Shown: piece after piece, positions 1 to 64,000 of the stretch | Numbering within the stretch: the first letter of the stretch is position 1 | How the letters are laid out: every line of letters begins with the position of its first letter | Origin: Acinetobacter wuhouensis | GTDB lineage: Bacteria; Pseudomonadota; Gammaproteobacteria; Pseudomonadales; Moraxellaceae | Direction of reading: 5' to 3' | DNA length: 64,000 nt | NCBI RefSeq assembly: GCF_001696605.3 | Contig: NZ_CP031716.1 | Span: 310,001 to 374,000, forward strand | The notes under the pieces: generated by a model | What the model was told of the DNA's origin: nothing | What the model saw: the letters and a program-made list of their open reading frames with translations, nothing else | The model's database searches: none | Translations under genes and position numbers: made by a program

Positions 1-1
1 A

Positions 2-382
2 CGTGTTATAGATCAGCATTTTTTACGCTGTGCGATTTGGCCTACGATCAAGCAAAGTGTCTTGATTCATGACAGCCAAAGTTTTGAAGTGGATGCTATG
101 CCATTTCCAAAACATGAACAATATACTGATTTTGAAGGCTTAAGCCAGTTTCATATTGGGATGAATGAAGGTTCTGGAAATTTGAAATTAGACGTAAAAT
201 TTCCAAATCAGAAACAGGTTTTTTGGACCTTGCTGGATGAAAATGAACAACAAGTTTGTCGATATATTGCAGATGTTACAAAAGATCAGCAGATTGTATT
301 GGATGTACCAAGGTCATATGCACGACAGATCGAAAAGCAAAATTGGAAAATGCAAGTAGATCTATTTGAAAACAATGAATGA
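2..382 (+). CDS. C-terminal part of an unrecognised protein (cut by window edge)
   Basis: The reading frame is open from base 2 to a TGA at 380-382, so this is the 3' end of a gene that begins left of the window. The first internal start-like codon (TTG at 62) has no ribosome binding site, and the codons before it read well as protein, so I treat the CDS as partial. About 126 residues are visible. They are polar, with no membrane segment and no motif I recognise; the alternation of short hydrophobic and charged stretches suggests a beta-rich soluble domain. It lies 83 bases upstream of ppnP on the same strand. It is not RNase R, the usual neighbour of rlmB in enterics. Function unknown. Confidence 0.6.
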   Translation, partial: RVIDQHFLRCAIWPTIKQSVLIHDSQSFEVDAMPFPKHEQYTDFEGLSQFHIGMNEGSGNLKLDVKFPNQKQVFWTLLDENEQQVCRYIADVTKDQQIVLDVPRSYARQIEKQNWKMQVDLFENNE

Positions 383-465
383 AACATAGATTGATTAGTT
401 GGTGAGGCAACATTAAACTACTCAAAACATAATTTTTATAAATGCGCATTATCTGGAGAATACGC

Positions 466-789
466 ATGTCAACTCAGTACGATCATGTATCCGTAGTAAA
501 AAAATCGAATGTATATTTTGGCGGTTTATGTATTAGTCACACTGTTCAATTTGAAGACGGAACGAAAAAAACTTTAGGCGTGATTCTTCCATCAGAAGAA
601 GCTTTAACTTTTGAAACACATGTACCTGAACGTATGGAAATCATTTCTGGTGAATGTCGCGTTAAAATTGCAGACAGTGAAGAAAGTGAATTGTTCCGTG
701 CAGGTCAGTCATTCTATGTACCAGGCAATAGCCGTTTTAAAATCGAAACAGATGATGTTTTAGATTATGTATGCCATTTAGAAGGTTAA
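466..789 (+). CDS. ppnP: Pyrimidine/purine nucleoside phosphorylase PpnP (DUF1255 cupin)
   Basis: This small cytosolic cupin cleaves nucleosides with phosphate to a free base and ribose-1-phosphate (family knowledge from E. coli YaiE/PpnP). The product is 107 residues, the usual family length. Visible family features are the N-terminal YFGG stretch, the TLGVILP segment, the [10 protein letters not shown] strand and the C-terminal [13 protein letters not shown] cupin motif. An in-frame ATG exists at 442, but the ATG at 466 has a good GGAGA ribosome binding site just before it and gives the family N-terminus, so 466 is preferred. A hairpin terminator follows at 893-925. Its neighbours give no further clue to its job. 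Confidence 0.9.
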
Positions 790-892
790 TCTAAAGCTCC
801 ATTTTTCAAAGTGTAGATTGGATTGTCTTTACGAGTTTGGAAAATAAGCAAAGAATTTTTAAGCTAAATCGGTTAGACTAGATCATCAAATA

Positions 893-925
893 AAATCCTG
901 TAAAGTTGGCTTTGCAGGATTTTTC
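893..925 (+). terminator. Intrinsic terminator between ppnP and rlmB
   Basis: A 13-base arm (AAATCCTGTAAAG, 893-905) pairs with CTTTGCAGGATTT (910-922), with a single G-U wobble and a four-base loop. A run of T begins inside the second arm. It separates ppnP from rlmB. Confidence 0.7.
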
Positions 926-966
926 ATTTCTATATTTCTATTATCGTGTTGTTAATGAGGTCGTTC

Positions 967-1719
967 ATGGCGAAGTCCGAATATTATTATGGCGTTCATT
1001 CTGTGGAGTCATTATTGGAGTTAGAACCTGAGCGTGTTTTGACCTTATTTACCTTGAAAGGACGTGATGATCAGCGTTTGCAAAAGATTTTACAACTGGC
1101 TGAACCATTTGGAATCAGTGTGCAAAAAGCCAGCCGTGAAAGTTTGGAAAAACTGGCAGGGCAACCTTTCCATCAAGGTGTCGTGGCTGCAGTACGTCCA
1201 CATCCAGTGCTGAATGAAAAAGACCTAGATCAATTACTTGAGTCTTCAAATCAACCTTTATTATTGGCTTTGGATCATATTACTGATCCACACAATCTCG
1301 GTGCTTGTATCCGAACTGCTGCGGCAATGGGTGTGGAAGCGGTGATCGTACCACGTGATCGTTCAGCGACTTTAACACCGACTGCTCGTAAAGTTGCGGC
1401 AGGTGGTGCTGAAAAAGTGAAGTTTATTCAAGTGACTAACTTGGCACGTACATTGGGTCAAATCAAAGAAAACTACAATGTCCGTGTTGTTGGTACAATG
1501 TTGGATGAGAAAGCATTACCAATTCAAAAATTTGATTTTACAGGTACAGCAGTCTGTGTGGTGATGGGGGCTGAAGACACAGGCTTACGTCCAATCACTC
1601 AGTCGCATTGTGATCAAACGGTCTTTATTCCAATGTCTGGAAACCTACAAAGTTTAAATGTCAGTGTGGCAACAGGGATGGCGTTGTATGAAGCATGCCG
1701 TCAACGACAAACAAGCTAA
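967..1719 (+). CDS. rlmB: 23S rRNA (guanosine-2251-2'-O)-methyltransferase RlmB
   Basis: A SpoU-family enzyme that 2'-O-methylates G2251 in the P-loop of 23S rRNA using SAM. The product is 250 residues. The N-terminal L30e-like substrate-binding domain (about 1-76) carries the YYYGVHSV start. The SPOUT domain follows with its three motifs: NLGACIRTA near residue 109, VMGAEDTGL near 198 and IPMSGNLQSLNVSVA near 221. Three starts are possible (GTG 946, ATG 955, ATG 967). The one at 967 has GAGG six bases upstream and matches the family N-terminus. No rnr (RNase R) gene lies directly upstream, unlike in enterics. It is probably transcribed alone, because a terminator precedes it and a new gene with its own binding site follows 56 bases later. 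Confidence 0.95.
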   Translation: MAKSEYYYGVHSVESLLELEPERVLTLFTLKGRDDQRLQKILQLAEPFGISVQKASRESLEKLAGQPFHQGVVAAVRPHPVLNEKDLDQLLESSNQPLLLALDHITDPHNLGACIRTAAAMGVEAVIVPRDRSATLTPTARKVAAGGAEKVKFIQVTNLARTLGQIKENYNVRVVGTMLDEKALPIQKFDFTGTAVCVVMGAEDTGLRPITQSHCDQTVFIPMSGNLQSLNVSVATGMALYEACRQRQTS

Positions 1720-1775
1720 TTCACTATTTTTAGTGTCAATTTAATTATCAGTCCGCTGTAAATTAGAGAAAGATC

Positions 1776-2693
1776 ATGATGACCTCCCGTACCCAAGGCT
1801 ATTTATATGTAGCAATTACCATGTGCATTTGGGGCGGGTTTACCATTACATCAAGGTTGAATGCAATTTGGCATATCAGCCCTTGGGACATTACAGCTTT
1901 ACGTTTTTCTCTGGCATTTTGCATCTTAATGCCAATTCTGCTTTATAAAAAAGACACGGCATTTTTATTTAAAAAAGAACCTTTTATACTCGCTATGATT
2001 GGTGGGGTTGCTTATTGCCTAACTTCATATAGTGCTTTTCACTTTGTCCCCGCAGCGCATGCCGCTATTTTTCTCAATGGTTGTATTCCACTGTGTACGG
2101 CTTTAGCAGGTTTTTTCTTATACAAACAGCCTTTTGATAAGCATACGTGGATCAGCTTGGTCATTATGATGACTGCGATTTCTGCCATGAGTTTCTTGAT
2201 GTATGAAGAAACAGGTGTTGCTTTTGGTTTTGGTGATTTTCTATTCTTCTGTAGTGCAATTTGGTGGGGGATCTTCACCGTCTTGTTACGTCAATGGAAG
2301 CTCTCAGCATGGCACTCGATGGCAGGAGTTGCGATTTGGTCAGCGATTATTTATGTACCAATTTACTTATTGTTTTTGCCGAAGCATTTAGATCAAGCAA
2401 CTGTACCGCATCTAGTGATGCAAACACTCTTTCATGGGGTGTTTGTGGTGATTATTGCAACCTTGGCTTATGTTGAGGCGATTAAGCGTTTAGGTGCGTT
2501 TAAGACGGGCAGTATTGTCACACTTGCACCGTTCATCGCTGCAATTATTGCTGTGCCGTTGCTGAATGAACCGCTTAGTCTTGCGATTATTTGTGGCTTG
2601 ATTGGTATGGGAATCGGTGCTTTACAGCCTTGGCGTTGGTTTGCCTATAAGGACAGTTTGCAAACCAGTTTAGAGCAGCAGCATAAAGATTAA
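1776..2693 (+). CDS. EamA/DMT-superfamily inner-membrane permease
   Basis: A 305-residue hydrophobic protein with about ten predicted membrane helices arranged as two EamA repeats (roughly residues 8-140 and 150-285). This is the layout of drug/metabolite transporters such as RhaT and YdcZ relatives. Visible signatures are the N-terminal MCIWGGFTI helix and the second-repeat stretch LAYVEAIKRLGAFKTGSI, typical of EamA. The substrate cannot be told from sequence; family members export amino acids, metabolites or drugs. ATG 1776 is followed at once by ATG 1779; the GAGAAAG before them could serve either. The gene ends only 12 bases from the convergent 3' end of coaE. Confidence 0.85.
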   Translation: MMTSRTQGYLYVAITMCIWGGFTITSRLNAIWHISPWDITALRFSLAFCILMPILLYKKDTAFLFKKEPFILAMIGGVAYCLTSYSAFHFVPAAHAAIFLNGCIPLCTALAGFFLYKQPFDKHTWISLVIMMTAISAMSFLMYEETGVAFGFGDFLFFCSAIWWGIFTVLLRQWKLSAWHSMAGVAIWSAIIYVPIYLLFLPKHLDQATVPHLVMQTLFHGVFVVIIATLAYVEAIKRLGAFKTGSIVTLAPFIAAIIAVPLLNEPLSLAIICGLIGMGIGALQPWRWFAYKDSLQTSLEQQHKD

Positions 2694-2705
2694 GTCATCC
2701 GCTAT

Positions 2706-3317
2706 TTATTGGCTGTTTTCGCCTTTAGCTTTGCTTAAATATTGTTGATGCAATGGGGCAAGTTTGGCGTGTAAATGATCAAGATGCCCATCATTTAACA
2801 CAATATCATCAGCAAGTTGTTGTTTTTTCTCTCGCGACATTTGTGCTGCAATAATTTTTTGAATTTGTTCAATGGATTGTCCATCGCGCTGTGATGCACG
2901 TTGAATTTGTAAATCCTCACTCGCATCAATCAACAGTGTATGTTGTGTGAGCTGATGTTGATTGGTTTCAAAAAGCAAAGGTGATACCAAAATCACATAG
3001 GAACTCGTCGCTGCTTGGAGTTGTTGAATGATCGAGGTGCGGATCGCAGGGTGGGTGATTTGTTCGAGTTGATGACGTGCTTCAGGTTCTTTGAAAATAT
3101 ATTCACGTAAAGCACGACGATCGAGTTCACCATTTTCAAGGAGTACCCAATCACCGAAAGTTTGCTGAATTTGTCGTAGAGCAGGCTGACCTTTTTCGAC
3201 AATTTCTCGTGCCACAATGTCAGCATCAACCACAGTAATTCCTTGGGTCTCGAACCATTGACTCGCAGCAGACTTGCCGCTACCAATTCCACCTGTTAAA
3301 CCCAAGATAAATGACAT
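2706..3317 (-). CDS. coaE: Dephospho-CoA kinase
   Basis: Catalyses the last step of coenzyme A synthesis, ATP-dependent phosphorylation of dephospho-CoA at the ribose 3'-OH. The 203-residue product starts with the P-loop GLTGGIGSGKS (residues 7-17). It then shows VDADIVAREIV (substrate-binding Asp region), the THPAIR motif of the CoaE lid, and SPLLFE. Length is normal for the family. It is the last gene of the pilB-pilC-pilD-coaE cluster, an arrangement common in Pseudomonas and Acinetobacter. The gap to pilD is 38 bases and includes an AT-rich stretch. Confident call. Confidence 0.96.
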   Translation of the reverse strand: MSFILGLTGGIGSGKSAASQWFETQGITVVDADIVAREIVEKGQPALRQIQQTFGDWVLLENGELDRRALREYIFKEPEARHQLEQITHPAIRTSIIQQLQAATSSYVILVSPLLFETNQHQLTQHTLLIDASEDLQIQRASQRDGQSIEQIQKIIAAQMSREKKQQLADDIVLNDGHLDHLHAKLAPLHQQYLSKAKGENSQ

Positions 3318-3355
3318 GGTTGATTCCTGATTTTATAATTTAAAGTACTTTAAAA

Positions 3356-4216
3356 TTATTGTCCTAAATAAATCTTCATGATTTGATCGCCCCATAAGAA
3401 AGCAATCCAACCTGCTATCGCGATATAAGGACCAAATGCGAAAGGAATATTTTCCTTGCGTATTTTGAGGAGAATAATTCCAATAATCGCGCCTACAACT
3501 GATGACAATAGAATAATTAATGGGAGGAGTAATGGTCCCATCCATGCACCCAATGCTGCAAGTAATTTAAAATCACCATAGCCCATGCCTTCTTTACCAG
3601 TCACAATTTTAAAGAGGTAGTAGACAATCCATAAGCATAGAAAACCAATAATATAGCCCCAGATTGCTGATGTTGCAGTGGTGTATATGTTAAAACTGTT
3701 AATGCCTAAGCCAATCGCACCCAGTGTCAGAGTGAAGCGATCTGGGAGTAGTTGGGTATCAAAATCAATAAAGGTAAGGGTGATCAGTATCCATGTTAAA
3801 AAGACCCCGAAAACCATTTGTAAAGTTGGTCCAAAAACAGCAACGACGATTAAAGAGCATACAGCAGTCAGTAATTCGATAAAGGGATAGCGAATACTAA
3901 TCGGGTTTTGGCAAGTACCGCATTTTCCTCTTAATGCTAACCAACTAATAACAGGTATATTTTGATACCAACGAATTGAGGTTTTGCATTTTGGGCATGT
4001 TGAAGCTGGTTTGCTTAAACTGAGTTTTTCTTCATCAATGATGGGCTGCTCTGGATGAAGCAGAAGTTGACAGTCAGTATGCCACTCTTGTTCCATTATT
4101 TTGGGTGTTCTGTAAATGACAACATTTAAAAAACTACCTATGCACAAACTAAGCACACCAACAGTCAAATAAAGCGCTGTTGGTGTTTGAATCAAATAAT
4201 CGAGAAGCTCTTGCAT
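3356..4216 (-). CDS. pilD: Type IV prepilin leader peptidase / N-methyltransferase PilD
   Basis: Inner-membrane aspartic protease that removes the short leader from type IV prepilins and pseudopilins and then N-methylates the new N-terminus. The product is 286 residues. After one N-terminal helix, a cytosolic zinc domain carries two cysteine pairs (CPKC near residue 72 and CGTC near 97). Several helices follow. The two catalytic aspartates are in FIDFDTQLLPD (near 148) and the GMGYGDFKLL motif (near 212). Its substrates are encoded in this window: the two major pilins and six minor pilins. Its start codon overlaps the pilC stop, indicating translational coupling within pilBCD. Confidence 0.97.
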   Translation of the reverse strand: MQELLDYLIQTPTALYLTVGVLSLCIGSFLNVVIYRTPKIMEQEWHTDCQLLLHPEQPIIDEEKLSLSKPASTCPKCKTSIRWYQNIPVISWLALRGKCGTCQNPISIRYPFIELLTAVCSLIVVAVFGPTLQMVFGVFLTWILITLTFIDFDTQLLPDRFTLTLGAIGLGINSFNIYTTATSAIWGYIIGFLCLWIVYYLFKIVTGKEGMGYGDFKLLAALGAWMGPLLLPLIILLSSVVGAIIGIILLKIRKENIPFAFGPYIAIAGWIAFLWGDQIMKIYLGQ

Positions 4217-5442
4217 TAAACCACTGAACCCATTTGGAAGATTGGAAGATACATTGCAATTACGAGACCACCCACAAGTACACCAAGCACAGCCATGATC
4301 AACGGCTCCATCATTGAAGTTAAGCCATCAACAGCATTATCGACTTCATTTTCAAAGTGTGTTGCGACTTTATCGAGCATGGCATCAAGTGCACCTGATT
4401 CTTCGCCAATAGCAACCATTTGAATTGCCATGGAAGGGAATTTATTGGTCACTCGCATCGCAAAGTTAAGTTGTTGTCCTGTAGCCACGTCATCACGAAT
4501 TTTGAGGACAGCTTCTTCATAGACCACGTTGTTGGTTGCACCTGCTGTGGACTCCAATGCTTCAATCAGTGGAACACCTGCTGCAAATGTTGTTGCTAAA
4601 GTACGGCTATAGCGTGCAATAATGGCTTTATAGACCAAATCACCAAAAATAGGTGCTTTGAGTGCCGCTTTGTCTAAGAAGTCACGGAATTTTTTACTGC
4701 GTTTTTTTGCTTCAAGGAAAGCCGTAATCACAACAGCAATAAAGATAATTAGAATAAACCAATAACTTTGCATCCATTTCGACATATTTACGACCATTTG
4801 GGTGAAAGCAGGAAGATCAGCACCAAATGAGCTAAATAAGTCTTGGAATACAGGAACAACTTTGACCATCAAAATAATGGTAACAATGATCGCAACACAA
4901 ATAACTGCGATGGGATACTTCATCGCTTTTTTAATTTTTTGTTTAAGTAATTCAGATTTTTCTTTATAGATTGCAACACGGTCCAACATGGTTTCAAGCG
5001 CACCAGACTGTTCTCCTGATTCAACCAATGAACAAAATAGGTTATCAAAATACTGAGGGTATTTTCTTAAAGCCCCTGCAAAAGTGTTACCGCCTTCGAC
5101 TTCACCTTTGATTCCCAAAACTACTTCACGCATCGATGGATTTTCTAAACCTTCAGCAACGATTTCAAAACTTTGAACCAAAGGTACGCCAGCTTTCATC
5201 ATGGTGGCTAATTGACGTGTGAAAATCGTGATATCTAAGGTTGAAACTTTTTTCTTCATTAAACCTTCGAGAATATTTTTCTTTTTTTCTCGAATGGTTT
5301 TGATGGTGATGCCTTGCTTTCTTAAAGTCACTTTAGCCAGTGCCATATTACGTGCAGGCAGTTCACCTTTGATTTTGACCCCTTTACGATCAACCCCGTC
5401 ATATGCAAATGTTGGCATCATTTGAGCTTTTTTAGCTGCCAT
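4216..5442 (-). CDS. pilC: Type IV pilus inner-membrane platform protein PilC
   Basis: A GspF-family polytopic protein that sits under the pilus and is thought to be turned by the PilB ATPase. The 408-residue product has two GspF repeats (about 70-195 and 275-400). There are three clear membrane segments, near residues 175-195, 225-245 and the C-terminal LIMAVLGVLVGGLVIAMYLP. Family signatures include FTRQLATMMKAGVPL and its repeat counterpart RYSRTLATTFAAGVPL. The gene lies between pilB (27-base gap) and pilD (overlapping ends). Normal length, no defect seen. Confidence 0.97.
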   Translation of the reverse strand: MAAKKAQMMPTFAYDGVDRKGVKIKGELPARNMALAKVTLRKQGITIKTIREKKKNILEGLMKKKVSTLDITIFTRQLATMMKAGVPLVQSFEIVAEGLENPSMREVVLGIKGEVEGGNTFAGALRKYPQYFDNLFCSLVESGEQSGALETMLDRVAIYKEKSELLKQKIKKAMKYPIAVICVAIIVTIILMVKVVPVFQDLFSSFGADLPAFTQMVVNMSKWMQSYWFILIIFIAVVITAFLEAKKRSKKFRDFLDKAALKAPIFGDLVYKAIIARYSRTLATTFAAGVPLIEALESTAGATNNVVYEEAVLKIRDDVATGQQLNFAMRVTNKFPSMAIQMVAIGEESGALDAMLDKVATHFENEVDNAVDGLTSMMEPLIMAVLGVLVGGLVIAMYLPIFQMGSVV

Positions 5443-5469
5443 AACAATTTCCTTAAATATTGATTATAT

Positions 5470-7182
5470 TTATTCGCTGGTTACGCGGTTAATTTCTTGT
5501 AAAGAAGTTAAACCATTCATGACCTTAATCAGTCCTGAACGTCTTAGATTATTAAACCCCAATTTCTCAGATGCTGCTGCGATTTGAAGCGCATTACCAT
5601 CTTCCATAATAATCTTTGAAATTTCAGGTGTTACTTTCATCACTTCATATACACCAACACGCCCCTTATAGCCTTCACGACATTCACTACAGCCAATCGG
5701 TTGATATATTTGTAAGTCTGGGTTGCTTAAATCTTGTTCTGTAAAACCCATTTCTAACAGACTTTGCTTTGGAATTTCAACGGGCGCTTTACAGTGACTA
5801 CATAGGCGACGCGCCAATCGTTGAGCAATCACGAGATTCACTGATGTTGCGATGTTAAAAGAAGGCACCCCCATGTTTCTTAAACGGGTCAATGTTTCAG
5901 GAGCACTATTGGTATGTAGAGTAGACATCACCATATGACCGGTCTGTGCTGCCTTAATCGCAATTTCAGCAGTTTCAAGGTCTCGAATCTCCCCGACCAT
6001 GATGATATCTGGATCTTGACGCAGGAATGATTTGAGCGCTGCGGAGAAGCTTAAACCCACTTTAGGATTGACGTTAACTTGGTTAATCCCTTCCAAGTTG
6101 ATTTCGACAGGGTCTTCGGCTGTAGAAATATTCGAGCTTTCGGTGTTTAAAATATTCAAGCCTGTATATAAAGAAACCGTTTTACCTGAACCCGTTGGAC
6201 CTGTGATAAGTAACATGCCTTGAGGTTTTTCGAGCGCTTCCATAAATAAGGCTTTTTGATGTTCTTCATAGCCTAAGGCATCAATCCCGAGCATGGCGCT
6301 GGATGGATCAAGAATACGCAGTACCAGTTTTTCACCAAAGAGGGTTGGGAGTGAGTTCACACGAAAATCAATGGCTTTGGTTTTAGATAGTTTTAATTTA
6401 ATACGACCATCTTGAGGAACACGTTTTTCAGAAATATCCATTTTGGACATCACTTTTAGACGTGAAGCTAAACGATTTGCCAATTGTAGTGGTGGGTTGG
6501 TAATAGATCTTAAAACACCATCGACACGGTAACGCACACGATAAGATTTTTCATAGGGTTCAAAATGCAAATCGGATGCGCCCATTCGAATTGCATCGAC
6601 CAATAACTTATTAACATATTTAACAATCGGCGCTTCATCTTCTGGGGTGTCATTATCGACGTCCGTTGATTCTTGATCATCTGTGGCAATAATATCGACA
6701 TCAAAGTCTTCTTCGCCAAAACTAAAACTTTCTTCTACTGTAAAATGCTTTTCTAAAGCTTTTTCTAATTTGTCATATTCAACAATGATCGGTTCAATGT
6801 TGAGCCCACAATTAAAACGAATGGCGTCAAGCGCTTCAACATTGGTTGGATCTGAGGTCGCAACATATAAAATATTGCCACGCTGTACCAAAGGAATCAC
6901 TTTATGTTTGAAACATAAATTATTATCAGCCACTTCTTTGGGTAACATTTCAGGGTTAAAGCTATCTAGATCAAAAATTGGTTCGCCAAATTCAGATGAG
7001 ATCATTTCAGCAATGAGAATCGCTTTAATATCTAATTTTTCGACTAAATAGGCAACTGTGCTCATTTTATTCTTTTTAGCACTGTCAATCGCATCTTTCA
7101 TTTGTTGGGCTGATAAAAAGCCTTCATCCACTAAGCGACGAATATATCCCGAAAACTTAGGTGAACCATTCTGTATAGACAT
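5470..7182 (-). CDS. pilB: Type IV pilus assembly ATPase PilB
   Basis: Hexameric cytosolic ATPase that powers pilus extension. The 570-residue product has N-terminal MshEN-like domains (about 1-150) and a GspE-type ATPase domain. The Walker A GPTGSGKT is near residue 327, an Asp box and HMVMSTLHTN histidine box follow, and Walker B is in DPDIIMVGEIRD. A zinc tetracysteine site is formed by CSHC and CSEC late in the protein. A TTG at 7188 could extend it by two residues, but the ATG at 7182 with AAGGTG upstream is preferred. First gene of pilBCD-coaE, divergent from tpiA. No pilT retraction gene is in this window. Confidence 0.96.
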   Translation of the reverse strand: MSIQNGSPKFSGYIRRLVDEGFLSAQQMKDAIDSAKKNKMSTVAYLVEKLDIKAILIAEMISSEFGEPIFDLDSFNPEMLPKEVADNNLCFKHKVIPLVQRGNILYVATSDPTNVEALDAIRFNCGLNIEPIIVEYDKLEKALEKHFTVEESFSFGEEDFDVDIIATDDQESTDVDNDTPEDEAPIVKYVNKLLVDAIRMGASDLHFEPYEKSYRVRYRVDGVLRSITNPPLQLANRLASRLKVMSKMDISEKRVPQDGRIKLKLSKTKAIDFRVNSLPTLFGEKLVLRILDPSSAMLGIDALGYEEHQKALFMEALEKPQGMLLITGPTGSGKTVSLYTGLNILNTESSNISTAEDPVEINLEGINQVNVNPKVGLSFSAALKSFLRQDPDIIMVGEIRDLETAEIAIKAAQTGHMVMSTLHTNSAPETLTRLRNMGVPSFNIATSVNLVIAQRLARRLCSHCKAPVEIPKQSLLEMGFTEQDLSNPDLQIYQPIGCSECREGYKGRVGVYEVMKVTPEISKIIMEDGNALQIAAASEKLGFNNLRRSGLIKVMNGLTSLQEINRVTSE

Positions 7183-7471
7183 CCCCAAAACACCTTAAAT
7201 TTCATTTTATAATTTGAATACGAAAATTATACGATGATCCTTGAAAATAGCTAGGTTCAAACGCATTCTTCTAAACAGATATTTGAGCAATAATTTGAGC
7301 TAAGTAGAGTTTTGGTCATTATCTATGAAATGATTTTACTTTCTAATTTGCCTATTCTTTATATTGCTAGAACTTAACTTTAAATGAGATGACGCAATTG
7401 ATAAAGAAAAAATGATTTAAAAATTAAAATTCCGTGTAGAATGTGCTCATTTTTGATAAAAGGTTAGATGT

Positions 7472-8266
7472 ATGTCGGATTCGACTATTACTCCTTGGGT
7501 TGTCGGCAATTGGAAAATGAACCCAATGCAAGCGAATTCGCAACAGCTCATTCAAGATTTAAAACAGTATTTAAAACAAACACCGATTACAGAACAACAA
7601 TGTCATATTGGTGTTGCACCGATTTCTATTGCTTTATTGTCCGTTCAACAGTCATTGGTTGATGCACAGTCACCTGTTAAAGTTGTCGCTCAAGACCTTT
7701 CTCGTATGGCAGGTACAGGCGCATTTACAGGTGAAGTCAGCGCGGAGCTACTTAAAGACAGTCAAATTGATTATGTGTTAATTGGTCATTCTGAGCGCCG
7801 TGAAATTTTTGGTGATGGTGTTGAACACGTGAAAGCCAAAGTTCTAAATGCACTGAATGCTGGTTTAACCGTCATTTACTGTGTTGGTGAAAGTTTAGAA
7901 CAACGTGAAGCAGGGCAAGCAGAGCAAGTTGTGCTACAACAAATTTGTGACCTAGCGACAGTTGTAAAAGCAGATCAGTGGCACAATATTGTAGTTGCTT
8001 ATGAACCAATTTGGGCAATCGGCACAGGTAAGACAGCTTCTCCTGAAGATGCACAAGCGATGCATGCCCAAATTCGTCAAGGTTTGGCTCAAATTGCAGC
8101 TGAAGGGAAGAATATTGCCATTTTGTATGGTGGTAGTGTTAAACCTGAAAATGCAGTAGAGTTGGCAGCTTGTCCAGATATTAATGGTGCACTGGTTGGT
8201 GGTGCATCACTCAATGCAGCGTCATTTTTTGAAATTGCTCGCGCATTTGCGAAAATAAAAGAATAG
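7472..8266 (+). CDS. tpiA: Triosephosphate isomerase
   Basis: Interconverts dihydroxyacetone phosphate and glyceraldehyde 3-phosphate. The 264-residue TIM barrel shows all catalytic residues: Lys15 in NWKMNP, His106 in LIGHSERRE and Glu178 in [11 protein letters not shown]. The phosphate-binding loop [10 protein letters not shown] lies near the end. The ATG at 7472 has AAAGG upstream; the ATG at 7468 is in another frame. A TAGAAT at 7437-7442 is a possible -10 box, but the -35 is weak. Next gene secG starts nine bases after the stop, so the two are probably co-transcribed, as in many gammaproteobacteria. Confidence 0.97.
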
Positions 8267-8275
8267 GAGTTCAGC

Positions 8276-8608
8276 ATGCATACTTTTGTGCTGGTAGTAC
8301 ATATCATATTGGCTGTTCTGATGATTGGACTGATTTTAGTTCAACATGGTAAAGGTGCAGATGCTGGCGCTTCATTTGGTGGCGGTGGTGCAGCAACTGT
8401 ATTTGGTGCATCAGGTTCAGCGAGTTTTTTAACACGTTTAACTGCGATTCTGACAGCATTGTTTTTTGTCACCAGTATCACGCTTGCTGTGTTTGCGAAA
8501 AAGCAAACTTCCGATGCTTATGGATTGAAAACAGTACAATCTAGTTCGCAAACAACAGCTCCTGCACAAACAAATACGGGTGAAACTTCGCCAACCGCAC
8601 CGAAATAA
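8276..8608 (+). CDS. secG: Preprotein translocase subunit SecG
   Basis: Small membrane subunit of the SecYEG channel. The 110-residue product has two membrane helices (about 3-24 and 52-72) joined by a Gly-rich loop containing LVQHGKGADAGASFGGG, a SecG hallmark. The Ser/Thr/Gln-rich C-terminal tail is typical of the family. AGGAG precedes the ATG. It sits between tpiA and tRNA-Leu, the same secG-leuU order as in E. coli. Confidence 0.95.
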   Translation: MHTFVLVVHIILAVLMIGLILVQHGKGADAGASFGGGGAATVFGASGSASFLTRLTAILTALFFVTSITLAVFAKKQTSDAYGLKTVQSSSQTTAPAQTNTGETSPTAPK

Positions 8609-8629
8609 CTCTTTTTTTAAAATTAAACC

Positions 8630-8658
8630 TTTCAATTTGGTGTGTAAGCTACTAGAAT
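8630..8658 (+). promoter_or_regulatory. Probable promoter of tRNA-Leu
   Basis: TAGAAT at 8653-8658 is a good -10 box 12 bases before the tRNA. A weak -35 (TTTCAA, 8630-8635) lies 17 bases upstream. The position is right for a tRNA promoter; the -35 is the uncertain part. It may also serve the first tRNA-fMet copy. Confidence 0.4.
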
Positions 8659-8669
8659 GCGTCACAGCT

Positions 8670-8754
8670 GCGGTGGTGGTGGAATTGGTAGACACGCTAC
8701 CTTGAGGTGGTAGTGCTTTCGGGCGTGGGGGTTCAAGTCCCCCCTTCCGCACCA
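8670..8754 (+). tRNA. tRNA-Leu (anticodon GAG)
   Basis: An 85-base class II tRNA with encoded CCA (8752-8754). The anticodon stem CTACC/GGTAG encloses TTGAGGT with anticodon GAG. A long variable arm follows, and the T-arm is GGGGG-TTCAAGT-CCCCC. The acceptor stem pairs apart from a T-T at position 5. It lies directly after secG, matching E. coli leuU. Confidence 0.93.
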
Positions 8755-8801
8755 ACAAAGAATCCAGAAATTTTTGTTGGTGTTTGCAGTGAATACGTTG
8801 T

Positions 8802-8878
<77 letters not shown>

Positions 8879-8910
8879 TTTATTTGGTAAAGTAGTTGAT
8901 GTGTTTTTGT

Positions 8911-8981
8911 TGATTTGGCCCGTCGGGCTCAACTCTTCATAAAATCACGAAGGTTGTTGGTTTATTCAGCTCCCGCTACCA
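8911..8981 (+). pseudogene. Decayed tRNA-fMet relic 1
   Basis: From CGTCGGGCTC (8921) to CTCCCGCTACCA (8970-8981) this stretch follows the 3' two thirds of the neighbouring tRNA-fMet, with substitutions in the anticodon arm and T-arm. The anticodon stem cannot form, and no 5' acceptor half is recognisable. The region around it (about 8875-9010) is repeated at 9122-9260, so it is part of a tandem duplication unit. Confidence 0.7.
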
Positions 8982-9048
8982 ATTTAATTAAGATGCAACT
9001 TAATTAAAAATAAGATTGAAAAATTTTATTCGTATATTTGCAGTTTGT

Positions 9049-9125
<77 letters not shown>

Positions 9126-9157
9126 TTTATTTGGTCATGTAGTTGATGTGTTTTTGT

Positions 9158-9228
9158 TGATTTGGCTTGTCGGGCTCAACTCTTTATAAAATCACGAAGG
9201 TTATTGATTTAATCCAACTCTTGTACCA
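9158..9228 (+). pseudogene. Decayed tRNA-fMet relic 2
   Basis: A second, more degraded copy of the relic at 8911-8981. GTCGGGCTCAACTC is kept, while the 3' end has drifted to CCAACTCTTGTACCA. The flanks match relic 1, including TTGATGTGTTTTTGTTGATT before it and AAGATGCAACTTA after it. It therefore arose by duplication of the unit tRNA plus relic, followed by independent decay. Confidence 0.65.
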
Positions 9229-9276
9229 TCTTAGTTAAGATGCAACTTAGCTAAGCTTAGAAATGAAACATATTGA

Positions 9277-9305
9277 TTGAAATTTGAATCATTTTTGAGT
9301 ATAAT
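9277..9305 (+). promoter_or_regulatory. Promoter of tRNA-fMet copy 3
   Basis: TTGAAA (9277-9282), 17-base spacer, consensus TATAAT (9300-9305), ending 13 bases before the mature tRNA. This near-consensus sigma-70 promoter is the best one in the tRNA array and means copy 3 can be transcribed independently. Confidence 0.75.
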
Positions 9306-9318
9306 ATTGCAACGCTGA

Positions 9319-9395
<77 letters not shown>

Positions 9396-9402
9396 AGTTT
9401 CT

Positions 9403-9432
9403 AAAAGGGCTCACAGATAGGTGGGTCTTTTT
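9403..9432 (+). terminator. Terminator after tRNA-fMet array
   Basis: AGGGCTCAC (from 9406) pairs with GTGGGTCTT through several G-U wobbles, followed by a short T-run. Weaker than the hairpin that follows at 9467. Confidence 0.5.
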
Positions 9433-9466
9433 GTATAGTGAGCTACGGTTTACTGTACGATAATAG

Positions 9467-9486
9467 GGGCGATTACGCCCTTTTTT
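9467..9486 (+). terminator. Strong intrinsic terminator before rimP
   Basis: GGGCG, loop ATTA, CGCCC, then six T. It ends the tRNA transcript ahead of the rimP promoter. Confidence 0.8.
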
Positions 9487-9514
9487 ATTGGCTATCGTGT
9501 GGTGTGTACATCAA

Positions 9515-9543
9515 TTGGTCAAAAAGACATGCTTCACTATAGT
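9515..9543 (+). promoter_or_regulatory. Probable rimP-nusA-infB promoter
   Basis: TTGGTC (9515-9520), 17-base spacer, TATAGT (9538-9543), placed just after a strong terminator and 69 bases before the rimP start. Confidence 0.6.
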
Positions 9544-9612
9544 AAAGTTTGGTTAGTCCAAAAAATTGGTTAGTCCGATGAGCGATTGAATCGCACAAAT
9601 TGACGAGAGTAA

Positions 9613-10137
9613 ATGAAGCTATCAAATAAAACTCAGGCACTTCAAGATCTAATCACTCCTGCAGTGCAAGCTTGTGATGTTGACCTTTGGGGAATTGAAT
9701 TTATCCCTCAAGGTAAACGTTCTTTATTGCGTATTTATATCGATAAAGAAGTTTCTGAAAATGCTGAACCTGTTCTAAATGAAGAGGGTGAAGTAGAGTT
9801 AGGCCGTGGTATCGGTGTACAAGATTGTGTACGTGTAACACAGCAAGTGGGTGCGATTTTGGATGTTCATGATCCAATTTCAGGTGAATATGCCTTAGAA
9901 GTATCATCACCAGGTTGGGATCGTCCATTTTTCCAATTGGCACAGCTACAAGCTTATATTGGTCAACAAGTTGCTTTGCGTTTAATCGCAGCGGTGGAAA
10001 ATCGTCGTAAGTTTCAAGCGAAATTGGTTGCTGTTGATTTAGAAAATGAATTCATTCAAGTGGAAGTTGAAAAACAACAGGTACTTGAAATTGATGCAAA
10101 CAATATTGATAAAGCGAATCTGATCTATCAAGATTAA
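9613..10137 (+). CDS. rimP: Ribosome maturation factor RimP
   Basis: Needed for maturation of the 30S subunit. The 174-residue product has the N-terminal RimP domain, with [20 protein letters not shown] near residue 25, and the SPGWDRP motif near residue 98, both family hallmarks. The C-terminal SH3-like domain follows. The ATG has GAGAG upstream. It is the first gene of rimP-nusA-infB-rbfA, with a probable promoter at 9515-9543. Confidence 0.95.
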
Positions 10138-10171
10138 TCCAGAAATAGAAATCTGAACAAATAGGTGACCT

Positions 10172-11656
10172 ATGGCACGCGAGATTCTCACCGTCGTTGA
10201 AACGGTTAGTAATGAGAAAGGTGTAAGTCGCGAAGCAATTTTTGAAGCGCTTGAACAAGCTTTAGTTGCAGCGACTAAAAAGAAATTCTACGAAGGAACG
10301 AATTCGGAAGAAGCGCGTCTACGTGTGGAGATTGATCGTAAAACTGGTGACTATAGTACTTTCCGTCAATGGGAAGTGGTTGCTGATGAAGATCATGAAA
10401 TGCCTGCATGTCAAGATGCTATTTCTGATGTTGATCCTGCGCAGTGGTCAATTGGTGATATTCGTGAATTGGAAGTGCCATCAATCGATTTCGGTCGTAT
10501 TGCTGCTCAAATCGCGAAACAAGTGATTGTGCAAAAAATTCGTGAAGCTGAACGTGCGTTGGTTGCAGATGCTTATGAATCTAAAGTGGGTGAGCTGATC
10601 TACGGTGAAGTGAAAAAACAAACCAAAGATGGCTTTATCATCGACTTAGGTGACAATGCAGAAGCATATTTAGCGCGTGAAGAAATGATTCCTAAGGAAA
10701 TTCTTCGCCCTAAACAACGTATGAACGCAATTCTTTTCAATGTGAACCGTGAAGGTCGTGGCGCGCAATTATTATTGTCTCGTGCTAAACCTGAAATGTT
10801 AATCGCATTGATGAAAAAAGAAATTCCAGAAATTTCTGAAGAAATCATTGAAATTAAAGCAGCAGCACGTCAACCAGGCGTTCGTGCAAAAATTGCTGTG
10901 AAAACCAATGACCATCGTATTGACCCAGTAGGTGCTTGTATTGGTATGCGTGGTACACGTATCCAAGCAGTACAATCTGAGTTGAATGGTGAACGTATTG
11001 ATGTGGTTGTATGGTCTGATGATCCTGCTCAATATATCGCTAGTGCTTTAGAGCCAGCGGATGTATCGGGTATTGTGATCGATGAAGAAGAGCGTACTGC
11101 AGACATTATTTTTGCGACCAGTGATCAACTCGCGCGTGCGATTGGTTCTCAAGGACAAAACGTTCGTTTAGCTTCAGAGTTAACTGGCTATAAACTCAAT
11201 ATGATGCTTGAAGATGAGTATCGTGCTCGTCAACAAAATGAAGCTCAACAATATTTAGACATGTTTGTAACACGTCTTGATATTGAAGAAGATCTTGCAA
11301 TGGCTTTAGTAGAAATGGGCTTTACTTCACTTGAAGAGATTGCTTATGTGCCTGCAGAAACTTTCGATGAAATCGAATTGGATGCGGATACAGTTGAATT
11401 GCTACAAAGTCGTGCAAAAGAAGCCGCTTTGGCAGATGCATTGAAACAACAAGAAGATATTCAGGATCCAAGTCCAGAGCTTCTTGAGATGGAAGGTATG
11501 ACTTCTGAAATTGCGCATGCTTTAGCTGCTCGTGGTGTTGTAACAATCGATGACTTGGCTGACCAAGCAACTGACGATATTTCAGATATCGATGGTTTAG
11601 GTGCTGAAAAAGCAGGTCAATTGATTATGAAAGCACGTGAATCATGGTTTAACTAG
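10172..11656 (+). CDS. nusA: Transcription termination/antitermination factor NusA
   Basis: RNA-polymerase-binding factor controlling pausing, termination and antitermination. The 494-residue product has the N-terminal polymerase-binding domain (1-125), an S1 domain (about 135-200, KDGFIIDLGDNAEAYL), and two KH domains with the GACIGMRGTRI loop near residue 250 and GSQGQNVRLA near 328. Two C-terminal helix-hairpin repeats follow, with acidic stretches as in E. coli; these usually bind the polymerase alpha CTD and lambda N. AGGTGAC precedes the ATG. Only ten bases separate it from infB. Confidence 0.97.
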   Translation: MAREILTVVETVSNEKGVSREAIFEALEQALVAATKKKFYEGTNSEEARLRVEIDRKTGDYSTFRQWEVVADEDHEMPACQDAISDVDPAQWSIGDIRELEVPSIDFGRIAAQIAKQVIVQKIREAERALVADAYESKVGELIYGEVKKQTKDGFIIDLGDNAEAYLAREEMIPKEILRPKQRMNAILFNVNREGRGAQLLLSRAKPEMLIALMKKEIPEISEEIIEIKAAARQPGVRAKIAVKTNDHRIDPVGACIGMRGTRIQAVQSELNGERIDVVVWSDDPAQYIASALEPADVSGIVIDEEERTADIIFATSDQLARAIGSQGQNVRLASELTGYKLNMMLEDEYRARQQNEAQQYLDMFVTRLDIEEDLAMALVEMGFTSLEEIAYVPAETFDEIELDADTVELLQSRAKEAALADALKQQEDIQDPSPELLEMEGMTSEIAHALAARGVVTIDDLADQATDDISDIDGLGAEKAGQLIMKARESWFN

Positions 11657-11666
11657 GAGTGCATAA

Positions 11667-14228
11667 ATGACGGATAAGTCAACGCAAGATGCAGGACAAT
11701 CAGGACAAATTACGTTAAAGCGTAAAACGACCAGCACTGCAAAAGTTGCTAGTACTTCAGGTAAATCTAAAACGATTAATGTTGAAGTGCGTAAGAAACA
11801 TACTTTTACCAAGCCGGATCCTGAACAAATTAAAGCTGAAGCTTTAGCGAAGGCTCAGGCTGATGCACAGGAAAAAGTGGCTCCAAAAGCACAGGAAGAA
11901 ACTGCTGTTCAAGAAGTTGAAAAAACTGAGAGTTCAGCAAAAGCGAATTTGGAAAAAATGCGCGCTGCTGCAAAACAGCAAACCGCTGCAAAAGAAACAC
12001 CGAAAGCTGCGGTCGTGGTTAAACGTAAATCTACGAACAAACCAATTACTAAAGCAACAGTGAAAACAATTGAAACGCCTGAGCAAAAACGTGCACGTGA
12101 AGCTCAAGCAGCGCAATTGAAAGCGACGGAAGAAGCAGCACGTAAAAAGTCAGCAGAAGAAGCACAACAACGTACACTTGAGCAAATGCGTCAAATGGCG
12201 TCGAAGTATTCAGCTGATGATAATGCACCAACAATTCGTGTTGTGGATGATTCTCCTTTGGCTGCTGGTCTTGTAGGTCAGGCTTATGAAGACTCATTTG
12301 CGAAAGAAGACCGTGAGATTAAGCGTGGTACAAACACGAATAATCCACGTGGTCAAAAGAAAGGTGGACGTCGTGGTCAAGAAGAGCAATCTTTCAGCCA
12401 TAACCCACACAAACGCGGTTTGAAAACAAGTCAAGCAAACAAGCATGGCTTTGAAAAACCAGTTAAAAAACAAGTTTATGATGTTGAAATTGGTACAACG
12501 ATTGTGGTTGCTGACTTAGCTGCGAAAATGGCAGTTAAAGTTCGCGAAGTGATTAAATCACTCATGAAAATGGGTGAATTGGTTACACAAAACCAAGCGA
12601 TTGACCAAGAAATTGCAGCATTGATCGTAGAAGAAATGGGACACAATCCAGTTCTCGTTTCTGATACACAAGCGGAAGATAACTTACTTGAAGCAGCTGA
12701 AGAAGCGCGTGGTGTTCAAACTACTCGACCTCCAGTCGTTACAATCATGGGTCACGTTGACCATGGTAAAACTTCGCTTCTTGACCGTATTCGTCGTGCG
12801 AAAGTGGCACAAGGCGAAGCGGGCGGTATCACTCAGCATATTGGTGCTTATCACGTTAAAACTGAGAAAGGCATTATTACTTTCTTAGATACACCTGGAC
12901 ATGCTGCATTTACTGCAATGCGTTCACGTGGTGCGAAAGCGACTGATATCGTGGTGCTTGTTGTGGCTGCGGATGATGGTGTAATGCCACAAACTGCGGA
13001 AGCAATTGACCATGCACGTGCTGCAGGTACACCAATCATTGTTGCAATCAACAAGATGGATAAAGAATCTGCTGATCCAGATCGCGTATTGAACGAATTG
13101 ACAACGAAAGAAATCGTCCCTGAACAATGGGGTGGTGATGTTCCTGTTGCAATGGTTTCAGCACATACTGGTGCCGGTATCGATGATTTACTTGACTTAA
13201 TTTCAATTCAAGCTGAATTGTTAGAGTTGAAAGCATCTGAAGAAGGTGCTGCGCAAGGTGTTGTTATTGAAGCGCGTGTAGATAAAGGTCGCGGTGCGGT
13301 AACATCTATTCTTGTACAAAATGGTACATTGAATGTCGGTGACTTGGTACTTGCTGGTGCATCTTATGGTCGTGTTCGTGCGATGACAGATGAAAATGGT
13401 CAACGTATCAAATCTGCAGGTCCTTCGATTCCAGTTGAAATCTTGGGTCTTCCAGAAGCGCCTATGGCGGGTGATGAAGTTCTTGTGGTTGATGATGAGA
13501 AGAAAGCACGTGAAGTTGCTGAAGCTCGTCTAGATCGTGAACGTCAACGTCGTCTTGAACGTCAATCTGCAATGCGTCTTGAAAACTTGATGGCTTCAAT
13601 GGGCAAAAAAGATGTGCCGATTGTCAATGTGGTCTTGAAAACAGATGTACGTGGTACTCTAGAAGCATTGATCGTTGCGCTTTCTGAATTATCTACTGAC
13701 GAAGTTAAAGTTCGTGTGATTAGTTCAGGTGTAGGTGCGATCACTGAGTCTGATGTGATTCTTGCTGAATCTTCAGAAGCGTTCTTGCTCGGCTTTAACG
13801 TACGTGCGGACAATACTGCACGTCAAAAAGCAGATGCAGACGACATCGATATTCGTTACTACAGCGTAATCTATCAATTGATTGATGACGTAAAAGATGC
13901 AATGAGCGGTAAGTTGGCTCCTGAACATCGCGAAACGATTCTGGGTGTTGCTGAAGTACGTGAAGTGTTCCACTCGAGTAAATTTGGTGCTGCTGCAGGT
14001 TGTATGGTACTTGAAGGTATGTTGCATCGTAACAAACCAATTCGTGTACTTCGTGATGATGTGGTGGTATTCCAAGGTGAACTTGAATCTCTTCGTCGCT
14101 ATAAAGAAGTGGTTGAAGAAGTTCGTGCGGGCATGGAGTGTGGTCTTGCTGTTAAAGGCTATAAAGACATCAAAGCACAAGATAAGATCGAAGTGTATGA
14201 TGTTCAGTTGATCAAACGGAGTCTTTAA
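11667..14228 (+). CDS. infB: Translation initiation factor IF-2
   Basis: GTPase that brings fMet-tRNA to the 30S subunit; the three initiator tRNA genes lie just upstream. The 853-residue product begins with a long charged Ala/Lys/Glu-rich N-terminal region (about 1-270) and an IF2-N module. The G domain follows, with G1 [12 protein letters not shown] near residue 361, G3 DTPGHAAF, and G4 NKMD, then domains II-IV. Bacterial IF-2 often has internal starts giving shorter forms; I saw no clear internal binding site. It overlaps rbfA by one base (TAATG), indicating coupling. Confidence 0.97.
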
Positions 14229-14632
14229 TGGCGGGTAGTCAACGTCTTAAGCGTATGGCAGATACAGTTCAGAGAGAGCTCTCTGAACTGATTCGTCAGG
14301 AGCTGAAAGATCCACGCTTAGGTGGTCTCGTGACCATCTCTGCGGTAAAAGTAAGCCCAGACTTAGGTTATGCAGAAGTTTACGTGACTGTAATGGGGCG
14401 TGAACTGGGTGATGAACAAAGTGAAGCTGCGAACAAAGAAACTTTAGATGTATTGAATAAAGCATCTGGTTTCTTGCGTCATGAACTGGGTCGTCGCATT
14501 AAAACACGTGTAACGCCACGTCTGCGCTTCCATTATGACAAAACCAATGCATACGGAAACTACATGTTTGGTTTGATTGCAGAAGCTGTGAAGGACTTAC
14601 CTCCTTCAGAAGACAAAAAAGATGATGAATAA
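14228..14632 (+). CDS. rbfA: 30S ribosome-binding factor RbfA
   Basis: Single KH-like domain protein that binds the 5' helix of 16S rRNA during late 30S maturation, with cold-shock relevance. The 134-residue product shows QRLKRMADTVQRELSELI at the start, KDPRLGG near residue 27 and RLRFHYDKT near 97, as in other RbfA proteins. The C-terminal tail is acidic. Start overlaps the infB stop. A strong terminator follows at 14650-14672, so truB, which often comes next, is not in this operon; it lies at 56005. Confidence 0.96.
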   Translation: MAGSQRLKRMADTVQRELSELIRQELKDPRLGGLVTISAVKVSPDLGYAEVYVTVMGRELGDEQSEAANKETLDVLNKASGFLRHELGRRIKTRVTPRLRFHYDKTNAYGNYMFGLIAEAVKDLPPSEDKKDDE

Positions 14633-14649
14633 ATCATCATTTTGATGAG

Positions 14650-14672
14650 AGCCACCTTAGGGTGGCTTTTTT
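14650..14672 (+). terminator. Terminator of the rimP-nusA-infB-rbfA operon
   Basis: AGCCACC, loop TTAG, GGTGGCT, then a run of six T. A perfect seven-base stem. Confidence 0.85.
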
Positions 14673-14717
14673 GTGGCTGAAATATATAATGAGCACATTG
14701 AATAATAATGAATCAAA

Positions 14718-15539
14718 ATGATGACAATAAAAAATATCTTATTTTTAAGCCTAGCTTATGCGGTTTCAAACTCAGCCGTTGCATGTATTAATAGTTATGC
14801 TTTTGAGATGGGGGCAGGTGCTATTACTCAAGAATATGCAGAAGAAAAGCTTGAGGAAACTAAAGCTAAAATAAAAACAGTCGAAGAATTAAATGATTAT
14901 GGTGTATTACTCATTTTTGCCCATCGCTATAACGATGCGATTAAAATATTTAAAAAACTTGAAAAACAACATCCCAATTTAGCCAAGACTGCGGCAAATT
15001 TAGGTACAGCCTACGAACTTTCAGGTGATTTAGAAAAAGCGAAATATTGGATTGCACAAGGTATGCAACGTGATGCCAATATTCACCAAGGCAGTGAATG
15101 GATGCATTTAAAAATATTGGATGCACAAATCCAGCAGAAAAAAGATTCAAAATGGATTCAAACCCATGATGTATTAGGTTTAGATTTTGGTACTTCAACT
15201 GTACCTAAGGCAAAAGTGCAAGAAATTGTATTTCAAAATAAGCATTATGATTTAGACAAAATATTGCTAGACAGTGAGATACAAATGGATCAGCGGCTAA
15301 GGTTTGTCAAGCATGATCCAATCAGTGCACAGATTATTTTTAATATGGCAAATATCGAACTTACAAAATACAATACAGATAATTATACCGTTGATATTCT
15401 TTATGATCGGGCTAAAGACTTAGGTTATAGCAATCCACAATTATTGGAAAAGCGTAAAGACTATTTCCTACATTCTAAGTGGTTTCAATTCAAAGCATTT
15501 GTATTTCAATTATGGCAACATTTAAAAAAAATATTTTGA
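14718..15539 (+). CDS. Exported TPR-repeat protein of unknown function
   Basis: A 273-residue protein with a likely signal peptide (about residues 1-22; hydrophobic ILFLSLAYAV core and a possible A-V-A-C cleavage site, which could also be a poor lipobox). Residues about 50-125 form TPR-like helix pairs (LIFAHRYNDAIKIFKKLEKQHP; AANLGTAYELSGDLEKAKYW). The C-terminal third is charged and ends in a Trp/Phe-rich helix. Two adjacent ATGs (14718, 14721) lack a clear ribosome binding site, suggesting low expression. It stands alone between two operons. Function unknown; a periplasmic scaffold role is only a guess. Confidence 0.65.
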   Translation: MMTIKNILFLSLAYAVSNSAVACINSYAFEMGAGAITQEYAEEKLEETKAKIKTVEELNDYGVLLIFAHRYNDAIKIFKKLEKQHPNLAKTAANLGTAYELSGDLEKAKYWIAQGMQRDANIHQGSEWMHLKILDAQIQQKKDSKWIQTHDVLGLDFGTSTVPKAKVQEIVFQNKHYDLDKILLDSEIQMDQRLRFVKHDPISAQIIFNMANIELTKYNTDNYTVDILYDRAKDLGYSNPQLLEKRKDYFLHSKWFQFKAFVFQLWQHLKKIF

Positions 15540-15633
15540 TTAAAGAATAGCAAAAATACACAAAACTTGTGCAAATTGTGTTTAGAATGCAAATATATAT
15601 GAACAAATACAACGAAATATCTTTGAGGGAAAT

Positions 15634-16227
15634 ATGATGAATGCAATGAAAAAAGGCTTATTGGCACTTACTTTAGCAAGTACTTTGGCATTTTCAGGTT
15701 GTGGCTATAATACCTTGCAGGCTAAAGATGAATCAGTAACTGCTGCTTGGTCAGAAGTTGAAAACCAATACCAACGTCGTGCGGACTTAGTGCCTAACCT
15801 TGTGAATGTGGTGAAAGGTTATGCGACACATGAAGAAAAAGTACTGACTGAAGTCACTCAAGCACGTGCCAATGTTGCAGGCTTGAAAGTCGATAAAGAA
15901 GTGTTAAACGATCCTGAATTATTCAAAAAATACCAAGAAGCACAATCGCAAATGACAGGTGCGTTATCACGTTTATTGGCAGTGACTGAAAATTATCCAG
16001 ATCTAAAAGCCAATGAGCAATTTCGTGACTTACAAGTGCAACTTGAAGGTACAGAAAACCGTATCAGTACTGCACGTACTCGTTATGTGACCACTGTTCA
16101 AGATTACAATACTTATGTACGTCAATTCCCTCAAGCGATGACCGCTAAAGTGATTGGTATGAAAACCAAGCCAAACTTTAGTGCGGAAGCGGGTGCTTCT
16201 AAAGCGCCAACAGTGAATTTTAACTAA
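15634..16227 (+). CDS. lemA: LemA-family lipoprotein
   Basis: A 197-residue protein with a lipoprotein signal: a hydrophobic stretch ends in LAFSGC, with the lipidated Cys at position 23. The mature part is the LemA four-helix domain, with the signature AWSEVENQYQRRADLVPNLV and repeated coiled helices. LemA proteins are membrane-anchored and of unclear biochemical role. They are often encoded with TPM-domain proteins, exactly as here (next two genes). TTGAGGGAAAT precedes the ATG pair. Gene name by family only. Confidence 0.88.
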   Translation: MMNAMKKGLLALTLASTLAFSGCGYNTLQAKDESVTAAWSEVENQYQRRADLVPNLVNVVKGYATHEEKVLTEVTQARANVAGLKVDKEVLNDPELFKKYQEAQSQMTGALSRLLAVTENYPDLKANEQFRDLQVQLEGTENRISTARTRYVTTVQDYNTYVRQFPQAMTAKVIGMKTKPNFSAEAGASKAPTVNFN

Positions 16228-16320
16228 TTTCTAAATACCTCACTCACCATCTTATTTGACGTGAATCGAAAGGGGTATTGATCTGGTTAATGAATACATT
16301 GCGTGAATAGAGGTGGTTTG

Positions 16321-17451
16321 ATGATTGAATGGTTACAAGCATCACGAATTAAAAAAATCAGTATAGGTATCTTTATACTGTTCGGGTTGATGCTGTCTGT
16401 TCAATCAACCGTATGGGCTGAAACTGCAACAGCAACGGATGAACAAGAGGCGCAAGAAGCTGTAGTTTTGGGTAAAATTGTGCCCAATGCGAATGTTCCA
16501 AATGTGATTGGTACAAATGCATCCGCGATCAATGGGCAACAAGCCACAAATGTCACAACGAGAACTCAATCACAAGCACCGACTGATGCGACTCAAAATT
16601 CAATCGCTGTTGCCAATGATATGGCAGAAGGGCAGTTATCACGTGATATTCCAAGCTTAAATCAACCAGTTATTGACCAAGCAAATGTTTTAACTGCTGC
16701 GGAAAAGCAAAATCTTGAACAACAAATTCAGGATATTTACCGTCAGGGCAAGGCACAAATTGGTGTGATTATTGTTCCGACAACAGGCAATGAAGGCATT
16801 TTTGATTTTGCTATGCGTGTGGCGGAACAATGGAAATTGGGTTCAGCAAAACAAGACAATGGTTTATTGATTGCAGTTGCGGTGAATGATCATAAATTGC
16901 ATATCGCTACAGGATACGGTTTGGAAGGTGTGCTTCCAGATATTATGGTCAATCGTATTATCCGTAATCAAATCACACCAGCATTTAAACAAAACCAATT
17001 TGGTCAAGGGATCCAAGCTGGTGTTGATGAAATTGAGCGTATCTTGGATATGGATCCTGAAACAGCAGCCAAAGCTGCGGATGAACTCAAGGATCGTCAA
17101 GATCAAGCGATAAAAGCACAGGAAGCCAAAGATCGAACACTCACTACCACGATGATTATTTTGATTATTGGTGTATTTGCATCGTTTATTGTGGGGAATC
17201 GTTTGAGTGCATCTGTGGCAGGAGTAACTGCTGCTGCGGCAGGTATGATTTATGGCTCAGGCATCGTGATGAGTTTAGTGCTTGGTTTTGGTGTGTTCTT
17301 TTTATTGATCACTTCAATCGCGCAGTTGCTGTTCCAAATGTTCGTTTCTGGTGGTGGACGTGGCGGCGGTGGTGGAGGCTTCGGTGGGGGCGGAGGCTAC
17401 AGCGGTGGCGGAGGTGGTTTTGGCGGAGGGGGAGCATCAGGTTCATGGTAA
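16321..17451 (+). CDS. TPM-domain membrane protein with Gly-rich tail (YgcG-like)
   Basis: A 376-residue protein. It has an N-terminal signal or anchor (residues about 12-35), then a low-complexity Ala/Gln/Thr segment. The TPM domain follows at about 115-235, starting with QPVIDQANVLTAAEKQNLEQQI. Two membrane helices lie near 275-340, and the C-terminus is almost pure Gly/Phe/Ser (GGGGGFGGGG type). TPM domains occur in proteins of photosystem repair and acid-phosphatase-like folds; the bacterial function is unsettled. A GTG at 16303 could add six residues, but AGAGGTGG sits right before ATG 16321. It overlaps the next TPM gene by seven bases. Confidence 0.85.
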   Translation: MIEWLQASRIKKISIGIFILFGLMLSVQSTVWAETATATDEQEAQEAVVLGKIVPNANVPNVIGTNASAINGQQATNVTTRTQSQAPTDATQNSIAVANDMAEGQLSRDIPSLNQPVIDQANVLTAAEKQNLEQQIQDIYRQGKAQIGVIIVPTTGNEGIFDFAMRVAEQWKLGSAKQDNGLLIAVAVNDHKLHIATGYGLEGVLPDIMVNRIIRNQITPAFKQNQFGQGIQAGVDEIERILDMDPETAAKAADELKDRQDQAIKAQEAKDRTLTTTMIILIIGVFASFIVGNRLSASVAGVTAAAAGMIYGSGIVMSLVLGFGVFFLLITSIAQLLFQMFVSGGGRGGGGGGFGGGGGYSGGGGGFGGGGASGSW

Positions 17452-18005
17452 TTAAAAATGATACAACGGAAATTGTAACGCAACCGAAGTTGCAAGAATC
17501 AGTTGAACCGAGTTTTAGACGTTGGCTCAAGCACTTTTTTTATATGCCTGCATCTAAACGGTATTTTTCTAAACAAGATCAAATGGTCATCGCCCAAGCT
17601 GTTCAGCAGGCTGAAGATGGTCATGTCGGTGAAATTCAAGTGGTGATAGAGGGGCATATCCCAAGCCATCAAGCTTATTACCAATGTACTCGTTTAAGAG
17701 CGCAACAGCTTTTTGCGGAGTTGGGTGTATGGGATACCGAGTTTAATAGTGGTGTTTTGCTGTATTTGAATTTGTGTGAGCAAACTGTAGAAATCGTGGT
17801 GGATCGGGGGATCAATCTAAAGACGTCTACTGAAGTATGGCAACGGATCTGTGATCAAATCGTGGCTGAGCTGAAAAACAGACAGTATCGTTCTGCTGTA
17901 GTTAATGGTGTAGCAGAAATAGGTAAAGTATTGAATTTGTTTTACAATGATAAAAAACCTGATATGATGAACGAGTTGTCAAATCAGCCTATTATTTTGA
18001 ATTAG
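17445..18005 (+). CDS. Second TPM-domain protein
   Basis: A 186-residue protein without signal peptide. Residues about 45-160 match the shorter cytosolic TPM form, with VIAQAVQQAEDGHVGEIQVVIEG, a stretch typical of the domain, and SGVLLYLNLCEQTVEIVVDRGI. Its start codon lies inside the end of the previous gene (17445 against stop 17449-17451), so translation is coupled. lemA, the Gly-rich TPM protein and this gene form a three-gene unit found in many proteobacteria. The terminator at 18032-18060 ends it. Molecular role unknown. Confidence 0.82.
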   Translation: MVIKNDTTEIVTQPKLQESVEPSFRRWLKHFFYMPASKRYFSKQDQMVIAQAVQQAEDGHVGEIQVVIEGHIPSHQAYYQCTRLRAQQLFAELGVWDTEFNSGVLLYLNLCEQTVEIVVDRGINLKTSTEVWQRICDQIVAELKNRQYRSAVVNGVAEIGKVLNLFYNDKKPDMMNELSNQPIILN

Positions 18006-18031
18006 CACAGAAAAGCCTGAATTTTTTCTTT

Positions 18032-18060
18032 AAAAAAGTGACCATAAGTGTCACTTTTTT
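18032..18060 (+). terminator. Terminator after the lemA/TPM operon
   Basis: AAAAAAGTGAC pairs with GTCACTTTTTT across a seven-base loop; a perfect stem ending in T-run. Confidence 0.85.
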
Positions 18061-18099
18061 ACGTTAAATTACATGTTGAAAAATAACGATAAAAAAAGC

Positions 18100-18127
18100 T
18101 TGTAAAGAATTACATTCACACTAAAAT
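18100..18127 (+). promoter_or_regulatory. Possible sigma-70 promoter of pilA
   Basis: TTGTAA (18100-18105), 16-base spacer, TAAAAT (18122-18127), about 100 bases before the pilin start. I looked for the sigma-54 GG-N10-GC pattern that drives pilA in Pseudomonas and did not find a good one in 18061-18225. Confidence 0.4.
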
Positions 18128-18225
18128 CAGAATGTGTTCGAGGGCTGTTGGTTTTTTCCACATAAGACAGACTCATAAAAGCTCTAAAAAGCGATAAAAA
18201 ATTTTTAAAACATTGGAGAAATGTT

Positions 18226-18657
18226 ATGAAATCAGTTCAAAAGGGTTTCACCCTTATCGAATTAATGATCGTTGTTGCGATTATCGGTATTCTTGCTGCA
18301 ATTGCGATTCCTGCTTATCAAGATTATATTGCGCGTTCACAAATGACTGAAGCAATGAATCTTGCTGGTGGTCAAAAAGGTGCTGTTACTGAATATTATT
18401 CGAATAAAGGCACTTTCCCAACCAATAACACGGATGCAGGTGTTGCAGCAGCAGCAAGTATTAAAGGTAAATATGTAGATAATGTTGCAATTAGCGGTGG
18501 TAAAATCACAGCAACATTAAAGAGTTCAGATGTCTCTGAAGGTATTAAAAGTGCAACTCTCGTGCTTAGTCCAACTACTTCAGCTGGTTCAGTTGAGTGG
18601 AAATGTACAGGTTCAACAGCTTCAACAGCAAAATATTATCCAACTGCTTGTCGTTAA
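18226..18657 (+). CDS. pilA: Type IV major pilin PilA
   Basis: A 143-residue prepilin: leader MKSVQKG, PilD cleavage before Phe8, and a mature N-terminal helix [20 protein letters not shown] with Glu5. The C-terminal disulphide loop is formed by Cys127 and Cys142, 14 residues apart, and contains the Ser/Thr-rich stretch TGSTASTAK, a plausible O-glycan site (inference). GGAG precedes the ATG. A perfect terminator follows, but the next gene, a GT-C glycosyltransferase-like protein, starts 60 bases later, matching the pilin-plus-modifier gene pairs known from Pseudomonas and Acinetobacter. Whether this or the pilin at 32744 is the main fibre subunit cannot be proven from sequence; the normal length and separate terminator favour this one. 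Confidence 0.92.
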
Positions 18658-18677
18658 TTAAATTAGAGACAAGATCA

Positions 18678-18705
18678 ATAACGCCCTTTTTAGGGCGTTA
18701 TTTTT
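18678..18705 (+). terminator. Terminator directly after pilA
   Basis: ATAACGCCCT and AGGGCGTTAT form a perfect ten-base stem around a TTTT loop, followed by T-rich DNA. It would make pilA transcripts far more abundant than those of the glycosyltransferase gene downstream. Confidence 0.85.
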
Positions 18706-18717
18706 GAATAAGAATAT

Positions 18718-20628
18718 ATGAAAAAATATTTTCCATTTATTTATTTTAATCTGATAATTATAAGTGTTATATGTGTATATATTTATGGATTAAATGGCAA
18801 TTTTTTATTTGATGATTATCCAAATCTAGAGCCACTCGCTAATTCTAATGCAGTAGATAATTGGGATAAAGCGAAAAACTTTATTATTAGTGGTTTTGCT
18901 GGTCCGACAGGTCGCCCTATATCTTTAGCAAGTTTTCTTTTAGATGCAAATACATGGCCTACAGATCCTTATCCATTTAAATATACCAATCTCATGATCC
19001 ATTTACTCAACGGAGTTTTACTCTCTTGGGCAACTTTATTGTTATTACGAAATTATAATTATAAAGAACAACAGGCAATTTGGATTGCCTTAATTGCATC
19101 AAGTATTTGGTTGCTTCATCCATCCTTCGTGTCTACCACACTTTATGTGGTTCAGCGAATGGCTCAATTAGCTACGCTATTCACGCTTATTGGTATTGTT
19201 GGATATTTAAAAGCGCGGTTACTTCTTGTTGATAAGCCACTTCAAGCATATTTCTATATGGCTGTATCAATAGGTTTATGCACAATTTTAGCAACCTATA
19301 GTAAAGAGAATGGCGCACTACTTCCATTACTGATCTTGGTTATAGAGTTTTGTAATCCAGATAAACAAAATCGACCAATATGGCAATGGCGAGCATTGTG
19401 CTTATGGTTGCCATCATGTGCGGTACTGTACTTAATTTTTAGAGAGATTAATTTTGCAGATAATATCTGGCCAAACCGTAACTTTAATCAGGTTGAACGT
19501 TTATATAGTGAAGCTAGAATTGTAACTGAATATTTGTTTAATCTTTTTATTCCTCAAATAGAAGGTCGTGGATTGTATCAAGATGATTTTATAGTTTCAA
19601 AATCCTTATTCCAACCAATCACAACTGTATATTCAATTATTTTTTTAAGTGGGTTGGCACTATCTGCATTTGTGTTAAAGCCAAAATATCCTTTATTTTC
19701 TTTAGCTGTTCTATTTTTCTTTACAGCACACTTGATGGAGTCTACCGTTCTAGGGCTAGAACTTTATTTTGAACATCGTAATTATTTAGCAGCTTTATTT
19801 TTATTTTTACCTATCGCTAGTGCTTTACATTGGTTAAAAAGTAAAATTGAATCAAAATTGGTCTATCTGATTGTTCTTATCATTTTATCTATTTTAAGCT
19901 TTTTTACATATGAAAGAGCAAAGCTATGGGGTAATACAGAACAACTTCTTTTGTATTGGGCGAAAAATTCACCAAACTCACCACGCGCTCAAAGTGAGAT
20001 AGCTAATTACTATACAAAACAAGGTGATATATTAAAGTCAAATCAGCACTTAGAACAAAGTTTAGCGAAAATGCCGAATAGTGCATTATTGACTATGCAG
20101 CTTTTATTACAAAAAGTCTCTTATAGTTTTGCGACTGATCATGATTTTGAAATGACAGCATCTAGATTAGGCCAACAGCCTTTTGATGCACAAGCTATAC
20201 AAGGGTTACGTTTGTTGACAGAGAGCGTTGTTGGTAATCAAGAAGCATGTAAAAAATACTGCTCATCCATATTGGGATTGATTGAGAATTTAGATCATAA
20301 TTCAAAATACAGTAACATTTCAGTTTATTGGCGTTTGTCTGCATATTTAAAAGCTCAGATATATTTAGCGATGAATAATGATGAGATAGCATTAGAACAA
20401 TATCAGGAAGCCGTTAAGCGTTATAATGATGTCGAAGCAGGTTTAATGATGGTGGCAGAATTGGGGACACATAGCTCATCATCAAATGCATTAAGTTTAT
20501 TGAATCAAGTTGAATTGATTTTTAAACAACAGGGTGCATCTACTTTAAGGCGCAGTAGGTCTGAATATGAAATGGAAATTATGAGATTGAAAAAGCTTTT
20601 TGAGCAACAAATCAAGTCTGGGGTTTAA
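18718..20628 (+). CDS. GT-C-type membrane glycosyltransferase with C-terminal TPR region; candidate pilin-modifying enzyme
   Basis: A 636-residue protein. Residues about 1-410 hold many membrane helices. The first periplasmic loop begins with LFDDYPNL, an Asp-Asp pair (32-33) where GT-C enzymes such as PMTs, ArnT and TMTCs have their catalytic acid. The loop AGPTGRPISLASFLLD and KENGALLPLL resemble TMTC/DUF1736 family proteins. From about 415 on the protein is soluble and TPR-like (SEIANYYTKQGDILKSNQHLEQSL). GT-C enzymes use polyprenyl-monophosphate sugars; the next gene is a GtrB-like synthase that could make one. Its position after pilA is where TfpO or TfpW pilin glycosyltransferases are found. 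The pilin link is inference from context. It is not a Wzy_C/PglL protein. Confidence 0.75.
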   Translation: MKKYFPFIYFNLIIISVICVYIYGLNGNFLFDDYPNLEPLANSNAVDNWDKAKNFIISGFAGPTGRPISLASFLLDANTWPTDPYPFKYTNLMIHLLNGVLLSWATLLLLRNYNYKEQQAIWIALIASSIWLLHPSFVSTTLYVVQRMAQLATLFTLIGIVGYLKARLLLVDKPLQAYFYMAVSIGLCTILATYSKENGALLPLLILVIEFCNPDKQNRPIWQWRALCLWLPSCAVLYLIFREINFADNIWPNRNFNQVERLYSEARIVTEYLFNLFIPQIEGRGLYQDDFIVSKSLFQPITTVYSIIFLSGLALSAFVLKPKYPLFSLAVLFFFTAHLMESTVLGLELYFEHRNYLAALFLFLPIASALHWLKSKIESKLVYLIVLIILSILSFFTYERAKLWGNTEQLLLYWAKNSPNSPRAQSEIANYYTKQGDILKSNQHLEQSLAKMPNSALLTMQLLLQKVSYSFATDHDFEMTASRLGQQPFDAQAIQGLRLLTESVVGNQEACKKYCSSILGLIENLDHNSKYSNISVYWRLSAYLKAQIYLAMNNDEIALEQYQEAVKRYNDVEAGLMMVAELGTHSSSSNALSLLNQVELIFKQQGASTLRRSRSEYEMEIMRLKKLFEQQIKSGV

Positions 20629-20638
20629 GGAATCTAGT

Positions 20639-21487
20639 TTGAAAATAAGTATAGTTTTACCTGCCAAAAATGAAGCTGGAGCAATTAGCGATACAATTGC
20701 CAAAATTCAGGTATTGAATATTGCTAAAGAAATTCTAGTTGTAAACGATGGTTCTACTGATTCAACAAAAGAAATTGCAGAGCAAGCAGGTGCGAAAGTT
20801 ATTTCTCATCCTTACTCAAAAGGAAATGGAGCTGCAATTAAAACAGGTGCTCGAAATGCAACTGGTGACGTGATTGTATTTATGGATGCGGATGGGCAAC
20901 ACGACCCTCAAGATATTCCAAGACTTTTAGCCAAAATTGAAGAAGGTTATGATCTGGTCGTAGGGGCTAGACAAAAAGGTTCTCAAGCAAGTGTCGGGCG
21001 AGGTGTAGCAAACAAACTCTATAATAATTTAGCATCTTATATGTCTGAGCATAAGATTGAAGATTTAACATCAGGCTTTAGAGCTGTACGAGCAGAAAAG
21101 TTTAGAGAGTTTATATATTTACTGCCCAATGGTTTTTCGTATCCAACCACAAGTACGATGGCTTTTTTCCGCGCAGGATATTCTGTGACTTATGTGCCAA
21201 TCCATGCCGCAAAACGTATTGGAAAAAGTCACATTCATCCTGTAAAAGATAGTATACGTTTCTTTTTGATTATTTTTAAAATTGCGACTCTATATTCGCC
21301 TTTAAAAATGTTTTTACCTTTTGCTGTAGTGTTGTTTTTATTGGCAACAGGTTGGTATGGTTATACTTTGTATGAATACAATCGCTTTACCAATATGAGT
21401 GCATTATTGTATACAGGCAGTATTATGATCTTTCTGATGGGATTGATTTCAGAACAGATTACAGCTTTAATGTATAAAGAGAAATAA
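20639..21487 (+). CDS. GtrB/DPM1-like family 2 glycosyltransferase (polyprenyl-phosphate sugar synthase)
   Basis: A 282-residue protein. The GT2 domain (1-215) starts ISIVLPAKNEAGAI and shows VVNDGSTDST, the metal-binding FMDADGQHDP and the TSGFRAVRA motif typical of dolichol-phosphate-mannose synthase and GtrB relatives. Two C-terminal membrane helices (about 218-245 and 255-277) match GtrB. Expected reaction: transfer of a sugar from a nucleotide to polyprenyl phosphate on the inner face. The frame is open from TTG 20600, inside the previous gene. The TTG at 20639, with AAGGAA six bases before it and the correct family N-terminus, is preferred. Probably supplies the GT-C protein upstream (inference). 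Confidence 0.83.
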   Translation: MKISIVLPAKNEAGAISDTIAKIQVLNIAKEILVVNDGSTDSTKEIAEQAGAKVISHPYSKGNGAAIKTGARNATGDVIVFMDADGQHDPQDIPRLLAKIEEGYDLVVGARQKGSQASVGRGVANKLYNNLASYMSEHKIEDLTSGFRAVRAEKFREFIYLLPNGFSYPTTSTMAFFRAGYSVTYVPIHAAKRIGKSHIHPVKDSIRFFLIIFKIATLYSPLKMFLPFAVVLFLLATGWYGYTLYEYNRFTNMSALLYTGSIMIFLMGLISEQITALMYKEK

Positions 21488-21492
21488 TAGAA

Positions 21493-23214
21493 GTGCTTGA
21501 TAGTTTAAAACAGCTTTGGCAAATTTTGTCACCTTTAGACAAAAGAAAAGTTTTATACGTTTTAATATTGGTCATGGGGATGGCTTTTATTGAATCAGCG
21601 GGTGTAATTTCGATTATGCCTTTTTTAGCAGTTTTATCGAATCCATCCATTGTTAGTTCAAATCAATATTTACAACTTATGTATGATCTGATGAGGGGCG
21701 GAACTGAACAAATATTTATTGTTAAATTGGGCTTTCTTTCTTTAAGTGTTGTTATTTTTTCTACTTTCTTCAAAATAATTACTCAATATGCTGTAAATCG
21801 GTTCTCAAGTTTACAAAGACATTATTTTTCTACGCGGTTGCTGAAAATTTACTTAAAGCAAAATTATGAATTTTTCATTCAACGAAATAGTGCAACACTC
21901 AGTAAAAATATTTTATCTGAAGTAGATCAACTGATTTGGATGATGATTTTACCTGCTTTGACATTGATGTCTTATAGTATTGTTTTATTGTCTATGGTGG
22001 GTATCCTTTTACTTTATGATCCATTCATGGCATTTGCTACAGCTTCTATATTGGCATTGTTTTATATTAGTATTTATATACTCGTTAGAAAAAAATTAGA
22101 ACTGATTGGACAAGAATTTACACAAGCTAATAAAGAACGTTACCAAACCTGCCAAGAAGCATTGGCCGGTATTAAAGACGTGATGATTAATAATGCAAAA
22201 CAAGGTTATATTGATCAATTCGAACAATCATCTAGAGTTTTTGCGAGACATATTGCTACGCGTGATACTTTAGGACAGATACCGCTTAATATTATAGAAA
22301 CAGTGGGCTATGGTTGTTTAATTGGATTAGCCATGATTTTAGTCATTTCTGGCAAAGATGTTTCACATATTTTACCGATACTTGGTCTATATGGTTTTGC
22401 AGCTTATCGAATGTTACCAGCTGCACAGAATATTTATCGCTCTATTTCTCAGGTAAAGTTTTCACAGCAAGTATTAAATATATTAAAGCCTGAATTTGAA
22501 CTGGAATATCATCAAGAAAGGGATGTGCCTTTATTAAATCAAACTGAAAAAATGGATTTTAATCATTCAATTCGTTTAGAAAATATTTCATTTTCTTATC
22601 CAAATCGCTTAGACCAACCAGTATTAAATAACTTTAGTATCGAAATTAAGAAAAATACCAGCTTAGGTATTATGGGGGAAAGTGGTAGTGGTAAAAGTAC
22701 CTTGATGGATATTATGTTAGGGCTTCTAACTCTACAGCAGGGTAAAATTTATATAGATGAAGTTGAGTTAAACGAAGATAATATCAATGCTTGGCGAGAT
22801 TTAGTGGGATATGTCCCGCAGTTTATATATTTGGCAGATAAAACGATTACTGAAAATATTGCGTTTGGTATGCCTAAATCTGAAATAAATATTGAACAAG
22901 TGATTAAAGTGGCAAAACTCGCACAAGTAGATGATTTTATTCAAAAACAATTGCCTTTAGGTTATGATACTGTCGTTGGTGAACGTGGTGTAATGTTGTC
23001 TGGAGGACAAAGGCAACGTATCGGGATTGCACGTGCGTTATATAAGAGTCCTCAAGTTTTATTTATGGATGAGGCGACAAGTGCTTTGGATCATGAAACA
23101 GAGCAAGCAGTCAATGATGCAATTCAAGGTTTAAATGGGGAAATTACAATGGTAATTATTGCGCATAGGGAAAGTGCGATAAGGCTTTGTAATAAAGTAA
23201 GAAAATTGGGGTAA
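21493..23214 (+). CDS. ABC-type lipid-linked oligosaccharide flippase (PglK/MsbA-like)
   Basis: A 573-residue half-transporter. Six membrane helices (about 20-310) are followed by an ATPase domain with Walker A GESGSGKST (near 393-401), signature LSGGQRQR, Walker B VLFMDEATSALD and the H-loop AHR near the end. N-terminal IESAGVISIMPFLAVLSNP is typical of PglK/WlaB, which flips undecaprenyl-diphosphate oligosaccharides in Campylobacter protein glycosylation. The setting among glycosyltransferases supports a lipid-linked glycan as cargo rather than a drug. The start is a GTG at 21493 with a weak binding site, six bases after the previous stop. No Wzx flippase or Wzy polymerase is present in the cluster. 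Confidence 0.85.
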   Translation: MLDSLKQLWQILSPLDKRKVLYVLILVMGMAFIESAGVISIMPFLAVLSNPSIVSSNQYLQLMYDLMRGGTEQIFIVKLGFLSLSVVIFSTFFKIITQYAVNRFSSLQRHYFSTRLLKIYLKQNYEFFIQRNSATLSKNILSEVDQLIWMMILPALTLMSYSIVLLSMVGILLLYDPFMAFATASILALFYISIYILVRKKLELIGQEFTQANKERYQTCQEALAGIKDVMINNAKQGYIDQFEQSSRVFARHIATRDTLGQIPLNIIETVGYGCLIGLAMILVISGKDVSHILPILGLYGFAAYRMLPAAQNIYRSISQVKFSQQVLNILKPEFELEYHQERDVPLLNQTEKMDFNHSIRLENISFSYPNRLDQPVLNNFSIEIKKNTSLGIMGESGSGKSTLMDIMLGLLTLQQGKIYIDEVELNEDNINAWRDLVGYVPQFIYLADKTITENIAFGMPKSEINIEQVIKVAKLAQVDDFIQKQLPLGYDTVVGERGVMLSGGQRQRIGIARALYKSPQVLFMDEATSALDHETEQAVNDAIQGLNGEITMVIIAHRESAIRLCNKVRKLG

Positions 23215-23216
23215 AA

Positions 23217-24932
23217 ATGGACAACTTGTTTGATGTTTTGAATAAACATAATTTTCATTATGATGAAAATAATAAAATATGGAGCTTAGATAAAAAGTTT
23301 GATTATTCAGATGGGGAAGATGAAGAAAATTATATTTATGAAATAGTAAAAAGCACAAATGATTTGTCAACTTTATCAGATGAGCTAGAGTTTAAAATAA
23401 AGGACTGGTCCTCTTTATACCATTTTTCTTCACAAAGAACTAATTTACTTGAACCATTCCGTTCTGAATGGGAGGGTAAAGTTGTGTTAGAGATTGGTTG
23501 CGGGTGTGGGGCATTTACACGATATTTAGCAGAAAATGCTAAACATGTAATTGCGTTAGAGGGCAGTTTTCGGAGAGCTAAAATTGCTAGAGAAAGATGT
23601 CGTGGTTTGGAAAATGTGACTGTAGTGTGTTGTAATGCTCAAGAATTCCCTTTAATAAATAATATAGATACTGTACTCCTTATAGGCGTTTTGGAGTATG
23701 CAAAAAAGTACCTAGGTGAAAATGGAGAAATAGAGTTATTAAATTTATGTAAAAACCAATTGGGAGATACTGGAAAACTTATCTTAGCTATAGAAAATAA
23801 GTTAGGATTAAAATACTTAGTTGGTGCTAAGGAAGATCATATTGGTATTTCAATGTACGGGTTAAATCGACAATATAAAAAAGCAGATATAACTACGTAT
23901 GGGCGAGTTGAATTACTAAAAAAACTTAAAAAAACAGGTTTTAATTTTATTTCAGAATATTACCCTTTTCCTGATTATAAATTTCCTACTACGATCATAT
24001 CAAAGAATGCGTTAGATAAAAATAAGGAGAATACCGTATTTGAAGATATGATAGTTCAGGCTTTACATAAAGACCCGCAACTGGCAGGAACACATTATAG
24101 TTGTTCAATAGAACAAATGGCTAAAAATTTATGTGAAAATGATTTAATAGGAGATAATTCAAACTCTTTTTTAATGGTAGCATCAAAAGAGAATTTTGAG
24201 CACCAAGATGAGTTAATTTGGTATTATTCATTTTTAAGAAAGAGAAAGTTTTCTAAAAAGATAAAATTTGTTAATTTAAATGAAAATATCTATATAAAAA
24301 ATGACATATCTGGCTATGAATTAATACAAAGTGGTTCAAATTATTGGTGTTCTATTCATGATGTATTAAATAGAGTTGATTGGTCATATAATGAATTATA
24401 TGATTATTTTAATAAGTGGTTTAACTTTGTTTTGGAATCCTCAAATCTTGAAAAAAAATATTGTTTTAACAGTATGATTAGTGGAGTTTTCTTTGAGGCT
24501 TTGCCATTTAATCTATTGGTTGATGGTAGTGATTTAAAGTTTATTGATTTAGATGATTTTTTTGTTAAAGATGATTGTGAGTTAGGTTATTTGTTTTATA
24601 GAGGTGTTTTAAATTCATTATTACGGGTTACATCAGTGAGTCACAGTATTTATTTGAAAGACATAAAGATTCATAATATTTCGAGAGTTATTCTAAAAAT
24701 GAGGTTTCCAACGATTACGGATAATATAATTGATAACTATTTAATGAAGGAAGTTGATTTTCTGAATGAGGTATCAATTCTAAAAACAAAAAATGAATTA
24801 CTCAGAGAAATGAATTTGGTAGTACGACTTGATATGGATGAAAATAATAGAAATTTTAATAATTTTAAGTTTGTTTTTAAATATACATGCAGTCTTTTTT
24901 TTAGAAAAATAAAAAGAATAATTAATGTTTGA
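23217..24932 (+). CDS. SAM-dependent methyltransferase with large C-terminal domain
   Basis: A 571-residue protein. Residues about 85-215 are a class I methyltransferase: SAM-binding VLEIGCGCGAFTRYL (near 91), the acidic end of strand 2 (VIALEG) and VLLIGVLEY. The remaining 350 residues contain PFNLLVDG (near 431) and FIDLDDFF (near 442). This pattern is common at the end of methyltransferases in polysaccharide loci and recalls the metal/ATP-binding elements of kinase-like folds. Methylation of a sugar in the cluster's glycan is the likely role. WbdD-type methyltransferase/kinase chain terminators are one speculative comparison. The gene is very AT-rich compared with the housekeeping genes around the island. 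It starts two bases after the ABC transporter stop. Confidence 0.75.
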   Translation: MDNLFDVLNKHNFHYDENNKIWSLDKKFDYSDGEDEENYIYEIVKSTNDLSTLSDELEFKIKDWSSLYHFSSQRTNLLEPFRSEWEGKVVLEIGCGCGAFTRYLAENAKHVIALEGSFRRAKIARERCRGLENVTVVCCNAQEFPLINNIDTVLLIGVLEYAKKYLGENGEIELLNLCKNQLGDTGKLILAIENKLGLKYLVGAKEDHIGISMYGLNRQYKKADITTYGRVELLKKLKKTGFNFISEYYPFPDYKFPTTIISKNALDKNKENTVFEDMIVQALHKDPQLAGTHYSCSIEQMAKNLCENDLIGDNSNSFLMVASKENFEHQDELIWYYSFLRKRKFSKKIKFVNLNENIYIKNDISGYELIQSGSNYWCSIHDVLNRVDWSYNELYDYFNKWFNFVLESSNLEKKYCFNSMISGVFFEALPFNLLVDGSDLKFIDLDDFFVKDDCELGYLFYRGVLNSLLRVTSVSHSIYLKDIKIHNISRVILKMRFPTITDNIIDNYLMKEVDFLNEVSILKTKNELLREMNLVVRLDMDENNRNFNNFKFVFKYTCSLFFRKIKRIINV

Positions 24933-24942
24933 GAGTTAGCCA

Positions 24943-25920
24943 ATGATAAGCATTATTATCCCAAATTATAATCATTATGATTATCTTGAAGAACGTTTAG
25001 ATAGTGTATTCTCACAAACTTATCTTAACTATGAGGTTATTATCTTAGATGATTGTTCAACGGATAATAGTTTAAAAATATTGAGTAGATATAAAGACCA
25101 TCCAAAAGTTTCACATTTTATTGTAAATAAAGTGAATTCAGGTTCAGTATTTAAACAGTGGAATAAGGGGATTGAGTTAGCTCAAGGTGAGTTGATATGG
25201 ATAGCTGAATCAGATGATATTGCGAGTTATGATTTTTTAGAGAAAATGGTTCATAGTTTTGATAAGTATGCCAAAGTAGTATTGGCATATTGCCAATCGA
25301 AGAAAATTAATAGTTCTGGAGAAATATTTGGTGATTGGGTGGCTCATACCGACTTAAATGGTCAGAATAAACATACAGATGATTTTCATATGGGGGGAGG
25401 GGAGTTTATTGAAAAATATATGTTAGACCAAAACTCAATTCCGAATGCAAGTGGAGTCATTTTTAAAAAATCAATTTATCAACTTGTTGGTGGACCATTG
25501 ACTGAATTAAGAACGGTTGGTGACTGGAATGTTTGGGTAAAAATATTAACGCAAGGAGAAATATTTTTTTGCGCTGAAAAAATGAATTTCTTTAGAATGC
25601 ATGACTCAAGTTGTGTAGCTTTATCAAATAAAAATGATAAAAGAGCGAATATTATATTGATGCATCTGAATATGTATGAGAATTTATTTGACTTTTTTCA
25701 TAAAAATAATTTTAAAATTTCACAAAAAAAGTGGGAAAAAAGGGATATGGTAGCTACTAAATTAATGTTTAACTGCATTTCAAATAATAATTATCAATTG
25801 TTATTTGAAGTTTTTATTAAATATAAGCTTTTTTATATCTTTTTTAATCGTACTTTCTATTTTGTGTTTTTAAGAATGATTACTACTTTTTTTCTTGGTA
25901 AGAGTAACGGAAAAATTTAA
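24943..25920 (+). CDS. Family 2 glycosyltransferase
   Basis: A 325-residue cytosolic GT-A enzyme. It starts ISIIIPNYNHYDYLEERLDSV, with the nucleotide-binding ILDDCSTDNS and the metal site IAESDD near residue 87. A likely acceptor-side motif is GDWNVWVKIL near 188. The C-terminal hydrophobic helix (YKLFYIFFNRTFYFVFL) probably attaches it to the membrane. This class adds single sugars to growing lipid-linked glycans; donor and linkage cannot be told. Strongly AT-rich. It starts ten bases after the methyltransferase gene, so it is likely co-transcribed. Confidence 0.85.
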   Translation: MISIIIPNYNHYDYLEERLDSVFSQTYLNYEVIILDDCSTDNSLKILSRYKDHPKVSHFIVNKVNSGSVFKQWNKGIELAQGELIWIAESDDIASYDFLEKMVHSFDKYAKVVLAYCQSKKINSSGEIFGDWVAHTDLNGQNKHTDDFHMGGGEFIEKYMLDQNSIPNASGVIFKKSIYQLVGGPLTELRTVGDWNVWVKILTQGEIFFCAEKMNFFRMHDSSCVALSNKNDKRANIILMHLNMYENLFDFFHKNNFKISQKKWEKRDMVATKLMFNCISNNNYQLLFEVFIKYKLFYIFFNRTFYFVFLRMITTFFLGKSNGKI

Positions 25921-25987
25921 TATCTGGTTCTTTTTTAATTTAATGATAAAAAAATATTGTTAAACTTTTTCACTAGTAGAGGTTGTA

Positions 25988-26902
25988 ATGACTAAGCCTT
26001 TAGTTTCCATAGCATTAGCCACATATAATGGTGAAAAATTTCTTAAGCAACAGATGGATTCTTTGTTGGCTCAAGATTACCCAAACTTAGAAATTGTTAT
26101 CTCTGATGATTGCTCTACTGATGGAACTTGGGAAATATTACAGAATTATGCTCTGAAAGATAATCGTATTAAACTTTTACCACGTGAAGAAAAAAATATT
26201 GGATATATAAATAATTTTATTAAAGTCTTTATGGCATGTCGAGGAGAGTTTATTTCGCCTTGCGATCAAGATGATATATGGCATGTTGATAAAACAAGTC
26301 GTTTAGTTTCTGAAATAGATAATGCAATGCTTGTGTATTGTGACAATAGATTCATAGATGAAGAAGATAATCCTATAGGTATTAACTATTCTGATACTGT
26401 AAGATTCATGATATCAGGTAACGACTGCCGAAATTTCTTATTTTATAATTCAATATTGGGTCATACTATGTTATTCCGTAGAGATTTGCTAGGAATAATT
26501 AGTGATATGACCTCTATTGGTTATATAGACTGGTTGATTGCATTTTATGCGGCAGAGTATGGCGGTATTGTATATTTAAAAGAAACTTTGGTGGATTGGA
26601 GACAGCATTCTGAATCAACAACCTTCAATGTTCGGAATGGTGGTGAGAAAGCTAAGGCTGTAATGGTAGATGAAAATGCATTAAATGTTTTTTCCTCTGT
26701 CGAAAGTACGCATCAGGAATTTGCATGCAGAGCTTTCAAGACTTGGCTTAAGTGGAAAAATAGTTATTTAAACTTTTCAATGTTTATATTTATAATTCGC
26801 TATGGGAGTATAACGCATTGTCATCACCCTGCAAAATTTCCTGCACTAAAGTATTTACTAGGTTATAAATTAAAAAAATTAATACGCCCTAATTTTTACT
26901 AA
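25988..26902 (+). CDS. Family 2 glycosyltransferase (rhamnosyl/galactosyl-transferase-like)
   Basis: A 304-residue GT-A enzyme with VSIALATYNGEKFLKQQMDSL at the start, VISDDCSTDGT and SPCDQDDIWH (the metal-binding DQDD, near residue 96). The LVDWRQHSEST stretch near 200 matches the catalytic-base region of RfbF/WbbL-like rhamnosyl and related transferases. GAGG precedes the ATG by five bases. The donor sugar is not determinable; no dTDP-rhamnose genes are in the window. A 67-base gap separates it from the gene before. Confidence 0.83.
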   Translation: MTKPLVSIALATYNGEKFLKQQMDSLLAQDYPNLEIVISDDCSTDGTWEILQNYALKDNRIKLLPREEKNIGYINNFIKVFMACRGEFISPCDQDDIWHVDKTSRLVSEIDNAMLVYCDNRFIDEEDNPIGINYSDTVRFMISGNDCRNFLFYNSILGHTMLFRRDLLGIISDMTSIGYIDWLIAFYAAEYGGIVYLKETLVDWRQHSESTTFNVRNGGEKAKAVMVDENALNVFSSVESTHQEFACRAFKTWLKWKNSYLNFSMFIFIIRYGSITHCHHPAKFPALKYLLGYKLKKLIRPNFY

Positions 26903-26928
26903 ATAAAAAATTTTTCGAGAGTGTTTAG

Positions 26929-27834
26929 ATGAAAGTTAGCATAATTATAGTAACCTATAACCGAAAGGAGTTACTTTTACAATGTTTAAAAGCATTAATG
27001 TTGCAAACATATAAAATAACGACACTCATTGTTGTCAATAATGCTTCAACAGATGGAACAGAAGATTATGTTAAAAATTCTAATTTACAGGGAGTGGATA
27101 AAATAAAATGGGTGAATTTAAAAAATAATATTGGTGGTGCTGGTGGTTTTTTTTCAGGTATAGAATATGCTTTGAAGCAAGATGCTGAATGGATTTGGAT
27201 GATGGATGATGATGGTTATCCTGAACCAGAGTGCCTACAAAAACTTACTGATGAAGTAAGATGTAGAGAGGTTCAGGCAATATCGCCTTTGCAGGTAAAT
27301 ATTCATGATGTCGATAAACTTGCATTCCCTGTTTGGGTGAATGGGAAACAGTTGAGGGGAAATGTAGGTCAAGTTTTAGATAATAACTTTATTGGACAAG
27401 AAGCAAATTTATTTAATGGTTTGCTGATCCATGAGTCTGTCATAAAAAAAATAGGATTACCAAAAAAAGAATTATTTATCAGGGGGGATGAGGTTGAATA
27501 TACTAAAAGGTTGTTAAAAAATAATATAAAATTTGGGACACTTACATCCGCTAAATTTTATCATCCAAGTGATGATAATGAACGAATAAAGAGCTTATTC
27601 GGGCTCTTAATTACTCGTGATGCGCATTCAGATTTTAAAAACTATTATATGTTTAGAAATAGAGCTGTTGCTTTTATAGAAGATGGTAATGCATGGTTAC
27701 TTCCTGTGGATTTCATTCGTTATACTTATTATTATTTAATCGTCAAAAAAATGAACTTAAATGGTTTGAGGCTGTGGTTGAGTGCAACTTGGGATGGTAT
27801 TAGAGGTAAGTTAGGTCGACATCCAAAATATTAA
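26929..27834 (+). CDS. Galactofuranosyltransferase-like family 2 glycosyltransferase (GlfT2-type)
   Basis: A 301-residue enzyme with VSIIIVTYNRKELLLQCL, VVNNASTDGT, the characteristic NIGGAGGFFSGI and WIWMMDDDGYP (metal-binding DDD near residue 89). These motifs are shared with mycobacterial GlfT2 and bacterial galactofuranosyltransferases that use UDP-Galf. The next gene, glf, makes UDP-Galf, which strongly supports the assignment. RGDEVEYTKRL near 185 is the acceptor/base region. The final HPKY lies 13 bases before glf. Galf specificity is inferred from motifs plus neighbour. Confidence 0.82.
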   Translation: MKVSIIIVTYNRKELLLQCLKALMLQTYKITTLIVVNNASTDGTEDYVKNSNLQGVDKIKWVNLKNNIGGAGGFFSGIEYALKQDAEWIWMMDDDGYPEPECLQKLTDEVRCREVQAISPLQVNIHDVDKLAFPVWVNGKQLRGNVGQVLDNNFIGQEANLFNGLLIHESVIKKIGLPKKELFIRGDEVEYTKRLLKNNIKFGTLTSAKFYHPSDDNERIKSLFGLLITRDAHSDFKNYYMFRNRAVAFIEDGNAWLLPVDFIRYTYYYLIVKKMNLNGLRLWLSATWDGIRGKLGRHPKY

Positions 27835-27847
27835 CTGGGGAAAAGAG

Positions 27848-28942
27848 TTGAAAGTTTTAATCATCGGCGCAGGTTTTGCTGGCTCAGTCTGTGCTCGAGA
27901 ATTAGCCGAAGCCGGACATCAAATCTGTGTTTTAGATCGTCGTGACCATATAGCGGGAAATGCTTTTGATTTAAAAGATGAGCATGGCGTACTGATTCAT
28001 CAATACGGTCCGCATATTTTTCATACCAACAGTGAACGAATTCTTAATTATTTATCCAAATACACGGAATGGTATCAATACGAACATCGTGTACATGGAG
28101 TGGTTGACGGAAAAGAATATCCATTCCCAATTAATCGAGATACATTAAATCAGCTTTATAGTCTTGATTTGGATGAGAAGGGAGCAGCGGATTTTTTTGA
28201 AAAAGTACGTGAACCTAGAGAACCTGTTAAAACCAGTGAAGATGTTGTTTTAAACTCAGTTGGTCGAGATTTATATGAAAAATTCTTTTTAAACTATACA
28301 AAAAAACAGTGGGGCTTAGACCCATCTCAGCTCAAAGCTGGTGTAGCTGCGCGGATTCCTACCCGAACGAATACGGATGACCGTTATTTCACTGATACAT
28401 TTCAAGCAATGCCTTTGCATGGTTATACGGTCATGTTTGAGAATCTCTTGAATCATCCTAATATTGAAGTTCAATTATCTACTGAATTTAAAGATATTCT
28501 AAACTCTAGTCGTGAATTTGATCATATTGTTTACACAGGTCCTATAGATGCTTTTTATGGTTTTAAGTTTGGGCACTTACCTTATAGATCACTCCGCTTT
28601 GAACATGAACATCTAGCAGATCAAGAATGGTATCAATCAGTTGGAACGGTAAACTACCCGAATGATTTCGATTTCACAAGGATTACTGAATTTAAACATT
28701 TGACAGGACAACAGACTACGTCAACATCGATTGTTCGAGAATATCCAACAGCAGAGGGTGATCCATATTATCCGATTCCTCGTGATGAAAATGAAATATT
28801 ATTTAAAAAATATAAAGCATTGGCGGATCAAGAGGAGAGAGTTACTTTTGTTGGTCGTTTAGCTGAATATCGTTATTACAATATGGATCAAGTAGTTGGC
28901 GCTGCTTTAAATGCTGTAGATATAATTTTAGAGAGAAAATAA
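27848..28942 (+). CDS. glf: UDP-galactopyranose mutase
   Basis: Flavoenzyme converting UDP-galactopyranose to UDP-galactofuranose. The 364-residue product begins with a Rossmann FAD motif IGAGFAGSVCARELAEAGH. It shows GPHIFHTN, the active-site histidine loop, then YTKKQWGLDPSQL and IPTRTNTDDRYFTDTFQ, and ends with GRLAEYRYYNMDQVVGAAL, all standard Glf blocks. Start codon is TTG at 27848 with AAAAGAG upstream; no ATG fits. The base composition is less AT-rich than the genes before it. Its product should feed the transferase at 26929. Confidence 0.96.
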   Translation: MKVLIIGAGFAGSVCARELAEAGHQICVLDRRDHIAGNAFDLKDEHGVLIHQYGPHIFHTNSERILNYLSKYTEWYQYEHRVHGVVDGKEYPFPINRDTLNQLYSLDLDEKGAADFFEKVREPREPVKTSEDVVLNSVGRDLYEKFFLNYTKKQWGLDPSQLKAGVAARIPTRTNTDDRYFTDTFQAMPLHGYTVMFENLLNHPNIEVQLSTEFKDILNSSREFDHIVYTGPIDAFYGFKFGHLPYRSLRFEHEHLADQEWYQSVGTVNYPNDFDFTRITEFKHLTGQQTTSTSIVREYPTAEGDPYYPIPRDENEILFKKYKALADQEERVTFVGRLAEYRYYNMDQVVGAALNAVDIILERK

Positions 28943-30049
28943 TTGAAAATAGCTTTCTTATGTAAACGACAATATATGTCTAAGGATGTAATTTTAGATA
29001 AATATGCTCGTTTATACGAGATACCCAATCAATTGGCTTTACTTGGTCACCAAGTCGAAAGTTTTTGTTTAAGCTATCAGGCACATGATGAGGGTGATTG
29101 GGATGAGTCTAATCATTTAAAGTCATTGGTTTGGCATTCTAAAAGTTATAAAGGTCTAAATAAGATAGGGTTGTTGACCTACCCTATTTTTCTTTTACAA
29201 AAATTGAAGAAATTTCAACCTGATATTATTATTGCAGCCTCAGATATTCCGCACATTGTTTGGGGAGCATGGTGTGCAAAAAAGTTAAATATTCCTTTAG
29301 TAGCAGATCTTTATGATAATTTTGAAGCATATGGACAAGCTAAAATCCCATTTTTAAAGCCTCTATTTCATCAAGCCTTATCCACTGCAAAGGTGATTTC
29401 AACAACTAGTTTTAGTTTGGCTGAAAAAATGCGCAAAGACTTTCCAAATGTTCCAAATATATATCCAATGCCAAGTGTTATTGATAAGGACTTATTCAAG
29501 TCTAGTGATAAAATTGTGGCAAGAAAATTTTTAAATTTACCTCTAGATAAACCACTAATTGGTACTGCTGGAGGATTAACTCAAATGAAAGGTATTGATG
29601 ATTTATTTAATGCTTGGGAAATAATAAAAAATCAAAATGACCAAGTATATTTGATTTTAGCTGGACCGACAGAAGAAAAAACACCATTGCCTCATGATGA
29701 GCGTGTCATTTATTTGGGATTATTATCGCACAAAGACGTTGTTACTCTGTTTCAAGCTTTAGATGTCGGAGTGTTGTGTATTCCCGATGATGAATTTGGG
29801 CGATACTGTTTCCCACAAAAAGCGTATGAAATGCTCGCATGCAATCTCTCAATCGTATCATCAGAAATAGGGGATATGAGAGTCCTTTTAAATAAGCATT
29901 CAGATAGCTTATATATCAATAGAAACTATCAAGATTTGGCAAATAAGCTATCCTTTCAATTAGCGCACCATGACAAAATAGAGATACCTATACTGTCATG
30001 GAGACAAACTGTAGAAAATTTAGAGTGCTATTTAAAGCAATTGATTTAA
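28943..30049 (+). CDS. Family 4 glycosyltransferase (GT-B fold)
   Basis: A 368-residue GT-B enzyme. The C-terminal half shows the GT4 pattern: GTAGGLTQMKGIDDLFNAW, LILAGPTEE, VIYLGLLSHKDVVTLFQALDVGVL, and the FPQKAYEMLA block corresponding to the E(x)7E donor site, here with Gln/Glu variation. The N-terminal part contains ADLYDNFEAYGQ, a stretch seen in GT4 transferases of polysaccharide loci. It starts with TTG directly after the glf stop codon (28940-28942). Last plus-strand gene of the run; the next two genes are on the opposite strand. Donor and acceptor unknown. Confidence 0.83.
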   Translation: MKIAFLCKRQYMSKDVILDKYARLYEIPNQLALLGHQVESFCLSYQAHDEGDWDESNHLKSLVWHSKSYKGLNKIGLLTYPIFLLQKLKKFQPDIIIAASDIPHIVWGAWCAKKLNIPLVADLYDNFEAYGQAKIPFLKPLFHQALSTAKVISTTSFSLAEKMRKDFPNVPNIYPMPSVIDKDLFKSSDKIVARKFLNLPLDKPLIGTAGGLTQMKGIDDLFNAWEIIKNQNDQVYLILAGPTEEKTPLPHDERVIYLGLLSHKDVVTLFQALDVGVLCIPDDEFGRYCFPQKAYEMLACNLSIVSSEIGDMRVLLNKHSDSLYINRNYQDLANKLSFQLAHHDKIEIPILSWRQTVENLECYLKQLI

Positions 30050-30051
30050 TA

Positions 30052-31110
30052 TTATTTAAAATAATTAGCAATTATAGCACTAGGAGATGATATCAGATTT
30101 AATTTTTCTTTTTGTAGAATAGTATATTTTTTAGATATGATAAATTTAACAACACTTGGTGGATCATTAATTAAAATTGCATTTTCTCCTATTCCATCAT
30201 GTCTTTCAGTTGATTCTCTTAAAATAATAGTAGGATGACCAAAAAAGGCTAACTCTTCTTGATTAGAGCCACCGTCAGTAATTACAATCTCATTAGATAA
30301 TGCTAAATCTAGAAACTTTTGATAAGTCATTCTAGGAAGTAAATTTATACGCTTGTTGGTTAATTGTTCTAGTAAATTGTATTGTAATAATTTCTTTTTA
30401 GTTGCTGGATGAAGAACAAAGTTGATTGTATATTTTTCACTTAGAGTAATTAGCATTTCTACAATAGATTGTAGTCTTTCTTTATTGTAGATGTTATGAA
30501 AACGATGTAATGATATTAAAATCGTATTTGGTTCTCTATTTATATTTTTTCCAATTTTTAGATAGGTAATACTGTCTAGAATGGTATTCCCGTGAGTATA
30601 AAGAATCTCAGTTTTAGCATACTTCTTCATGTGTTGAACATCCTGTTCACTAGGACAACAAGCAACATCTGTACATCTAAATACAATTCTTCGAATTATT
30701 TCCTCGGGAAACGGATTAAAAAGCATTTTAGATGTCAATCCACTTTCTAGATGAACAACGGAATGCCCTGTAAACTTGGCTGCTAATGTGCTTATTAATG
30801 TTGTTAATGTATCACCATGAACAAAAATATTAGATTTTTTAGATTGTTTTAAAACCTTAATCAAAGCTAAAAAGCTATAAGGTAACCATAGTAATAAAGC
30901 TAAAATTGAAGAATGTTCTTTATTTTTAATTAATTGCGTTATTGGAGTTTTTATTCCAAATTCCTCAATGATTTCTTCCATTGTATCATTGTGTTGTCCC
31001 GTCAATACAAATTTTGAGGGAAGCTCTTTTTCTTCGAATTCTTTTAATATTGGAGCAACTTTTATTAGTTGTGCCCGAGTGCCAATAATAAAAATATTAT
31101 CTTTGATCAT
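30052..31110 (-). CDS. wecB: UDP-N-acetylglucosamine 2-epimerase family protein
   Basis: WecB-family enzymes convert UDP-GlcNAc to UDP-ManNAc, or act on related acetamido sugars. The 352-residue product shows FIIGTRAQLIKVAP at the start, the HGDT motif near residue 96, a conserved HLESGL, PFPEEIIRR, and the C-terminal uracil-binding block TDGGSNQEELAFFG. Overall similarity is looser than for canonical WecB, as GTRAQ replaces GTRPE, so a variant substrate or a hydrolysing form is possible. It ends two bases from the convergent GT4 gene and follows a dehydrogenase on the same strand, so the pair may make a HexNAcA sugar. Confidence 0.8.
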   Translation of the reverse strand: MIKDNIFIIGTRAQLIKVAPILKEFEEKELPSKFVLTGQHNDTMEEIIEEFGIKTPITQLIKNKEHSSILALLLWLPYSFLALIKVLKQSKKSNIFVHGDTLTTLISTLAAKFTGHSVVHLESGLTSKMLFNPFPEEIIRRIVFRCTDVACCPSEQDVQHMKKYAKTEILYTHGNTILDSITYLKIGKNINREPNTILISLHRFHNIYNKERLQSIVEMLITLSEKYTINFVLHPATKKKLLQYNLLEQLTNKRINLLPRMTYQKFLDLALSNEIVITDGGSNQEELAFFGHPTIILRESTERHDGIGENAILINDPPSVVKFIISKKYTILQKEKLNLISSPSAIIANYFK

Positions 31111-31217
31111 AATGTCTCTATGGCTGTTAAGGTGAATGAAGGACTATACATAATGAATTAAATGATGATTTTAAAGACGAAGGCTGTTTTATCACAATTA
31201 ATATTTTTGACTACATT

Positions 31218-32510
31218 TTATAAACGTATATCTACTTGCTCTAACTCAAAAATATGTTTTAAATCATAAATAATACATTCTGTTTTACCTAAGTTACGAA
31301 TATTCTTATATCCCAAATCAATAAAATTTTGATGGCCTATTGCTAAGATGATAGCATCATAGTGATTATTTTGAAGTTGTTGAATGGATTTTAAGCCATA
31401 TTCTTTTTCAACTTCATGCGGATTTACCCATGGGTCATAAATATCTAGATTTAGATCATAATCTTTAAGACTTTCAATTAAATCAATAATTTTAGTATTA
31501 CGAATATCTGGACAGTTTTCTTTGAATGATAACCCCATGACTAGAATATTGCCCCCAACCACTTGAATCTGCTTTTTAACCATAGCTTTGATCAGTTGGG
31601 TTGCTACATATTCGCCCATACGGTCGTTCAAACGTCTGGCAGCAAGGATAATTTCTGGATGTAAGCCGATAGATTGTGCTTTATGAGTTAGATAATATGG
31701 ATCTACACTGATACAGTGTCCACCGACCAGTCCAGGGCGGAATGGTAGGAAATTCCATTTTGTTTCAGCAGCTTTTAGAACTTCTTCTGTATCAATTCCT
31801 AAGCGATTAAAAATTAATGCCAGCTCATTCATCAAAGCAATGTTGACATCACGTTGAGTATTTTCAATCACTTTAGCGGCTTCAGCGATTTTAATCGAAG
31901 GGGCTTTGTATGTGCCTGCTTCAATAATTTGTAGATAAATTTGGTCAATAAAGTGAGCAACTTCATCTGTAGATCCAGAAGTAATTTTTTTAATATTGGT
32001 TAGCTTTTTCTTTTTGTCACCTGGGTTAATTCGTTCTGGACTATAGCCAACAAAGAAGTCGTGATTAAAAATGAGTTCTGAGTATTTCTCTAAAATAGGT
32101 ACACACACTTCTTCTGTAGCGCCGGGATATACCGTTGACTCATAAACAACTACATCGCCCTGTTTTAGATATTTTGCAATAGTTTGAGAGGAGTGGATGA
32201 GCGGGTTTAAATCTGGTTGTTTAAAATCGTCAATAGGTGTGGGCACTGTAACAATATAAAAATTACATGTATCTAAAATACTTGGATCTGATGATAGTGT
32301 TATTTGTTCTAATTGGTTAAGTTCAAATGAATTTAATTCAAGTGTATGATCTTGCTTTTGTTTTAACTCTTGAATGCGTTTTGTATTAATATCAAATCCA
32401 ATGACATCAAATTTTTTGCTAAATGCAAGTGCAAGAGGTAAACCAACATATCCTAAGCCAATGATAGCAATTTTAATATTTTTAAAATTTAAGTTATTTA
32501 GTTGTTGCAT
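31218..32510 (-). CDS. UDP-N-acetylhexosamine 6-dehydrogenase (TviB/WbpA/Gna-type)
   Basis: NAD-dependent oxidation of the C6-OH of a UDP-HexNAc to the uronic acid. The 430-residue product has the NAD Rossmann motif [11 protein letters not shown] (17-27) and VTVPTPID, then [11 protein letters not shown]. The catalytic Cys lies in [13 protein letters not shown] near residue 265, with [16 protein letters not shown] following. Sequence features fit the TviB/WbpA branch (UDP-GlcNAc) better than WecC or UDP-glucose dehydrogenase. With the epimerase it could give UDP-GlcNAcA or UDP-ManNAcA. Divergent from the pilin gene at 32744, leaving a 233-base shared upstream region. Confidence 0.88.
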
Positions 32511-32651
32511 TGAGTATTCGATCAGACATCATCATTTGATGATTATACCCAATATTTAAATAAAATGTGCTGAATACGATGATTCATTGTATAGAAATAC
32601 AGTTACAAGAATTTGATAAATATACCTAAATTGTATTATTTATTAAATTAG

Positions 32652-32666
32652 TGTCAATTAATGACA
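32652..32666. repeat. Short inverted repeat between the dehydrogenase and pilin genes
   Basis: TGTCA (32652-32656), spacer ATTAA, TGACA (32662-32666). It lies in the very AT-rich divergent intergenic region and has the size and symmetry of a regulator site, but nothing identifies the regulator. Confidence 0.25.
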
Positions 32667-32743
32667 ATAAATTAACACAATCAAAAATAAACTAGATTCA
32701 TGAAAGCTTTTTGGATATTTTGACAAAAAATTAGGAGGCTTTT

Positions 32744-33196
32744 ATGAATAATAATGGTTTTACACTTATTGAGCTAATGATAGTTGTTGCAATTATTGGA
32801 ATCTTAGCTGCGTTTGCTATTCCTGCATACATGGATTATACGACTCGGGCACAAGTCTCTGAGGCATTAAATATGGCAAGTTCACTGAAATCTGAGGTAA
32901 TTAGAAAATATGGTGAAAGTGGAACATGTCCAACATCACCAGAAGATTTGGGTCTTGATTCATTGGGAACAGTGAATGGTAAATATGTACAGAGAGTTGG
33001 AATTAATACCACGTATAGTGGGGCTTTATGCGCTTTTGAATTTACTTTTAATAGCTCTGGTATGAATGGTGGTGTGGCTGGTAAAAAACTTATCTTTGCA
33101 ATGATGAATTATACTGGTAATGGTTCGGCGCGTTGGGAATGTGCGTCATCACAAATCTCTCAAAGGTTTTTACCTACAGTTTGCCATGGCATATAA
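32744..33196 (+). CDS. Second type IV pilin (ComP/PilA-like) paired with a PglL-type OTase
   Basis: A 150-residue prepilin: leader MNNNG, cleavage before Phe6, helix [20 protein letters not shown] with Glu5. The globular part differs from the first pilin: four cysteines, an [10 protein letters not shown] loop, and a C-terminal disulphide loop between Cys133 and Cys147 (ECASSQ...PTVC). A strong AGGAGG precedes the ATG. It is followed by a pglL-like gene, like comP-pglL pairs in other Acinetobacter, where ComP is the pilin needed for DNA uptake and is O-glycosylated by its own OTase. ComP identity is likely but not certain, so no symbol is given. The window encodes two full-length major-type pilins. 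Confidence 0.85.
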
Positions 33197-33284
33197 AATA
33201 CAGTGATACAAAATATTTGATTCACATGTATTAAGTCATGAATATCTTAGCTCCACTATATTTTGAGGGGGAAGTAGATTTAGG

Positions 33285-33313
33285 ATTAGCTAAATTTTCA
33301 AAAATGTTATAAT
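33285..33313 (+). promoter_or_regulatory. Possible promoter of pglL-like gene
   Basis: A consensus TATAAT (33308-33313) sits 28 bases before the ATG at 33342. The matching -35 (ATTAGC, 33285-33290, 17-base spacing) is poor. It suggests the OTase gene can be expressed apart from the pilin gene. Confidence 0.3.
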
Positions 33314-33341
33314 TCATCATTCTTAAATTTTGCTATTTAAT

Positions 33342-34988
33342 ATGAAAGCCATCCCATACATTCTTTCAGCCATATTTTTATTACTGGCATGGTTACTCCC
33401 GATCCATAAAATACCATGGACAACTTTTGGTAGCGAGCTACTAACATTCCTATCAGCTATTGCATTGCTCTCAGCATTTATCAATCAAGACCTAAAAATA
33501 CCACGACCACAAGTGGTGGCATTACCGATCCTTGCTATTCCATTACTACAATTTGCGTTCGGACAAATTCTCTATTTGAGTAATGCGTTACTGTGTACAG
33601 CATACATTGCGATGTTTTGGTTGATGGTCAGTGTGGGATATAACTTAGCAATAGGTGAAAAAGGGCAAAGAGAACAAGTTTTTAAAATATTCTGTTTGGT
33701 GGTTTTTACCGGTGCAGTGCTTTCAAGTGTAATTGCAATCTTTCAGTGGTTAGATATAGAACGTTATTTAAGCCCATTTGCGAATGTTTTAAATCATAAC
33801 CGACCATATGCCAATTTTGCTCAACCGAATAATTTAGCAACCTTTATATGCATGGGTGTATTTGCTTGTTTATATTTCTATGAAAAGAAAATACTACCTA
33901 GGTTGGTTTTAGTTCCTGCAACATTTATATTTTTATTCACAATAGGATTAACCCAATCTCGTACAGCTTGGGTGGTTTGCCTATTCACTCTTATTTATCT
34001 AAGCATTAAACAATTTGGGAAAAGTAAACGTTTAAGTTTTCTAAAATTATTGGCATGGGTTACTGTCTTTATCATCATTATTTCTTGTTTACCGATGCTA
34101 AATCAGTTTATTGCTTCGGCTACTGAGCATAAAGTGATGTATACGTCATCTGTAGTTGAAAGAGCATCTTCTGGTTATCTGCGTCTGGATATGTGGAATC
34201 AAGCTTTAATCGCAATAGGACAACATCCTTGGTTTGGTTATGGTTGGAACCAAACAGGGATGGCACAAATCGCAGCATTTGATCTATATCCATCACATGA
34301 GTGGTATAAAACTGCACACAATATAATTCTGGATCTCCTATTATGGAATGGTATTCCGATTGGTGGAGTGATCATCCTTTATGTGGTTTGTTGGTTGTAT
34401 TGGCTCAATAAAGGTATCCGAGAACCTGTTTCGATCGCTGCTAGTTTAATGGTGTGTGCGATCTTGATTCATGCATTATTAGAATATCCAATTCATTATG
34501 CATACTTTTTATTGCCATTGGGTTTTTTACTCGGGATGATCCAAGCGCAGTACCCACAATTACCAACGGTAAAATTAAAGTCATCGGTGATTGTTACTGT
34601 GATGATTATTGGTGTGATGCTCGTTGGTGTGATTTATCGTGATTATATTATTTATCGCCAACAATCTGTTTTTGTCTCAAAGAAAACACTCACCGCTTCA
34701 CAAAAAGAAGTCATGGATCAGGAAATCTATGTCCTGACACAATTTAAAGAACGTGTTTGGTGGATTGGTTTAAATCCGTATACAAAAATGTCAGATCAAC
34801 AATTGCAATATATCGGGCGTATGGTGGCAAATTTAGCATCGGCTTATGACATCAATAAATATGCTCAGGTACTCGCATTTAATGGTAAAAAAGCTGAAGC
34901 TGAACATCAGCTGTGGATTTTAAAAACCTTGCATAGGCAAGATAAGCGCTATCAAGATTTATTACCGAGTTCTATAGTCAAACTATAA
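33342..34988 (+). CDS. pglL: PglL/TfpO-type O-oligosaccharyltransferase (Wzy_C family)
   Basis: Transfers a glycan from undecaprenyl diphosphate to Ser/Thr of exported proteins on the periplasmic side. The 548-residue product has about a dozen membrane helices. The PglL-family stretch RPYANFAQPNNLATF is near residue 152 and TQSRTAW near 203. A large periplasmic loop holds the conserved His of TAHNIILDLLLWNG near residue 326. A soluble C-terminal tail begins near 440. The frame opens at TTG 33330, but the ATG at 33342 is better placed. It follows the second pilin by 145 bases, so that pilin is its likely main substrate. TfpO-like and general PglL enzymes cannot be separated without a tree. Confidence 0.88.
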   Translation: MKAIPYILSAIFLLLAWLLPIHKIPWTTFGSELLTFLSAIALLSAFINQDLKIPRPQVVALPILAIPLLQFAFGQILYLSNALLCTAYIAMFWLMVSVGYNLAIGEKGQREQVFKIFCLVVFTGAVLSSVIAIFQWLDIERYLSPFANVLNHNRPYANFAQPNNLATFICMGVFACLYFYEKKILPRLVLVPATFIFLFTIGLTQSRTAWVVCLFTLIYLSIKQFGKSKRLSFLKLLAWVTVFIIIISCLPMLNQFIASATEHKVMYTSSVVERASSGYLRLDMWNQALIAIGQHPWFGYGWNQTGMAQIAAFDLYPSHEWYKTAHNIILDLLLWNGIPIGGVIILYVVCWLYWLNKGIREPVSIAASLMVCAILIHALLEYPIHYAYFLLPLGFLLGMIQAQYPQLPTVKLKSSVIVTVMIIGVMLVGVIYRDYIIYRQQSVFVSKKTLTASQKEVMDQEIYVLTQFKERVWWIGLNPYTKMSDQQLQYIGRMVANLASAYDINKYAQVLAFNGKKAEAEHQLWILKTLHRQDKRYQDLLPSSIVKL

Positions 34989-35030
34989 TAATCGAGCGCA
35001 TAAAAAATCTTCAGCCGAATGTTTAATGTT

Positions 35031-35190
35031 GGTTAGTTAAGCAAAATTATTGCATAAATTTCTAAAATCTCCCCTAGCCCCTCTTTTTAAAAGAGGGGAA
35101 ACTTCTTGTAACTAAAATAATTTTAGTAATGAAAAGCTCCCTCCTTTGAAAAAGGAGGGTTGGGGAGGATTAAAGAATCCTTAACTGACT
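35031..35190 (+). repeat. Dispersed intergenic repeat, copy A
   Basis: A 160-base element between pglL and bfr. It matches, in reverse orientation, the stretch at 61246-61428: shared blocks are AGTTAAGCAAAATTATT, AAAATCTCCCCTA, CTTGTAACTAAA, CCCTCCTTTGAAAAA and GGGGAGGATT. The ends are related inverted repeats (TTAGTTAAG at the left, CTTAACTGA at the right). Two internal hairpins (CCCCTCTTTT/AAAAGAGGGG and CCCTCCTTT/AAAGGAGGG) are present. No coding potential; MITE-like or REP-like. Confidence 0.8.
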
Positions 35191-35240
35191 GGTGTTGAGC
35201 ATAATGTAGGAGATTTTTTATATCTACAATGATTTTCAGC

Positions 35241-35705
35241 TTACATTTGACTTTGAATGTAATTCTCAATACCCACACTTTCTGAAAGATCGAGTTGAGT
35301 TGTTGTCCAATCCCAGTATTCTTCTTCTTTTTCTAAAATCTCTTGAACCAAGTCACGAGTCACATAATCTAAATGAGTCTCTGCGAGAGCAACTGCTGAT
35401 TTAAGTGCTTCAATATTCTCTTTAACTTTGCGTACATCGCAGTTCAATACTTCAACGGTATGTTGACCGATATAAAGCTTTCCAAGATGTTGAAGATTTG
35501 GTAAGCCTTCGAGGAAAAGAATACGTTCAATGATTTTATCCGCATGTTTCATTTGGCGAATAGATTCTTTGTATTCTGCTGAACCGAGTTGTTCAATTCC
35601 CCAGTCATTAAACATACGTGAGTGCAAAAAATATTGATTGATTGCGGTTAAGTGGTGATAAAGCACTTGGTTAAGTTGATTGATGACTTCACGATTGCCT
35701 TTCAT
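35241..35705 (-). CDS. bfr: Bacterioferritin-family protein lacking most ferroxidase ligands
   Basis: A 154-residue four-helix ferritin-like subunit that aligns without gaps to E. coli Bfr over most of its length (KG-x3-VIN-x-LN, AINQYFLH, MKHAD, ERILFLEGLPNLQ). The haem ligand Met52 and His54 are kept. Of the other di-iron ligands, Glu18 is His, Glu51 is Gln, Glu94 is Ser, and His130 is Tyr; only Glu127 remains. It is therefore probably a haem-binding, ferroxidase-poor subunit that must mix with another Bfr to load iron, as reported for alpha-type subunits in Pseudomonas putida. A TTG six bases upstream is in frame, but ATG 35705 has GGAG at the right distance. bfd lies 320 bases upstream. 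Confidence 0.88.
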   Translation of the reverse strand: MKGNREVINQLNQVLYHHLTAINQYFLHSRMFNDWGIEQLGSAEYKESIRQMKHADKIIERILFLEGLPNLQHLGKLYIGQHTVEVLNCDVRKVKENIEALKSAVALAETHLDYVTRDLVQEILEKEEEYWDWTTTQLDLSESVGIENYIQSQM

Positions 35706-35729
35706 GGTCAAAGCTCCATTCTAAATTTC

Positions 35730-35758
35730 TGCCTTAAGATCAATTAAAAATTAAGGCA
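35730..35758. promoter_or_regulatory. Inverted repeat in the bfr upstream region
   Basis: TGCCTTAA (35730-35737) and TTAAGGCA (35751-35758) form perfect eight-base arms, 25 bases upstream of the bfr start. Could be an operator or a 5'UTR hairpin. It does not resemble the Fur box seen before bfd. Confidence 0.35.
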
Positions 35759-35872
35759 ATCTGATATGTTTTATATTAATCAAAATTTTAGCTTGTTTCG
35801 AGTAATTTATGGAACGGCAAATGAAAATCGCAATCAAAAACAATAGAACTGTGTTTTGTGGAACTGCTTATA

Positions 35873-35903
35873 TAAAAATAACCCGCCTTGAGTCGAGGCG
35901 GGT
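35873..35903 (-). terminator. Terminator downstream of bfd
   Basis: ACCCGCCT and AGGCGGGT form a perfect eight-base stem with a seven-base loop. On the minus strand it is followed by TTATTTTTATA, as expected for a terminator of the bfd transcript. The rest of the bfd-bfr gap (35760-36031) shows nothing else I can name. Confidence 0.7.
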
Positions 35904-36031
35904 GAGGAATATGATCCGAAGATCATTGGAGAAATGTCATTATTATTCGTTGGCTAAATTTATGATTTTAAATTAGGTTTTGTATTCAAATCGCACACTT
36001 AACGATGAGTTCGAGTGAAAGCTGAGTAAAT

Positions 36032-36226
36032 TTAAGCCGCCACAGAAATTCGTGCTGCGATCAGACTAAGTTCTTCATTAATGATGCTTTTTGCCTCAGG
36101 CGCACAACGACCACAACATGTACCAAGATCTAAAAGATCACGAACTTCACGATAGCTTTCTGCACCATTTGCCATAGCATCTTTAATATCTTGATCTGTA
36201 ATACCACGACATAAACAAACGTACAT
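36032..36226 (-). CDS. bfd: Bacterioferritin-associated ferredoxin
   Basis: A 64-residue [2Fe-2S] protein that reduces the ferric core of bacterioferritin to release iron. Cluster ligands are Cys4, Cys6 (VCLCRGIT), Cys38 and Cys41 (CCGRC), the Bfd arrangement. The Bfr-binding stretch around GITDQDIKDA is present. A Fur-box-like site lies 37 bases upstream, so expression under iron starvation is expected. It is encoded next to bfr in the usual bfd-bfr order. Confidence 0.95.
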   Translation of the reverse strand: MYVCLCRGITDQDIKDAMANGAESYREVRDLLDLGTCCGRCAPEAKSIINEELSLIAARISVAA

Positions 36227-36262
36227 AAAAACTCAACCCAAGGGTTAAATGCGATAACTAAT

Positions 36263-36281
36263 ATTATTGATAATTATTATC
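36263..36281 (-). promoter_or_regulatory. Fur box upstream of bfd
   Basis: ATTATTGATAATTATTATC matches 15 of 19 positions of the Fur consensus GATAATGATAATCATTATC. It lies 37-55 bases before the bfd start, in promoter position. bfd is Fur-repressed in other bacteria. Confidence 0.75.
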
Positions 36282-36334
36282 ACTTGTCAATGAAATTCAT
36301 TTAAAAATACACTTATCTTGATTGGCTTTTTGAA

Positions 36335-36366
36335 TAAAAAAATACCACACAATCGGTGGTATTTTT
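36335..36366 (-). terminator. Terminator downstream of ridA
   Basis: AATACCAC and GTGGTATT arms with a seven-base loop and A/T runs on both sides, so it can work in either direction. On the minus strand it ends the ridA transcript. Confidence 0.8.
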
Positions 36367-36403
36367 AACTTGTTATAAATTATTAGCTTAAGTGCTTTTG
36401 GTT

Positions 36404-36787
36404 TTACTTGGAAATAATGACGACGCCATCCATTTCAACCAATGCACTCTTAGGTAAAGCCGCTACACCGAGAGCTGCACGCGCTGGATAAGGCTGTGCA
36501 AAATATTCGCCCATGATTTGGTTGACGAGTTGGAAGTTAGATAAATCTGTGAGGAAAATATTGAGTTTAGCAATATCTGCCAATGAACCACCAGCCGCTT
36601 CACAAACCGCTTTTAAATTATCAAACACACGGCGGATTTGCGCTTCAATGCCTTCTACCAACTCCATGCTGTATGGGTCTAAACCAATTTGCCCTGAAAG
36701 GTACAAGGTATTGTCAACTAAAATCGCTTGAGAATAGGTTCCAATAGCAGCAGGGGCATTTTCAGTATGGATTACTTGGCGGGACAT
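36404..36787 (-). CDS. ridA: RidA-family 2-iminobutanoate/2-iminopropanoate deaminase
   Basis: A trimeric enzyme that hydrolyses reactive enamine/imine products of PLP enzymes. The 127-residue product has the family opening with [11 protein letters not shown], then [10 protein letters not shown]. The catalytic Arg lies in [20 protein letters not shown], together with the C-terminal Glu. AAGGAG precedes the ATG. It lies 95 bases downstream of spoT on the same strand, an order common in gammaproteobacteria, so co-transcription is likely. Confidence 0.94.
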
Positions 36788-36882
36788 CGATTTCTCCTTA
36801 ATTTCAACTCAATTCATCTGATATGAATGAACGGTATACTTGAAAGTGGCATGATTCAGTTGAAAAATGCTCAAGCTCTAAC

Positions 36883-38994
36883 TTAGCACGCTTTTGCTTT
36901 GATGGGTTCATTAATTGTTGGTGGCATTGCAAGACGACTGATGCGAGGGAAACCGAATTGCATGCGTAATTCACGAATGATTTGTGCAATTTGCTTACGA
37001 TTATTCACCACGATATTGACATAAGTTTTGCCTTCATGGGAACGAACAGATTCAACACCAGTTTTGGCTTTGCGGCACAAATAGATCAATTCAGAAATTT
37101 GCTCATCATTCAGCACTAAATCAATACTTAAGTAAGCATTGAAGTTGACATCATCTTCTTGTTCAGAGGTCCAATGTAACAACATGATATTTTCAGGGTG
37201 CAAATGTTGTTCATGCAATAGGTTATGACAACGTTCACGATGTACGATTAAACCACGTCGTGATAAATGCCCTTGAATTGGATCACCGAGTACAGGATTA
37301 CAGCAATGTGCATATTTCACATCGACCCCATCTGTCCCTTGAATTAAGCGTTCTGAAGCGGCTTCATCAGCATTTTGTGATTGTGCAAATAAATGATTCG
37401 CCACCAATTGTGGTAGTAAATCACCAACCGCAATTTGTTCAAATAAGGTATCTTTGTCTTGTACATGGCGCCATTGCAATAAATCAATCCAATCCGCTTC
37501 AGACAAATCTTTGGTCGAGCGATTAAAGAGTTTTAAAGCGCGATCTAAGGCTTGTTGTCCAACTAAACGTTGTTCATCAATATCTTGGTCACGCAGAATG
37601 TTTTGAATCGCACGACGGGCTTTTTGTGTATTGATAAAACTGAGCCAATCAGGGTTTGGAGTCGCCAATACATCGGTAATGACTTCGACGACTTGACCGC
37701 TGACCAGTGGTGTTGACAATGGTTTCACTTCACCATTGATCTTTGCACCAACCGCATGGTTACCTAAAAATAGACTGGCTGAATAAGCAAAATCGACAGC
37801 AGTCGCACCTTGAGGTAGTTCATGCAGCTGACCATGTGGGGTATACACCCAAATTTTTTCTTGATGTAAATAATCAAGTAGATCACTAAATGTGGTTTTT
37901 GCACAATCACCACCTACCAAGATGTCTAGATTCTTCATCGAGGCTTGGATTGCAGAGCGACAAGCTTGAGGTGCATTTTCACCAAGAACTACACCAAAAC
38001 GCGCGGCTTTACGCATTAGTTCTGTTTGAATGGTGAGTGACAGCGTTGTTTTTTCACCTTTTAGGCGAATCATTAAAGATTGGTTGCCACCAGGCAAAGG
38101 GCGACGAATATGATCTTCATAACTCAGTACTTGGAAATTTTCACGTAGAGCTTCGACTAAGCGATCACAATCGGCAATACTTTGTAAAATAATTTCAAAG
38201 GCATGGCTATGTGTAAGCTCTTGTAGGTCGATTTCATTTTTGACAAAGTGACGGAGTAATTCGATATTGTTATTTTTCTTTTTAATACGACCAACAATAT
38301 TATAGTTATTGAGTAGATCCGCAAGATTTTGTTCCCAAACAGATTGATATTTACATCGTTCAGGTTTGGTCTTTAGTAGATTTTCTTGAACATCGTTATA
38401 CATGTCTAAATCAAGATTTTGATAACACAGATGTTCTAAGTTATCTGCCATCTCATTCATACCAACCAGACGCGCCATTGGAACGAAAATATCAAAGGTT
38501 TCTTGAGCAATACGCGCACGCTTATCGGGGCGTAATGCACCTAAGGTCGTCATATTATGATAACGATCAGCAAGTTTGATAATAATAACGCGAGGATCTT
38601 GTAGGGTAGCTTGGAGAATTTTACGGAAAGAAGCAGCTTTATTATATTCTTTATCGCTGGAATGGCTGAGTTTAGTCACGCCATCGACCAGTTCGGCGAC
38701 GACTTTCCCAAATTTTTCAGTAATGTCTTCTTTGGTAAAATCTGTATCCTCAATGACATCATGCAGTAAGGCTGCCATGAGGGTTTCTGCATCCATACGC
38801 ATATGTGCAAGGATACAACTGACCGCAATTGGATGCAGAATATAGGGTTCGCCACTTTTACGTGTAATGCCATCATGCGCAATATCAGCATAATCACAAG
38901 CCACAAGTACTCGCTCGACATCACTTGGTTTTAAATATGCGTCGATAATAATATTGAGCTGTTGTTTAGCTTGGCTGACCGCTTGGCCTGGCAT
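36883..38994 (-). CDS. spoT: SpoT-type (p)ppGpp hydrolase with degenerate synthetase region
   Basis: A 703-residue RSH protein. The hydrolase HD domain is intact: His54, His78-Asp79 and Glu82-Asp83 in LLHDVIEDTDF, plus KLADRYHNM. The synthetase domain (about 235-350) keeps little: the ATP-binding start GRIKKKNNN lacks the normal K-x-x-S pattern, and the G-loop Tyr and catalytic acidic residues are not recognisable. A TGS domain (TPHGQLHELPQGATAVDFAY, about 383-410) and a C-terminal ACT domain follow. It is probably a hydrolase-only enzyme, as published for A. baumannii SpoT; ppGpp synthesis would rest on RelA. AGGTG precedes the ATG. ridA follows. Confidence 0.93.
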   Translation of the reverse strand: MPGQAVSQAKQQLNIIIDAYLKPSDVERVLVACDYADIAHDGITRKSGEPYILHPIAVSCILAHMRMDAETLMAALLHDVIEDTDFTKEDITEKFGKVVAELVDGVTKLSHSSDKEYNKAASFRKILQATLQDPRVIIIKLADRYHNMTTLGALRPDKRARIAQETFDIFVPMARLVGMNEMADNLEHLCYQNLDLDMYNDVQENLLKTKPERCKYQSVWEQNLADLLNNYNIVGRIKKKNNNIELLRHFVKNEIDLQELTHSHAFEIILQSIADCDRLVEALRENFQVLSYEDHIRRPLPGGNQSLMIRLKGEKTTLSLTIQTELMRKAARFGVVLGENAPQACRSAIQASMKNLDILVGGDCAKTTFSDLLDYLHQEKIWVYTPHGQLHELPQGATAVDFAYSASLFLGNHAVGAKINGEVKPLSTPLVSGQVVEVITDVLATPNPDWLSFINTQKARRAIQNILRDQDIDEQRLVGQQALDRALKLFNRSTKDLSEADWIDLLQWRHVQDKDTLFEQIAVGDLLPQLVANHLFAQSQNADEAASERLIQGTDGVDVKYAHCCNPVLGDPIQGHLSRRGLIVHRERCHNLLHEQHLHPENIMLLHWTSEQEDDVNFNAYLSIDLVLNDEQISELIYLCRKAKTGVESVRSHEGKTYVNIVVNNRKQIAQIIRELRMQFGFPRISRLAMPPTINEPIKAKAC

Positions 38995-39162
38995 AGAACA
39001 CCTATCTTAAATTACAAATTTGAACTATTTTTTCCTAATGCTCTAATGAAAAGCATATTGCGTCTCTTGTCAATTTCTTGACATTAAAAATATCTATTTT
39101 TTTTAACAAATATTTTGAGTTTTGTCGATGAGTTGGCAAAATAAATAATATAAATATGCAAT

Positions 39163-39194
39163 AAAAAAGCCTAGTATCAAAACTAGGCTTTTTT
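39163..39194 (-). terminator. Terminator downstream of rpoZ
   Basis: AAAAAAGCCTAG and CTAGGCTTTTTT form a perfect 12-base stem, symmetrical and usable on both strands. It lies 13 bases from the rpoZ stop. The gap to spoT is otherwise featureless AT-rich DNA. Confidence 0.85.
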
Positions 39195-39206
39195 AGAAAG
39201 TTCAAC

Positions 39207-39488
39207 TTATTGGAAAGAGAAACCTTCAAGATTAAGATTGTTTGCAGACAATGCAAGATCAAGACTTGATGTTTGATAATCTTGATCACGTTGCTTCAAG
39301 ATATCTTTCGTTACATGACCAATTGCAATTTCACGTAATGCAACAACAGTCGGTTTGTCGTTATCCCACTCTACAGTCGGTTCGATACCTTGACGTGCCA
39401 ATTGACGCGCGCGTTTGCTTGCCACTAGTACAAGCTCAAAGCGGTTGTCTACATGGTCTAAACAATCTTCAACGGTTACGCGTGCCAT
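39207..39488 (-). CDS. rpoZ: RNA polymerase omega subunit
   Basis: Small subunit aiding assembly of RNA polymerase and, with DksA, its response to ppGpp. The 93-residue product starts [20 protein letters not shown] and has [11 protein letters not shown], both diagnostic. A longer C-terminal tail follows the conserved ALREIAIG. The order gmk-rpoZ-spoT on one strand matches E. coli gmk-rpoZ-spoT, though here a strong terminator separates rpoZ from spoT. Confidence 0.95.
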
Positions 39489-39625
39489 AAGAATTCTCGT
39501 TTGAATACAAATTTTTTAAATAGACTATGCAGTATAAAATGCTTTGACTACAGACTCAAGTTTTAATCGATGCTTATTTAAAATCATCTATTAAAAATTA
39601 TAGACGGTTTCCAATCAACAAATCG

Positions 39626-40246
39626 TTACGATTGTGGCGTAATCAATTTGGTAATAAGCGATTGATGACGATTAGCTTGCTGACTGAGTTTTAAGCGATT
39701 TGCATTGATCACAGACTCAAGATCATGTAATGCTTTATTGAAATCATCATTGATAATAATGTATTCAAAATTAACATACTGTTGCATATCTTCAACAGCA
39801 CAGCTTAGACGATGCTCGATCACTTCCACAGAGTCTGTGCCACGATTTGAAAGACGTTGACGCAAATCAAACTGTGTAGGGGGAAGAATAAAGATTTGTT
39901 TAGACTCAGGAAAAAGTTTGCGAACCTGTTCAGCACCTTGCCAGTCAATTTCCAATAAAACGTCGTGACCTTTTGCCAATTGGTCTTTTACAGTAGCTTG
40001 AGCAGTACCATAATAGTTACCAAATACTTCAGCATATTCGATAAAACCGTCTTGATTCACTTGATCAAGAAAATTTTCTTTACTGGTAAAATGGTAATGA
40101 ACACCGTCGAGTTCACCTGGTCGTTGACCACGAGTCGTATGAGAAACTGAAACATGTAAATTGCTCACACGTTCAAGTAATGCTTTTACGAGAGATGTTT
40201 TGCCTGTTCCTGAAGCCGCAGAAACGACAAACAATAGACCCGACAT
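39626..40246 (-). CDS. gmk: Guanylate kinase
   Basis: Phosphorylates GMP to GDP. The 206-residue product has the P-loop SAASGTGKTSLV (9-20), GMP-binding SHTTRGQRPGE and YHF, then AEVFGNYYGT and LEIDWQGAEQVR. The open frame extends 19 codons further upstream, but ATG 40246 with AGGAA before it gives the family N-terminus MSGLLFVVSAASG. Divergent from ispH, leaving 134 bases for both promoters. Confidence 0.96.
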   Translation of the reverse strand: MSGLLFVVSAASGTGKTSLVKALLERVSNLHVSVSHTTRGQRPGELDGVHYHFTSKENFLDQVNQDGFIEYAEVFGNYYGTAQATVKDQLAKGHDVLLEIDWQGAEQVRKLFPESKQIFILPPTQFDLRQRLSNRGTDSVEVIEHRLSCAVEDMQQYVNFEYIIINDDFNKALHDLESVINANRLKLSQQANRHQSLITKLITPQS

Positions 40247-40380
40247 GATATTTTTCCTGATATGATAAAATATCTTCTCTATTTTAGAGTAGAGTGCACA
40301 CAAACAAAACTGTTTTTACACATTGTTTGCATTTTAACGATAAAATTTGTCCAACCATTGAAGTGAGCGTTGAGGAATCT

Positions 40381-41331
40381 ATGGAAATTGTTTTGGCTAA
40401 TCCACGTGGATTTTGTGCAGGTGTAGATCGTGCAATTGCCATCGTCAATCGTGCACTTGAATGTTTTAATCCTCCAATTTATGTACGCCATGAAGTGGTA
40501 CACAACAAGTTTGTCGTGGATGATTTACGTCAACGTGGCGCAATTTTCGTGGATGAGTTGGATGAAGTGCCAGATGATAATATCGTGATTTTTAGTGCGC
40601 ATGGTGTATCTAAAGCAGTTCAACAAGAAGCTGAACGTCGTGGTTTAAAAGTATTTGATGCAACTTGTCCTTTGGTGACCAAAGTGCATATTGAAGTGAC
40701 GAAATATGCGCGTGAAGGAACTGAAGCGATTTTGATTGGTCATGAAGGTCACCCTGAAGTTGAAGGAACCATGGGGCAGTATGACAAAAAGAGCGGTGGT
40801 GAAATTTATCTGGTTGAAGATGAAGAAGATGTCGCTGCTTTAGCAGTGAGTCACCCTGAAAAATTGGCTTTCGTTACTCAGACAACATTATCTATCGATG
40901 ACACTGCCAAAGTAATCGATGCTTTACGTACAAAATTCCCTCAAATTCAAGGTCCTCGTAAAGATGACATTTGTTATGCAACGCAAAATCGTCAAGATGC
41001 TGTTCGTGATTTGGCAACCCAATGTGATGTGGTTTTAGTGGTTGGTTCCCCAAATTCTTCTAACTCGAATCGCTTACGTGAGTTGGCGGAGCGTATGGGT
41101 AAACATGCTTATCTGGTTGATAATGCCGATGAGTTAAAGCAAGAATGGTTTAGTGCACAAGATAAGATAGGTGTTACTGCTGGTGCTTCTGCGCCTGAAA
41201 TTTTGATTAAACAGGTAATTCAACGTCTACAAGATTGGGGCGCGACTGCACCGCAAGAACTAAATGGTCGTGAGGAAAATATTACATTTAGTCTACCTAA
41301 AGAGTTGAGAATTCCAGTTACTCAAAAATAG
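40381..41331 (+). CDS. ispH: 4-hydroxy-3-methylbut-2-enyl diphosphate reductase
   Basis: Last enzyme of the MEP isoprenoid pathway, giving IPP and DMAPP with a [4Fe-4S] cluster. The 316-residue product has the three cluster cysteines in [12 protein letters not shown] (Cys13), FDATCPLV (near 96) and [10 protein letters not shown] (near 198). The [10 protein letters not shown] motif and [10 protein letters not shown] are also present. The frame is open from 40294, but ATG 40381 with GAGG upstream fits the family. A terminator follows at 41352-41383, isolating it from the minor pilin operon. Confidence 0.96.
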
Positions 41332-41351
41332 TCATCTATTTAATTTTTAAG

Positions 41352-41383
41352 CCGATAACTTTAGATCAGTTGTCGGTTTTTTT
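41352..41383 (+). terminator. Terminator after ispH
   Basis: CCGATAACT and AGTTGTCGG pair (one wobble) around a seven-base loop, followed by seven T. Confidence 0.85.
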
Positions 41384-41490
41384 ATGCCATTTATCTGCAT
41401 TGAATTGGATTTGCATAAGATTTACTTAAAATTACAATTAAATAAAACTACTAAAATATCGTAGCAGAAGCTTGTGCTCAGGAAGACACA

Positions 41491-41928
41491 ATGAAAATGA
41501 AAAATGAGGGGTTTACGCTAGTTGAATTGATGGTCACTATTCTGGTTATGGCAGTTATTACAATGATTGCAGCGCCTTCTTTTTCAAAAATATTGGCGAA
41601 ACAAAAATTAAATTCAAATACACAAGACTTAATTTCGACTTTATCTAAAGCACGTAGTCAAGCTGTTTTATTGAGACAAAATACGACGGTTCACCTATCT
41701 ACTGGAACAGAAAATGATCTAAATTATTATTGGCAACTTGCTGATAATAATAGCATAACGTCTCCTTCGGTTATTACAGAGATCGTTTTTGCTAGAGATG
41801 GGAGTATTTCATCGGGAATGGATACTAGTGTAGATTTTATTATTTGTAATTCAAAAACAGGAACGACCAGAGTATTTGCATTAACTCGCATGGGCAGTAT
41901 TTATAATAAAAATGAAGGAACTTGCTAA
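41491..41928 (+). CDS. fimU: Minor pilin FimU/FimT (GspH-type)
   Basis: A 145-residue prepilin with leader ending NEG, then FTLVELMVTILVMAVITMIAAPSF (Glu5 present) and a GspH-like beta domain with SKARSQAVLLRQNTTV. Such proteins belong to the initiation complex at the pilus tip. First gene of fimU-pilV-pilW-pilX-pilY1-pilE; in Pseudomonas the same order is controlled by AlgR/FimS. ATG 41491 or 41497 may be used; AGGAAG lies before the first. Its stop overlaps the pilV start by one base. Confidence 0.88.
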   Translation: MKMKNEGFTLVELMVTILVMAVITMIAAPSFSKILAKQKLNSNTQDLISTLSKARSQAVLLRQNTTVHLSTGTENDLNYYWQLADNNSITSPSVITEIVFARDGSISSGMDTSVDFIICNSKTGTTRVFALTRMGSIYNKNEGTC

Positions 41929-42479
41929 TGAAAAAACAACAAGGTGTGGGGATGATGGAAGTTCTGGTTGCCTTAGTGCTTTTGGCGATAGGTGTATTGG
42001 GTTTTGCCGCCTTACAATTAAGAGCTGTCGATGCAACAGATGAGGCAATGGCAAAAGTTGAAGCAATGAATTTAGCAAGAGATGTAGCCGAGAGAATTAG
42101 AGCAAATCGTAATGGACTGGGTACATATATTTCAAATCTATCTGCAACGACACAAAGTAGTACAGCAAATCCTGAATGTATTCAAACAACAGCAACTAAC
42201 CCATGCACGACTGCAACTCAGATGGCTGATTATGATACAGCCAAGATCGTCTCTCAAGCAAATTCAAAGGGTATGGTGATTAGTTTGCTTAACTGCCAAG
42301 TTGCAAAAGAATTGGATGATGAAGGGAAAGAGACAGCAGTAGATGTGCAAGCACGTCATTGCGTATATGTGGCTTGGGGTGAAACAAAAGCAATAAATAG
42401 CTCTACTGATGCACAAGCATGTACGAATGGTAGTGCGTATCTTCCACAATCTAAATGTATTGTTATGGAATTATATTAA
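41928..42479 (+). CDS. pilV: Minor pilin PilV
   Basis: A 183-residue prepilin. The leader MKKQQG is followed by VGMMEVLVALVLLAIGVLGFAALQ (Glu5), a PilV/GspI-type helix, then RAVDATDEAMAKVEAMNLARDVAERIRANR, typical of PilV. The globular domain has several cysteines (PEC...PC). It starts within the fimU stop (TAATG), so translation is coupled; an in-frame TTG six bases earlier is unlikely. Part of the tip complex with PilW, PilX and FimU. Confidence 0.9.
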   Translation: MKKQQGVGMMEVLVALVLLAIGVLGFAALQLRAVDATDEAMAKVEAMNLARDVAERIRANRNGLGTYISNLSATTQSSTANPECIQTTATNPCTTATQMADYDTAKIVSQANSKGMVISLLNCQVAKELDDEGKETAVDVQARHCVYVAWGETKAINSSTDAQACTNGSAYLPQSKCIVMELY

Positions 42480-42480
42480 A

Positions 42481-43506
42481 ATGAAAATAAACATAATTTC
42501 TGGACAAAAAGGGTTCACTTTAATTGAACTGATGGTGGCTATAGTTTTAGGCCTAATTATTACTGCTGCCGCGATACAACTTTTTATTACAGGTCAAGCT
42601 TCTGTGAATCTACAAAGGGGCATGGCGGATTTACAAGACAGTGGAAATTTTGGGTTACGCTATATTTCAAATGATATTCGAAAAGCAAATTATGGAAATG
42701 TAAATATTGTAAATGATCGCCTAGCAAATGGCGGTATCGTGCTTACATCACGCTTCACTCCTAGCCGTCCTACATCAGCAACGACTTTTACGGATGCAAA
42801 TATTTCTGTAAATATGAATATTAAGAGTGGTGCAACGCCACCAGTAGCAGTACAAGTACCACTGACCACTTTTGCAACAGGAAGTAGTAATGTCAAAATT
42901 AACACAACAGATCAAGGAAGTGATCAGCTAGTTGTGCAGTTCTATGCAGATCAAGCTGGAATCGATTGTGAGGGAAATGCTTATACTGCAAATCGTTATA
43001 TTGTGGAAAGATTTTTCTTAAGAACAGATTCTAATAGTGCATCTAATGAACCCAATGCTGCATTGGCACTTGCATGTGAAGCGGGTTCCTATGTTGGTGA
43101 CACAGCTACAAATATTTTGAAAAATCCAATTTCCTCGACCACTGTATTTGGAACTACTGGTGGGGAAATATTAATACGTCGTGTTGACCATTTGCATTTC
43201 TTACTTGGTATATCAAATGACAATAATAGTGGGGATTTAAGATATATACCGATTAATACTTATTTAGCACTTAATCAGAATCCACGTCCACGCGTGAATG
43301 CAGTGCAGATCGGTATGCTAATCCGTTCAAGTGAAAGTGTAAAAGAACGTACTTTAATTTCAGACTCTCAAACCTTCAATGTCTTAGATCAAACTGTGAA
43401 TGTTAAAGTCCCAACTGGTACACCTCCTAAATACTTACGTCGTGTAGTTACACAAACCATAGCCTTGCGTAATGCTTTAATCTCTACTGATGCGGCGGTG
43501 ATGTGA
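42481..43506 (+). CDS. pilW: Minor pilin PilW
   Basis: A 341-residue prepilin, large as usual for PilW. The leader ends GQKG, then FTLIELMVAIVLGLIITAAAIQLF with Glu5, followed by DLQDSGNFGLRYISNDIRKANY, a PilW hallmark. The long beta-rich C-terminal domain holds DQLVVQFYAD and ILIRRVDHLHFLLG. The frame is open further upstream (42409) but ATG 42481 is the only start with a proper prepilin leader. One base separates it from pilV. It overlaps pilX at TGATG. Confidence 0.92.
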   Translation: MKINIISGQKGFTLIELMVAIVLGLIITAAAIQLFITGQASVNLQRGMADLQDSGNFGLRYISNDIRKANYGNVNIVNDRLANGGIVLTSRFTPSRPTSATTFTDANISVNMNIKSGATPPVAVQVPLTTFATGSSNVKINTTDQGSDQLVVQFYADQAGIDCEGNAYTANRYIVERFFLRTDSNSASNEPNAALALACEAGSYVGDTATNILKNPISSTTVFGTTGGEILIRRVDHLHFLLGISNDNNSGDLRYIPINTYLALNQNPRPRVNAVQIGMLIRSSESVKERTLISDSQTFNVLDQTVNVKVPTGTPPKYLRRVVTQTIALRNALISTDAAVM

Positions 43507-44255
43507 TGAAAAAACAAAAAGGGTCAACATTAATCGTGGTATTGCTACTGTTATTGGTCATAACTATTATCGGGACAATGGCAATTCGACAAAGTTTAAC
43601 GAGTTTAAATATAGCAACAAATAGTCAAGCACAACAATTATTAATGCAATCTTCGGATGCTGTTCTTTATCGGATAGGTGGAAGTGGATTTGCGCAAACA
43701 AGTGGTAATCCTACAAGTTTGCTTGGATATGCTTTGCAAAAACAAGGGAGTGAGGTTGTTTTTTGCTTTCGTAGTCAAGTAAATGCCAATTCAACTTTTT
43801 CTGTGGGGAATACCAGTTTATTGCAATGGAATGATTCAAATAGTGATATTTCAGTAGATGGTGTTTCTGGTTTTTGTGATCTAAGCGCTTCAAATGATTA
43901 TGCAAGTAAAAGGAAAGCACAGCTTACCCAAGTTGCGATTGCCGTAAATCCAGTGATGAACACCACAAACAAACCATTGCAATTTGTCACCTTGGGAAGT
44001 GATTTGGATAGTTTAGGTAAGCTTGACACTGAGCAAGCAAAAAAAATACGCGTGTATGTCACCTCAATATTACCAAACTTAGTTCCATCAGGGGTGACTG
44101 CGACACAAGTTAGTAATTGTTTAAAGAGACCAAATGAGACGCCTTTGTCGGGTACAGCAACAACAGTATCAAATTGTCTGCAGAGTTTAGGTGTTCCTTA
44201 CAATACTCAAATACAAGATTTTTCATTGAATACATTTCAAAGCATTACTCCTTGA
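43506..44255 (+). CDS. pilX: Minor pilin PilX
   Basis: A 249-residue prepilin. The leader MKKQKG precedes STLIVVLLLLLVITIIGTMAIRQS. Position 5 of the mature protein is Val rather than Glu, which is usual for PilX/GspK and marks the first-in-line tip subunit. QQLLMQSSDAVLYRIGG follows the helix. Two late cysteine pairs (NCLKRP, NCLQSL) are repeat-like. Start overlaps pilW stop. In Neisseria and Pseudomonas PilX-type proteins affect aggregation and tip complex formation. Confidence 0.88.
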   Translation: MKKQKGSTLIVVLLLLLVITIIGTMAIRQSLTSLNIATNSQAQQLLMQSSDAVLYRIGGSGFAQTSGNPTSLLGYALQKQGSEVVFCFRSQVNANSTFSVGNTSLLQWNDSNSDISVDGVSGFCDLSASNDYASKRKAQLTQVAIAVNPVMNTTNKPLQFVTLGSDLDSLGKLDTEQAKKIRVYVTSILPNLVPSGVTATQVSNCLKRPNETPLSGTATTVSNCLQSLGVPYNTQIQDFSLNTFQSITP

Positions 44256-44285
44256 TATCAAACTCAATACATTTAGGTGATTAAA

Positions 44286-47200
44286 ATGGATACATTTTTA
44301 AGAAATAACAAAATGACCACCTTAAAAAGAAAAGGTTTGGTTCTTGCAATATCAGCAATGCTGACAAGTAGTTTACTTACATCAGTAACTCATGCCAGTG
44401 ATGTGCAGATTTATCAAAATCCAACTGCGACAAGTTATCCCATCATTATGTTGGCTATTGATAATTCTTTTAGTATGGCAATTAATGATGCAAGTTATAA
44501 TAATGCAGCTACTTCTAGATTAAGTGCTTTAAAAAGCTCACTTGTATATGCTTTAAATGCTAGAAATGTTGATGGTAGTTATAAAATACCAGATAGAGCT
44601 TATATAGGTCTGTCTAAGTTTGCAGGCGATAAAGGTAGTAGTGGTTCGGATAATCGAGGTAGGCGTTCTAGAATAGCTGTTCAAGCTCAAAGATTGGATA
44701 CATTAGTTGGTACAATTACCCAAAGACAGTATTTAATTAATCAAATTAATGCACTATCTGCAGACTCAAGTACACCAACTGCTACATTATTTGCTGATAC
44801 CTATGCATATTTACTTGGTAGTCGAACAGATAGTCCTAATTCTGTAACGAATTTGACAAATGGTTATCAGTTAAATCTACAAGGGATGGATTTAGCAGTG
44901 ACAGGTGTGATACAGAATAATAAGTATATTGCACCAATTGAATCATTAAGCAGTGAATCTGATAAACAGTGTTCTACACAAGGGGTATTTTTCTTAACAG
45001 ATGGTGCTCCATCAGGTGTGCCTGCTGAGCAGAGTCAACTGCTATTAAAGAATACTTTGGGTAATGCGAATATTCCTAATAAAAGTGAAGCAGATATTAC
45101 ATGTGCTGACACAGATGTACCTGCAGTTTATTATAATTACAGTAATGCTCGTGGTACTGCGACTTCTAATGGTGAGTTTTTCCAAATGGCATTGTCGCCA
45201 AGTTCAACAACACCAATTAGTTCAAGTGGAACTGTTTCAGGCTATCAAGATCGCAGTGGTTGGTCATGTATTGCAAATCTAGTTAGAGCATCGTCCAATG
45301 CTTCTAGAACATCTAAAAAGAGAATTTATTTATCAACAGTGGGGTATGGTCCATTATTTGCTAAGGCGGCTGGTGAAACTTGCCAAACTGATTCTACTGG
45401 TCGTAATGTATCGTGCGTGTTGCCAAATGATAAAAAAAATGGAACGTCAGATACGAGTCCTTATTCTAATACTTTAAATGCTGATGCTTTAAAAATGTTA
45501 GGTGATAAAGTTGGTCAAGGTGATACATATGGAACAAGTAAGCCAATTGGAGGATATACTTTTGCTAATACTGGTGAAAAAGTTCAAGATGCATTATTAA
45601 AGTTTGTAAAAGATATTGATGCTGGGTCATTTGACGCAGCAAGTTTTGGTACTTATGTTGTACCTGCTGATCCTTTGGCGACAACATCATCTTACAATGC
45701 TGTTCTAGCACCACAATTCCAGCCGAAAATTTCAGGTAGTGGCGGAACTGTGCAATCAACACAACAACTCTGGGTGGGGAATTTAAAAAAATACACATTG
45801 AACTCATCTGGAGTGATTGTTGATAAAAATGGTGCGACCGTATTAAATTCTGCAGGTTCAGTAATTGCGAATACACGTGACTATTGGAATGCAGATGCGG
45901 ATACGTCTACAAAAGATGGAAAGTCAGCTTTGGAAGGAGGTTTGCTTTCTGGTTTGACGCTACCAAATGCAAATCCTGCCTTATTAAATACAGTTACTGC
46001 AAGTACAAGTATAAAAACTCGTCCACTATATATAGATGCAACTATTCCAACAACTGGTACTACAGCGAATAATGTTGTTGGTGGGGCAAGCCTAACTGCT
46101 TTGAATACTACAAATGTTCTAACAGCAACAGCAGTGTTACCAATAACCAATACGACAATTACAGGGTGGCGTAGGAATTCATATCAGCCCTATTTGTTGA
46201 GTGCCCTAGGGTTTAAATTGGATTTAAGTTATTTAAATGGTTTAACCAGTAATTATATTTGGGACTCAGTTGATAAAGTAAAAAATCTCAATGTTATGCA
46301 ACAAATGGGAGGAGTTATTCATTCAGATCCATTACTGGTGACATTGGAAGCAAAGTATGATGCTACGACGGGCGCTATTCTGGCGAATACAGATTCAACT
46401 ACAAATCGTAAAGATTATATTATTGTTGGTACTTTGCAAGGCTTATTGCATATGGTTGATCAGAGTACTGGAAAAGAGGTATTTTCTTTTTTACCCAATG
46501 AAATTTTGCAAGATCAAAACCGTCGAGATGCTCTATTAGATATTTCAAACTCTCAAGTCAATACCACAAATCCTTATTATGGTATCGACGCACCTTGGGC
46601 ATCTTGGGTTGAGTATCAAGTGAACAACACATCCAAAAAATTCCTAGCAACTACAGCCAATGTTTATGGTGGTATGCGGATGGGTGGGAAAAGTTATTAT
46701 GGATTAAATGTAAAAGACCCAACAGATCCAGAATTTTTATTTCAAATTGACCCTTCTACAGGGAAAGTCAAAAGTGCAAATGCAACAGTGAATGCAACAG
46801 CGGCCAATCCAGCAATTTCAACAATGGGGCAAAGTTGGTCAAAACCAACGCTCGCAAAAATTCGTTTTGGTAATTCAGTTAAAAAAGTCATGATTGTTGG
46901 GGGGGGATATGATCCAGCCTATGAGGGTTCAAGTTATCAACCAACAGCCGTGACAGCATCAAGTCCTAATGCGGGAGCTGGTGTTTATATTTTTGATGCA
47001 ACTACTGGGGCTTTATTGTGGAATGCAAGAGCAGGGACAAACAGTGTAGCCACTACTGATGTTAAAAATTCGAATTTAAAATATAGCGTAGTCAGTCAAA
47101 TTAAAGCATTTGATCGAGATGCAGATGGTTTAGTGGATAATCTTTATTTTGGTGATCTTGGTGGTCAGGTTTTTCGAGTAGATTTAAACAATGCTTATGG

Positions 47201-47963
47201 AACAGCTACAACGAATTATGGTCGAGTGAATCGCTTGGCTGATTTTTCTGCCTCGAATCAGAAGTTTTATGAGATGCCAGCCCTGAGTGTATATGATAAC
47301 AATGGTAGCCGTTTTGGTGTAATTAGTCTTGCTTCTGGAAATAGAAGTAATCCATTGAATGTTACAAATGGTGCTGATAACCGCATCTATGCACTTTATG
47401 ATTATGATCTTAATTCTACTAATTTATTTAATTCAAGTTTTACTAAAACCAGTGATGTTGCTGAGAGTGATTTATTAAATTGGGCAGATATCGCTACAAC
47501 TAATGTTGGGCAATTAACCGCTAATACCAAAAAGGGTTGGTATTATGTATTACGTAAAACCACAGGAACAATGAATGAAACGGCAAATACAGGTACGGTT
47601 AAAGCATTAAATGGTTATCTGGTAGTGGCTAATACCGCAAAATTTTCAGATTTTTATGTATCTTTATACAACCCTAATGATAGTTCAACTCAACAACCTG
47701 ATGCATGTACGGGGGGGATCACTGGTTCAAGCATGGTGAAGCGCTTGTGTTTACCGTATGGCGTGTGTGGTGATGATTTAACTTTAGCATCGAACTATAC
47801 CACTAGGGAAACTGACGGTACTAAGAAAGATGGGATTGTTAAAGTACAAGCAGGTGGCTTTGTTGATCCTGACGGTAAAAACATCATTACTCTTGTTCCG
47901 AATGTAGGGAGAAATTATAAAACAACAAAAATATTCCAAAGTTCAAATTGGACCGAAAAATAA
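44286..47963 (+). CDS. pilY1: Type IV pilus tip adhesin / assembly protein PilY1
   Basis: A 1225-residue secreted protein with a signal peptide (about 1-37, ending THAS). The N-terminal half contains a von Willebrand A-like domain with a MIDAS-type D-N-S-F-S (59-63). The C-terminal half (about 640-1150) is the PilY1 beta-propeller: IIVGTLQGLLHMVD, a calcium-loop-like DRDADGLVDNLYFGDLGGQVFRVD (near 943) and a late Cys pair. PilY1 sits at the pilus tip, joins adhesion and surface sensing, and in Pseudomonas binds calcium to control retraction. A GTG nine bases upstream is in frame; ATG 44286 is preferred with TAGGTGAT before it. Long Ser/Thr/Asn-rich stretches are candidate glycosylation targets. 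Confidence 0.93.
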   Translation: MDTFLRNNKMTTLKRKGLVLAISAMLTSSLLTSVTHASDVQIYQNPTATSYPIIMLAIDNSFSMAINDASYNNAATSRLSALKSSLVYALNARNVDGSYKIPDRAYIGLSKFAGDKGSSGSDNRGRRSRIAVQAQRLDTLVGTITQRQYLINQINALSADSSTPTATLFADTYAYLLGSRTDSPNSVTNLTNGYQLNLQGMDLAVTGVIQNNKYIAPIESLSSESDKQCSTQGVFFLTDGAPSGVPAEQSQLLLKNTLGNANIPNKSEADITCADTDVPAVYYNYSNARGTATSNGEFFQMALSPSSTTPISSSGTVSGYQDRSGWSCIANLVRASSNASRTSKKRIYLSTVGYGPLFAKAAGETCQTDSTGRNVSCVLPNDKKNGTSDTSPYSNTLNADALKMLGDKVGQGDTYGTSKPIGGYTFANTGEKVQDALLKFVKDIDAGSFDAASFGTYVVPADPLATTSSYNAVLAPQFQPKISGSGGTVQSTQQLWVGNLKKYTLNSSGVIVDKNGATVLNSAGSVIANTRDYWNADADTSTKDGKSALEGGLLSGLTLPNANPALLNTVTASTSIKTRPLYIDATIPTTGTTANNVVGGASLTALNTTNVLTATAVLPITNTTITGWRRNSYQPYLLSALGFKLDLSYLNGLTSNYIWDSVDKVKNLNVMQQMGGVIHSDPLLVTLEAKYDATTGAILANTDSTTNRKDYIIVGTLQGLLHMVDQSTGKEVFSFLPNEILQDQNRRDALLDISNSQVNTTNPYYGIDAPWASWVEYQVNNTSKKFLATTANVYGGMRMGGKSYYGLNVKDPTDPEFLFQIDPSTGKVKSANATVNATAANPAISTMGQSWSKPTLAKIRFGNSVKKVMIVGGGYDPAYEGSSYQPTAVTASSPNAGAGVYIFDATTGALLWNARAGTNSVATTDVKNSNLKYSVVSQIKAFDRDADGLVDNLYFGDLGGQVFRVDLNNAYGTATTNYGRVNRLADFSASNQKFYEMPALSVYDNNGSRFGVISLASGNRSNPLNVTNGADNRIYALYDYDLNSTNLFNSSFTKTSDVAESDLLNWADIATTNVGQLTANTKKGWYYVLRKTTGTMNETANTGTVKALNGYLVVANTAKFSDFYVSLYNPNDSSTQQPDACTGGITGSSMVKRLCLPYGVCGDDLTLASNYTTRETDGTKKDGIVKVQAGGFVDPDGKNIITLVPNVGRNYKTTKIFQSSNWTEK

Positions 47964-47975
47964 AGGGAGGATTCT

Positions 47976-48476
47976 ATGTTTAGAGCAAAAGGGTTCACTC
48001 TCGTTGAGTTAATGTTTGTTGTGATTATTGTTGCGATGATTGCAGCAATTGCGATACCGAGTTACCAAGCACAAATTCGTAGAGCAGATACTGCTGCGGT
48101 TCAACAGGAAATGCAAAAATTAGCGGAGCAACTAGAGCGTTATAAAAGCCGTAATTTTTCATATCATGGTTTTAACCCGAATTATTTGTATGGGCAAACT
48201 TCCAATATGACCAGTATTGATTTTCCAAGTGCAACTGCTAAAAAATACACAATAAGCTTGGTGGACATTAGCCAAACGACAGCACAGACATTATTGTCTA
48301 CAAGTAGTGGTTTAGGTCAAAAGTGGGCGATTACAGCAATTCCCGTAAATACAGGGGCTGATGCATTATTGTTAACTAGTACAGGTATACGTTGTAAAAA
48401 TCGCTATTTGATCGCAAATGATATTGTGAATATTAATAATTATACAGGATGTAATGGAAGTGATGAAAAATGGTAA
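47976..48476 (+). CDS. Type IV minor pilin, PilE-like (first of two)
   Basis: A 166-residue prepilin: leader MFRAKG, then FTLVELMFVVIIVAMIAAIAIPSYQ with Glu5, and an amphipathic stretch QQEMQKLAEQLERYKSRN typical of PilE/ComE-type minor pilins. The domain SGLGQKWAITAIP and two C-terminal Cys follow. AAGGGAGG precedes the ATG. It overlaps the next gene. Distant from that gene beyond the helix, so they are not a recent duplication. Confidence 0.85.
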   Translation: MFRAKGFTLVELMFVVIIVAMIAAIAIPSYQAQIRRADTAAVQQEMQKLAEQLERYKSRNFSYHGFNPNYLYGQTSNMTSIDFPSATAKKYTISLVDISQTTAQTLLSTSSGLGQKWAITAIPVNTGADALLLTSTGIRCKNRYLIANDIVNINNYTGCNGSDEKW

Positions 48477-48894
48477 TCAAGTCGGTTTTACTTTAATTGA
48501 ATTAATGATTGTTGTTGCTATTATTGCAATATTGGCGGCTATTGCTTACCCATCGTATACTCAGTATAAGATTAGAACAAATAGAGCTGATGTGCAAAAT
48601 GAAATGATGCGTGTAGCTCAACGAATGCAAAGTTATAAAGCAGTTAATAATAATTATACAAGTGCGACACTCGCGGGAATAGGTGGGAGTAGTACATATC
48701 CTAGTACTTCGCCAGTTTATGATTTAACTTTGCAAACAACAGCTCAAACATGGACGCTTACTGCGAGACCAAAGGCCGGAACTAGTCAGGCAGGAAATGG
48801 AGTTATTTGCTTGAATAATTTAGGTCAGAAATATTGGGTTAAAGCTGTAACTGCATGTGCTCTATCAGTCACATCTACGTGGGATGGTCGTTAA
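48463..48894 (+). CDS. pilE: Minor pilin PilE (second PilE-like gene)
   Basis: A 143-residue prepilin: leader MKNGNQVG, then [28 protein letters not shown] with Glu5, followed by RADVQNEMMRVAQRMQSYKAVNNNYTSATL, typical of Pseudomonas-type PilE. Two Cys (VICLNN, TACALS) can form a loop. Two starts are possible, ATG 48454 and 48463; the later gives the tidier leader and has GGAAG nearby. It starts inside the preceding gene. Last gene of the operon; the palindrome at 48930-48949 follows. Confidence 0.88.
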   Translation: MKNGNQVGFTLIELMIVVAIIAILAAIAYPSYTQYKIRTNRADVQNEMMRVAQRMQSYKAVNNNYTSATLAGIGGSSTYPSTSPVYDLTLQTTAQTWTLTARPKAGTSQAGNGVICLNNLGQKYWVKAVTACALSVTSTWDGR

Positions 48895-48929
48895 ATAAAT
48901 TCAAAACTGTGAATAACTAAATTTTGATC

Positions 48930-48949
48930 TATCTTTCGATGGAAAGATA
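48930..48949. repeat. Perfect palindrome between pilE and rpsP
   Basis: TATCTTTC and GAAAGATA form perfect eight-base arms around GATG. No T-run follows on the plus strand, so it is not a classical terminator. It lies 88 bases before rpsP, just upstream of a TAAAAT (48953-48958) that could be its -10 box, so it may be a regulator site or transcript end. Confidence 0.45.
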
Positions 48950-49036
48950 AAGTAAAATACTGCCCTCTATGAAAGGGGTTTGAAATGTATCGATGGTCGG
49001 TACAGGGATAATCCGTAAAAACTATAAGGTTGTATC

Positions 49037-49294
49037 ATGGTAGTTATTCGTCTTGCACGCGGTGGTGCTAAAAAACGTCCGTTTTATCAAATCATCGTGA
49101 CTGATAGTCGCAATGCACGTGACGGTCGTTTCATCGAGCGTATTGGTTTCTTCAACCCTACAGCTCAAGGTAAAGCAGAAAAACTTCGTTTAGATGCTGA
49201 CCGTTTTGCTCACTGGGTTTCACAAGGTGCTCAACCTTCTGAACGTGTTGCTTCTTTAGCTGCTCAAGCTAAAAAAGCTGTAGCTGCTGCATAA
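49037..49294 (+). CDS. rpsP: 30S ribosomal protein S16
   Basis: An 85-residue protein starting [21 protein letters not shown], with [15 protein letters not shown], both diagnostic for S16. Ends in an Ala/Lys-rich tail. First gene of rpsP-rimM-trmD-rplS, the same order as in E. coli. Codon use is typical of highly expressed genes. Confidence 0.98.
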
Positions 49295-49336
49295 TTAATT
49301 CTTCGCAGAATTATTTTACTTGTCAGTAGGTAACCC

Positions 49337-49885
49337 ATGACACCAACACAGAATGTACCCGAAGATCGTATTCAGATTGGACAGCTACGTTCAGCATATG
49401 GATTAAATGGGTGGCTCTGGGTCTATTCCAATACAGAACCTATGAGTAATATATTTGACTACCTGCCTTGGTACATTGAAACCAAATCAGGTTGGCAAGT
49501 TATAGATGTAAAACGTTGGAAACCACATGGCAAAGGTTTGGTTGTTTCGCTAAAAGGTGTGAGTGATCGCACTGCAGCAGATAGCTTAGTTGGTGCAAAT
49601 GTCTGGATTTCAAAATCGCAACTGCCTCAAGCAGGCGTGGACGAGTATTATTGGTCTGATTTGAAAGGTCTAACAGTGTTAGGTCTGGATGAAGAAGAAC
49701 AAGAAGTCAATCTCGGTCAAATCCATGAGTTGTTTGAAACAGGTGCTAACGATGTGATGGTTGTTCGCGCAACAGCAGAAAGCATCGATGGCGAAGAGCG
49801 AATGATTCCGTGGCATAAAGATGTGGTACAACGTGTTGATCTTGAAGCTGGTCGTATTTACGTTAATTGGGGCGTAGATTATTAA
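49337..49885 (+). CDS. rimM: 16S rRNA processing protein RimM
   Basis: A 30S assembly factor binding S19. The 182-residue product shows IQIGQLRSAYGLNGWLWVYSNTEP at the N-terminal domain and a C-terminal PRC barrel with YYWSDLKGLTVLG and IPWHKDVV, as in other RimM proteins. It lies 42 bases after rpsP. TAGGTAACC precedes the ATG. Confidence 0.95.
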   Translation: MTPTQNVPEDRIQIGQLRSAYGLNGWLWVYSNTEPMSNIFDYLPWYIETKSGWQVIDVKRWKPHGKGLVVSLKGVSDRTAADSLVGANVWISKSQLPQAGVDEYYWSDLKGLTVLGLDEEEQEVNLGQIHELFETGANDVMVVRATAESIDGEERMIPWHKDVVQRVDLEAGRIYVNWGVDY

Positions 49886-49939
49886 TTCTTAAATGTATAT
49901 TTAAAGAATTAACGCAGCAGGAAAATAGAGGAGTCTGCG

Positions 49940-50686
49940 ATGTTTTTTGCAGTCATTACGCTTTTTCCTGAAATGTTTGAAGCGATTACAGCCTACGGGA
50001 TTAGCGGACGTGCAGTAAAACGTGATTTGATTCAAGTCCATTGTATCAACCCACGAGAGTTTGCTGAGGGCAACTACAAAAGAGTGGATGAACGTCCATT
50101 TGGTGGTGGTCCAGGTATGGTGATGATGGCTGAGCCTTTAAGCAAAGCAATCAACCGTGCCAAAGAACTTGCAGTGCAAGCGGGTGCAGTTCATGTTCCT
50201 GTGGTGTATATGTCACCACAAGGAAAAACCTTAAATGAATCTGCGGTACAGCAGTTCGTCGATTACGATGGATTGATTGTATTGTGTGGTCGTTATGAAG
50301 GTGTGGATGAACGTTTGATCCAGAAATATGTTGATCAGGAATGGTCAATTGGTGATTACGTGCTATCTGGCGGTGAACTCCCTGCGATGGTTTTATTGGA
50401 CAGTATTATTCGACGTTTGCCGAATGCAATGTCTGATGAACAATCACATGTGCAAGACTCATTTGTGGATGGTCTTTTAGATTGCCCACAATATACCAAG
50501 CCAGATCATTTTGAAGGTTTGGATGTGCCTGAGGTATTAAAATCTGGGCATCATGCAAATATTGAAAAATGGCGGTTTTTGCAACGCTATCAACGAACAC
50601 TGGAGCGTCGACCTGAATTGGTTGAAAAAGTGGAGTTGACCAAGCAGCAAAAAAAATGGCTTCGGGATTCAAATACTCAAAATTAA
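49940..50686 (+). CDS. trmD: tRNA (guanosine-37-N1)-methyltransferase
   Basis: A SPOUT enzyme that methylates G37 next to the anticodon and so prevents frameshifting. The 248-residue product shows [38 protein letters not shown] (trefoil-knot SAM site near 115) and [15 protein letters not shown]. The catalytic Asp region [13 protein letters not shown] follows. GAGGAG precedes the ATG. 54-base gap from rimM. Confidence 0.97.
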
Positions 50687-50824
50687 TTTGTGTATTTTTT
50701 AATAGGCTCTTTATACATTGAAGTGGTCAAGTATAAAGGGAAAGCTAATCGGGTTTATGCGCTTTAGCCTCTATACCCAGCGATGATCAGACCTCTTCTG
50801 ACTCGCACATATTGGAGATACCCC

Positions 50825-51196
50825 ATGAGCGGTAAGCATCCTTTAGTACAAGCTGTAGAAAATGCTCAGCTTAAACAAGACATCCCTGCTTTTGCACCAG
50901 GTGATACAGTTATCGTATCTGTAAAAGTAAAAGAAGGTGATCGTGAACGTCTTCAGGCTTTTGAAGGTGTTGTAATTGCTAAGAAAAACCGTGGTTTGAA
51001 CTCTGCGTTCACAGTACGTAAAATTTCTAGCGGTGTTGGTGTTGAGCGTGTTTTCCAAACTCATTCTCCAATCGTTGCTAAAATCGAAGTGAAACGTCGT
51101 GGTGACGTTCGTCGTGCTAAGCTTTATTACCTACGCGAATTGTCTGGTAAAGCTGCACGTATTCGTGAAAAATTGCCAGCACGTAAACAAGGTTAA
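50825..51196 (+). CDS. rplS: 50S ribosomal protein L19
   Basis: A 123-residue protein at the 30S-50S interface. [16 protein letters not shown] at the start, [16 protein letters not shown] and [23 protein letters not shown] are diagnostic. The frame is open from 50783, but ATG 50825 with GGAGAT upstream fits all L19 proteins. The 138-base gap after trmD is larger than elsewhere in the operon. A terminator follows. Confidence 0.97.
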
Positions 51197-51218
51197 TTTT
51201 AACTTTGCTTTACAGCTA

Positions 51219-51246
51219 AAAAATGCGCCTTTTGGCGCATTTTTTA
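51219..51246 (+). terminator. Terminator of the rpsP-rplS operon
   Basis: AAAAATGCGCC, loop TTTT, GGCGCATTTTTT. A perfect stem; symmetrical, so it may also stop the convergent lipase transcript. Confidence 0.88.
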
Positions 51247-51263
51247 TGTCAGAACATAAAGTT

Positions 51264-52232
51264 TTATAAACCTTGCTGTTTTAAACGATTGGCATGTTCA
51301 CGGTAGACCTGAACTGGATCTTGAGAGAATAATCCTCGTAAGCCAAAGATTTGATTAATTTCATCCAAATGGTTCCAAGCATAATTGTCACGAATGGTTT
51401 TACCGAATTTGCCACTGCATCGTGGTACAAGCCCATCATTATCCCCATTAATCAGCGCACCTGTAATAAGCATGGCAGAATCTGGATCAAAGAAATTGGT
51501 TAATTTACGATCCCCCATAAAGGAATACATATAGATTCCCTGAGCTTGATAAGCACCTTCGCCACAGGCTGTAGTTGGAACACCTAAAGGAAATTTGACA
51601 TTATATGCAAGTGATCCTTTGGTGGTCAGACTTTTGCCTGAAGCAAGTGAATCGCTGGGTAAAGATTGCTGATCAAGACCTTGAGCCCATACCACTGCGG
51701 CAGACAGTAAATTGACTGCACCGACTAAAGGACCTTCAATTGGGGTGCCTTCGGCCTTGAGAATTAGGTCAGCAACCGGTGAGCCTTTGTTTGGAGAAGC
51801 AACAGCAGTCATCGATGCCACTTTTTGCGGGATGATACCTGCAATATAACGAATGGTTGGTCCACCATGACTGTGACCAATCAAATTAACTTTGGCTTGT
51901 CCAGTCAATGCAAGAACTTCTTCAACTTGTTGTAACAGTTGTTCGCCACGGACTTCTGTAGAGTTAAAAGGAGAAACCCGTGTCGTCCAGACATTGCCTC
52001 CATTACGTGCCAGGTCAGGCGCGATCTGATACCAATAGTCTAAACCAAAAGCGTCTGTACCAATGCGGGTAAAGCCACTCATACCATGTGCCAATACGAT
52101 AGGGTATTTGGTTTTGGTATAACTTGAACTGATATAGCTGGCTTTAACTTGTTGTGTCAGACTGGCATGAGTAGATAGGTTGAAGCATAGCCCCATGCTG
52201 AGAGCCGTGGAGAGAAGTAGTATTTTTTTCAT
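51264..52232 (-). CDS. Secreted triacylglycerol lipase, paralogue 1
   Basis: A 322-residue extracellular lipase of subfamily I.1/I.2 with a signal peptide (about 1-24, ending THAS). Catalytic Ser121 lies in GHSHGG; the acid and base are in the region of DNDGLVPRC and the conserved WNHLDEINQ; the oxyanion HGM is near residue 50. Two cysteines (ACGEG, RCSGKFG) can form the family disulphide. ATG 52232 with GAGGATAAA before it is chosen over a longer frame from 52268. It is the last of three tandem paralogues downstream of one foldase gene. These lipases normally need the foldase and a type II secretion system, whose core genes are not in this window. Confidence 0.88.
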   Translation of the reverse strand: MKKILLLSTALSMGLCFNLSTHASLTQQVKASYISSSYTKTKYPIVLAHGMSGFTRIGTDAFGLDYWYQIAPDLARNGGNVWTTRVSPFNSTEVRGEQLLQQVEEVLALTGQAKVNLIGHSHGGPTIRYIAGIIPQKVASMTAVASPNKGSPVADLILKAEGTPIEGPLVGAVNLLSAAVVWAQGLDQQSLPSDSLASGKSLTTKGSLAYNVKFPLGVPTTACGEGAYQAQGIYMYSFMGDRKLTNFFDPDSAMLITGALINGDNDGLVPRCSGKFGKTIRDNYAWNHLDEINQIFGLRGLFSQDPVQVYREHANRLKQQGL

Positions 52233-52379
52233 TTTATCCTCGTTTTTAATATTGTATTGACAATTCATTTTGTCAAATTTAATTATAAAGATAAAATAAA
52301 CAATGTATAGGAAATTGTATGATAAATAATCAATCTAAAAAATAGAGGATGCTGAAATCAGCATCACTCGTTTTTGAAA

Positions 52380-53339
52380 TTATAAACCTTGCAGTTTTAG
52401 ACGGTTGGCATGCTGTCTAAACACAGCGACAGGATCTGGTGCAAAAAAGCCTTTCATTCCTAAAATTTGGTTAACCTCATCAAAATGATTCCAAGCATAG
52501 TTATCACGAATGGTTTTACCAAATTTACTACTACATTTACTCACCAAACCATCATTGGCTTGTCCATTGAATAAAACTGGTCCTAAGGCAGTTAAAATGG
52601 TATCTGGGTCAAATAGATTGGTGGTATTTGAAATTCCTGTCCAAGAGTACAGCGCAATGCCATTGATTTGAGAGGCTCCATCACCACAAGCTTGAGTGGG
52701 TAGACCCAATGGAAATTTAGCATTATACGCTTGATAACCAGATTTAGTCATGCTGTTCAGAGAGGCATCAAAATCAGTTGGCAGATTGGTTTGTTGGGCA
52801 TAATTAATTACAGGAGTCGCAAGTGAGTTCATCACTATAGGAATAATGCCATTTAAAATCGGAAGATTTTTAAAAAAATCAGCGACAGGTGAACCACCAT
52901 GTACCCCAGCAATTGAGGTGACTGAAGCCACGAGATCAGGTCTAGTTGTTAGTACATAACGAGAAGTTGGTCCACCTTGGCTGTGCCCGATTAGATTGAC
53001 CTTAGCTTGCCCAGTCATAGCAACAACCTCTTCGACTTGCTGTAACAATTGTTCACCGCGAACCTCATTTGAATTGAGTGGTGACATTTGTGAGGCATAG
53101 GCTGTTGCGCCGCGCTTGGCGAGGTCAGGTAAGATTTGATACCAATAATCGAGCCCAAACTCTGCACTACCTAAACGATTAAAGCCAAACATACCATGAA
53201 CAAAAACAATGGGATATTTAGTTTTTGCGTAATTATCGATGGTATATGGGGCTGTTGCTTTTTGTAGGCCTGGAGCAGCATTGGCTTGGTTGATACTGAT
53301 ACATGCCAGTAATCCTGTTAGCATGATTTTTAATTTCAT
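52380..53339 (-). CDS. Secreted triacylglycerol lipase, paralogue 2
   Basis: A 319-residue lipase with a signal peptide (about 1-21, ending ANA). Catalytic Ser120 is in GHSQGG, where the other two have GHSHGG. DGLVSKC and the conserved WNHFDEVNQ (acid/base region) and the ACGDG/KCSSKFG cysteine pair are present. The lid region (residues 145-200: SPVADFFKNLPILNG) differs strongly from the two neighbours, suggesting different substrate preference. AAGGAAAT precedes the ATG. 147 bases separate it from paralogue 1 and 308 from paralogue 3. Confidence 0.88.
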   Translation of the reverse strand: MKLKIMLTGLLACISINQANAAPGLQKATAPYTIDNYAKTKYPIVFVHGMFGFNRLGSAEFGLDYWYQILPDLAKRGATAYASQMSPLNSNEVRGEQLLQQVEEVVAMTGQAKVNLIGHSQGGPTSRYVLTTRPDLVASVTSIAGVHGGSPVADFFKNLPILNGIIPIVMNSLATPVINYAQQTNLPTDFDASLNSMTKSGYQAYNAKFPLGLPTQACGDGASQINGIALYSWTGISNTTNLFDPDTILTALGPVLFNGQANDGLVSKCSSKFGKTIRDNYAWNHFDEVNQILGMKGFFAPDPVAVFRQHANRLKLQGL

Positions 53340-53647
53340 TGTTATTTCCTTGTGAAGTCTTTATTTTTTTACTTTTACACATATTACAACGATTTCTATT
53401 CTCTTTATGATGTCACTGGTATTTGCTTCTCCTAAGCGATTCGCTGGAATGCGTAAAAAATATAGTAGCAATTTTGAAGAATAGATTAACAATAAAACGA
53501 TAAGTGGTTAAAAATTATTCTATTGAGGGTTTGAATACAGTTGAATCCAGTGGTGCTGTATTTAAATGTAGGTCTTGTCGCAATGTTAATATTCTTTGAA
53601 GAAGACTTACCATATAAGTTTGTATAGTAAGTCTGACAAGGGCTGGA
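53340..53647. other. 308-base intergenic region between lipase genes
   Basis: No coding potential. Two hairpins near its right end: AGACTTACCATA (53603-53614) with TATAGTAAGTCT (53623-53634, one mismatch), and CAAGGGCT (53637-53644) with AGCCCTTG (53652-53659), the latter overlapping the stop of paralogue 3. Neither is followed by a clear T-run on the minus strand. They could slow transcription or protect the 3' end of the paralogue 3 message. Confidence 0.5.
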
Positions 53648-54619
53648 TTAAAGCCCTTGTAGTTTTAATCGATTGGCATGTTGGCGGAAGAGCACAACTG
53701 GATCAGGTGCAAACAACCCTTTTAAGCCTAAGATGAGATTGACTTCATCGAGGTGGCTTTGAGTGTAATTGTCTCGAATAACTTGCCCAAAATGAGTATT
53801 ACAGCGACTGACCAGACCATCGTTATCTTTATTTTTATAAGAAAGCGGTGCTAATTGAGAGATAGCAGTATCCGCAATATCAAAGAGGTTGGTTATTTGT
53901 GCCGTCCCAGTCCATGAATAATGGTAAACACCATTCGTTGTTACTTTTTGTCCTTGTCCACAGTCTGTTGGGATCGCAGCACTAGGGTATTTGTTATTAA
54001 ATTCTGTTGAACCTTTTTCACTAATGCTTTTCAATGAGCGATCTAGGCTATTGCTTAATGATGGATTGCCTTCAAGAATGGTAATGATCGGTGCAATGAG
54101 ATACTGCCCTAAAACTGTCATCACACTGCTTGCTGCTTGATTTGCCAGTAAATCATCCGCGACTTTCGAGCCTTTAATGGTACCCGCAACGGCTGTTAAT
54201 GAAGCTACTTTTTGCGGTGCGACGATTTCAATATAACGAATGGTTGGGCCACCATGGCTATGACCAATTAAATTGACTTTAGATGAACCAGTTAATGCGA
54301 TGACTTCATCGACTTGTTGTAAAAGTTGCTCCCCACGAACCTCAGTAGATTCCAATGGTGAAACTTGGGTTGCATAAACATTTGCACCATTTCGGGCAAG
54401 ATCAGGTAGGATTTGGTAAAAATAATCCATACCAAAAGACTGTGTTCCTAAACGTGTGAAACCAAACATGCCATGATTAAATACGATGGGGTATTTGGTT
54501 TTTGCATAATCTGAACTGACATAGTTTGCACTGACTTTTTGGAGCCCAGAGGCAGAAGCCGACATTGTGCTGAGTCCTATGATGAGTCCGATTCCAAGTG
54601 CATTCATTGTTAATTTCAT
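53648..54619 (-). CDS. Secreted triacylglycerol lipase, paralogue 3 (next to foldase)
   Basis: A 323-residue lipase with a signal peptide (about 1-22, ending SAS). Catalytic Ser121 is in GHSHGG. DNDGLVSRC, QSHLDEVNL and the DCGQG/RCNTHFG cysteines are present. Its DNYTQSHLDE replaces the DNYAWNHLDE of many family members. It is the paralogue closest to the foldase gene and so the likeliest original partner. All three copies end with the same HANRLK-QGL tail, evidence for tandem duplication. Confidence 0.88.
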   Translation of the reverse strand: MKLTMNALGIGLIIGLSTMSASASGLQKVSANYVSSDYAKTKYPIVFNHGMFGFTRLGTQSFGMDYFYQILPDLARNGANVYATQVSPLESTEVRGEQLLQQVDEVIALTGSSKVNLIGHSHGGPTIRYIEIVAPQKVASLTAVAGTIKGSKVADDLLANQAASSVMTVLGQYLIAPIITILEGNPSLSNSLDRSLKSISEKGSTEFNNKYPSAAIPTDCGQGQKVTTNGVYHYSWTGTAQITNLFDIADTAISQLAPLSYKNKDNDGLVSRCNTHFGQVIRDNYTQSHLDEVNLILGLKGLFAPDPVVLFRQHANRLKLQGL

Positions 54620-54832
54620 GGTGTATTACTCTTTTTGTTTTTGATGGTTTGAAAGAGCCATCATGTTGAGATATTTAGTATTTAAGCAATCTGCGTTAAC
54701 AGTTACTTTTTGCAAAAAATTGCGATGCTGAAACTTGAGTTTGACTCCTGCATTTACAGCAGCGACATAAACTCATTACCAATAACGTGTTGTCGGTATC
54801 TCTATATTCCCTGTGTATTGAAAATTTGATCA

Positions 54833-55867
54833 TTAATTCGCAAATGGTAATTTCCCTCCTTGGTCATGAATAGTTTCAAAAGTTTGTAAGCGTAATTGCT
54901 CTTGTTGATTGCTAAATTGCTTTTGTTTGAGTTGTTCCACAGCACTTTGTTTTGCTGAATCACTCATATTGCTTTTGATAATGCTGTCGCGATCAGTAAG
55001 ATATTGGGTGACTTTATTTCTCCAATCATTACGTTGTACATCTAAGCTTTCTAAGCGTTGTGTTGCTTCAGCACCGACAAGATTAGTGCGCATTTGACGT
55101 AATTCCTCAGCGGAACCTCCACGAGCTTTAATCTCAGCTGTGAGCTTTCTCAGATCTTCTAGTTGGTTGAGTTGCTGTAGGTTTTCTTTCCAATCTTCAG
55201 GAAGTTTGTCGAAGAGGTCTTTGAGTTTCTTGGCTTTTTCATCGGCAGATAAATTTTTATTATCCAAGATTGCCATACGATCCACAGTATATTGGTCATA
55301 GGTGTCTTGAGTGCCAAATAAGCCTTGAATTTCGTAGTCTGAAAAGAATTGCTTTCTTAAACTTTGGGTGTTATTCACAATTTGTTGATAATACTGCACA
55401 CTTTCCTTATCCGCTGTGGGTGCTTGTAAGTCACCAAGTTTATTGCGGTAGTTGATGTAACGTGTCCATAAATCCCCGAGTTGTGAACGAACAGGATCTT
55501 GATAACTGACTTTGATATAGCTGAGAAAATCCGTTTTAATTTGTTCAACCGTTTTTTCACCATACTGAGTAATGAAATATTCAAAACAGTCTTTAGTTTG
55601 TTCATTCACAATCAAACGGTTGCTTGCATCTGTTCGGATTTGACAATTGATTTGGGTATCTTGTTGGCTTTTACTGGCAAAACTGATGGCTTCTGAAGCA
55701 GAAATTTGAGATGGAGCTAATTGTCCAGCTTGCTGCTGTAGTTGTAGTGTATTGTCTGAATTTTTAGTGTCTTGTGTACTTGGTTTTAACCAAAAAATAA
55801 TCGCTAAAATAAGGATTAACAAAACAATAGCTGCTAACCCTAGCATTTTTTTTCTAGACAGTTCCAT
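54833..55867 (-). CDS. lifO: Lipase-specific foldase (lipase chaperone)
   Basis: Membrane-anchored steric chaperone that folds the lipase in the periplasm. The 344-residue product has an N-terminal anchor (about 9-27), a Gln/Ser-rich linker and the helical foldase domain. The signature CFEYFITQYGE (94-104) matches the RxxFDY(F/C)LSAxGE foldase motif with some changes. SYIKVSYQDP and FLGTQ-like FGTQDTYDQY follow. First gene of the cluster in transcription order; a single foldase for three lipases is notable. A 213-base gap separates it from paralogue 3. Confidence 0.9.
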   Translation of the reverse strand: MELSRKKMLGLAAIVLLILILAIIFWLKPSTQDTKNSDNTLQLQQQAGQLAPSQISASEAISFASKSQQDTQINCQIRTDASNRLIVNEQTKDCFEYFITQYGEKTVEQIKTDFLSYIKVSYQDPVRSQLGDLWTRYINYRNKLGDLQAPTADKESVQYYQQIVNNTQSLRKQFFSDYEIQGLFGTQDTYDQYTVDRMAILDNKNLSADEKAKKLKDLFDKLPEDWKENLQQLNQLEDLRKLTAEIKARGGSAEELRQMRTNLVGAEATQRLESLDVQRNDWRNKVTQYLTDRDSIIKSNMSDSAKQSAVEQLKQKQFSNQQEQLRLQTFETIHDQGGKLPFAN

Positions 55868-56004
55868 CTAATATCCTATTTTTTTAATATTTTTATAGAC
55901 AAAGCAATTTGACATAAAAGCATCAGTTTCTCATTTAAAATTTGTAAAAATAGACAAGTGGTTTTTGTTAAACTACATCAATCATATCTTTATACAGTCT
56001 GATT

Positions 56005-56910
56005 ATGTCCGCTAAAGCTCAAAAAATATCACGTCGCCATATCAGTGGTGTTTTTTTATTGAATAAGCCTTTGGGTATTAGTTCAAATGCAGCCTTACAG
56101 AAAGTACGTTGGTTATACCGTGCGCAAAAAGCAGGACATACAGGGGCTTTAGATCCTTTGGCTTCTGGTTTATTACCCATTTGTCTGGGTGAGGCGACGA
56201 AATTTTCACATTATTTACTCGATTCAACTAAGCGTTATCAAACCACAATTCAATTGGGCAATAGCACCACGACAGGTGATGTCGAAGGTGAAACCCTTTT
56301 AGAAAAAGCAGTTCCTGAATTAAATCCAGACATGATCGAGCAGGTTTTGGCGCAATTCACAGGGGATATTCAGCAAATTCCTCCGATGTATTCAGCACTT
56401 AAAAAAGAAGGTCGTCCTTTATATGAGTTGGCACGTAAAGGCATTGAGATCGAACGCGAAGCTCGTCCAATCACCATTGAGCAAATTCAACTTTTATCTT
56501 TTACAGCAGATTCAATAACGCTAGATGTGACTTGTTCAAAAGGGACGTATATCCGAGTTTTGGGTGAGGATATTGCCAAAGCCTTGGGTACTTATGGACA
56601 TTTGACCTATTTACATCGAATTAAAACAGGACATTTTGATCTTCTTCCTGAATATACGATTGAGTATTTAGAAAGTTTGACTGAGCAACAGCGTGAAGCT
56701 TTGTTATTACCCGTGTATGCGCCGATTGATCATTTCACTAAAATCCAAGCACCTGAAGGTCGTGCAGAATACTTTTGCCGCGGTATGGAAAGTAATATTG
56801 ACCATGCTGCCGAGGCTGAGGTTTTGGTTTTTGAGGGTGATAAATGTCTAGGGCTGGCAGAAATTAGTGATAAAAAGCGTTTAATTCCGAAAAGAGTGTT
56901 AAACCTCTAA
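56005..56910 (+). CDS. truB: tRNA pseudouridine-55 synthase TruB
   Basis: Makes pseudouridine 55 in the T-loop of all tRNAs. The 301-residue product has [17 protein letters not shown], the catalytic Asp in [15 protein letters not shown] (near residue 46), [19 protein letters not shown] and [18 protein letters not shown]. It usually follows rbfA in the infB operon, but here it stands alone, about 41 kb away. The upstream region has no good ribosome binding site (TACAGTCTGATT). Confidence 0.95.
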
Positions 56911-56979
56911 ATAAACCATCAGTTTTGCTGGCAATGTTGTTATTATTTCTCACATTGTGAAAACTTTAGAGTAAGTGGT

Positions 56980-57747
56980 ATGGAATTTGATCTGATCCTC
57001 AGTCTGATCTTTTTTGCCTTTTGTGCAGGTGCAATTGATGCGGCTGTCGGAGGTGGAGGTCTGATTCAAATTCCTGCGTTAATGGGTGCTTTACCACACT
57101 ATCCAACTGCGACAATTTTTGGAACCAATAAACTGGCTTCTATTTGTGGTACGGCATCTGCTGCTTTCTCTTATTTAAAACAAGTCAAAATCCAGTGGAA
57201 ATTACTTGCTGTTATTGGTGTTACTGCATTTATCAGTTCATTTGGTGGTGCAGCATGTGTATCACTGATTCCTCAAAATATTCTGCGACCATTCGTGCTA
57301 TTCATGCTGATTGTGATTGCGATTTATACTTTGTTAAAAAAGCAATTTGGTCAAATCCATATTCAACAAGAAATCACCAATAAAATGCTACTGATTGCAG
57401 GAGTCGGTGGTTTAGCCATTGGTTTCTATGATGGTATTTTTGGACCAGGCACAGGAAGTTTCTTCATTTTTTATTTCATACGTTATTTAAAAGTTGATTT
57501 TTTACATGCATCTGCATTGTCAAAAATCGGTAATTTTATGACCAACTTTGCTGCTTTAAGTTTCTTCATCCCTACCGGACATGTGTTATTTCAACTGGGT
57601 TTAATGATGGCAGTTGCTAATGTTTGTGGTTCATTGGTCGGGGTAAAAATGGCTTTGAAATATGGCAGTGGCTTTATTCGTATTCTATTTCTAATTCTTG
57701 TGAGTGTCTTAATCTGCCGTTTGGCTTATCAAATGTTTATGAGTTAA
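56980..57747 (+). CDS. TSUP-family (TauE/SafE/YfcA) membrane permease
   Basis: A 255-residue protein with about eight membrane helices. It has the duplicated TSUP motif: CAGAIDAAVGGGGLIQIPALMG in the first half and GFYDGIFGPGTGSF in the second. Family members export sulfite, sulfoacetate and other small anions; the substrate is not predictable. GTGG lies before the ATG. It is 69 bases after truB and may be co-transcribed. An inverted repeat at 57789-57826 follows. Confidence 0.87.
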   Translation: MEFDLILSLIFFAFCAGAIDAAVGGGGLIQIPALMGALPHYPTATIFGTNKLASICGTASAAFSYLKQVKIQWKLLAVIGVTAFISSFGGAACVSLIPQNILRPFVLFMLIVIAIYTLLKKQFGQIHIQQEITNKMLLIAGVGGLAIGFYDGIFGPGTGSFFIFYFIRYLKVDFLHASALSKIGNFMTNFAALSFFIPTGHVLFQLGLMMAVANVCGSLVGVKMALKYGSGFIRILFLILVSVLICRLAYQMFMS

Positions 57748-57788
57748 AGATGTGAGTTAAGAATTCAATATTACGATCATCGTATTTG

Positions 57789-57826
57789 AGTTTATTAGAA
57801 CATGGAGAGTTTCGTTCTAATAAACT
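57789..57826. repeat. 13-base perfect inverted repeat after the TSUP gene
   Basis: AGTTTATTAGAAC (57789-57801) and GTTCTAATAAACT (57814-57826) with a 12-base loop. It lies in the 266-base gap between convergent genes, is AT-rich and lacks a T-run. It may be a weak bidirectional terminator or a trace of a mobile element end. Nothing else is recognisable in the gap. Confidence 0.55.
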
Positions 57827-58013
57827 TTAAGTTCTTCAATATTTCTAAAATCATAATTTTATGTTGTTCAAGTGCTAATTGAGATGTAGTTGATCTGACC
57901 ATCTATGTAATCGAAGTCGAGTGTCATAAAAAGAGCACTCAAATAAAAAGTGATTATTCACTAATGGGAAAAGCGGGATATCATTCCGAGAGGTTTAGTG
58001 TTTATAGTTACTG

Positions 58014-59294
58014 TTATTTTTTCTTGCCCGTCGAAATCTCCTCATACTTCATTTGACTAAACATGCCTGATTTTAAACCTGACACGGTAATTGCCATTTC
58101 TTTACGGAAGTAGGGAATACGATACATCCATGAAAAGGTTAAATCACGGAATCCACCTGCCCACCAATGTTCAGATTGATAGAGTGGTGTAAGAAGTCGA
58201 CTTAAAAATTGATAAAAAGCTGTCGAACTTTGACGATGTTGGTGATAAGTTTTCCAAAGTTGTGGATAATCAAGTGATCCATGCTGTGTAGCATTTTCAA
58301 CAGCTTGTCCTAAAGCCCACGCATCCAAGAGAGCCATATTTGCACCTTGCCCAAGTTGTGGGCTCATGGCATGCGCCGCATCACCAATTACACCAAGTCG
58401 ACCCTTGCCAAACTTTGACATCACCACATCACGATAATTTGCTGAAAGCCATTGTTGTTTATCTTCAGGATTGGCAATCACTTGTTCTAACCAATCTGCG
58501 ATAGGTGACCAACGTTTTGAAACTTGTTTTAACCATTCTGAACGTGCTTGATTGGTCTGTAAAAAATTGCCCAATTGATCTGTGGGTAAACTCCAAAACA
58601 CACTCGAAAGCCGTTGCTTAGGTGCAGTCGGTACAGCACCTGTTGGCAGGATTCCCATCATAATTTTAGAACGATCATAAAACTGATGCAGAATTTGGGT
58701 ATCGAAGTCTAGGCATTCAGGAACAATGGTCCATTTTGCACCCCATGGATAAGCTTGATCGACTTTAACCCATGACTTGGGTCTCAGTTCGCTTCGTGCG
58801 CCATTGGCAATAATCACACAATCAAAAACTTGATCGAATTTTTCACCATTGACAGTACCATAGACTCGAATTTCATCTGTAGTTTCTTCAAGGCGTTGAA
58901 TATCTGTATTCATTTGCCATGTGATGAGTTTAGGATATTCACGACATTTATGTTCAAGAATATGACAGAGAGTTGCTCGATGAATCCCTAGACCATAAAA
59001 ATCGGGATGTGCTTGTGCATAATGACTATCGACCAGTTTAAAGCCACTTGGTAGTTGACCTTCTAGACCTGTCACGATTGCACCCAATTTTACAGCATCA
59101 TCCAATACGCCTAAATGTTCAAATACTGCAAGCCCTGAGGGTTGTAGTAATAAGCCTGCACCCACAGGTTCGAGTTTTTCAGCTTTTTCAAATAGAGTGA
59201 CCTGAATATTTTGTCGTGCCAATAGGATTGCGGTGGCAAGCCCTGCTGTTCCTGCACCGATGATGGCAAATTTTTGAATTTTAGTTTGAATCAT
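58014..59294 (-). CDS. FAD-dependent aromatic-ring-hydroxylase-like monooxygenase
   Basis: A 426-residue group A flavoprotein monooxygenase (UbiH/salicylate hydroxylase fold). FAD binding: IGAGTAGLATAILLARQ (13-29), acidic Glu of LFEKAEKLEPVGAG, a DG-like motif around CVIIANGARS, and the late GRLGVIGDAAHAMSPQLGQGANMALLDA. The middle sheet and C-terminal helices match FAD hydroxylases acting on aromatic or urate-like substrates. It stands alone, divergent from the DUF4274 gene. The substrate cannot be told. No binding site resembling a LysR or MarR operator was noticed. Confidence 0.83.
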   Translation of the reverse strand: MIQTKIQKFAIIGAGTAGLATAILLARQNIQVTLFEKAEKLEPVGAGLLLQPSGLAVFEHLGVLDDAVKLGAIVTGLEGQLPSGFKLVDSHYAQAHPDFYGLGIHRATLCHILEHKCREYPKLITWQMNTDIQRLEETTDEIRVYGTVNGEKFDQVFDCVIIANGARSELRPKSWVKVDQAYPWGAKWTIVPECLDFDTQILHQFYDRSKIMMGILPTGAVPTAPKQRLSSVFWSLPTDQLGNFLQTNQARSEWLKQVSKRWSPIADWLEQVIANPEDKQQWLSANYRDVVMSKFGKGRLGVIGDAAHAMSPQLGQGANMALLDAWALGQAVENATQHGSLDYPQLWKTYHQHRQSSTAFYQFLSRLLTPLYQSEHWWAGGFRDLTFSWMYRIPYFRKEMAITVSGLKSGMFSQMKYEEISTGKKK

Positions 59295-59455
59295 TATTGA
59301 AGTGTGTATTTGTAATTAGCTTAAATTTAACAAAAAATGGGGAATAGGCAAGATAAAAATTGGTTCATTATTTTCATTTTTTAATGTAAATAAAGTTTTG
59401 CATACAGATGCAACACTTGATATTTTAAGCTTAAATAATACAAGATAATTAATGA

Positions 59456-59959
59456 ATGAAAGAGATGTCGAGAGCTGAAATTAAACAACAGTTTTGGGAT
59501 AATTATTTTAACACTGTTTCAGAAGAGGAATTATTTTGTACAGTGGATAGTTTAAATTGGGATAGCGGGGAAGAGTTTGCTAACCGCTTACTTGATTATT
59601 CACATATTGACCAAGCTACTGTCTTATTACTGTATTGGAAAAGTACACCAGCATATAGTAAAAAATATCTGAATCGTGAAGAAGTGCTTGCAGATGTTAG
59701 TTGGTATATTGATAATTTTGATTGGATTGAGCGTTTAGAACAAAAGTTTTTAGCTGGATTTTGGAAGAATCAAAAACTAGCATTTGGTTTTTTCGGTGAA
59801 TATGGAGGTGAAAACTGGTCAAAGCATTGTCGCCACACCTCAGATATGAAACGTGAAATTCCCGCCATTATGATGCAAAGTTTAGAAGGTGTTGTGGCGG
59901 AAATAGATATCTATAGCTTTGATCCAGAAGATGTTATTAATCGTTGGTTTGCGTTATAA
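59456..59959 (+). CDS. DUF4274-like small protein
   Basis: A 167-residue acidic soluble protein with SLNWDSGEEFANRLLDYSHIDQATVLLLYWKSTPAYSKKYLNRE-like content, which fits DUF4274 (a domain seen in stand-alone proteins and some toxin-immunity loci). Other features are a Trp/Glu-rich middle and SFDPEDVINRW at the end. Two in-frame ATGs (59456, 59465) without a convincing binding site. The hairpin at 59974-59997 lies just after. Function unknown; no toxin partner is next to it. Confidence 0.6.
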   Translation: MKEMSRAEIKQQFWDNYFNTVSEEELFCTVDSLNWDSGEEFANRLLDYSHIDQATVLLLYWKSTPAYSKKYLNREEVLADVSWYIDNFDWIERLEQKFLAGFWKNQKLAFGFFGEYGGENWSKHCRHTSDMKREIPAIMMQSLEGVVAEIDIYSFDPEDVINRWFAL

Positions 59960-59973
59960 GAGGCTGAACTTGT

Positions 59974-59997
59974 GCAAGGTGCTTTAAAAAGCACCTT
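59974..59997. terminator. Hairpin between convergent genes
   Basis: CAAGGTGCTT (59974-59983) and AAGCACCTTG (59988-59997) form a perfect ten-base stem with loop TAAA. No long T-run on either side, so termination is plausible but not certain. Confidence 0.5.
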
Positions 59998-60012
59998 GAT
60001 AGATATTAAGTT

Positions 60013-61095
60013 CTATAGCAACTTTACATGTTCTGTAAAATTCTGCTTTTCCACCAGTTCTAAAAACTCATCGCCCATACGTTGACTTTCAGCCACAGAT
60101 TGTCGCCATAATTTTTTACGTTCACTGTCTGATAAGCCTTTCATCACAAAGTCTTTACGGTCAGGGAGGCGACCCAAAGGCAATGACTTTAGATATTCCG
60201 CAGACGGTGAAAGCAGTAAAGTCCGTGCTTGATTTTCAGGATTGGCTTTGCGGGATTTAAACATTTTATCGAACCAACCAGGGGTGATACTGTCGGTGAA
60301 ATGTGGATATAAAACAATCCCTTTGCTGTTGAATGGCAAGTCGATGTGATAGTCGATCAAACCACCATCACGATATGCGCCTTGTGGTGCATCAGCGATA
60401 TTTTTTACTGCAGGAGTTACACCTGGAATCGAGCCTGAAGCCATCAGCCAATCTGCGACATTGTCGGTATTAAAGTTGACATAATGGGTTGTAAAAGCAT
60501 CATCCTGAATTTTAAATTGTGGAAAATGTTCAGGCTGACTGATCACCCGTTGCATAAATTTATTGAGGTGATTGCGTGAAATTGCATTGCTACCAATGAT
60601 GCCCAGTAATGAACCATAGAGCGCAAGCTTTTGATCACTTTGGAAAATATGCACTGCTTTGGCAGCGATAATCGCAAGGTGGTAATCAGGATGAGTGACT
60701 AATTTTTCAGATTGATCACCGAGTATTCCATGTAACATATCCCGTGAAATTTTCTCAATCTCAGCGATTTTCATGCCTTTATGAAAGGGCAGATTGATAT
60801 ATAACTCTGCCAGTTGTTCTGCGCCCTTTTTTTCACCTTGTGCAATCAGACTTGCAAAACGCCATGCACCCACTGATGAGCCGATGAGGTAACGACGTTG
60901 TTTCGCTCTTTGTAGGAAATCACCGAAAATGGCTTGATCCAAACCCATTAAACCTATGCCTTTCGGACCACCTGCCGCACCAGGAATCATGTCGACATAG
61001 TGTGCTTGTAGTCCTTCTTTTTGAATCAGTTGTTTGGCAAGTGAGCCTGCTTGGATGGTTAATGCAGCAGGGCGCTTTTGTAGAATTTGGGTCAT
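60013..61095 (-). CDS. Patatin-like phospholipase
   Basis: A 360-residue serine hydrolase with the patatin catalytic dyad: GSSVG (nucleophile Ser near residue 76, in IGSSVGAWRF) and the Asp of YRDGGLIDYHID near residue 245. The oxyanion loop is the Gly-rich GAAGGPKGIG near residue 41. This branch (cytosolic, no signal peptide) is widespread in Acinetobacter and other proteobacteria; its natural lipid is unknown. ATG 61095 is chosen; a GTG at 61107 would add four residues, and the two cannot be separated well. It precedes the dispersed repeat on its upstream side. Confidence 0.87.
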   Translation of the reverse strand: MTQILQKRPAALTIQAGSLAKQLIQKEGLQAHYVDMIPGAAGGPKGIGLMGLDQAIFGDFLQRAKQRRYLIGSSVGAWRFASLIAQGEKKGAEQLAELYINLPFHKGMKIAEIEKISRDMLHGILGDQSEKLVTHPDYHLAIIAAKAVHIFQSDQKLALYGSLLGIIGSNAISRNHLNKFMQRVISQPEHFPQFKIQDDAFTTHYVNFNTDNVADWLMASGSIPGVTPAVKNIADAPQGAYRDGGLIDYHIDLPFNSKGIVLYPHFTDSITPGWFDKMFKSRKANPENQARTLLLSPSAEYLKSLPLGRLPDRKDFVMKGLSDSERKKLWRQSVAESQRMGDEFLELVEKQNFTEHVKLL

Positions 61096-61245
61096 GGGTT
61101 CACTCACTCAAACGGATGAGGGTATTTTAGTGGTGAGGGATTGTTGGACAATGGCGAGAGGTTTCAGTGGGTGACTTGGGAGTCATTTGTTCTATTTATT
61201 TAATCTGGATATTAGACTTCTTGCGAAAGTTAGTTTCGGCAATAT

Positions 61246-61428
61246 TTGAATCCTCCCCTTGCGGAACATGTTCCTCACTTTTTTCAAAGGAGGGATGAGT
61301 AGCTCAGCTACGCAAGATTACTAAAAATTACTTTAGTTACAAGAATTTCCCCCCTTTTTCCTTGTGCCATATATGGCTCAGGGTTAGGGGAGATTTTAGG
61401 GGGTTTTCAAATAATTTTGCTTAACTGA
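61246..61428 (-). repeat. Dispersed intergenic repeat, copy B
   Basis: About 183 bases, the reverse-orientation relative of copy A (35031-35190). Its minus strand reads CAGTTAAGCAAAATTATT, AAAATCTCCCCTAA, CTTGTAACTAAAGTAATTTTTAGTAAT, CCCTCCTTTGAAAAAAG and GGGGAGGATT in the same order. It differs by inserts: a palindromic AGCCATATATGGC-like stretch and a TAGCTGAGCTA segment. It fills most of the 367-base gap between ubiB and the patatin gene. Confidence 0.8.
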
Positions 61429-61462
61429 TCGGCATTATATTCGTTGAATAGGCTTGAAAAGT

Positions 61463-63082
61463 TTACTTCGCAATCCTCCAAACCGCTAAAACACTCGCCA
61501 ATACTATCAGCACAATTGAGATATACCACGGTGCAATAATCGCTATCGACAATAAAATCGCCATGATACTGCCAAACATCCAACTGCGTTTTTGTTGATG
61601 TTCTACTTCCAAACGCATCATCTGCAATTCATGTAACTGTTTTGAATGCCATGCAGATTGGTTTTTTAAACCATTCAAACTATCAATCAGCAATGTAGGG
61701 AAATCCTGCGCACCTAACAGTAGGTCAGGAATTTTTTGTCCTAATTCCTTTAAGTTCTTCTGCGGATTCATTTGGGCTTTAACCCATTCGGTCAGAATCG
61801 GTTTTGCTAAACTCCAAATGTCCAAATCAGGATATAAGTCTGTTCCTAAGCCTTCCACATGCACCAATGTTTTGAGTAATAACATCAGTTGTGGTGGAAT
61901 TTCCAAATGGAAACGACGAGCAATATCCATAACTTGAATCAGGATGCCTGCAAAATCCAACTCATGCATTGGTTTAGACACCATCGGTCCAACCGTACGA
62001 CGCATTTCACGTGCCAAAGCATCTTGATCAGTGCCAGGTGGAATCCAACCTGCTTGATGCACGATCTGAATCAATTGCATAAAGTCGCTGTTCATCACAG
62101 ACAATAACATACGAGCGACAGTCATCTGATCTGACTTAGACAATTCGCCCATAATTGCACAATCAAGGGCAATATAACGAGGTTTGCTTGGATTCAAGGT
62201 TTCAACAAAGACATTTCCAGGATGCATATCCGCATGGAAGAAGTTGTCACGGAATACTTGGGTAAAGAAAATCGTTAACCCTTTTTCAGCTAAATCTTTA
62301 CGATCCATGCCGAGTTTTTCAAAGGTTTCAATGTCAGAAATTGGCACACCTGTGATGCGTTCAGCGACCATTACATCTTTGCTATCCATATACACTTCAG
62401 GCACATACATCATGCTTGAGCCTGTGAAGTAATGGCGCATACGGCGGGTATTATCTGCTTCTAAAGTCAAATCCAATTCATTCAAAATGACTTGACGATA
62501 GTTCTCGATAATTTCTGAAATATGCACAGCACGTGCTGCTTCAAGGCGTTTTTCCAAATTCGCCCCAAGCCATCTTAAAATTTCAAAATCTTCTAAGATT
62601 TGACTGCGAATATCAGGTCGAGTGACTTTGACTACGACTTCACGACCATCATGCAAAGCCGCTGTGTGTACTTGTGCAATCGAAGCCGCAGCTAAAGGCT
62701 GTTCATCAAAACGAGCGAAAAGTGTTGAGATATTGGCTTTGAGTGATTCTTCAATACGTGTTCTTGCAACATTTGAATCAAAAGGTTTGACACGATCTTG
62801 TAGTAAAACCAATTGCTGTAGAATTTCAGGTGGAATCAAATCACGGCGAGTTGAAAGTAATTGCCCTAACTTGATTGCCAAAGGTCCCATTTTTTCTAAA
62901 GCTTCTTTGAGCTTTAGTGGATTTTTCTTCTCTTTACTTGACCATGCAGCAGGGTGCATACGAATAATCGACAAGGCATGGCGGGCTTTTTCAGGTAATT
63001 CTTCCGCAGGTACCAATGTATCGAGTCTATAGTGAGCAGCGATGCGCCACAGGTCGAGCAATCGGGAAATGTGCGGAATCAT
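61463..63082 (-). CDS. ubiB: Ubiquinone biosynthesis accessory factor UbiB
   Basis: Atypical kinase-like ADCK/UbiB protein needed for ubiquinone synthesis, probably as an ATPase handling lipid precursors. The 539-residue product has the diagnostic KxGQ motif (AIKLGQ, Lys71-Gln74), the Ala-rich AAASIAQVH loop, VVVKVTRPDI and the HADMHPGNVFV / ALDCAIMG metal sites. Two C-terminal membrane helices (about 495-535) follow. Last gene of ubiE-ubiJ-ubiB, the same order as in E. coli; eight bases separate it from ubiJ. Confidence 0.96.
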   Translation of the reverse strand: MIPHISRLLDLWRIAAHYRLDTLVPAEELPEKARHALSIIRMHPAAWSSKEKKNPLKLKEALEKMGPLAIKLGQLLSTRRDLIPPEILQQLVLLQDRVKPFDSNVARTRIEESLKANISTLFARFDEQPLAAASIAQVHTAALHDGREVVVKVTRPDIRSQILEDFEILRWLGANLEKRLEAARAVHISEIIENYRQVILNELDLTLEADNTRRMRHYFTGSSMMYVPEVYMDSKDVMVAERITGVPISDIETFEKLGMDRKDLAEKGLTIFFTQVFRDNFFHADMHPGNVFVETLNPSKPRYIALDCAIMGELSKSDQMTVARMLLSVMNSDFMQLIQIVHQAGWIPPGTDQDALAREMRRTVGPMVSKPMHELDFAGILIQVMDIARRFHLEIPPQLMLLLKTLVHVEGLGTDLYPDLDIWSLAKPILTEWVKAQMNPQKNLKELGQKIPDLLLGAQDFPTLLIDSLNGLKNQSAWHSKQLHELQMMRLEVEHQQKRSWMFGSIMAILLSIAIIAPWYISIVLIVLASVLAVWRIAK

Positions 63083-63090
63083 AAATGGTC

Positions 63091-63756
63091 TTACCTAGGT
63101 TGTTCAGAGTTGAAATGGTTTTGAAGCTGTTGAATTTTCGCTTCAAGCCGATCAATATTTTGGTTGAGAGAACGCGTATCGTGTTGCAAATCATCCATTT
63201 GCCAACGTGGAGCAACTAAGCCAGTGTCTTCTTTTAAAAAGTCTTCGGCAAAAAATAAATGACTTTGTAAAGAGCGTTTGATCAGTTTTGGCGCAAGCTG
63301 AATTTTACCAATTTCATGTGCCAATGCAGGACCAATCCACGGGCTTAAATGCGAGGCTAAATCAGGTTCAGCCTGTTGCAGAATACGTTGAATATCCTGT
63401 AGCAGGTGATAATCACCTTGAAGTGGAATATTACCAATATCATCCGCAACAAACAGTTTGGCGAGTTCAACTACACTTTTGACATGCAAAGTCGCAGTTG
63501 CTTCTGAAATCGCAACTGTTTGATCAAAAGGACGTTGTTCAAACACAGATGGCGTATCGCTTTTGCCTGTCACTGTCGGTTCAAGCCGAACTTTATGCGT
63601 ATCAAAAAACACATCAACAGACAATTGTGGTGAATCGATCACCACACGTAATAATTTACCTTGTAATTCATCGAATTGGATACGAGTGATCGCATCCAAA
63701 TTGATAAATTGATTGATCAGCCGTTCAACAGCACCGAGTGCCAAAATTGACCACAT
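63091..63756 (-). CDS. ubiJ: Ubiquinone biosynthesis accessory factor UbiJ
   Basis: A 221-residue protein with an N-terminal SCP2-type lipid-binding domain (about 5-115; AVERLINQFINLD at the start) and a C-terminal coiled coil with SLNQNIDRLEAKIQQLQNH. UbiJ binds ubiquinone intermediates and organises the soluble Ubi complex with UbiK. Sequence is poorly conserved in general, so the call rests on domain layout and its place between ubiE and ubiB. Confidence 0.9.
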   Translation of the reverse strand: MWSILALGAVERLINQFINLDAITRIQFDELQGKLLRVVIDSPQLSVDVFFDTHKVRLEPTVTGKSDTPSVFEQRPFDQTVAISEATATLHVKSVVELAKLFVADDIGNIPLQGDYHLLQDIQRILQQAEPDLASHLSPWIGPALAHEIGKIQLAPKLIKRSLQSHLFFAEDFLKEDTGLVAPRWQMDDLQHDTRSLNQNIDRLEAKIQQLQNHFNSEQPR

Positions 63757-63768
63757 GGCGATTGACCT

Positions 63769-64000
63769 TTAAAGTTTAAAACCACGATGCACAGCCACGA
63801 TTCCACCTGTTAGATTGTGGTAATCGGTGTTTTGGAAGCCTGCATTTTCCATCATGCCTTTTAAGGTACGTTGGTCAGGGTGCATACGGATTGATTCAGC
63901 TAAATATTTATAACTTTCTGAGTCATTCGCTACAAGTTTACCCATGATCGGTAAAGCAGTGAATGAATACAAATCATACAATTTTGAGAATGGCTCGAAC
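63769..64000 (-). CDS. ubiE: Ubiquinone/menaquinone C-methyltransferase UbiE (C-terminal part)
   Basis: The minus-strand frame is open to the window edge, so only the last 76 residues are seen. [36 protein letters not shown] and the ending [12 protein letters not shown] are diagnostic for UbiE, which methylates the benzoquinol ring using SAM. The catalytic Rossmann part lies outside the window. 12 bases separate it from ubiJ. Confidence 0.95.

Follow-up and report, generated by a model that had tools for sequence, protein, structure and literature searches.

The O-oligosaccharyltransferase classes TfpO/PilO, TfpM, PglS and PglL are tabulated in a 2025 review, which names Ser (or Thr) at the C-terminus of the pilin as the residue targeted by TfpO and TfpM (PMC12645811). 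TfpW is called a GT-C arabinosyltransferase and an oligosaccharyltransferase in the titles of its papers (PMC11841053, PMC12369383), and pilin glycosylation by TfpO and TfpW is reported to guard against phages (PMC11841053). Pilin-adjacent GT-C enzymes (TfpW), pairs of GtrB and GT-C proteins, and PglL-type enzymes are already known. PglL, TfpO, TfpM and PglS use diphosphate donors, and AglJ-type enzymes start a glycan on dolichol phosphate. The literature searched, with most subscription papers outside it, yielded no report of a pilin-GT-C-GtrB-PglK cassette or of the Acinetobacter locus described here.

This locus lies in Acinetobacter wuhouensis, in a window (the whole stretch of DNA analyzed, 64,000 nucleotides, G000:C8:310001-374000) of a 3.96-Mb genome. 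An initial annotation of the window read it as two mechanistically distinct pilin-transferase pairs that bracket sugar genes common to both. We propose instead that it contains a single pilin-glycosylation module built around the GT-C enzyme, with PglL as a neighbor.

Organization of the locus

The block is flanked by lemA/TPM genes on one side and bfr-spoT-gmk on the other. The genes between the flanks, with families taken from Pfam and NCBIfam profiles and with Glf and the GT4 gene following the three GT2 genes, are listed below in their order.

18226..18657, + strand: pilin1, type IV pilin (PF00114, 92 bits; N_methyl; C-terminal residue Arg), presumed acceptor of the GT-C enzyme
18677..18706, + strand: terminator-like hairpin and T run between pilin1 and the GT-C gene
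18718..20628, + strand: GT-C membrane domain (about residues 1-415) with C-terminal TPR domain (about 416-636), proposed pilin oligosaccharyltransferase
20600..21487, + strand: GtrB/AglJ-like polyprenyl-phosphate sugar transferase (GT2 domain), proposed initiator
21493..23214, + strand: PglK-type ABC flippase (highest-scoring NCBIfam profile PglK, 354 bits against a cut-off of 1000)
23217..24932, + strand: methyltransferase-domain protein of the glycan cluster (PF13649)
24943..25920, + strand: GT2 glycosyltransferase without TM segments (profile matches, TM prediction)
25988..26902, + strand: GT2 glycosyltransferase without TM segments (profile matches, TM prediction)
26929..27834, + strand: galactofuranosyltransferase-like GT2 (GlfT1, 222 bits, cut-off 330)
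27848..28942, + strand: UDP-galactopyranose mutase Glf (TIGR00031, 372 bits, above cut-off)
28943..30049, + strand: GT4-type glycosyltransferase (PF13692)
30052..31110, - strand: UDP-sugar 2-epimerase-like protein, WecB family (PF02350; wecB 165 bits, cut-off 210)
31218..32510, - strand: UDP-GlcNAc 6-dehydrogenase TviB (NF011729, 637 bits, above the cut-off of 592)
32744..33196, + strand: pilin2 (PF00114, 66 bits; N_methyl)
33330..34988, + strand: PglL-type O-oligosaccharyltransferase (Wzy_C, Wzy_C_2, PglL_A), a neighbor not counted as part of the module

Every ORF named in the initial annotation was found at its position among the window ORFs, and the gene assignments held. A pilin stands at each end of the block (18226 and 32744, both PF00114 with N_methyl), the flippase, transferases and sugar-nucleotide genes between them have Pfam or NCBIfam matches, and the gene behind pilin2 has the domains of a PglL-type enzyme. 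The GT-C/TPR membrane protein and GtrB-like protein behind pilin1 were confirmed by the predicted fold of the former and by the GT2 domain, TM segments and DxD motif of the latter.

The two pilins are the only PF00114 matches (E<=0.001) in the whole genome, and PglL at 33330 is its sole Wzy_C match. GC content, taken in 1-kb steps, spans 0.25-0.37 within the block; the adjoining 10 kb on the left are mostly at 0.39-0.44, and the 14 kb on the right mostly at 0.34-0.41. None of the three GT2 proteins has a TM segment, as expected for enzymes that extend a chain in the cytosol. Judged from these genes, Glf and the GlfT1-like GT2 suggest galactofuranose in the glycan, and TviB suggests a GlcNAc-derived uronic acid. 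The 86-nt stretch containing the hairpin 3' of pilin1 (18640-18725) has a folding z of -5.6, with 0 of 200 shuffles as stable; terminators after pilin genes, in pilin/accessory pairs, are described in an earlier study (PMC11841053). More pilin-like ORFs occur downstream of gmk, within a few kb of the block, and surround a 1228-aa protein (window 41491-48894), which we take from its place to be pilY1-like.

Pfam gave no GT-C family for the GT-C/TPR protein, only weak TPR matches, and NCBIfam gave no match. The GT-C label comes from its AlphaFold2 model (mean pLDDT 87.6), which VIA-align placed on GT-C enzymes (Pmt4, AglB, ArnT) plus a TPR domain; Pmt4 and AglB occupied the top rows, and the 30 best rows were all GT-C enzymes by title. 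Together with this fold, the protein has the acidic motif of the GT-C superfamily (D32-D33) right after TM1 in the first periplasmic loop, invariant in 25 sequences and kept in 90% or more of 50. Plain Foldseek with the model gave no match at E<=0.001, and a PDB sequence search gave only TPR proteins at that threshold. The Wzy_C domain that defines PglL/TfpO-type enzymes is absent. By hhalign, the GT-C family aligned with P0192 (probability 99.9, 524 columns, 19% identity), a probable TfpW judging by organism, length and relation to the GT-C protein of genome G057; as with TfpW, a GT-C homolog is thus encoded beside its pilin. Of 8000 candidates that were scored, 4784 fall into the family at E<=0.001. 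Names among the 120 relatives listed are tetratricopeptide repeat, membrane or hypothetical protein, and the closest named relative among the matches listed is from A. defluvii (90% identity).

The GtrB-like protein has a GT2 domain, two C-terminal TM segments and a DxD motif (DAD), and in a PDB search resembles the solved ArnC, DPMS and GtrB. Its best NCBIfam match is AglJ, at 135 bits against a cut-off of 325, which falls short of an AglJ equivalog.

Conservation and borders of the module

A GT-C match was found in 26 of 149 Acinetobacter genomes, always with a pilin directly upstream (26/26). GtrB (E<=1e-60, 78-100% identical) was likewise found in 26 of the 149, 25 of which also have the GT-C gene (Fisher p 4e-26, phylogeny ignored); L033 (A. 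chengduensis) was not counted as independent of G084:C89. GtrB is the first gene 3' of GT-C in 22 of the 26, follows extra genes in three (G084, G087, G065), and is absent in G057, the GT-C of which is TfpW-like (23-24% identity). In G031, the one genome with GtrB and no GT-C match, GtrB lies close to the beginning of a contig of 8.5 kb. The gene order of the block recurs in other genomes and is therefore not due to chance.

Several variants were seen. In G057 (L111, L112), the TfpW-like GT-C occupies the same slot together with UbiA, GtrA and a DprE1-like protein, apparently a D-arabinofuranose pilin system outside Pseudomonas. In L081 and L083 (G087, G065), a second short pilin lies between GT-C and GtrB, the pilins being very short (117-122 aa). 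In L065, L069 and L079 (G147, G118, G128), bfr or a reversed pilin lies upstream of pilin1, and the TPM/lemA genes lie downstream, reversed. G051:C1 carries two PF00114 pilin pairs (2.915/2.918 Mb and 3.483/3.486 Mb) that are equal in score and spacing, which looks like a duplication.

At the level of the order, 108 of 390 genomes matched GT-C, many through the TPR part only. Among 29 loci read from other families (16 of them read further downstream), a same-strand pilin lies upstream of GT-C in 20 and GtrB follows GT-C in 19; ten have no GtrB after GT-C, some of these being cut or tandem. Among the remaining loci are some at contig ends, some with GT-C genes in tandem and some that have neither gene, and L164 adjoins a gene with a PilB-type MshEN domain. 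Tandem GT-C pairs occur in L168, L174, L179, L182 and L186, some directly behind a pilin.

Of the 123 genomes in which GT-C had no match, 19 were sampled for loci lacking GT-C, with PglL as the anchor and its closeness as part of the choice; their genes were named by BLAST to the window proteins and ten of the rest by Pfam, and the G048 locus spans only 4.1 kb. None of the 19 contains anything like the GtrB, flippase or transferases of the window; their slot is occupied by pilins together with a small number of accessory genes. The TPM2-to-bfr distance is 9.9-24.5 kb in the collinear GT-C loci (20 of 26 genomes, G057 included) versus 2.6-7.0 kb in the collinear GT-C-less loci (16 of 19). PglL-like proteins (E<=0.001, related OTase classes not told apart) occur in 141 of the 149 genomes, and in G039, G112 and G084 the sugar cluster is present with the sole PglL match elsewhere. 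In G119, the reading frames of the two pilins, PglL, GtrB and TviB are open, and those of GT-C, PglK and a GT4 transferase are in pieces.

The gene after the pilin varies among these GT-C-less loci (L139-L157), which form a pilin-modification hotspot. It encodes a Wzy_C enzyme or a 245-259-aa protein that has no firm Pfam match and is like TfpY/FimB in length and, in single loci, a sulfatase-fold protein (EptA-like in L154, a different one in L142) or a beta-lactamase-fold protein (L146); in L148, PglL follows at once.

Orthologs of pilin2 (54-78%; that of G084, 74%, counted from BLAST) stand at the end of the cluster in 8 of 25 GT-C genomes (G057 set aside) and in none of the 19 GT-C-less loci, where the best match is 45% (G010, inverted). 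PglL comes directly after pilin2 in two of the eight (G000, G013), is separated from it by one gene in G141 and G119, and is not there in the other four. Pilin2 is therefore tied to the GT-C cluster more than to PglL.

Covariation was examined in 24 of the 26 GT-C genomes (PglL in 16, spoT in 20), leaving out G119 with its broken GT-C, G057 and L033, and computing pilin1 distances without the first 30 residues. GT-C and pilin1 distances correlated (rho 0.54, Mantel p 0.001; 0.53 after TPM2 and GtrB). GtrB correlated with neither pilin1 (0.10) nor GT-C (0.05), and at 83% conserved has little room to vary. GT-C distances also track TPM2 (0.37), spoT (0.34) and, weakly, PglL (0.29), and the covariation with pilin1 could stem from co-transfer of neighbors. 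PglL distances follow spoT (0.70, 16 genomes), which lies a few kb away, and not pilin1 (0.07). When the enzyme is split, the TPR domain keeps a correlation of 0.31 with pilin1 after the TM part, and the TM part 0.11 after the TPR domain, giving modest support to the TPR domain as pilin reader. A C-terminal Ser/Thr is absent in 22 of 24 pilin1 proteins (G055 and G132 end in Ser), which together with the terminal Arg in the window leads us to reject a TfpO/TfpM-style C-terminal Ser target for pilin1.

The sugar genes thus go with GT-C, given their absence from the GT-C-less loci, the slot lengths, the ubiquity and distances of PglL, the pattern of pilin2 and the decay in G119. On these grounds, we reject the idea of two pairs sharing one set of sugar genes; what stands of the two-route reading is pilin1, GT-C and GtrB as a conserved unit of polyprenyl-monophosphate type. 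The computation supports pilin1, GT-C/TPR, GtrB-like, PglK-type flippase and sugar genes (to about 32.5 kb) as members of one pilin-glycosylation module, with PglL a neighbor more than a user of the cluster.

Lipid carrier and alternative readings

No PF02397 initiator lies near the cluster in any of 27 genomes, and one lies elsewhere in 23 of them (C8:3713846 in the source genome). PF00953 matched MraY in each genome. An additional PF00953 copy lies at a distance in each of G003, G046 and G128, which belong to the four genomes lacking PF02397; the remaining one of the four, G031, is an assembly of 2.0 Mb with a completeness of 91%. With four reference initiators, phmmer found none in the Acinetobacter neighborhoods save MraY of G128, outside the cluster, and in 16 order-level stretches found one ItrA-like gene (L203), about 18 kb downstream. 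On these searches, we reject a diphosphate initiator within the Acinetobacter clusters read. All 25 Acinetobacter clusters with GtrB and GT-C encode a flippase for larger glycans (PglK-like in 23, one of them broken; Wzx in two). Because of the lack of a cluster initiator, the flippases and the GT2 proteins without TM segments, we infer undecaprenyl monophosphate to be the carrier on which GtrB begins the chain. This start is not proven, because most of the 27 genomes have an initiator elsewhere (PF02397, or an extra PF00953), which could serve the cluster by beginning a chain on a diphosphate carrier.

Our preferred mechanism, to which as a whole we give slightly better than even chances, is that an oligosaccharide on undecaprenyl monophosphate is flipped and put on pilin1 by GT-C. 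The computation supports the fold, the conserved gene linkage, the module borders and the lack of a diphosphate initiator in Acinetobacter clusters; the steps past module membership we infer. The module would fill a variable slot that is bounded by the lemA/TPM genes and by pglL-bfr. GtrB would load a presumed first sugar, from a presumed donor, onto undecaprenyl monophosphate, the cytosolic transferases of the cluster would lengthen the chain, and the PglK-type (or Wzx) flippase would turn it over. GT-C/TPR would then move the oligosaccharide en bloc to a putative internal Ser/Thr of pilin1, perhaps also of pilin2, with the TPR domain possibly helping to select the pilin. PglL would be an old resident, probably serving other proteins with capsule-type units. 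The decay in G119, with GT-C, flippase and transferase broken and pilins and PglL open, counts for the module, and its open GtrB counts against the mechanism. So do the AglJ score far below cut-off and the lack of a Foldseek match, the tracking by GT-C of TPM2, spoT and PglL but not of its presumed partner GtrB, and at order level the ItrA-like gene of L203 and the loci without GtrB.

Alternatively, GtrB and GT-C may add a single sugar to pilin1, the rest of the cluster making a diphosphate-linked oligosaccharide for PglL. Single-sugar transfer is the classic GtrB/GT-C partnership (PMC11127046), PglL adjoins the cluster in the window, and the genome has an initiator elsewhere. We nevertheless consider this unlikely: PglL loci without GT-C have no such sugar genes, G039, G112 and G084 have the cluster with PglL elsewhere, and the block encodes neither an initiator nor GtrA.

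The consistent position of a pilin before GT-C (26/26 Acinetobacter, 20/29 other loci), the covariation of GT-C with pilin1 and its relation to probable TfpW make it quite improbable that GT-C decorates a lipid-linked oligosaccharide in the periplasm, Gtr-like, for PglL to move to the pilins, although GT-C/GtrB pairs decorate O-antigen in this manner (PMC11127046). There is very little chance of this being a capsule or LPS locus that lies by accident between pilins; the cluster shares gene types with such loci, but the PF02397 initiator of the genome is elsewhere and the GT-C-less loci read have no such cluster. Finally, we reject as hardly credible that the enzyme is simply TfpW with a D-arabinofuranose route encoded elsewhere: it is a remote homolog of probable TfpW, and in P. 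paraeruginosa TfpW/TfpX adjoin pilA with the sugar genes in another island (PMC12369383), but UbiA, GtrA and DprE-type proteins are absent from the block, and the best match in G000 to the DprE1-like protein of G057 is weak (26.6 bits, 22% identity), as in 24 other genomes of the 27.

Comparison with known systems

The locus may represent a bacterial O-glycosylation route with archaeal AglB-type logic, a proposal we advance tentatively: a GtrB/AglJ-like start on undecaprenyl monophosphate, a PglK/Wzx flip and en bloc GT-C/TPR transfer to a type IV pilin, as a swappable pilin cassette spread through the order. If this is right, not all bacterial pilin oligosaccharyltransferases use diphosphate-linked glycans, and a large GT-C family would use monophosphate carriers. 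Pilin, transferase and glycan would form a self-contained, exchangeable cassette, useful for glycoengineering, and its exchange would help explain pilus surface variation.

Archaeal AglJ-AglB N-glycosylation differs in that the present system is bacterial and presumed O-linked, with a TPR domain and an AglJ match below cut-off. Among eukaryotic systems, the Pmt and TMTC O-mannosyltransferases come closest; the PDB sequence search with the enzyme gave only TPR proteins (E<=0.001). PglL, TfpO, TfpM and PglS are of WaaL/Wzy_C type, unlike the GT-C of the window, which has no Wzy_C domain; they are reported to move lipid-linked oligosaccharides in Acinetobacter, with TfpO, TfpM and PglS adjoining their pilin (PMC12645811). 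The GtrA/GtrB/GT-C three-component systems likewise combine a GtrB-type synthase with a GT-C enzyme (PMC11127046), whereas the block has no GtrA and has PglK (Wzx in other clusters), extra transferases and a pilin as presumed acceptor. TfpW, of P. aeruginosa group IV pilins and P. paraeruginosa, is likewise pilin-adjacent and reportedly swapped with other accessory genes at the same place (PMC11841053, PMC12369383). In contrast to TfpW, the GT-C enzyme described here has no close D-arabinose gene, the D-Araf pathway (UbiA, DprE1/E2-like) not being in the block, and is adjoined by GtrB, a flippase and a sugar cluster of its own.
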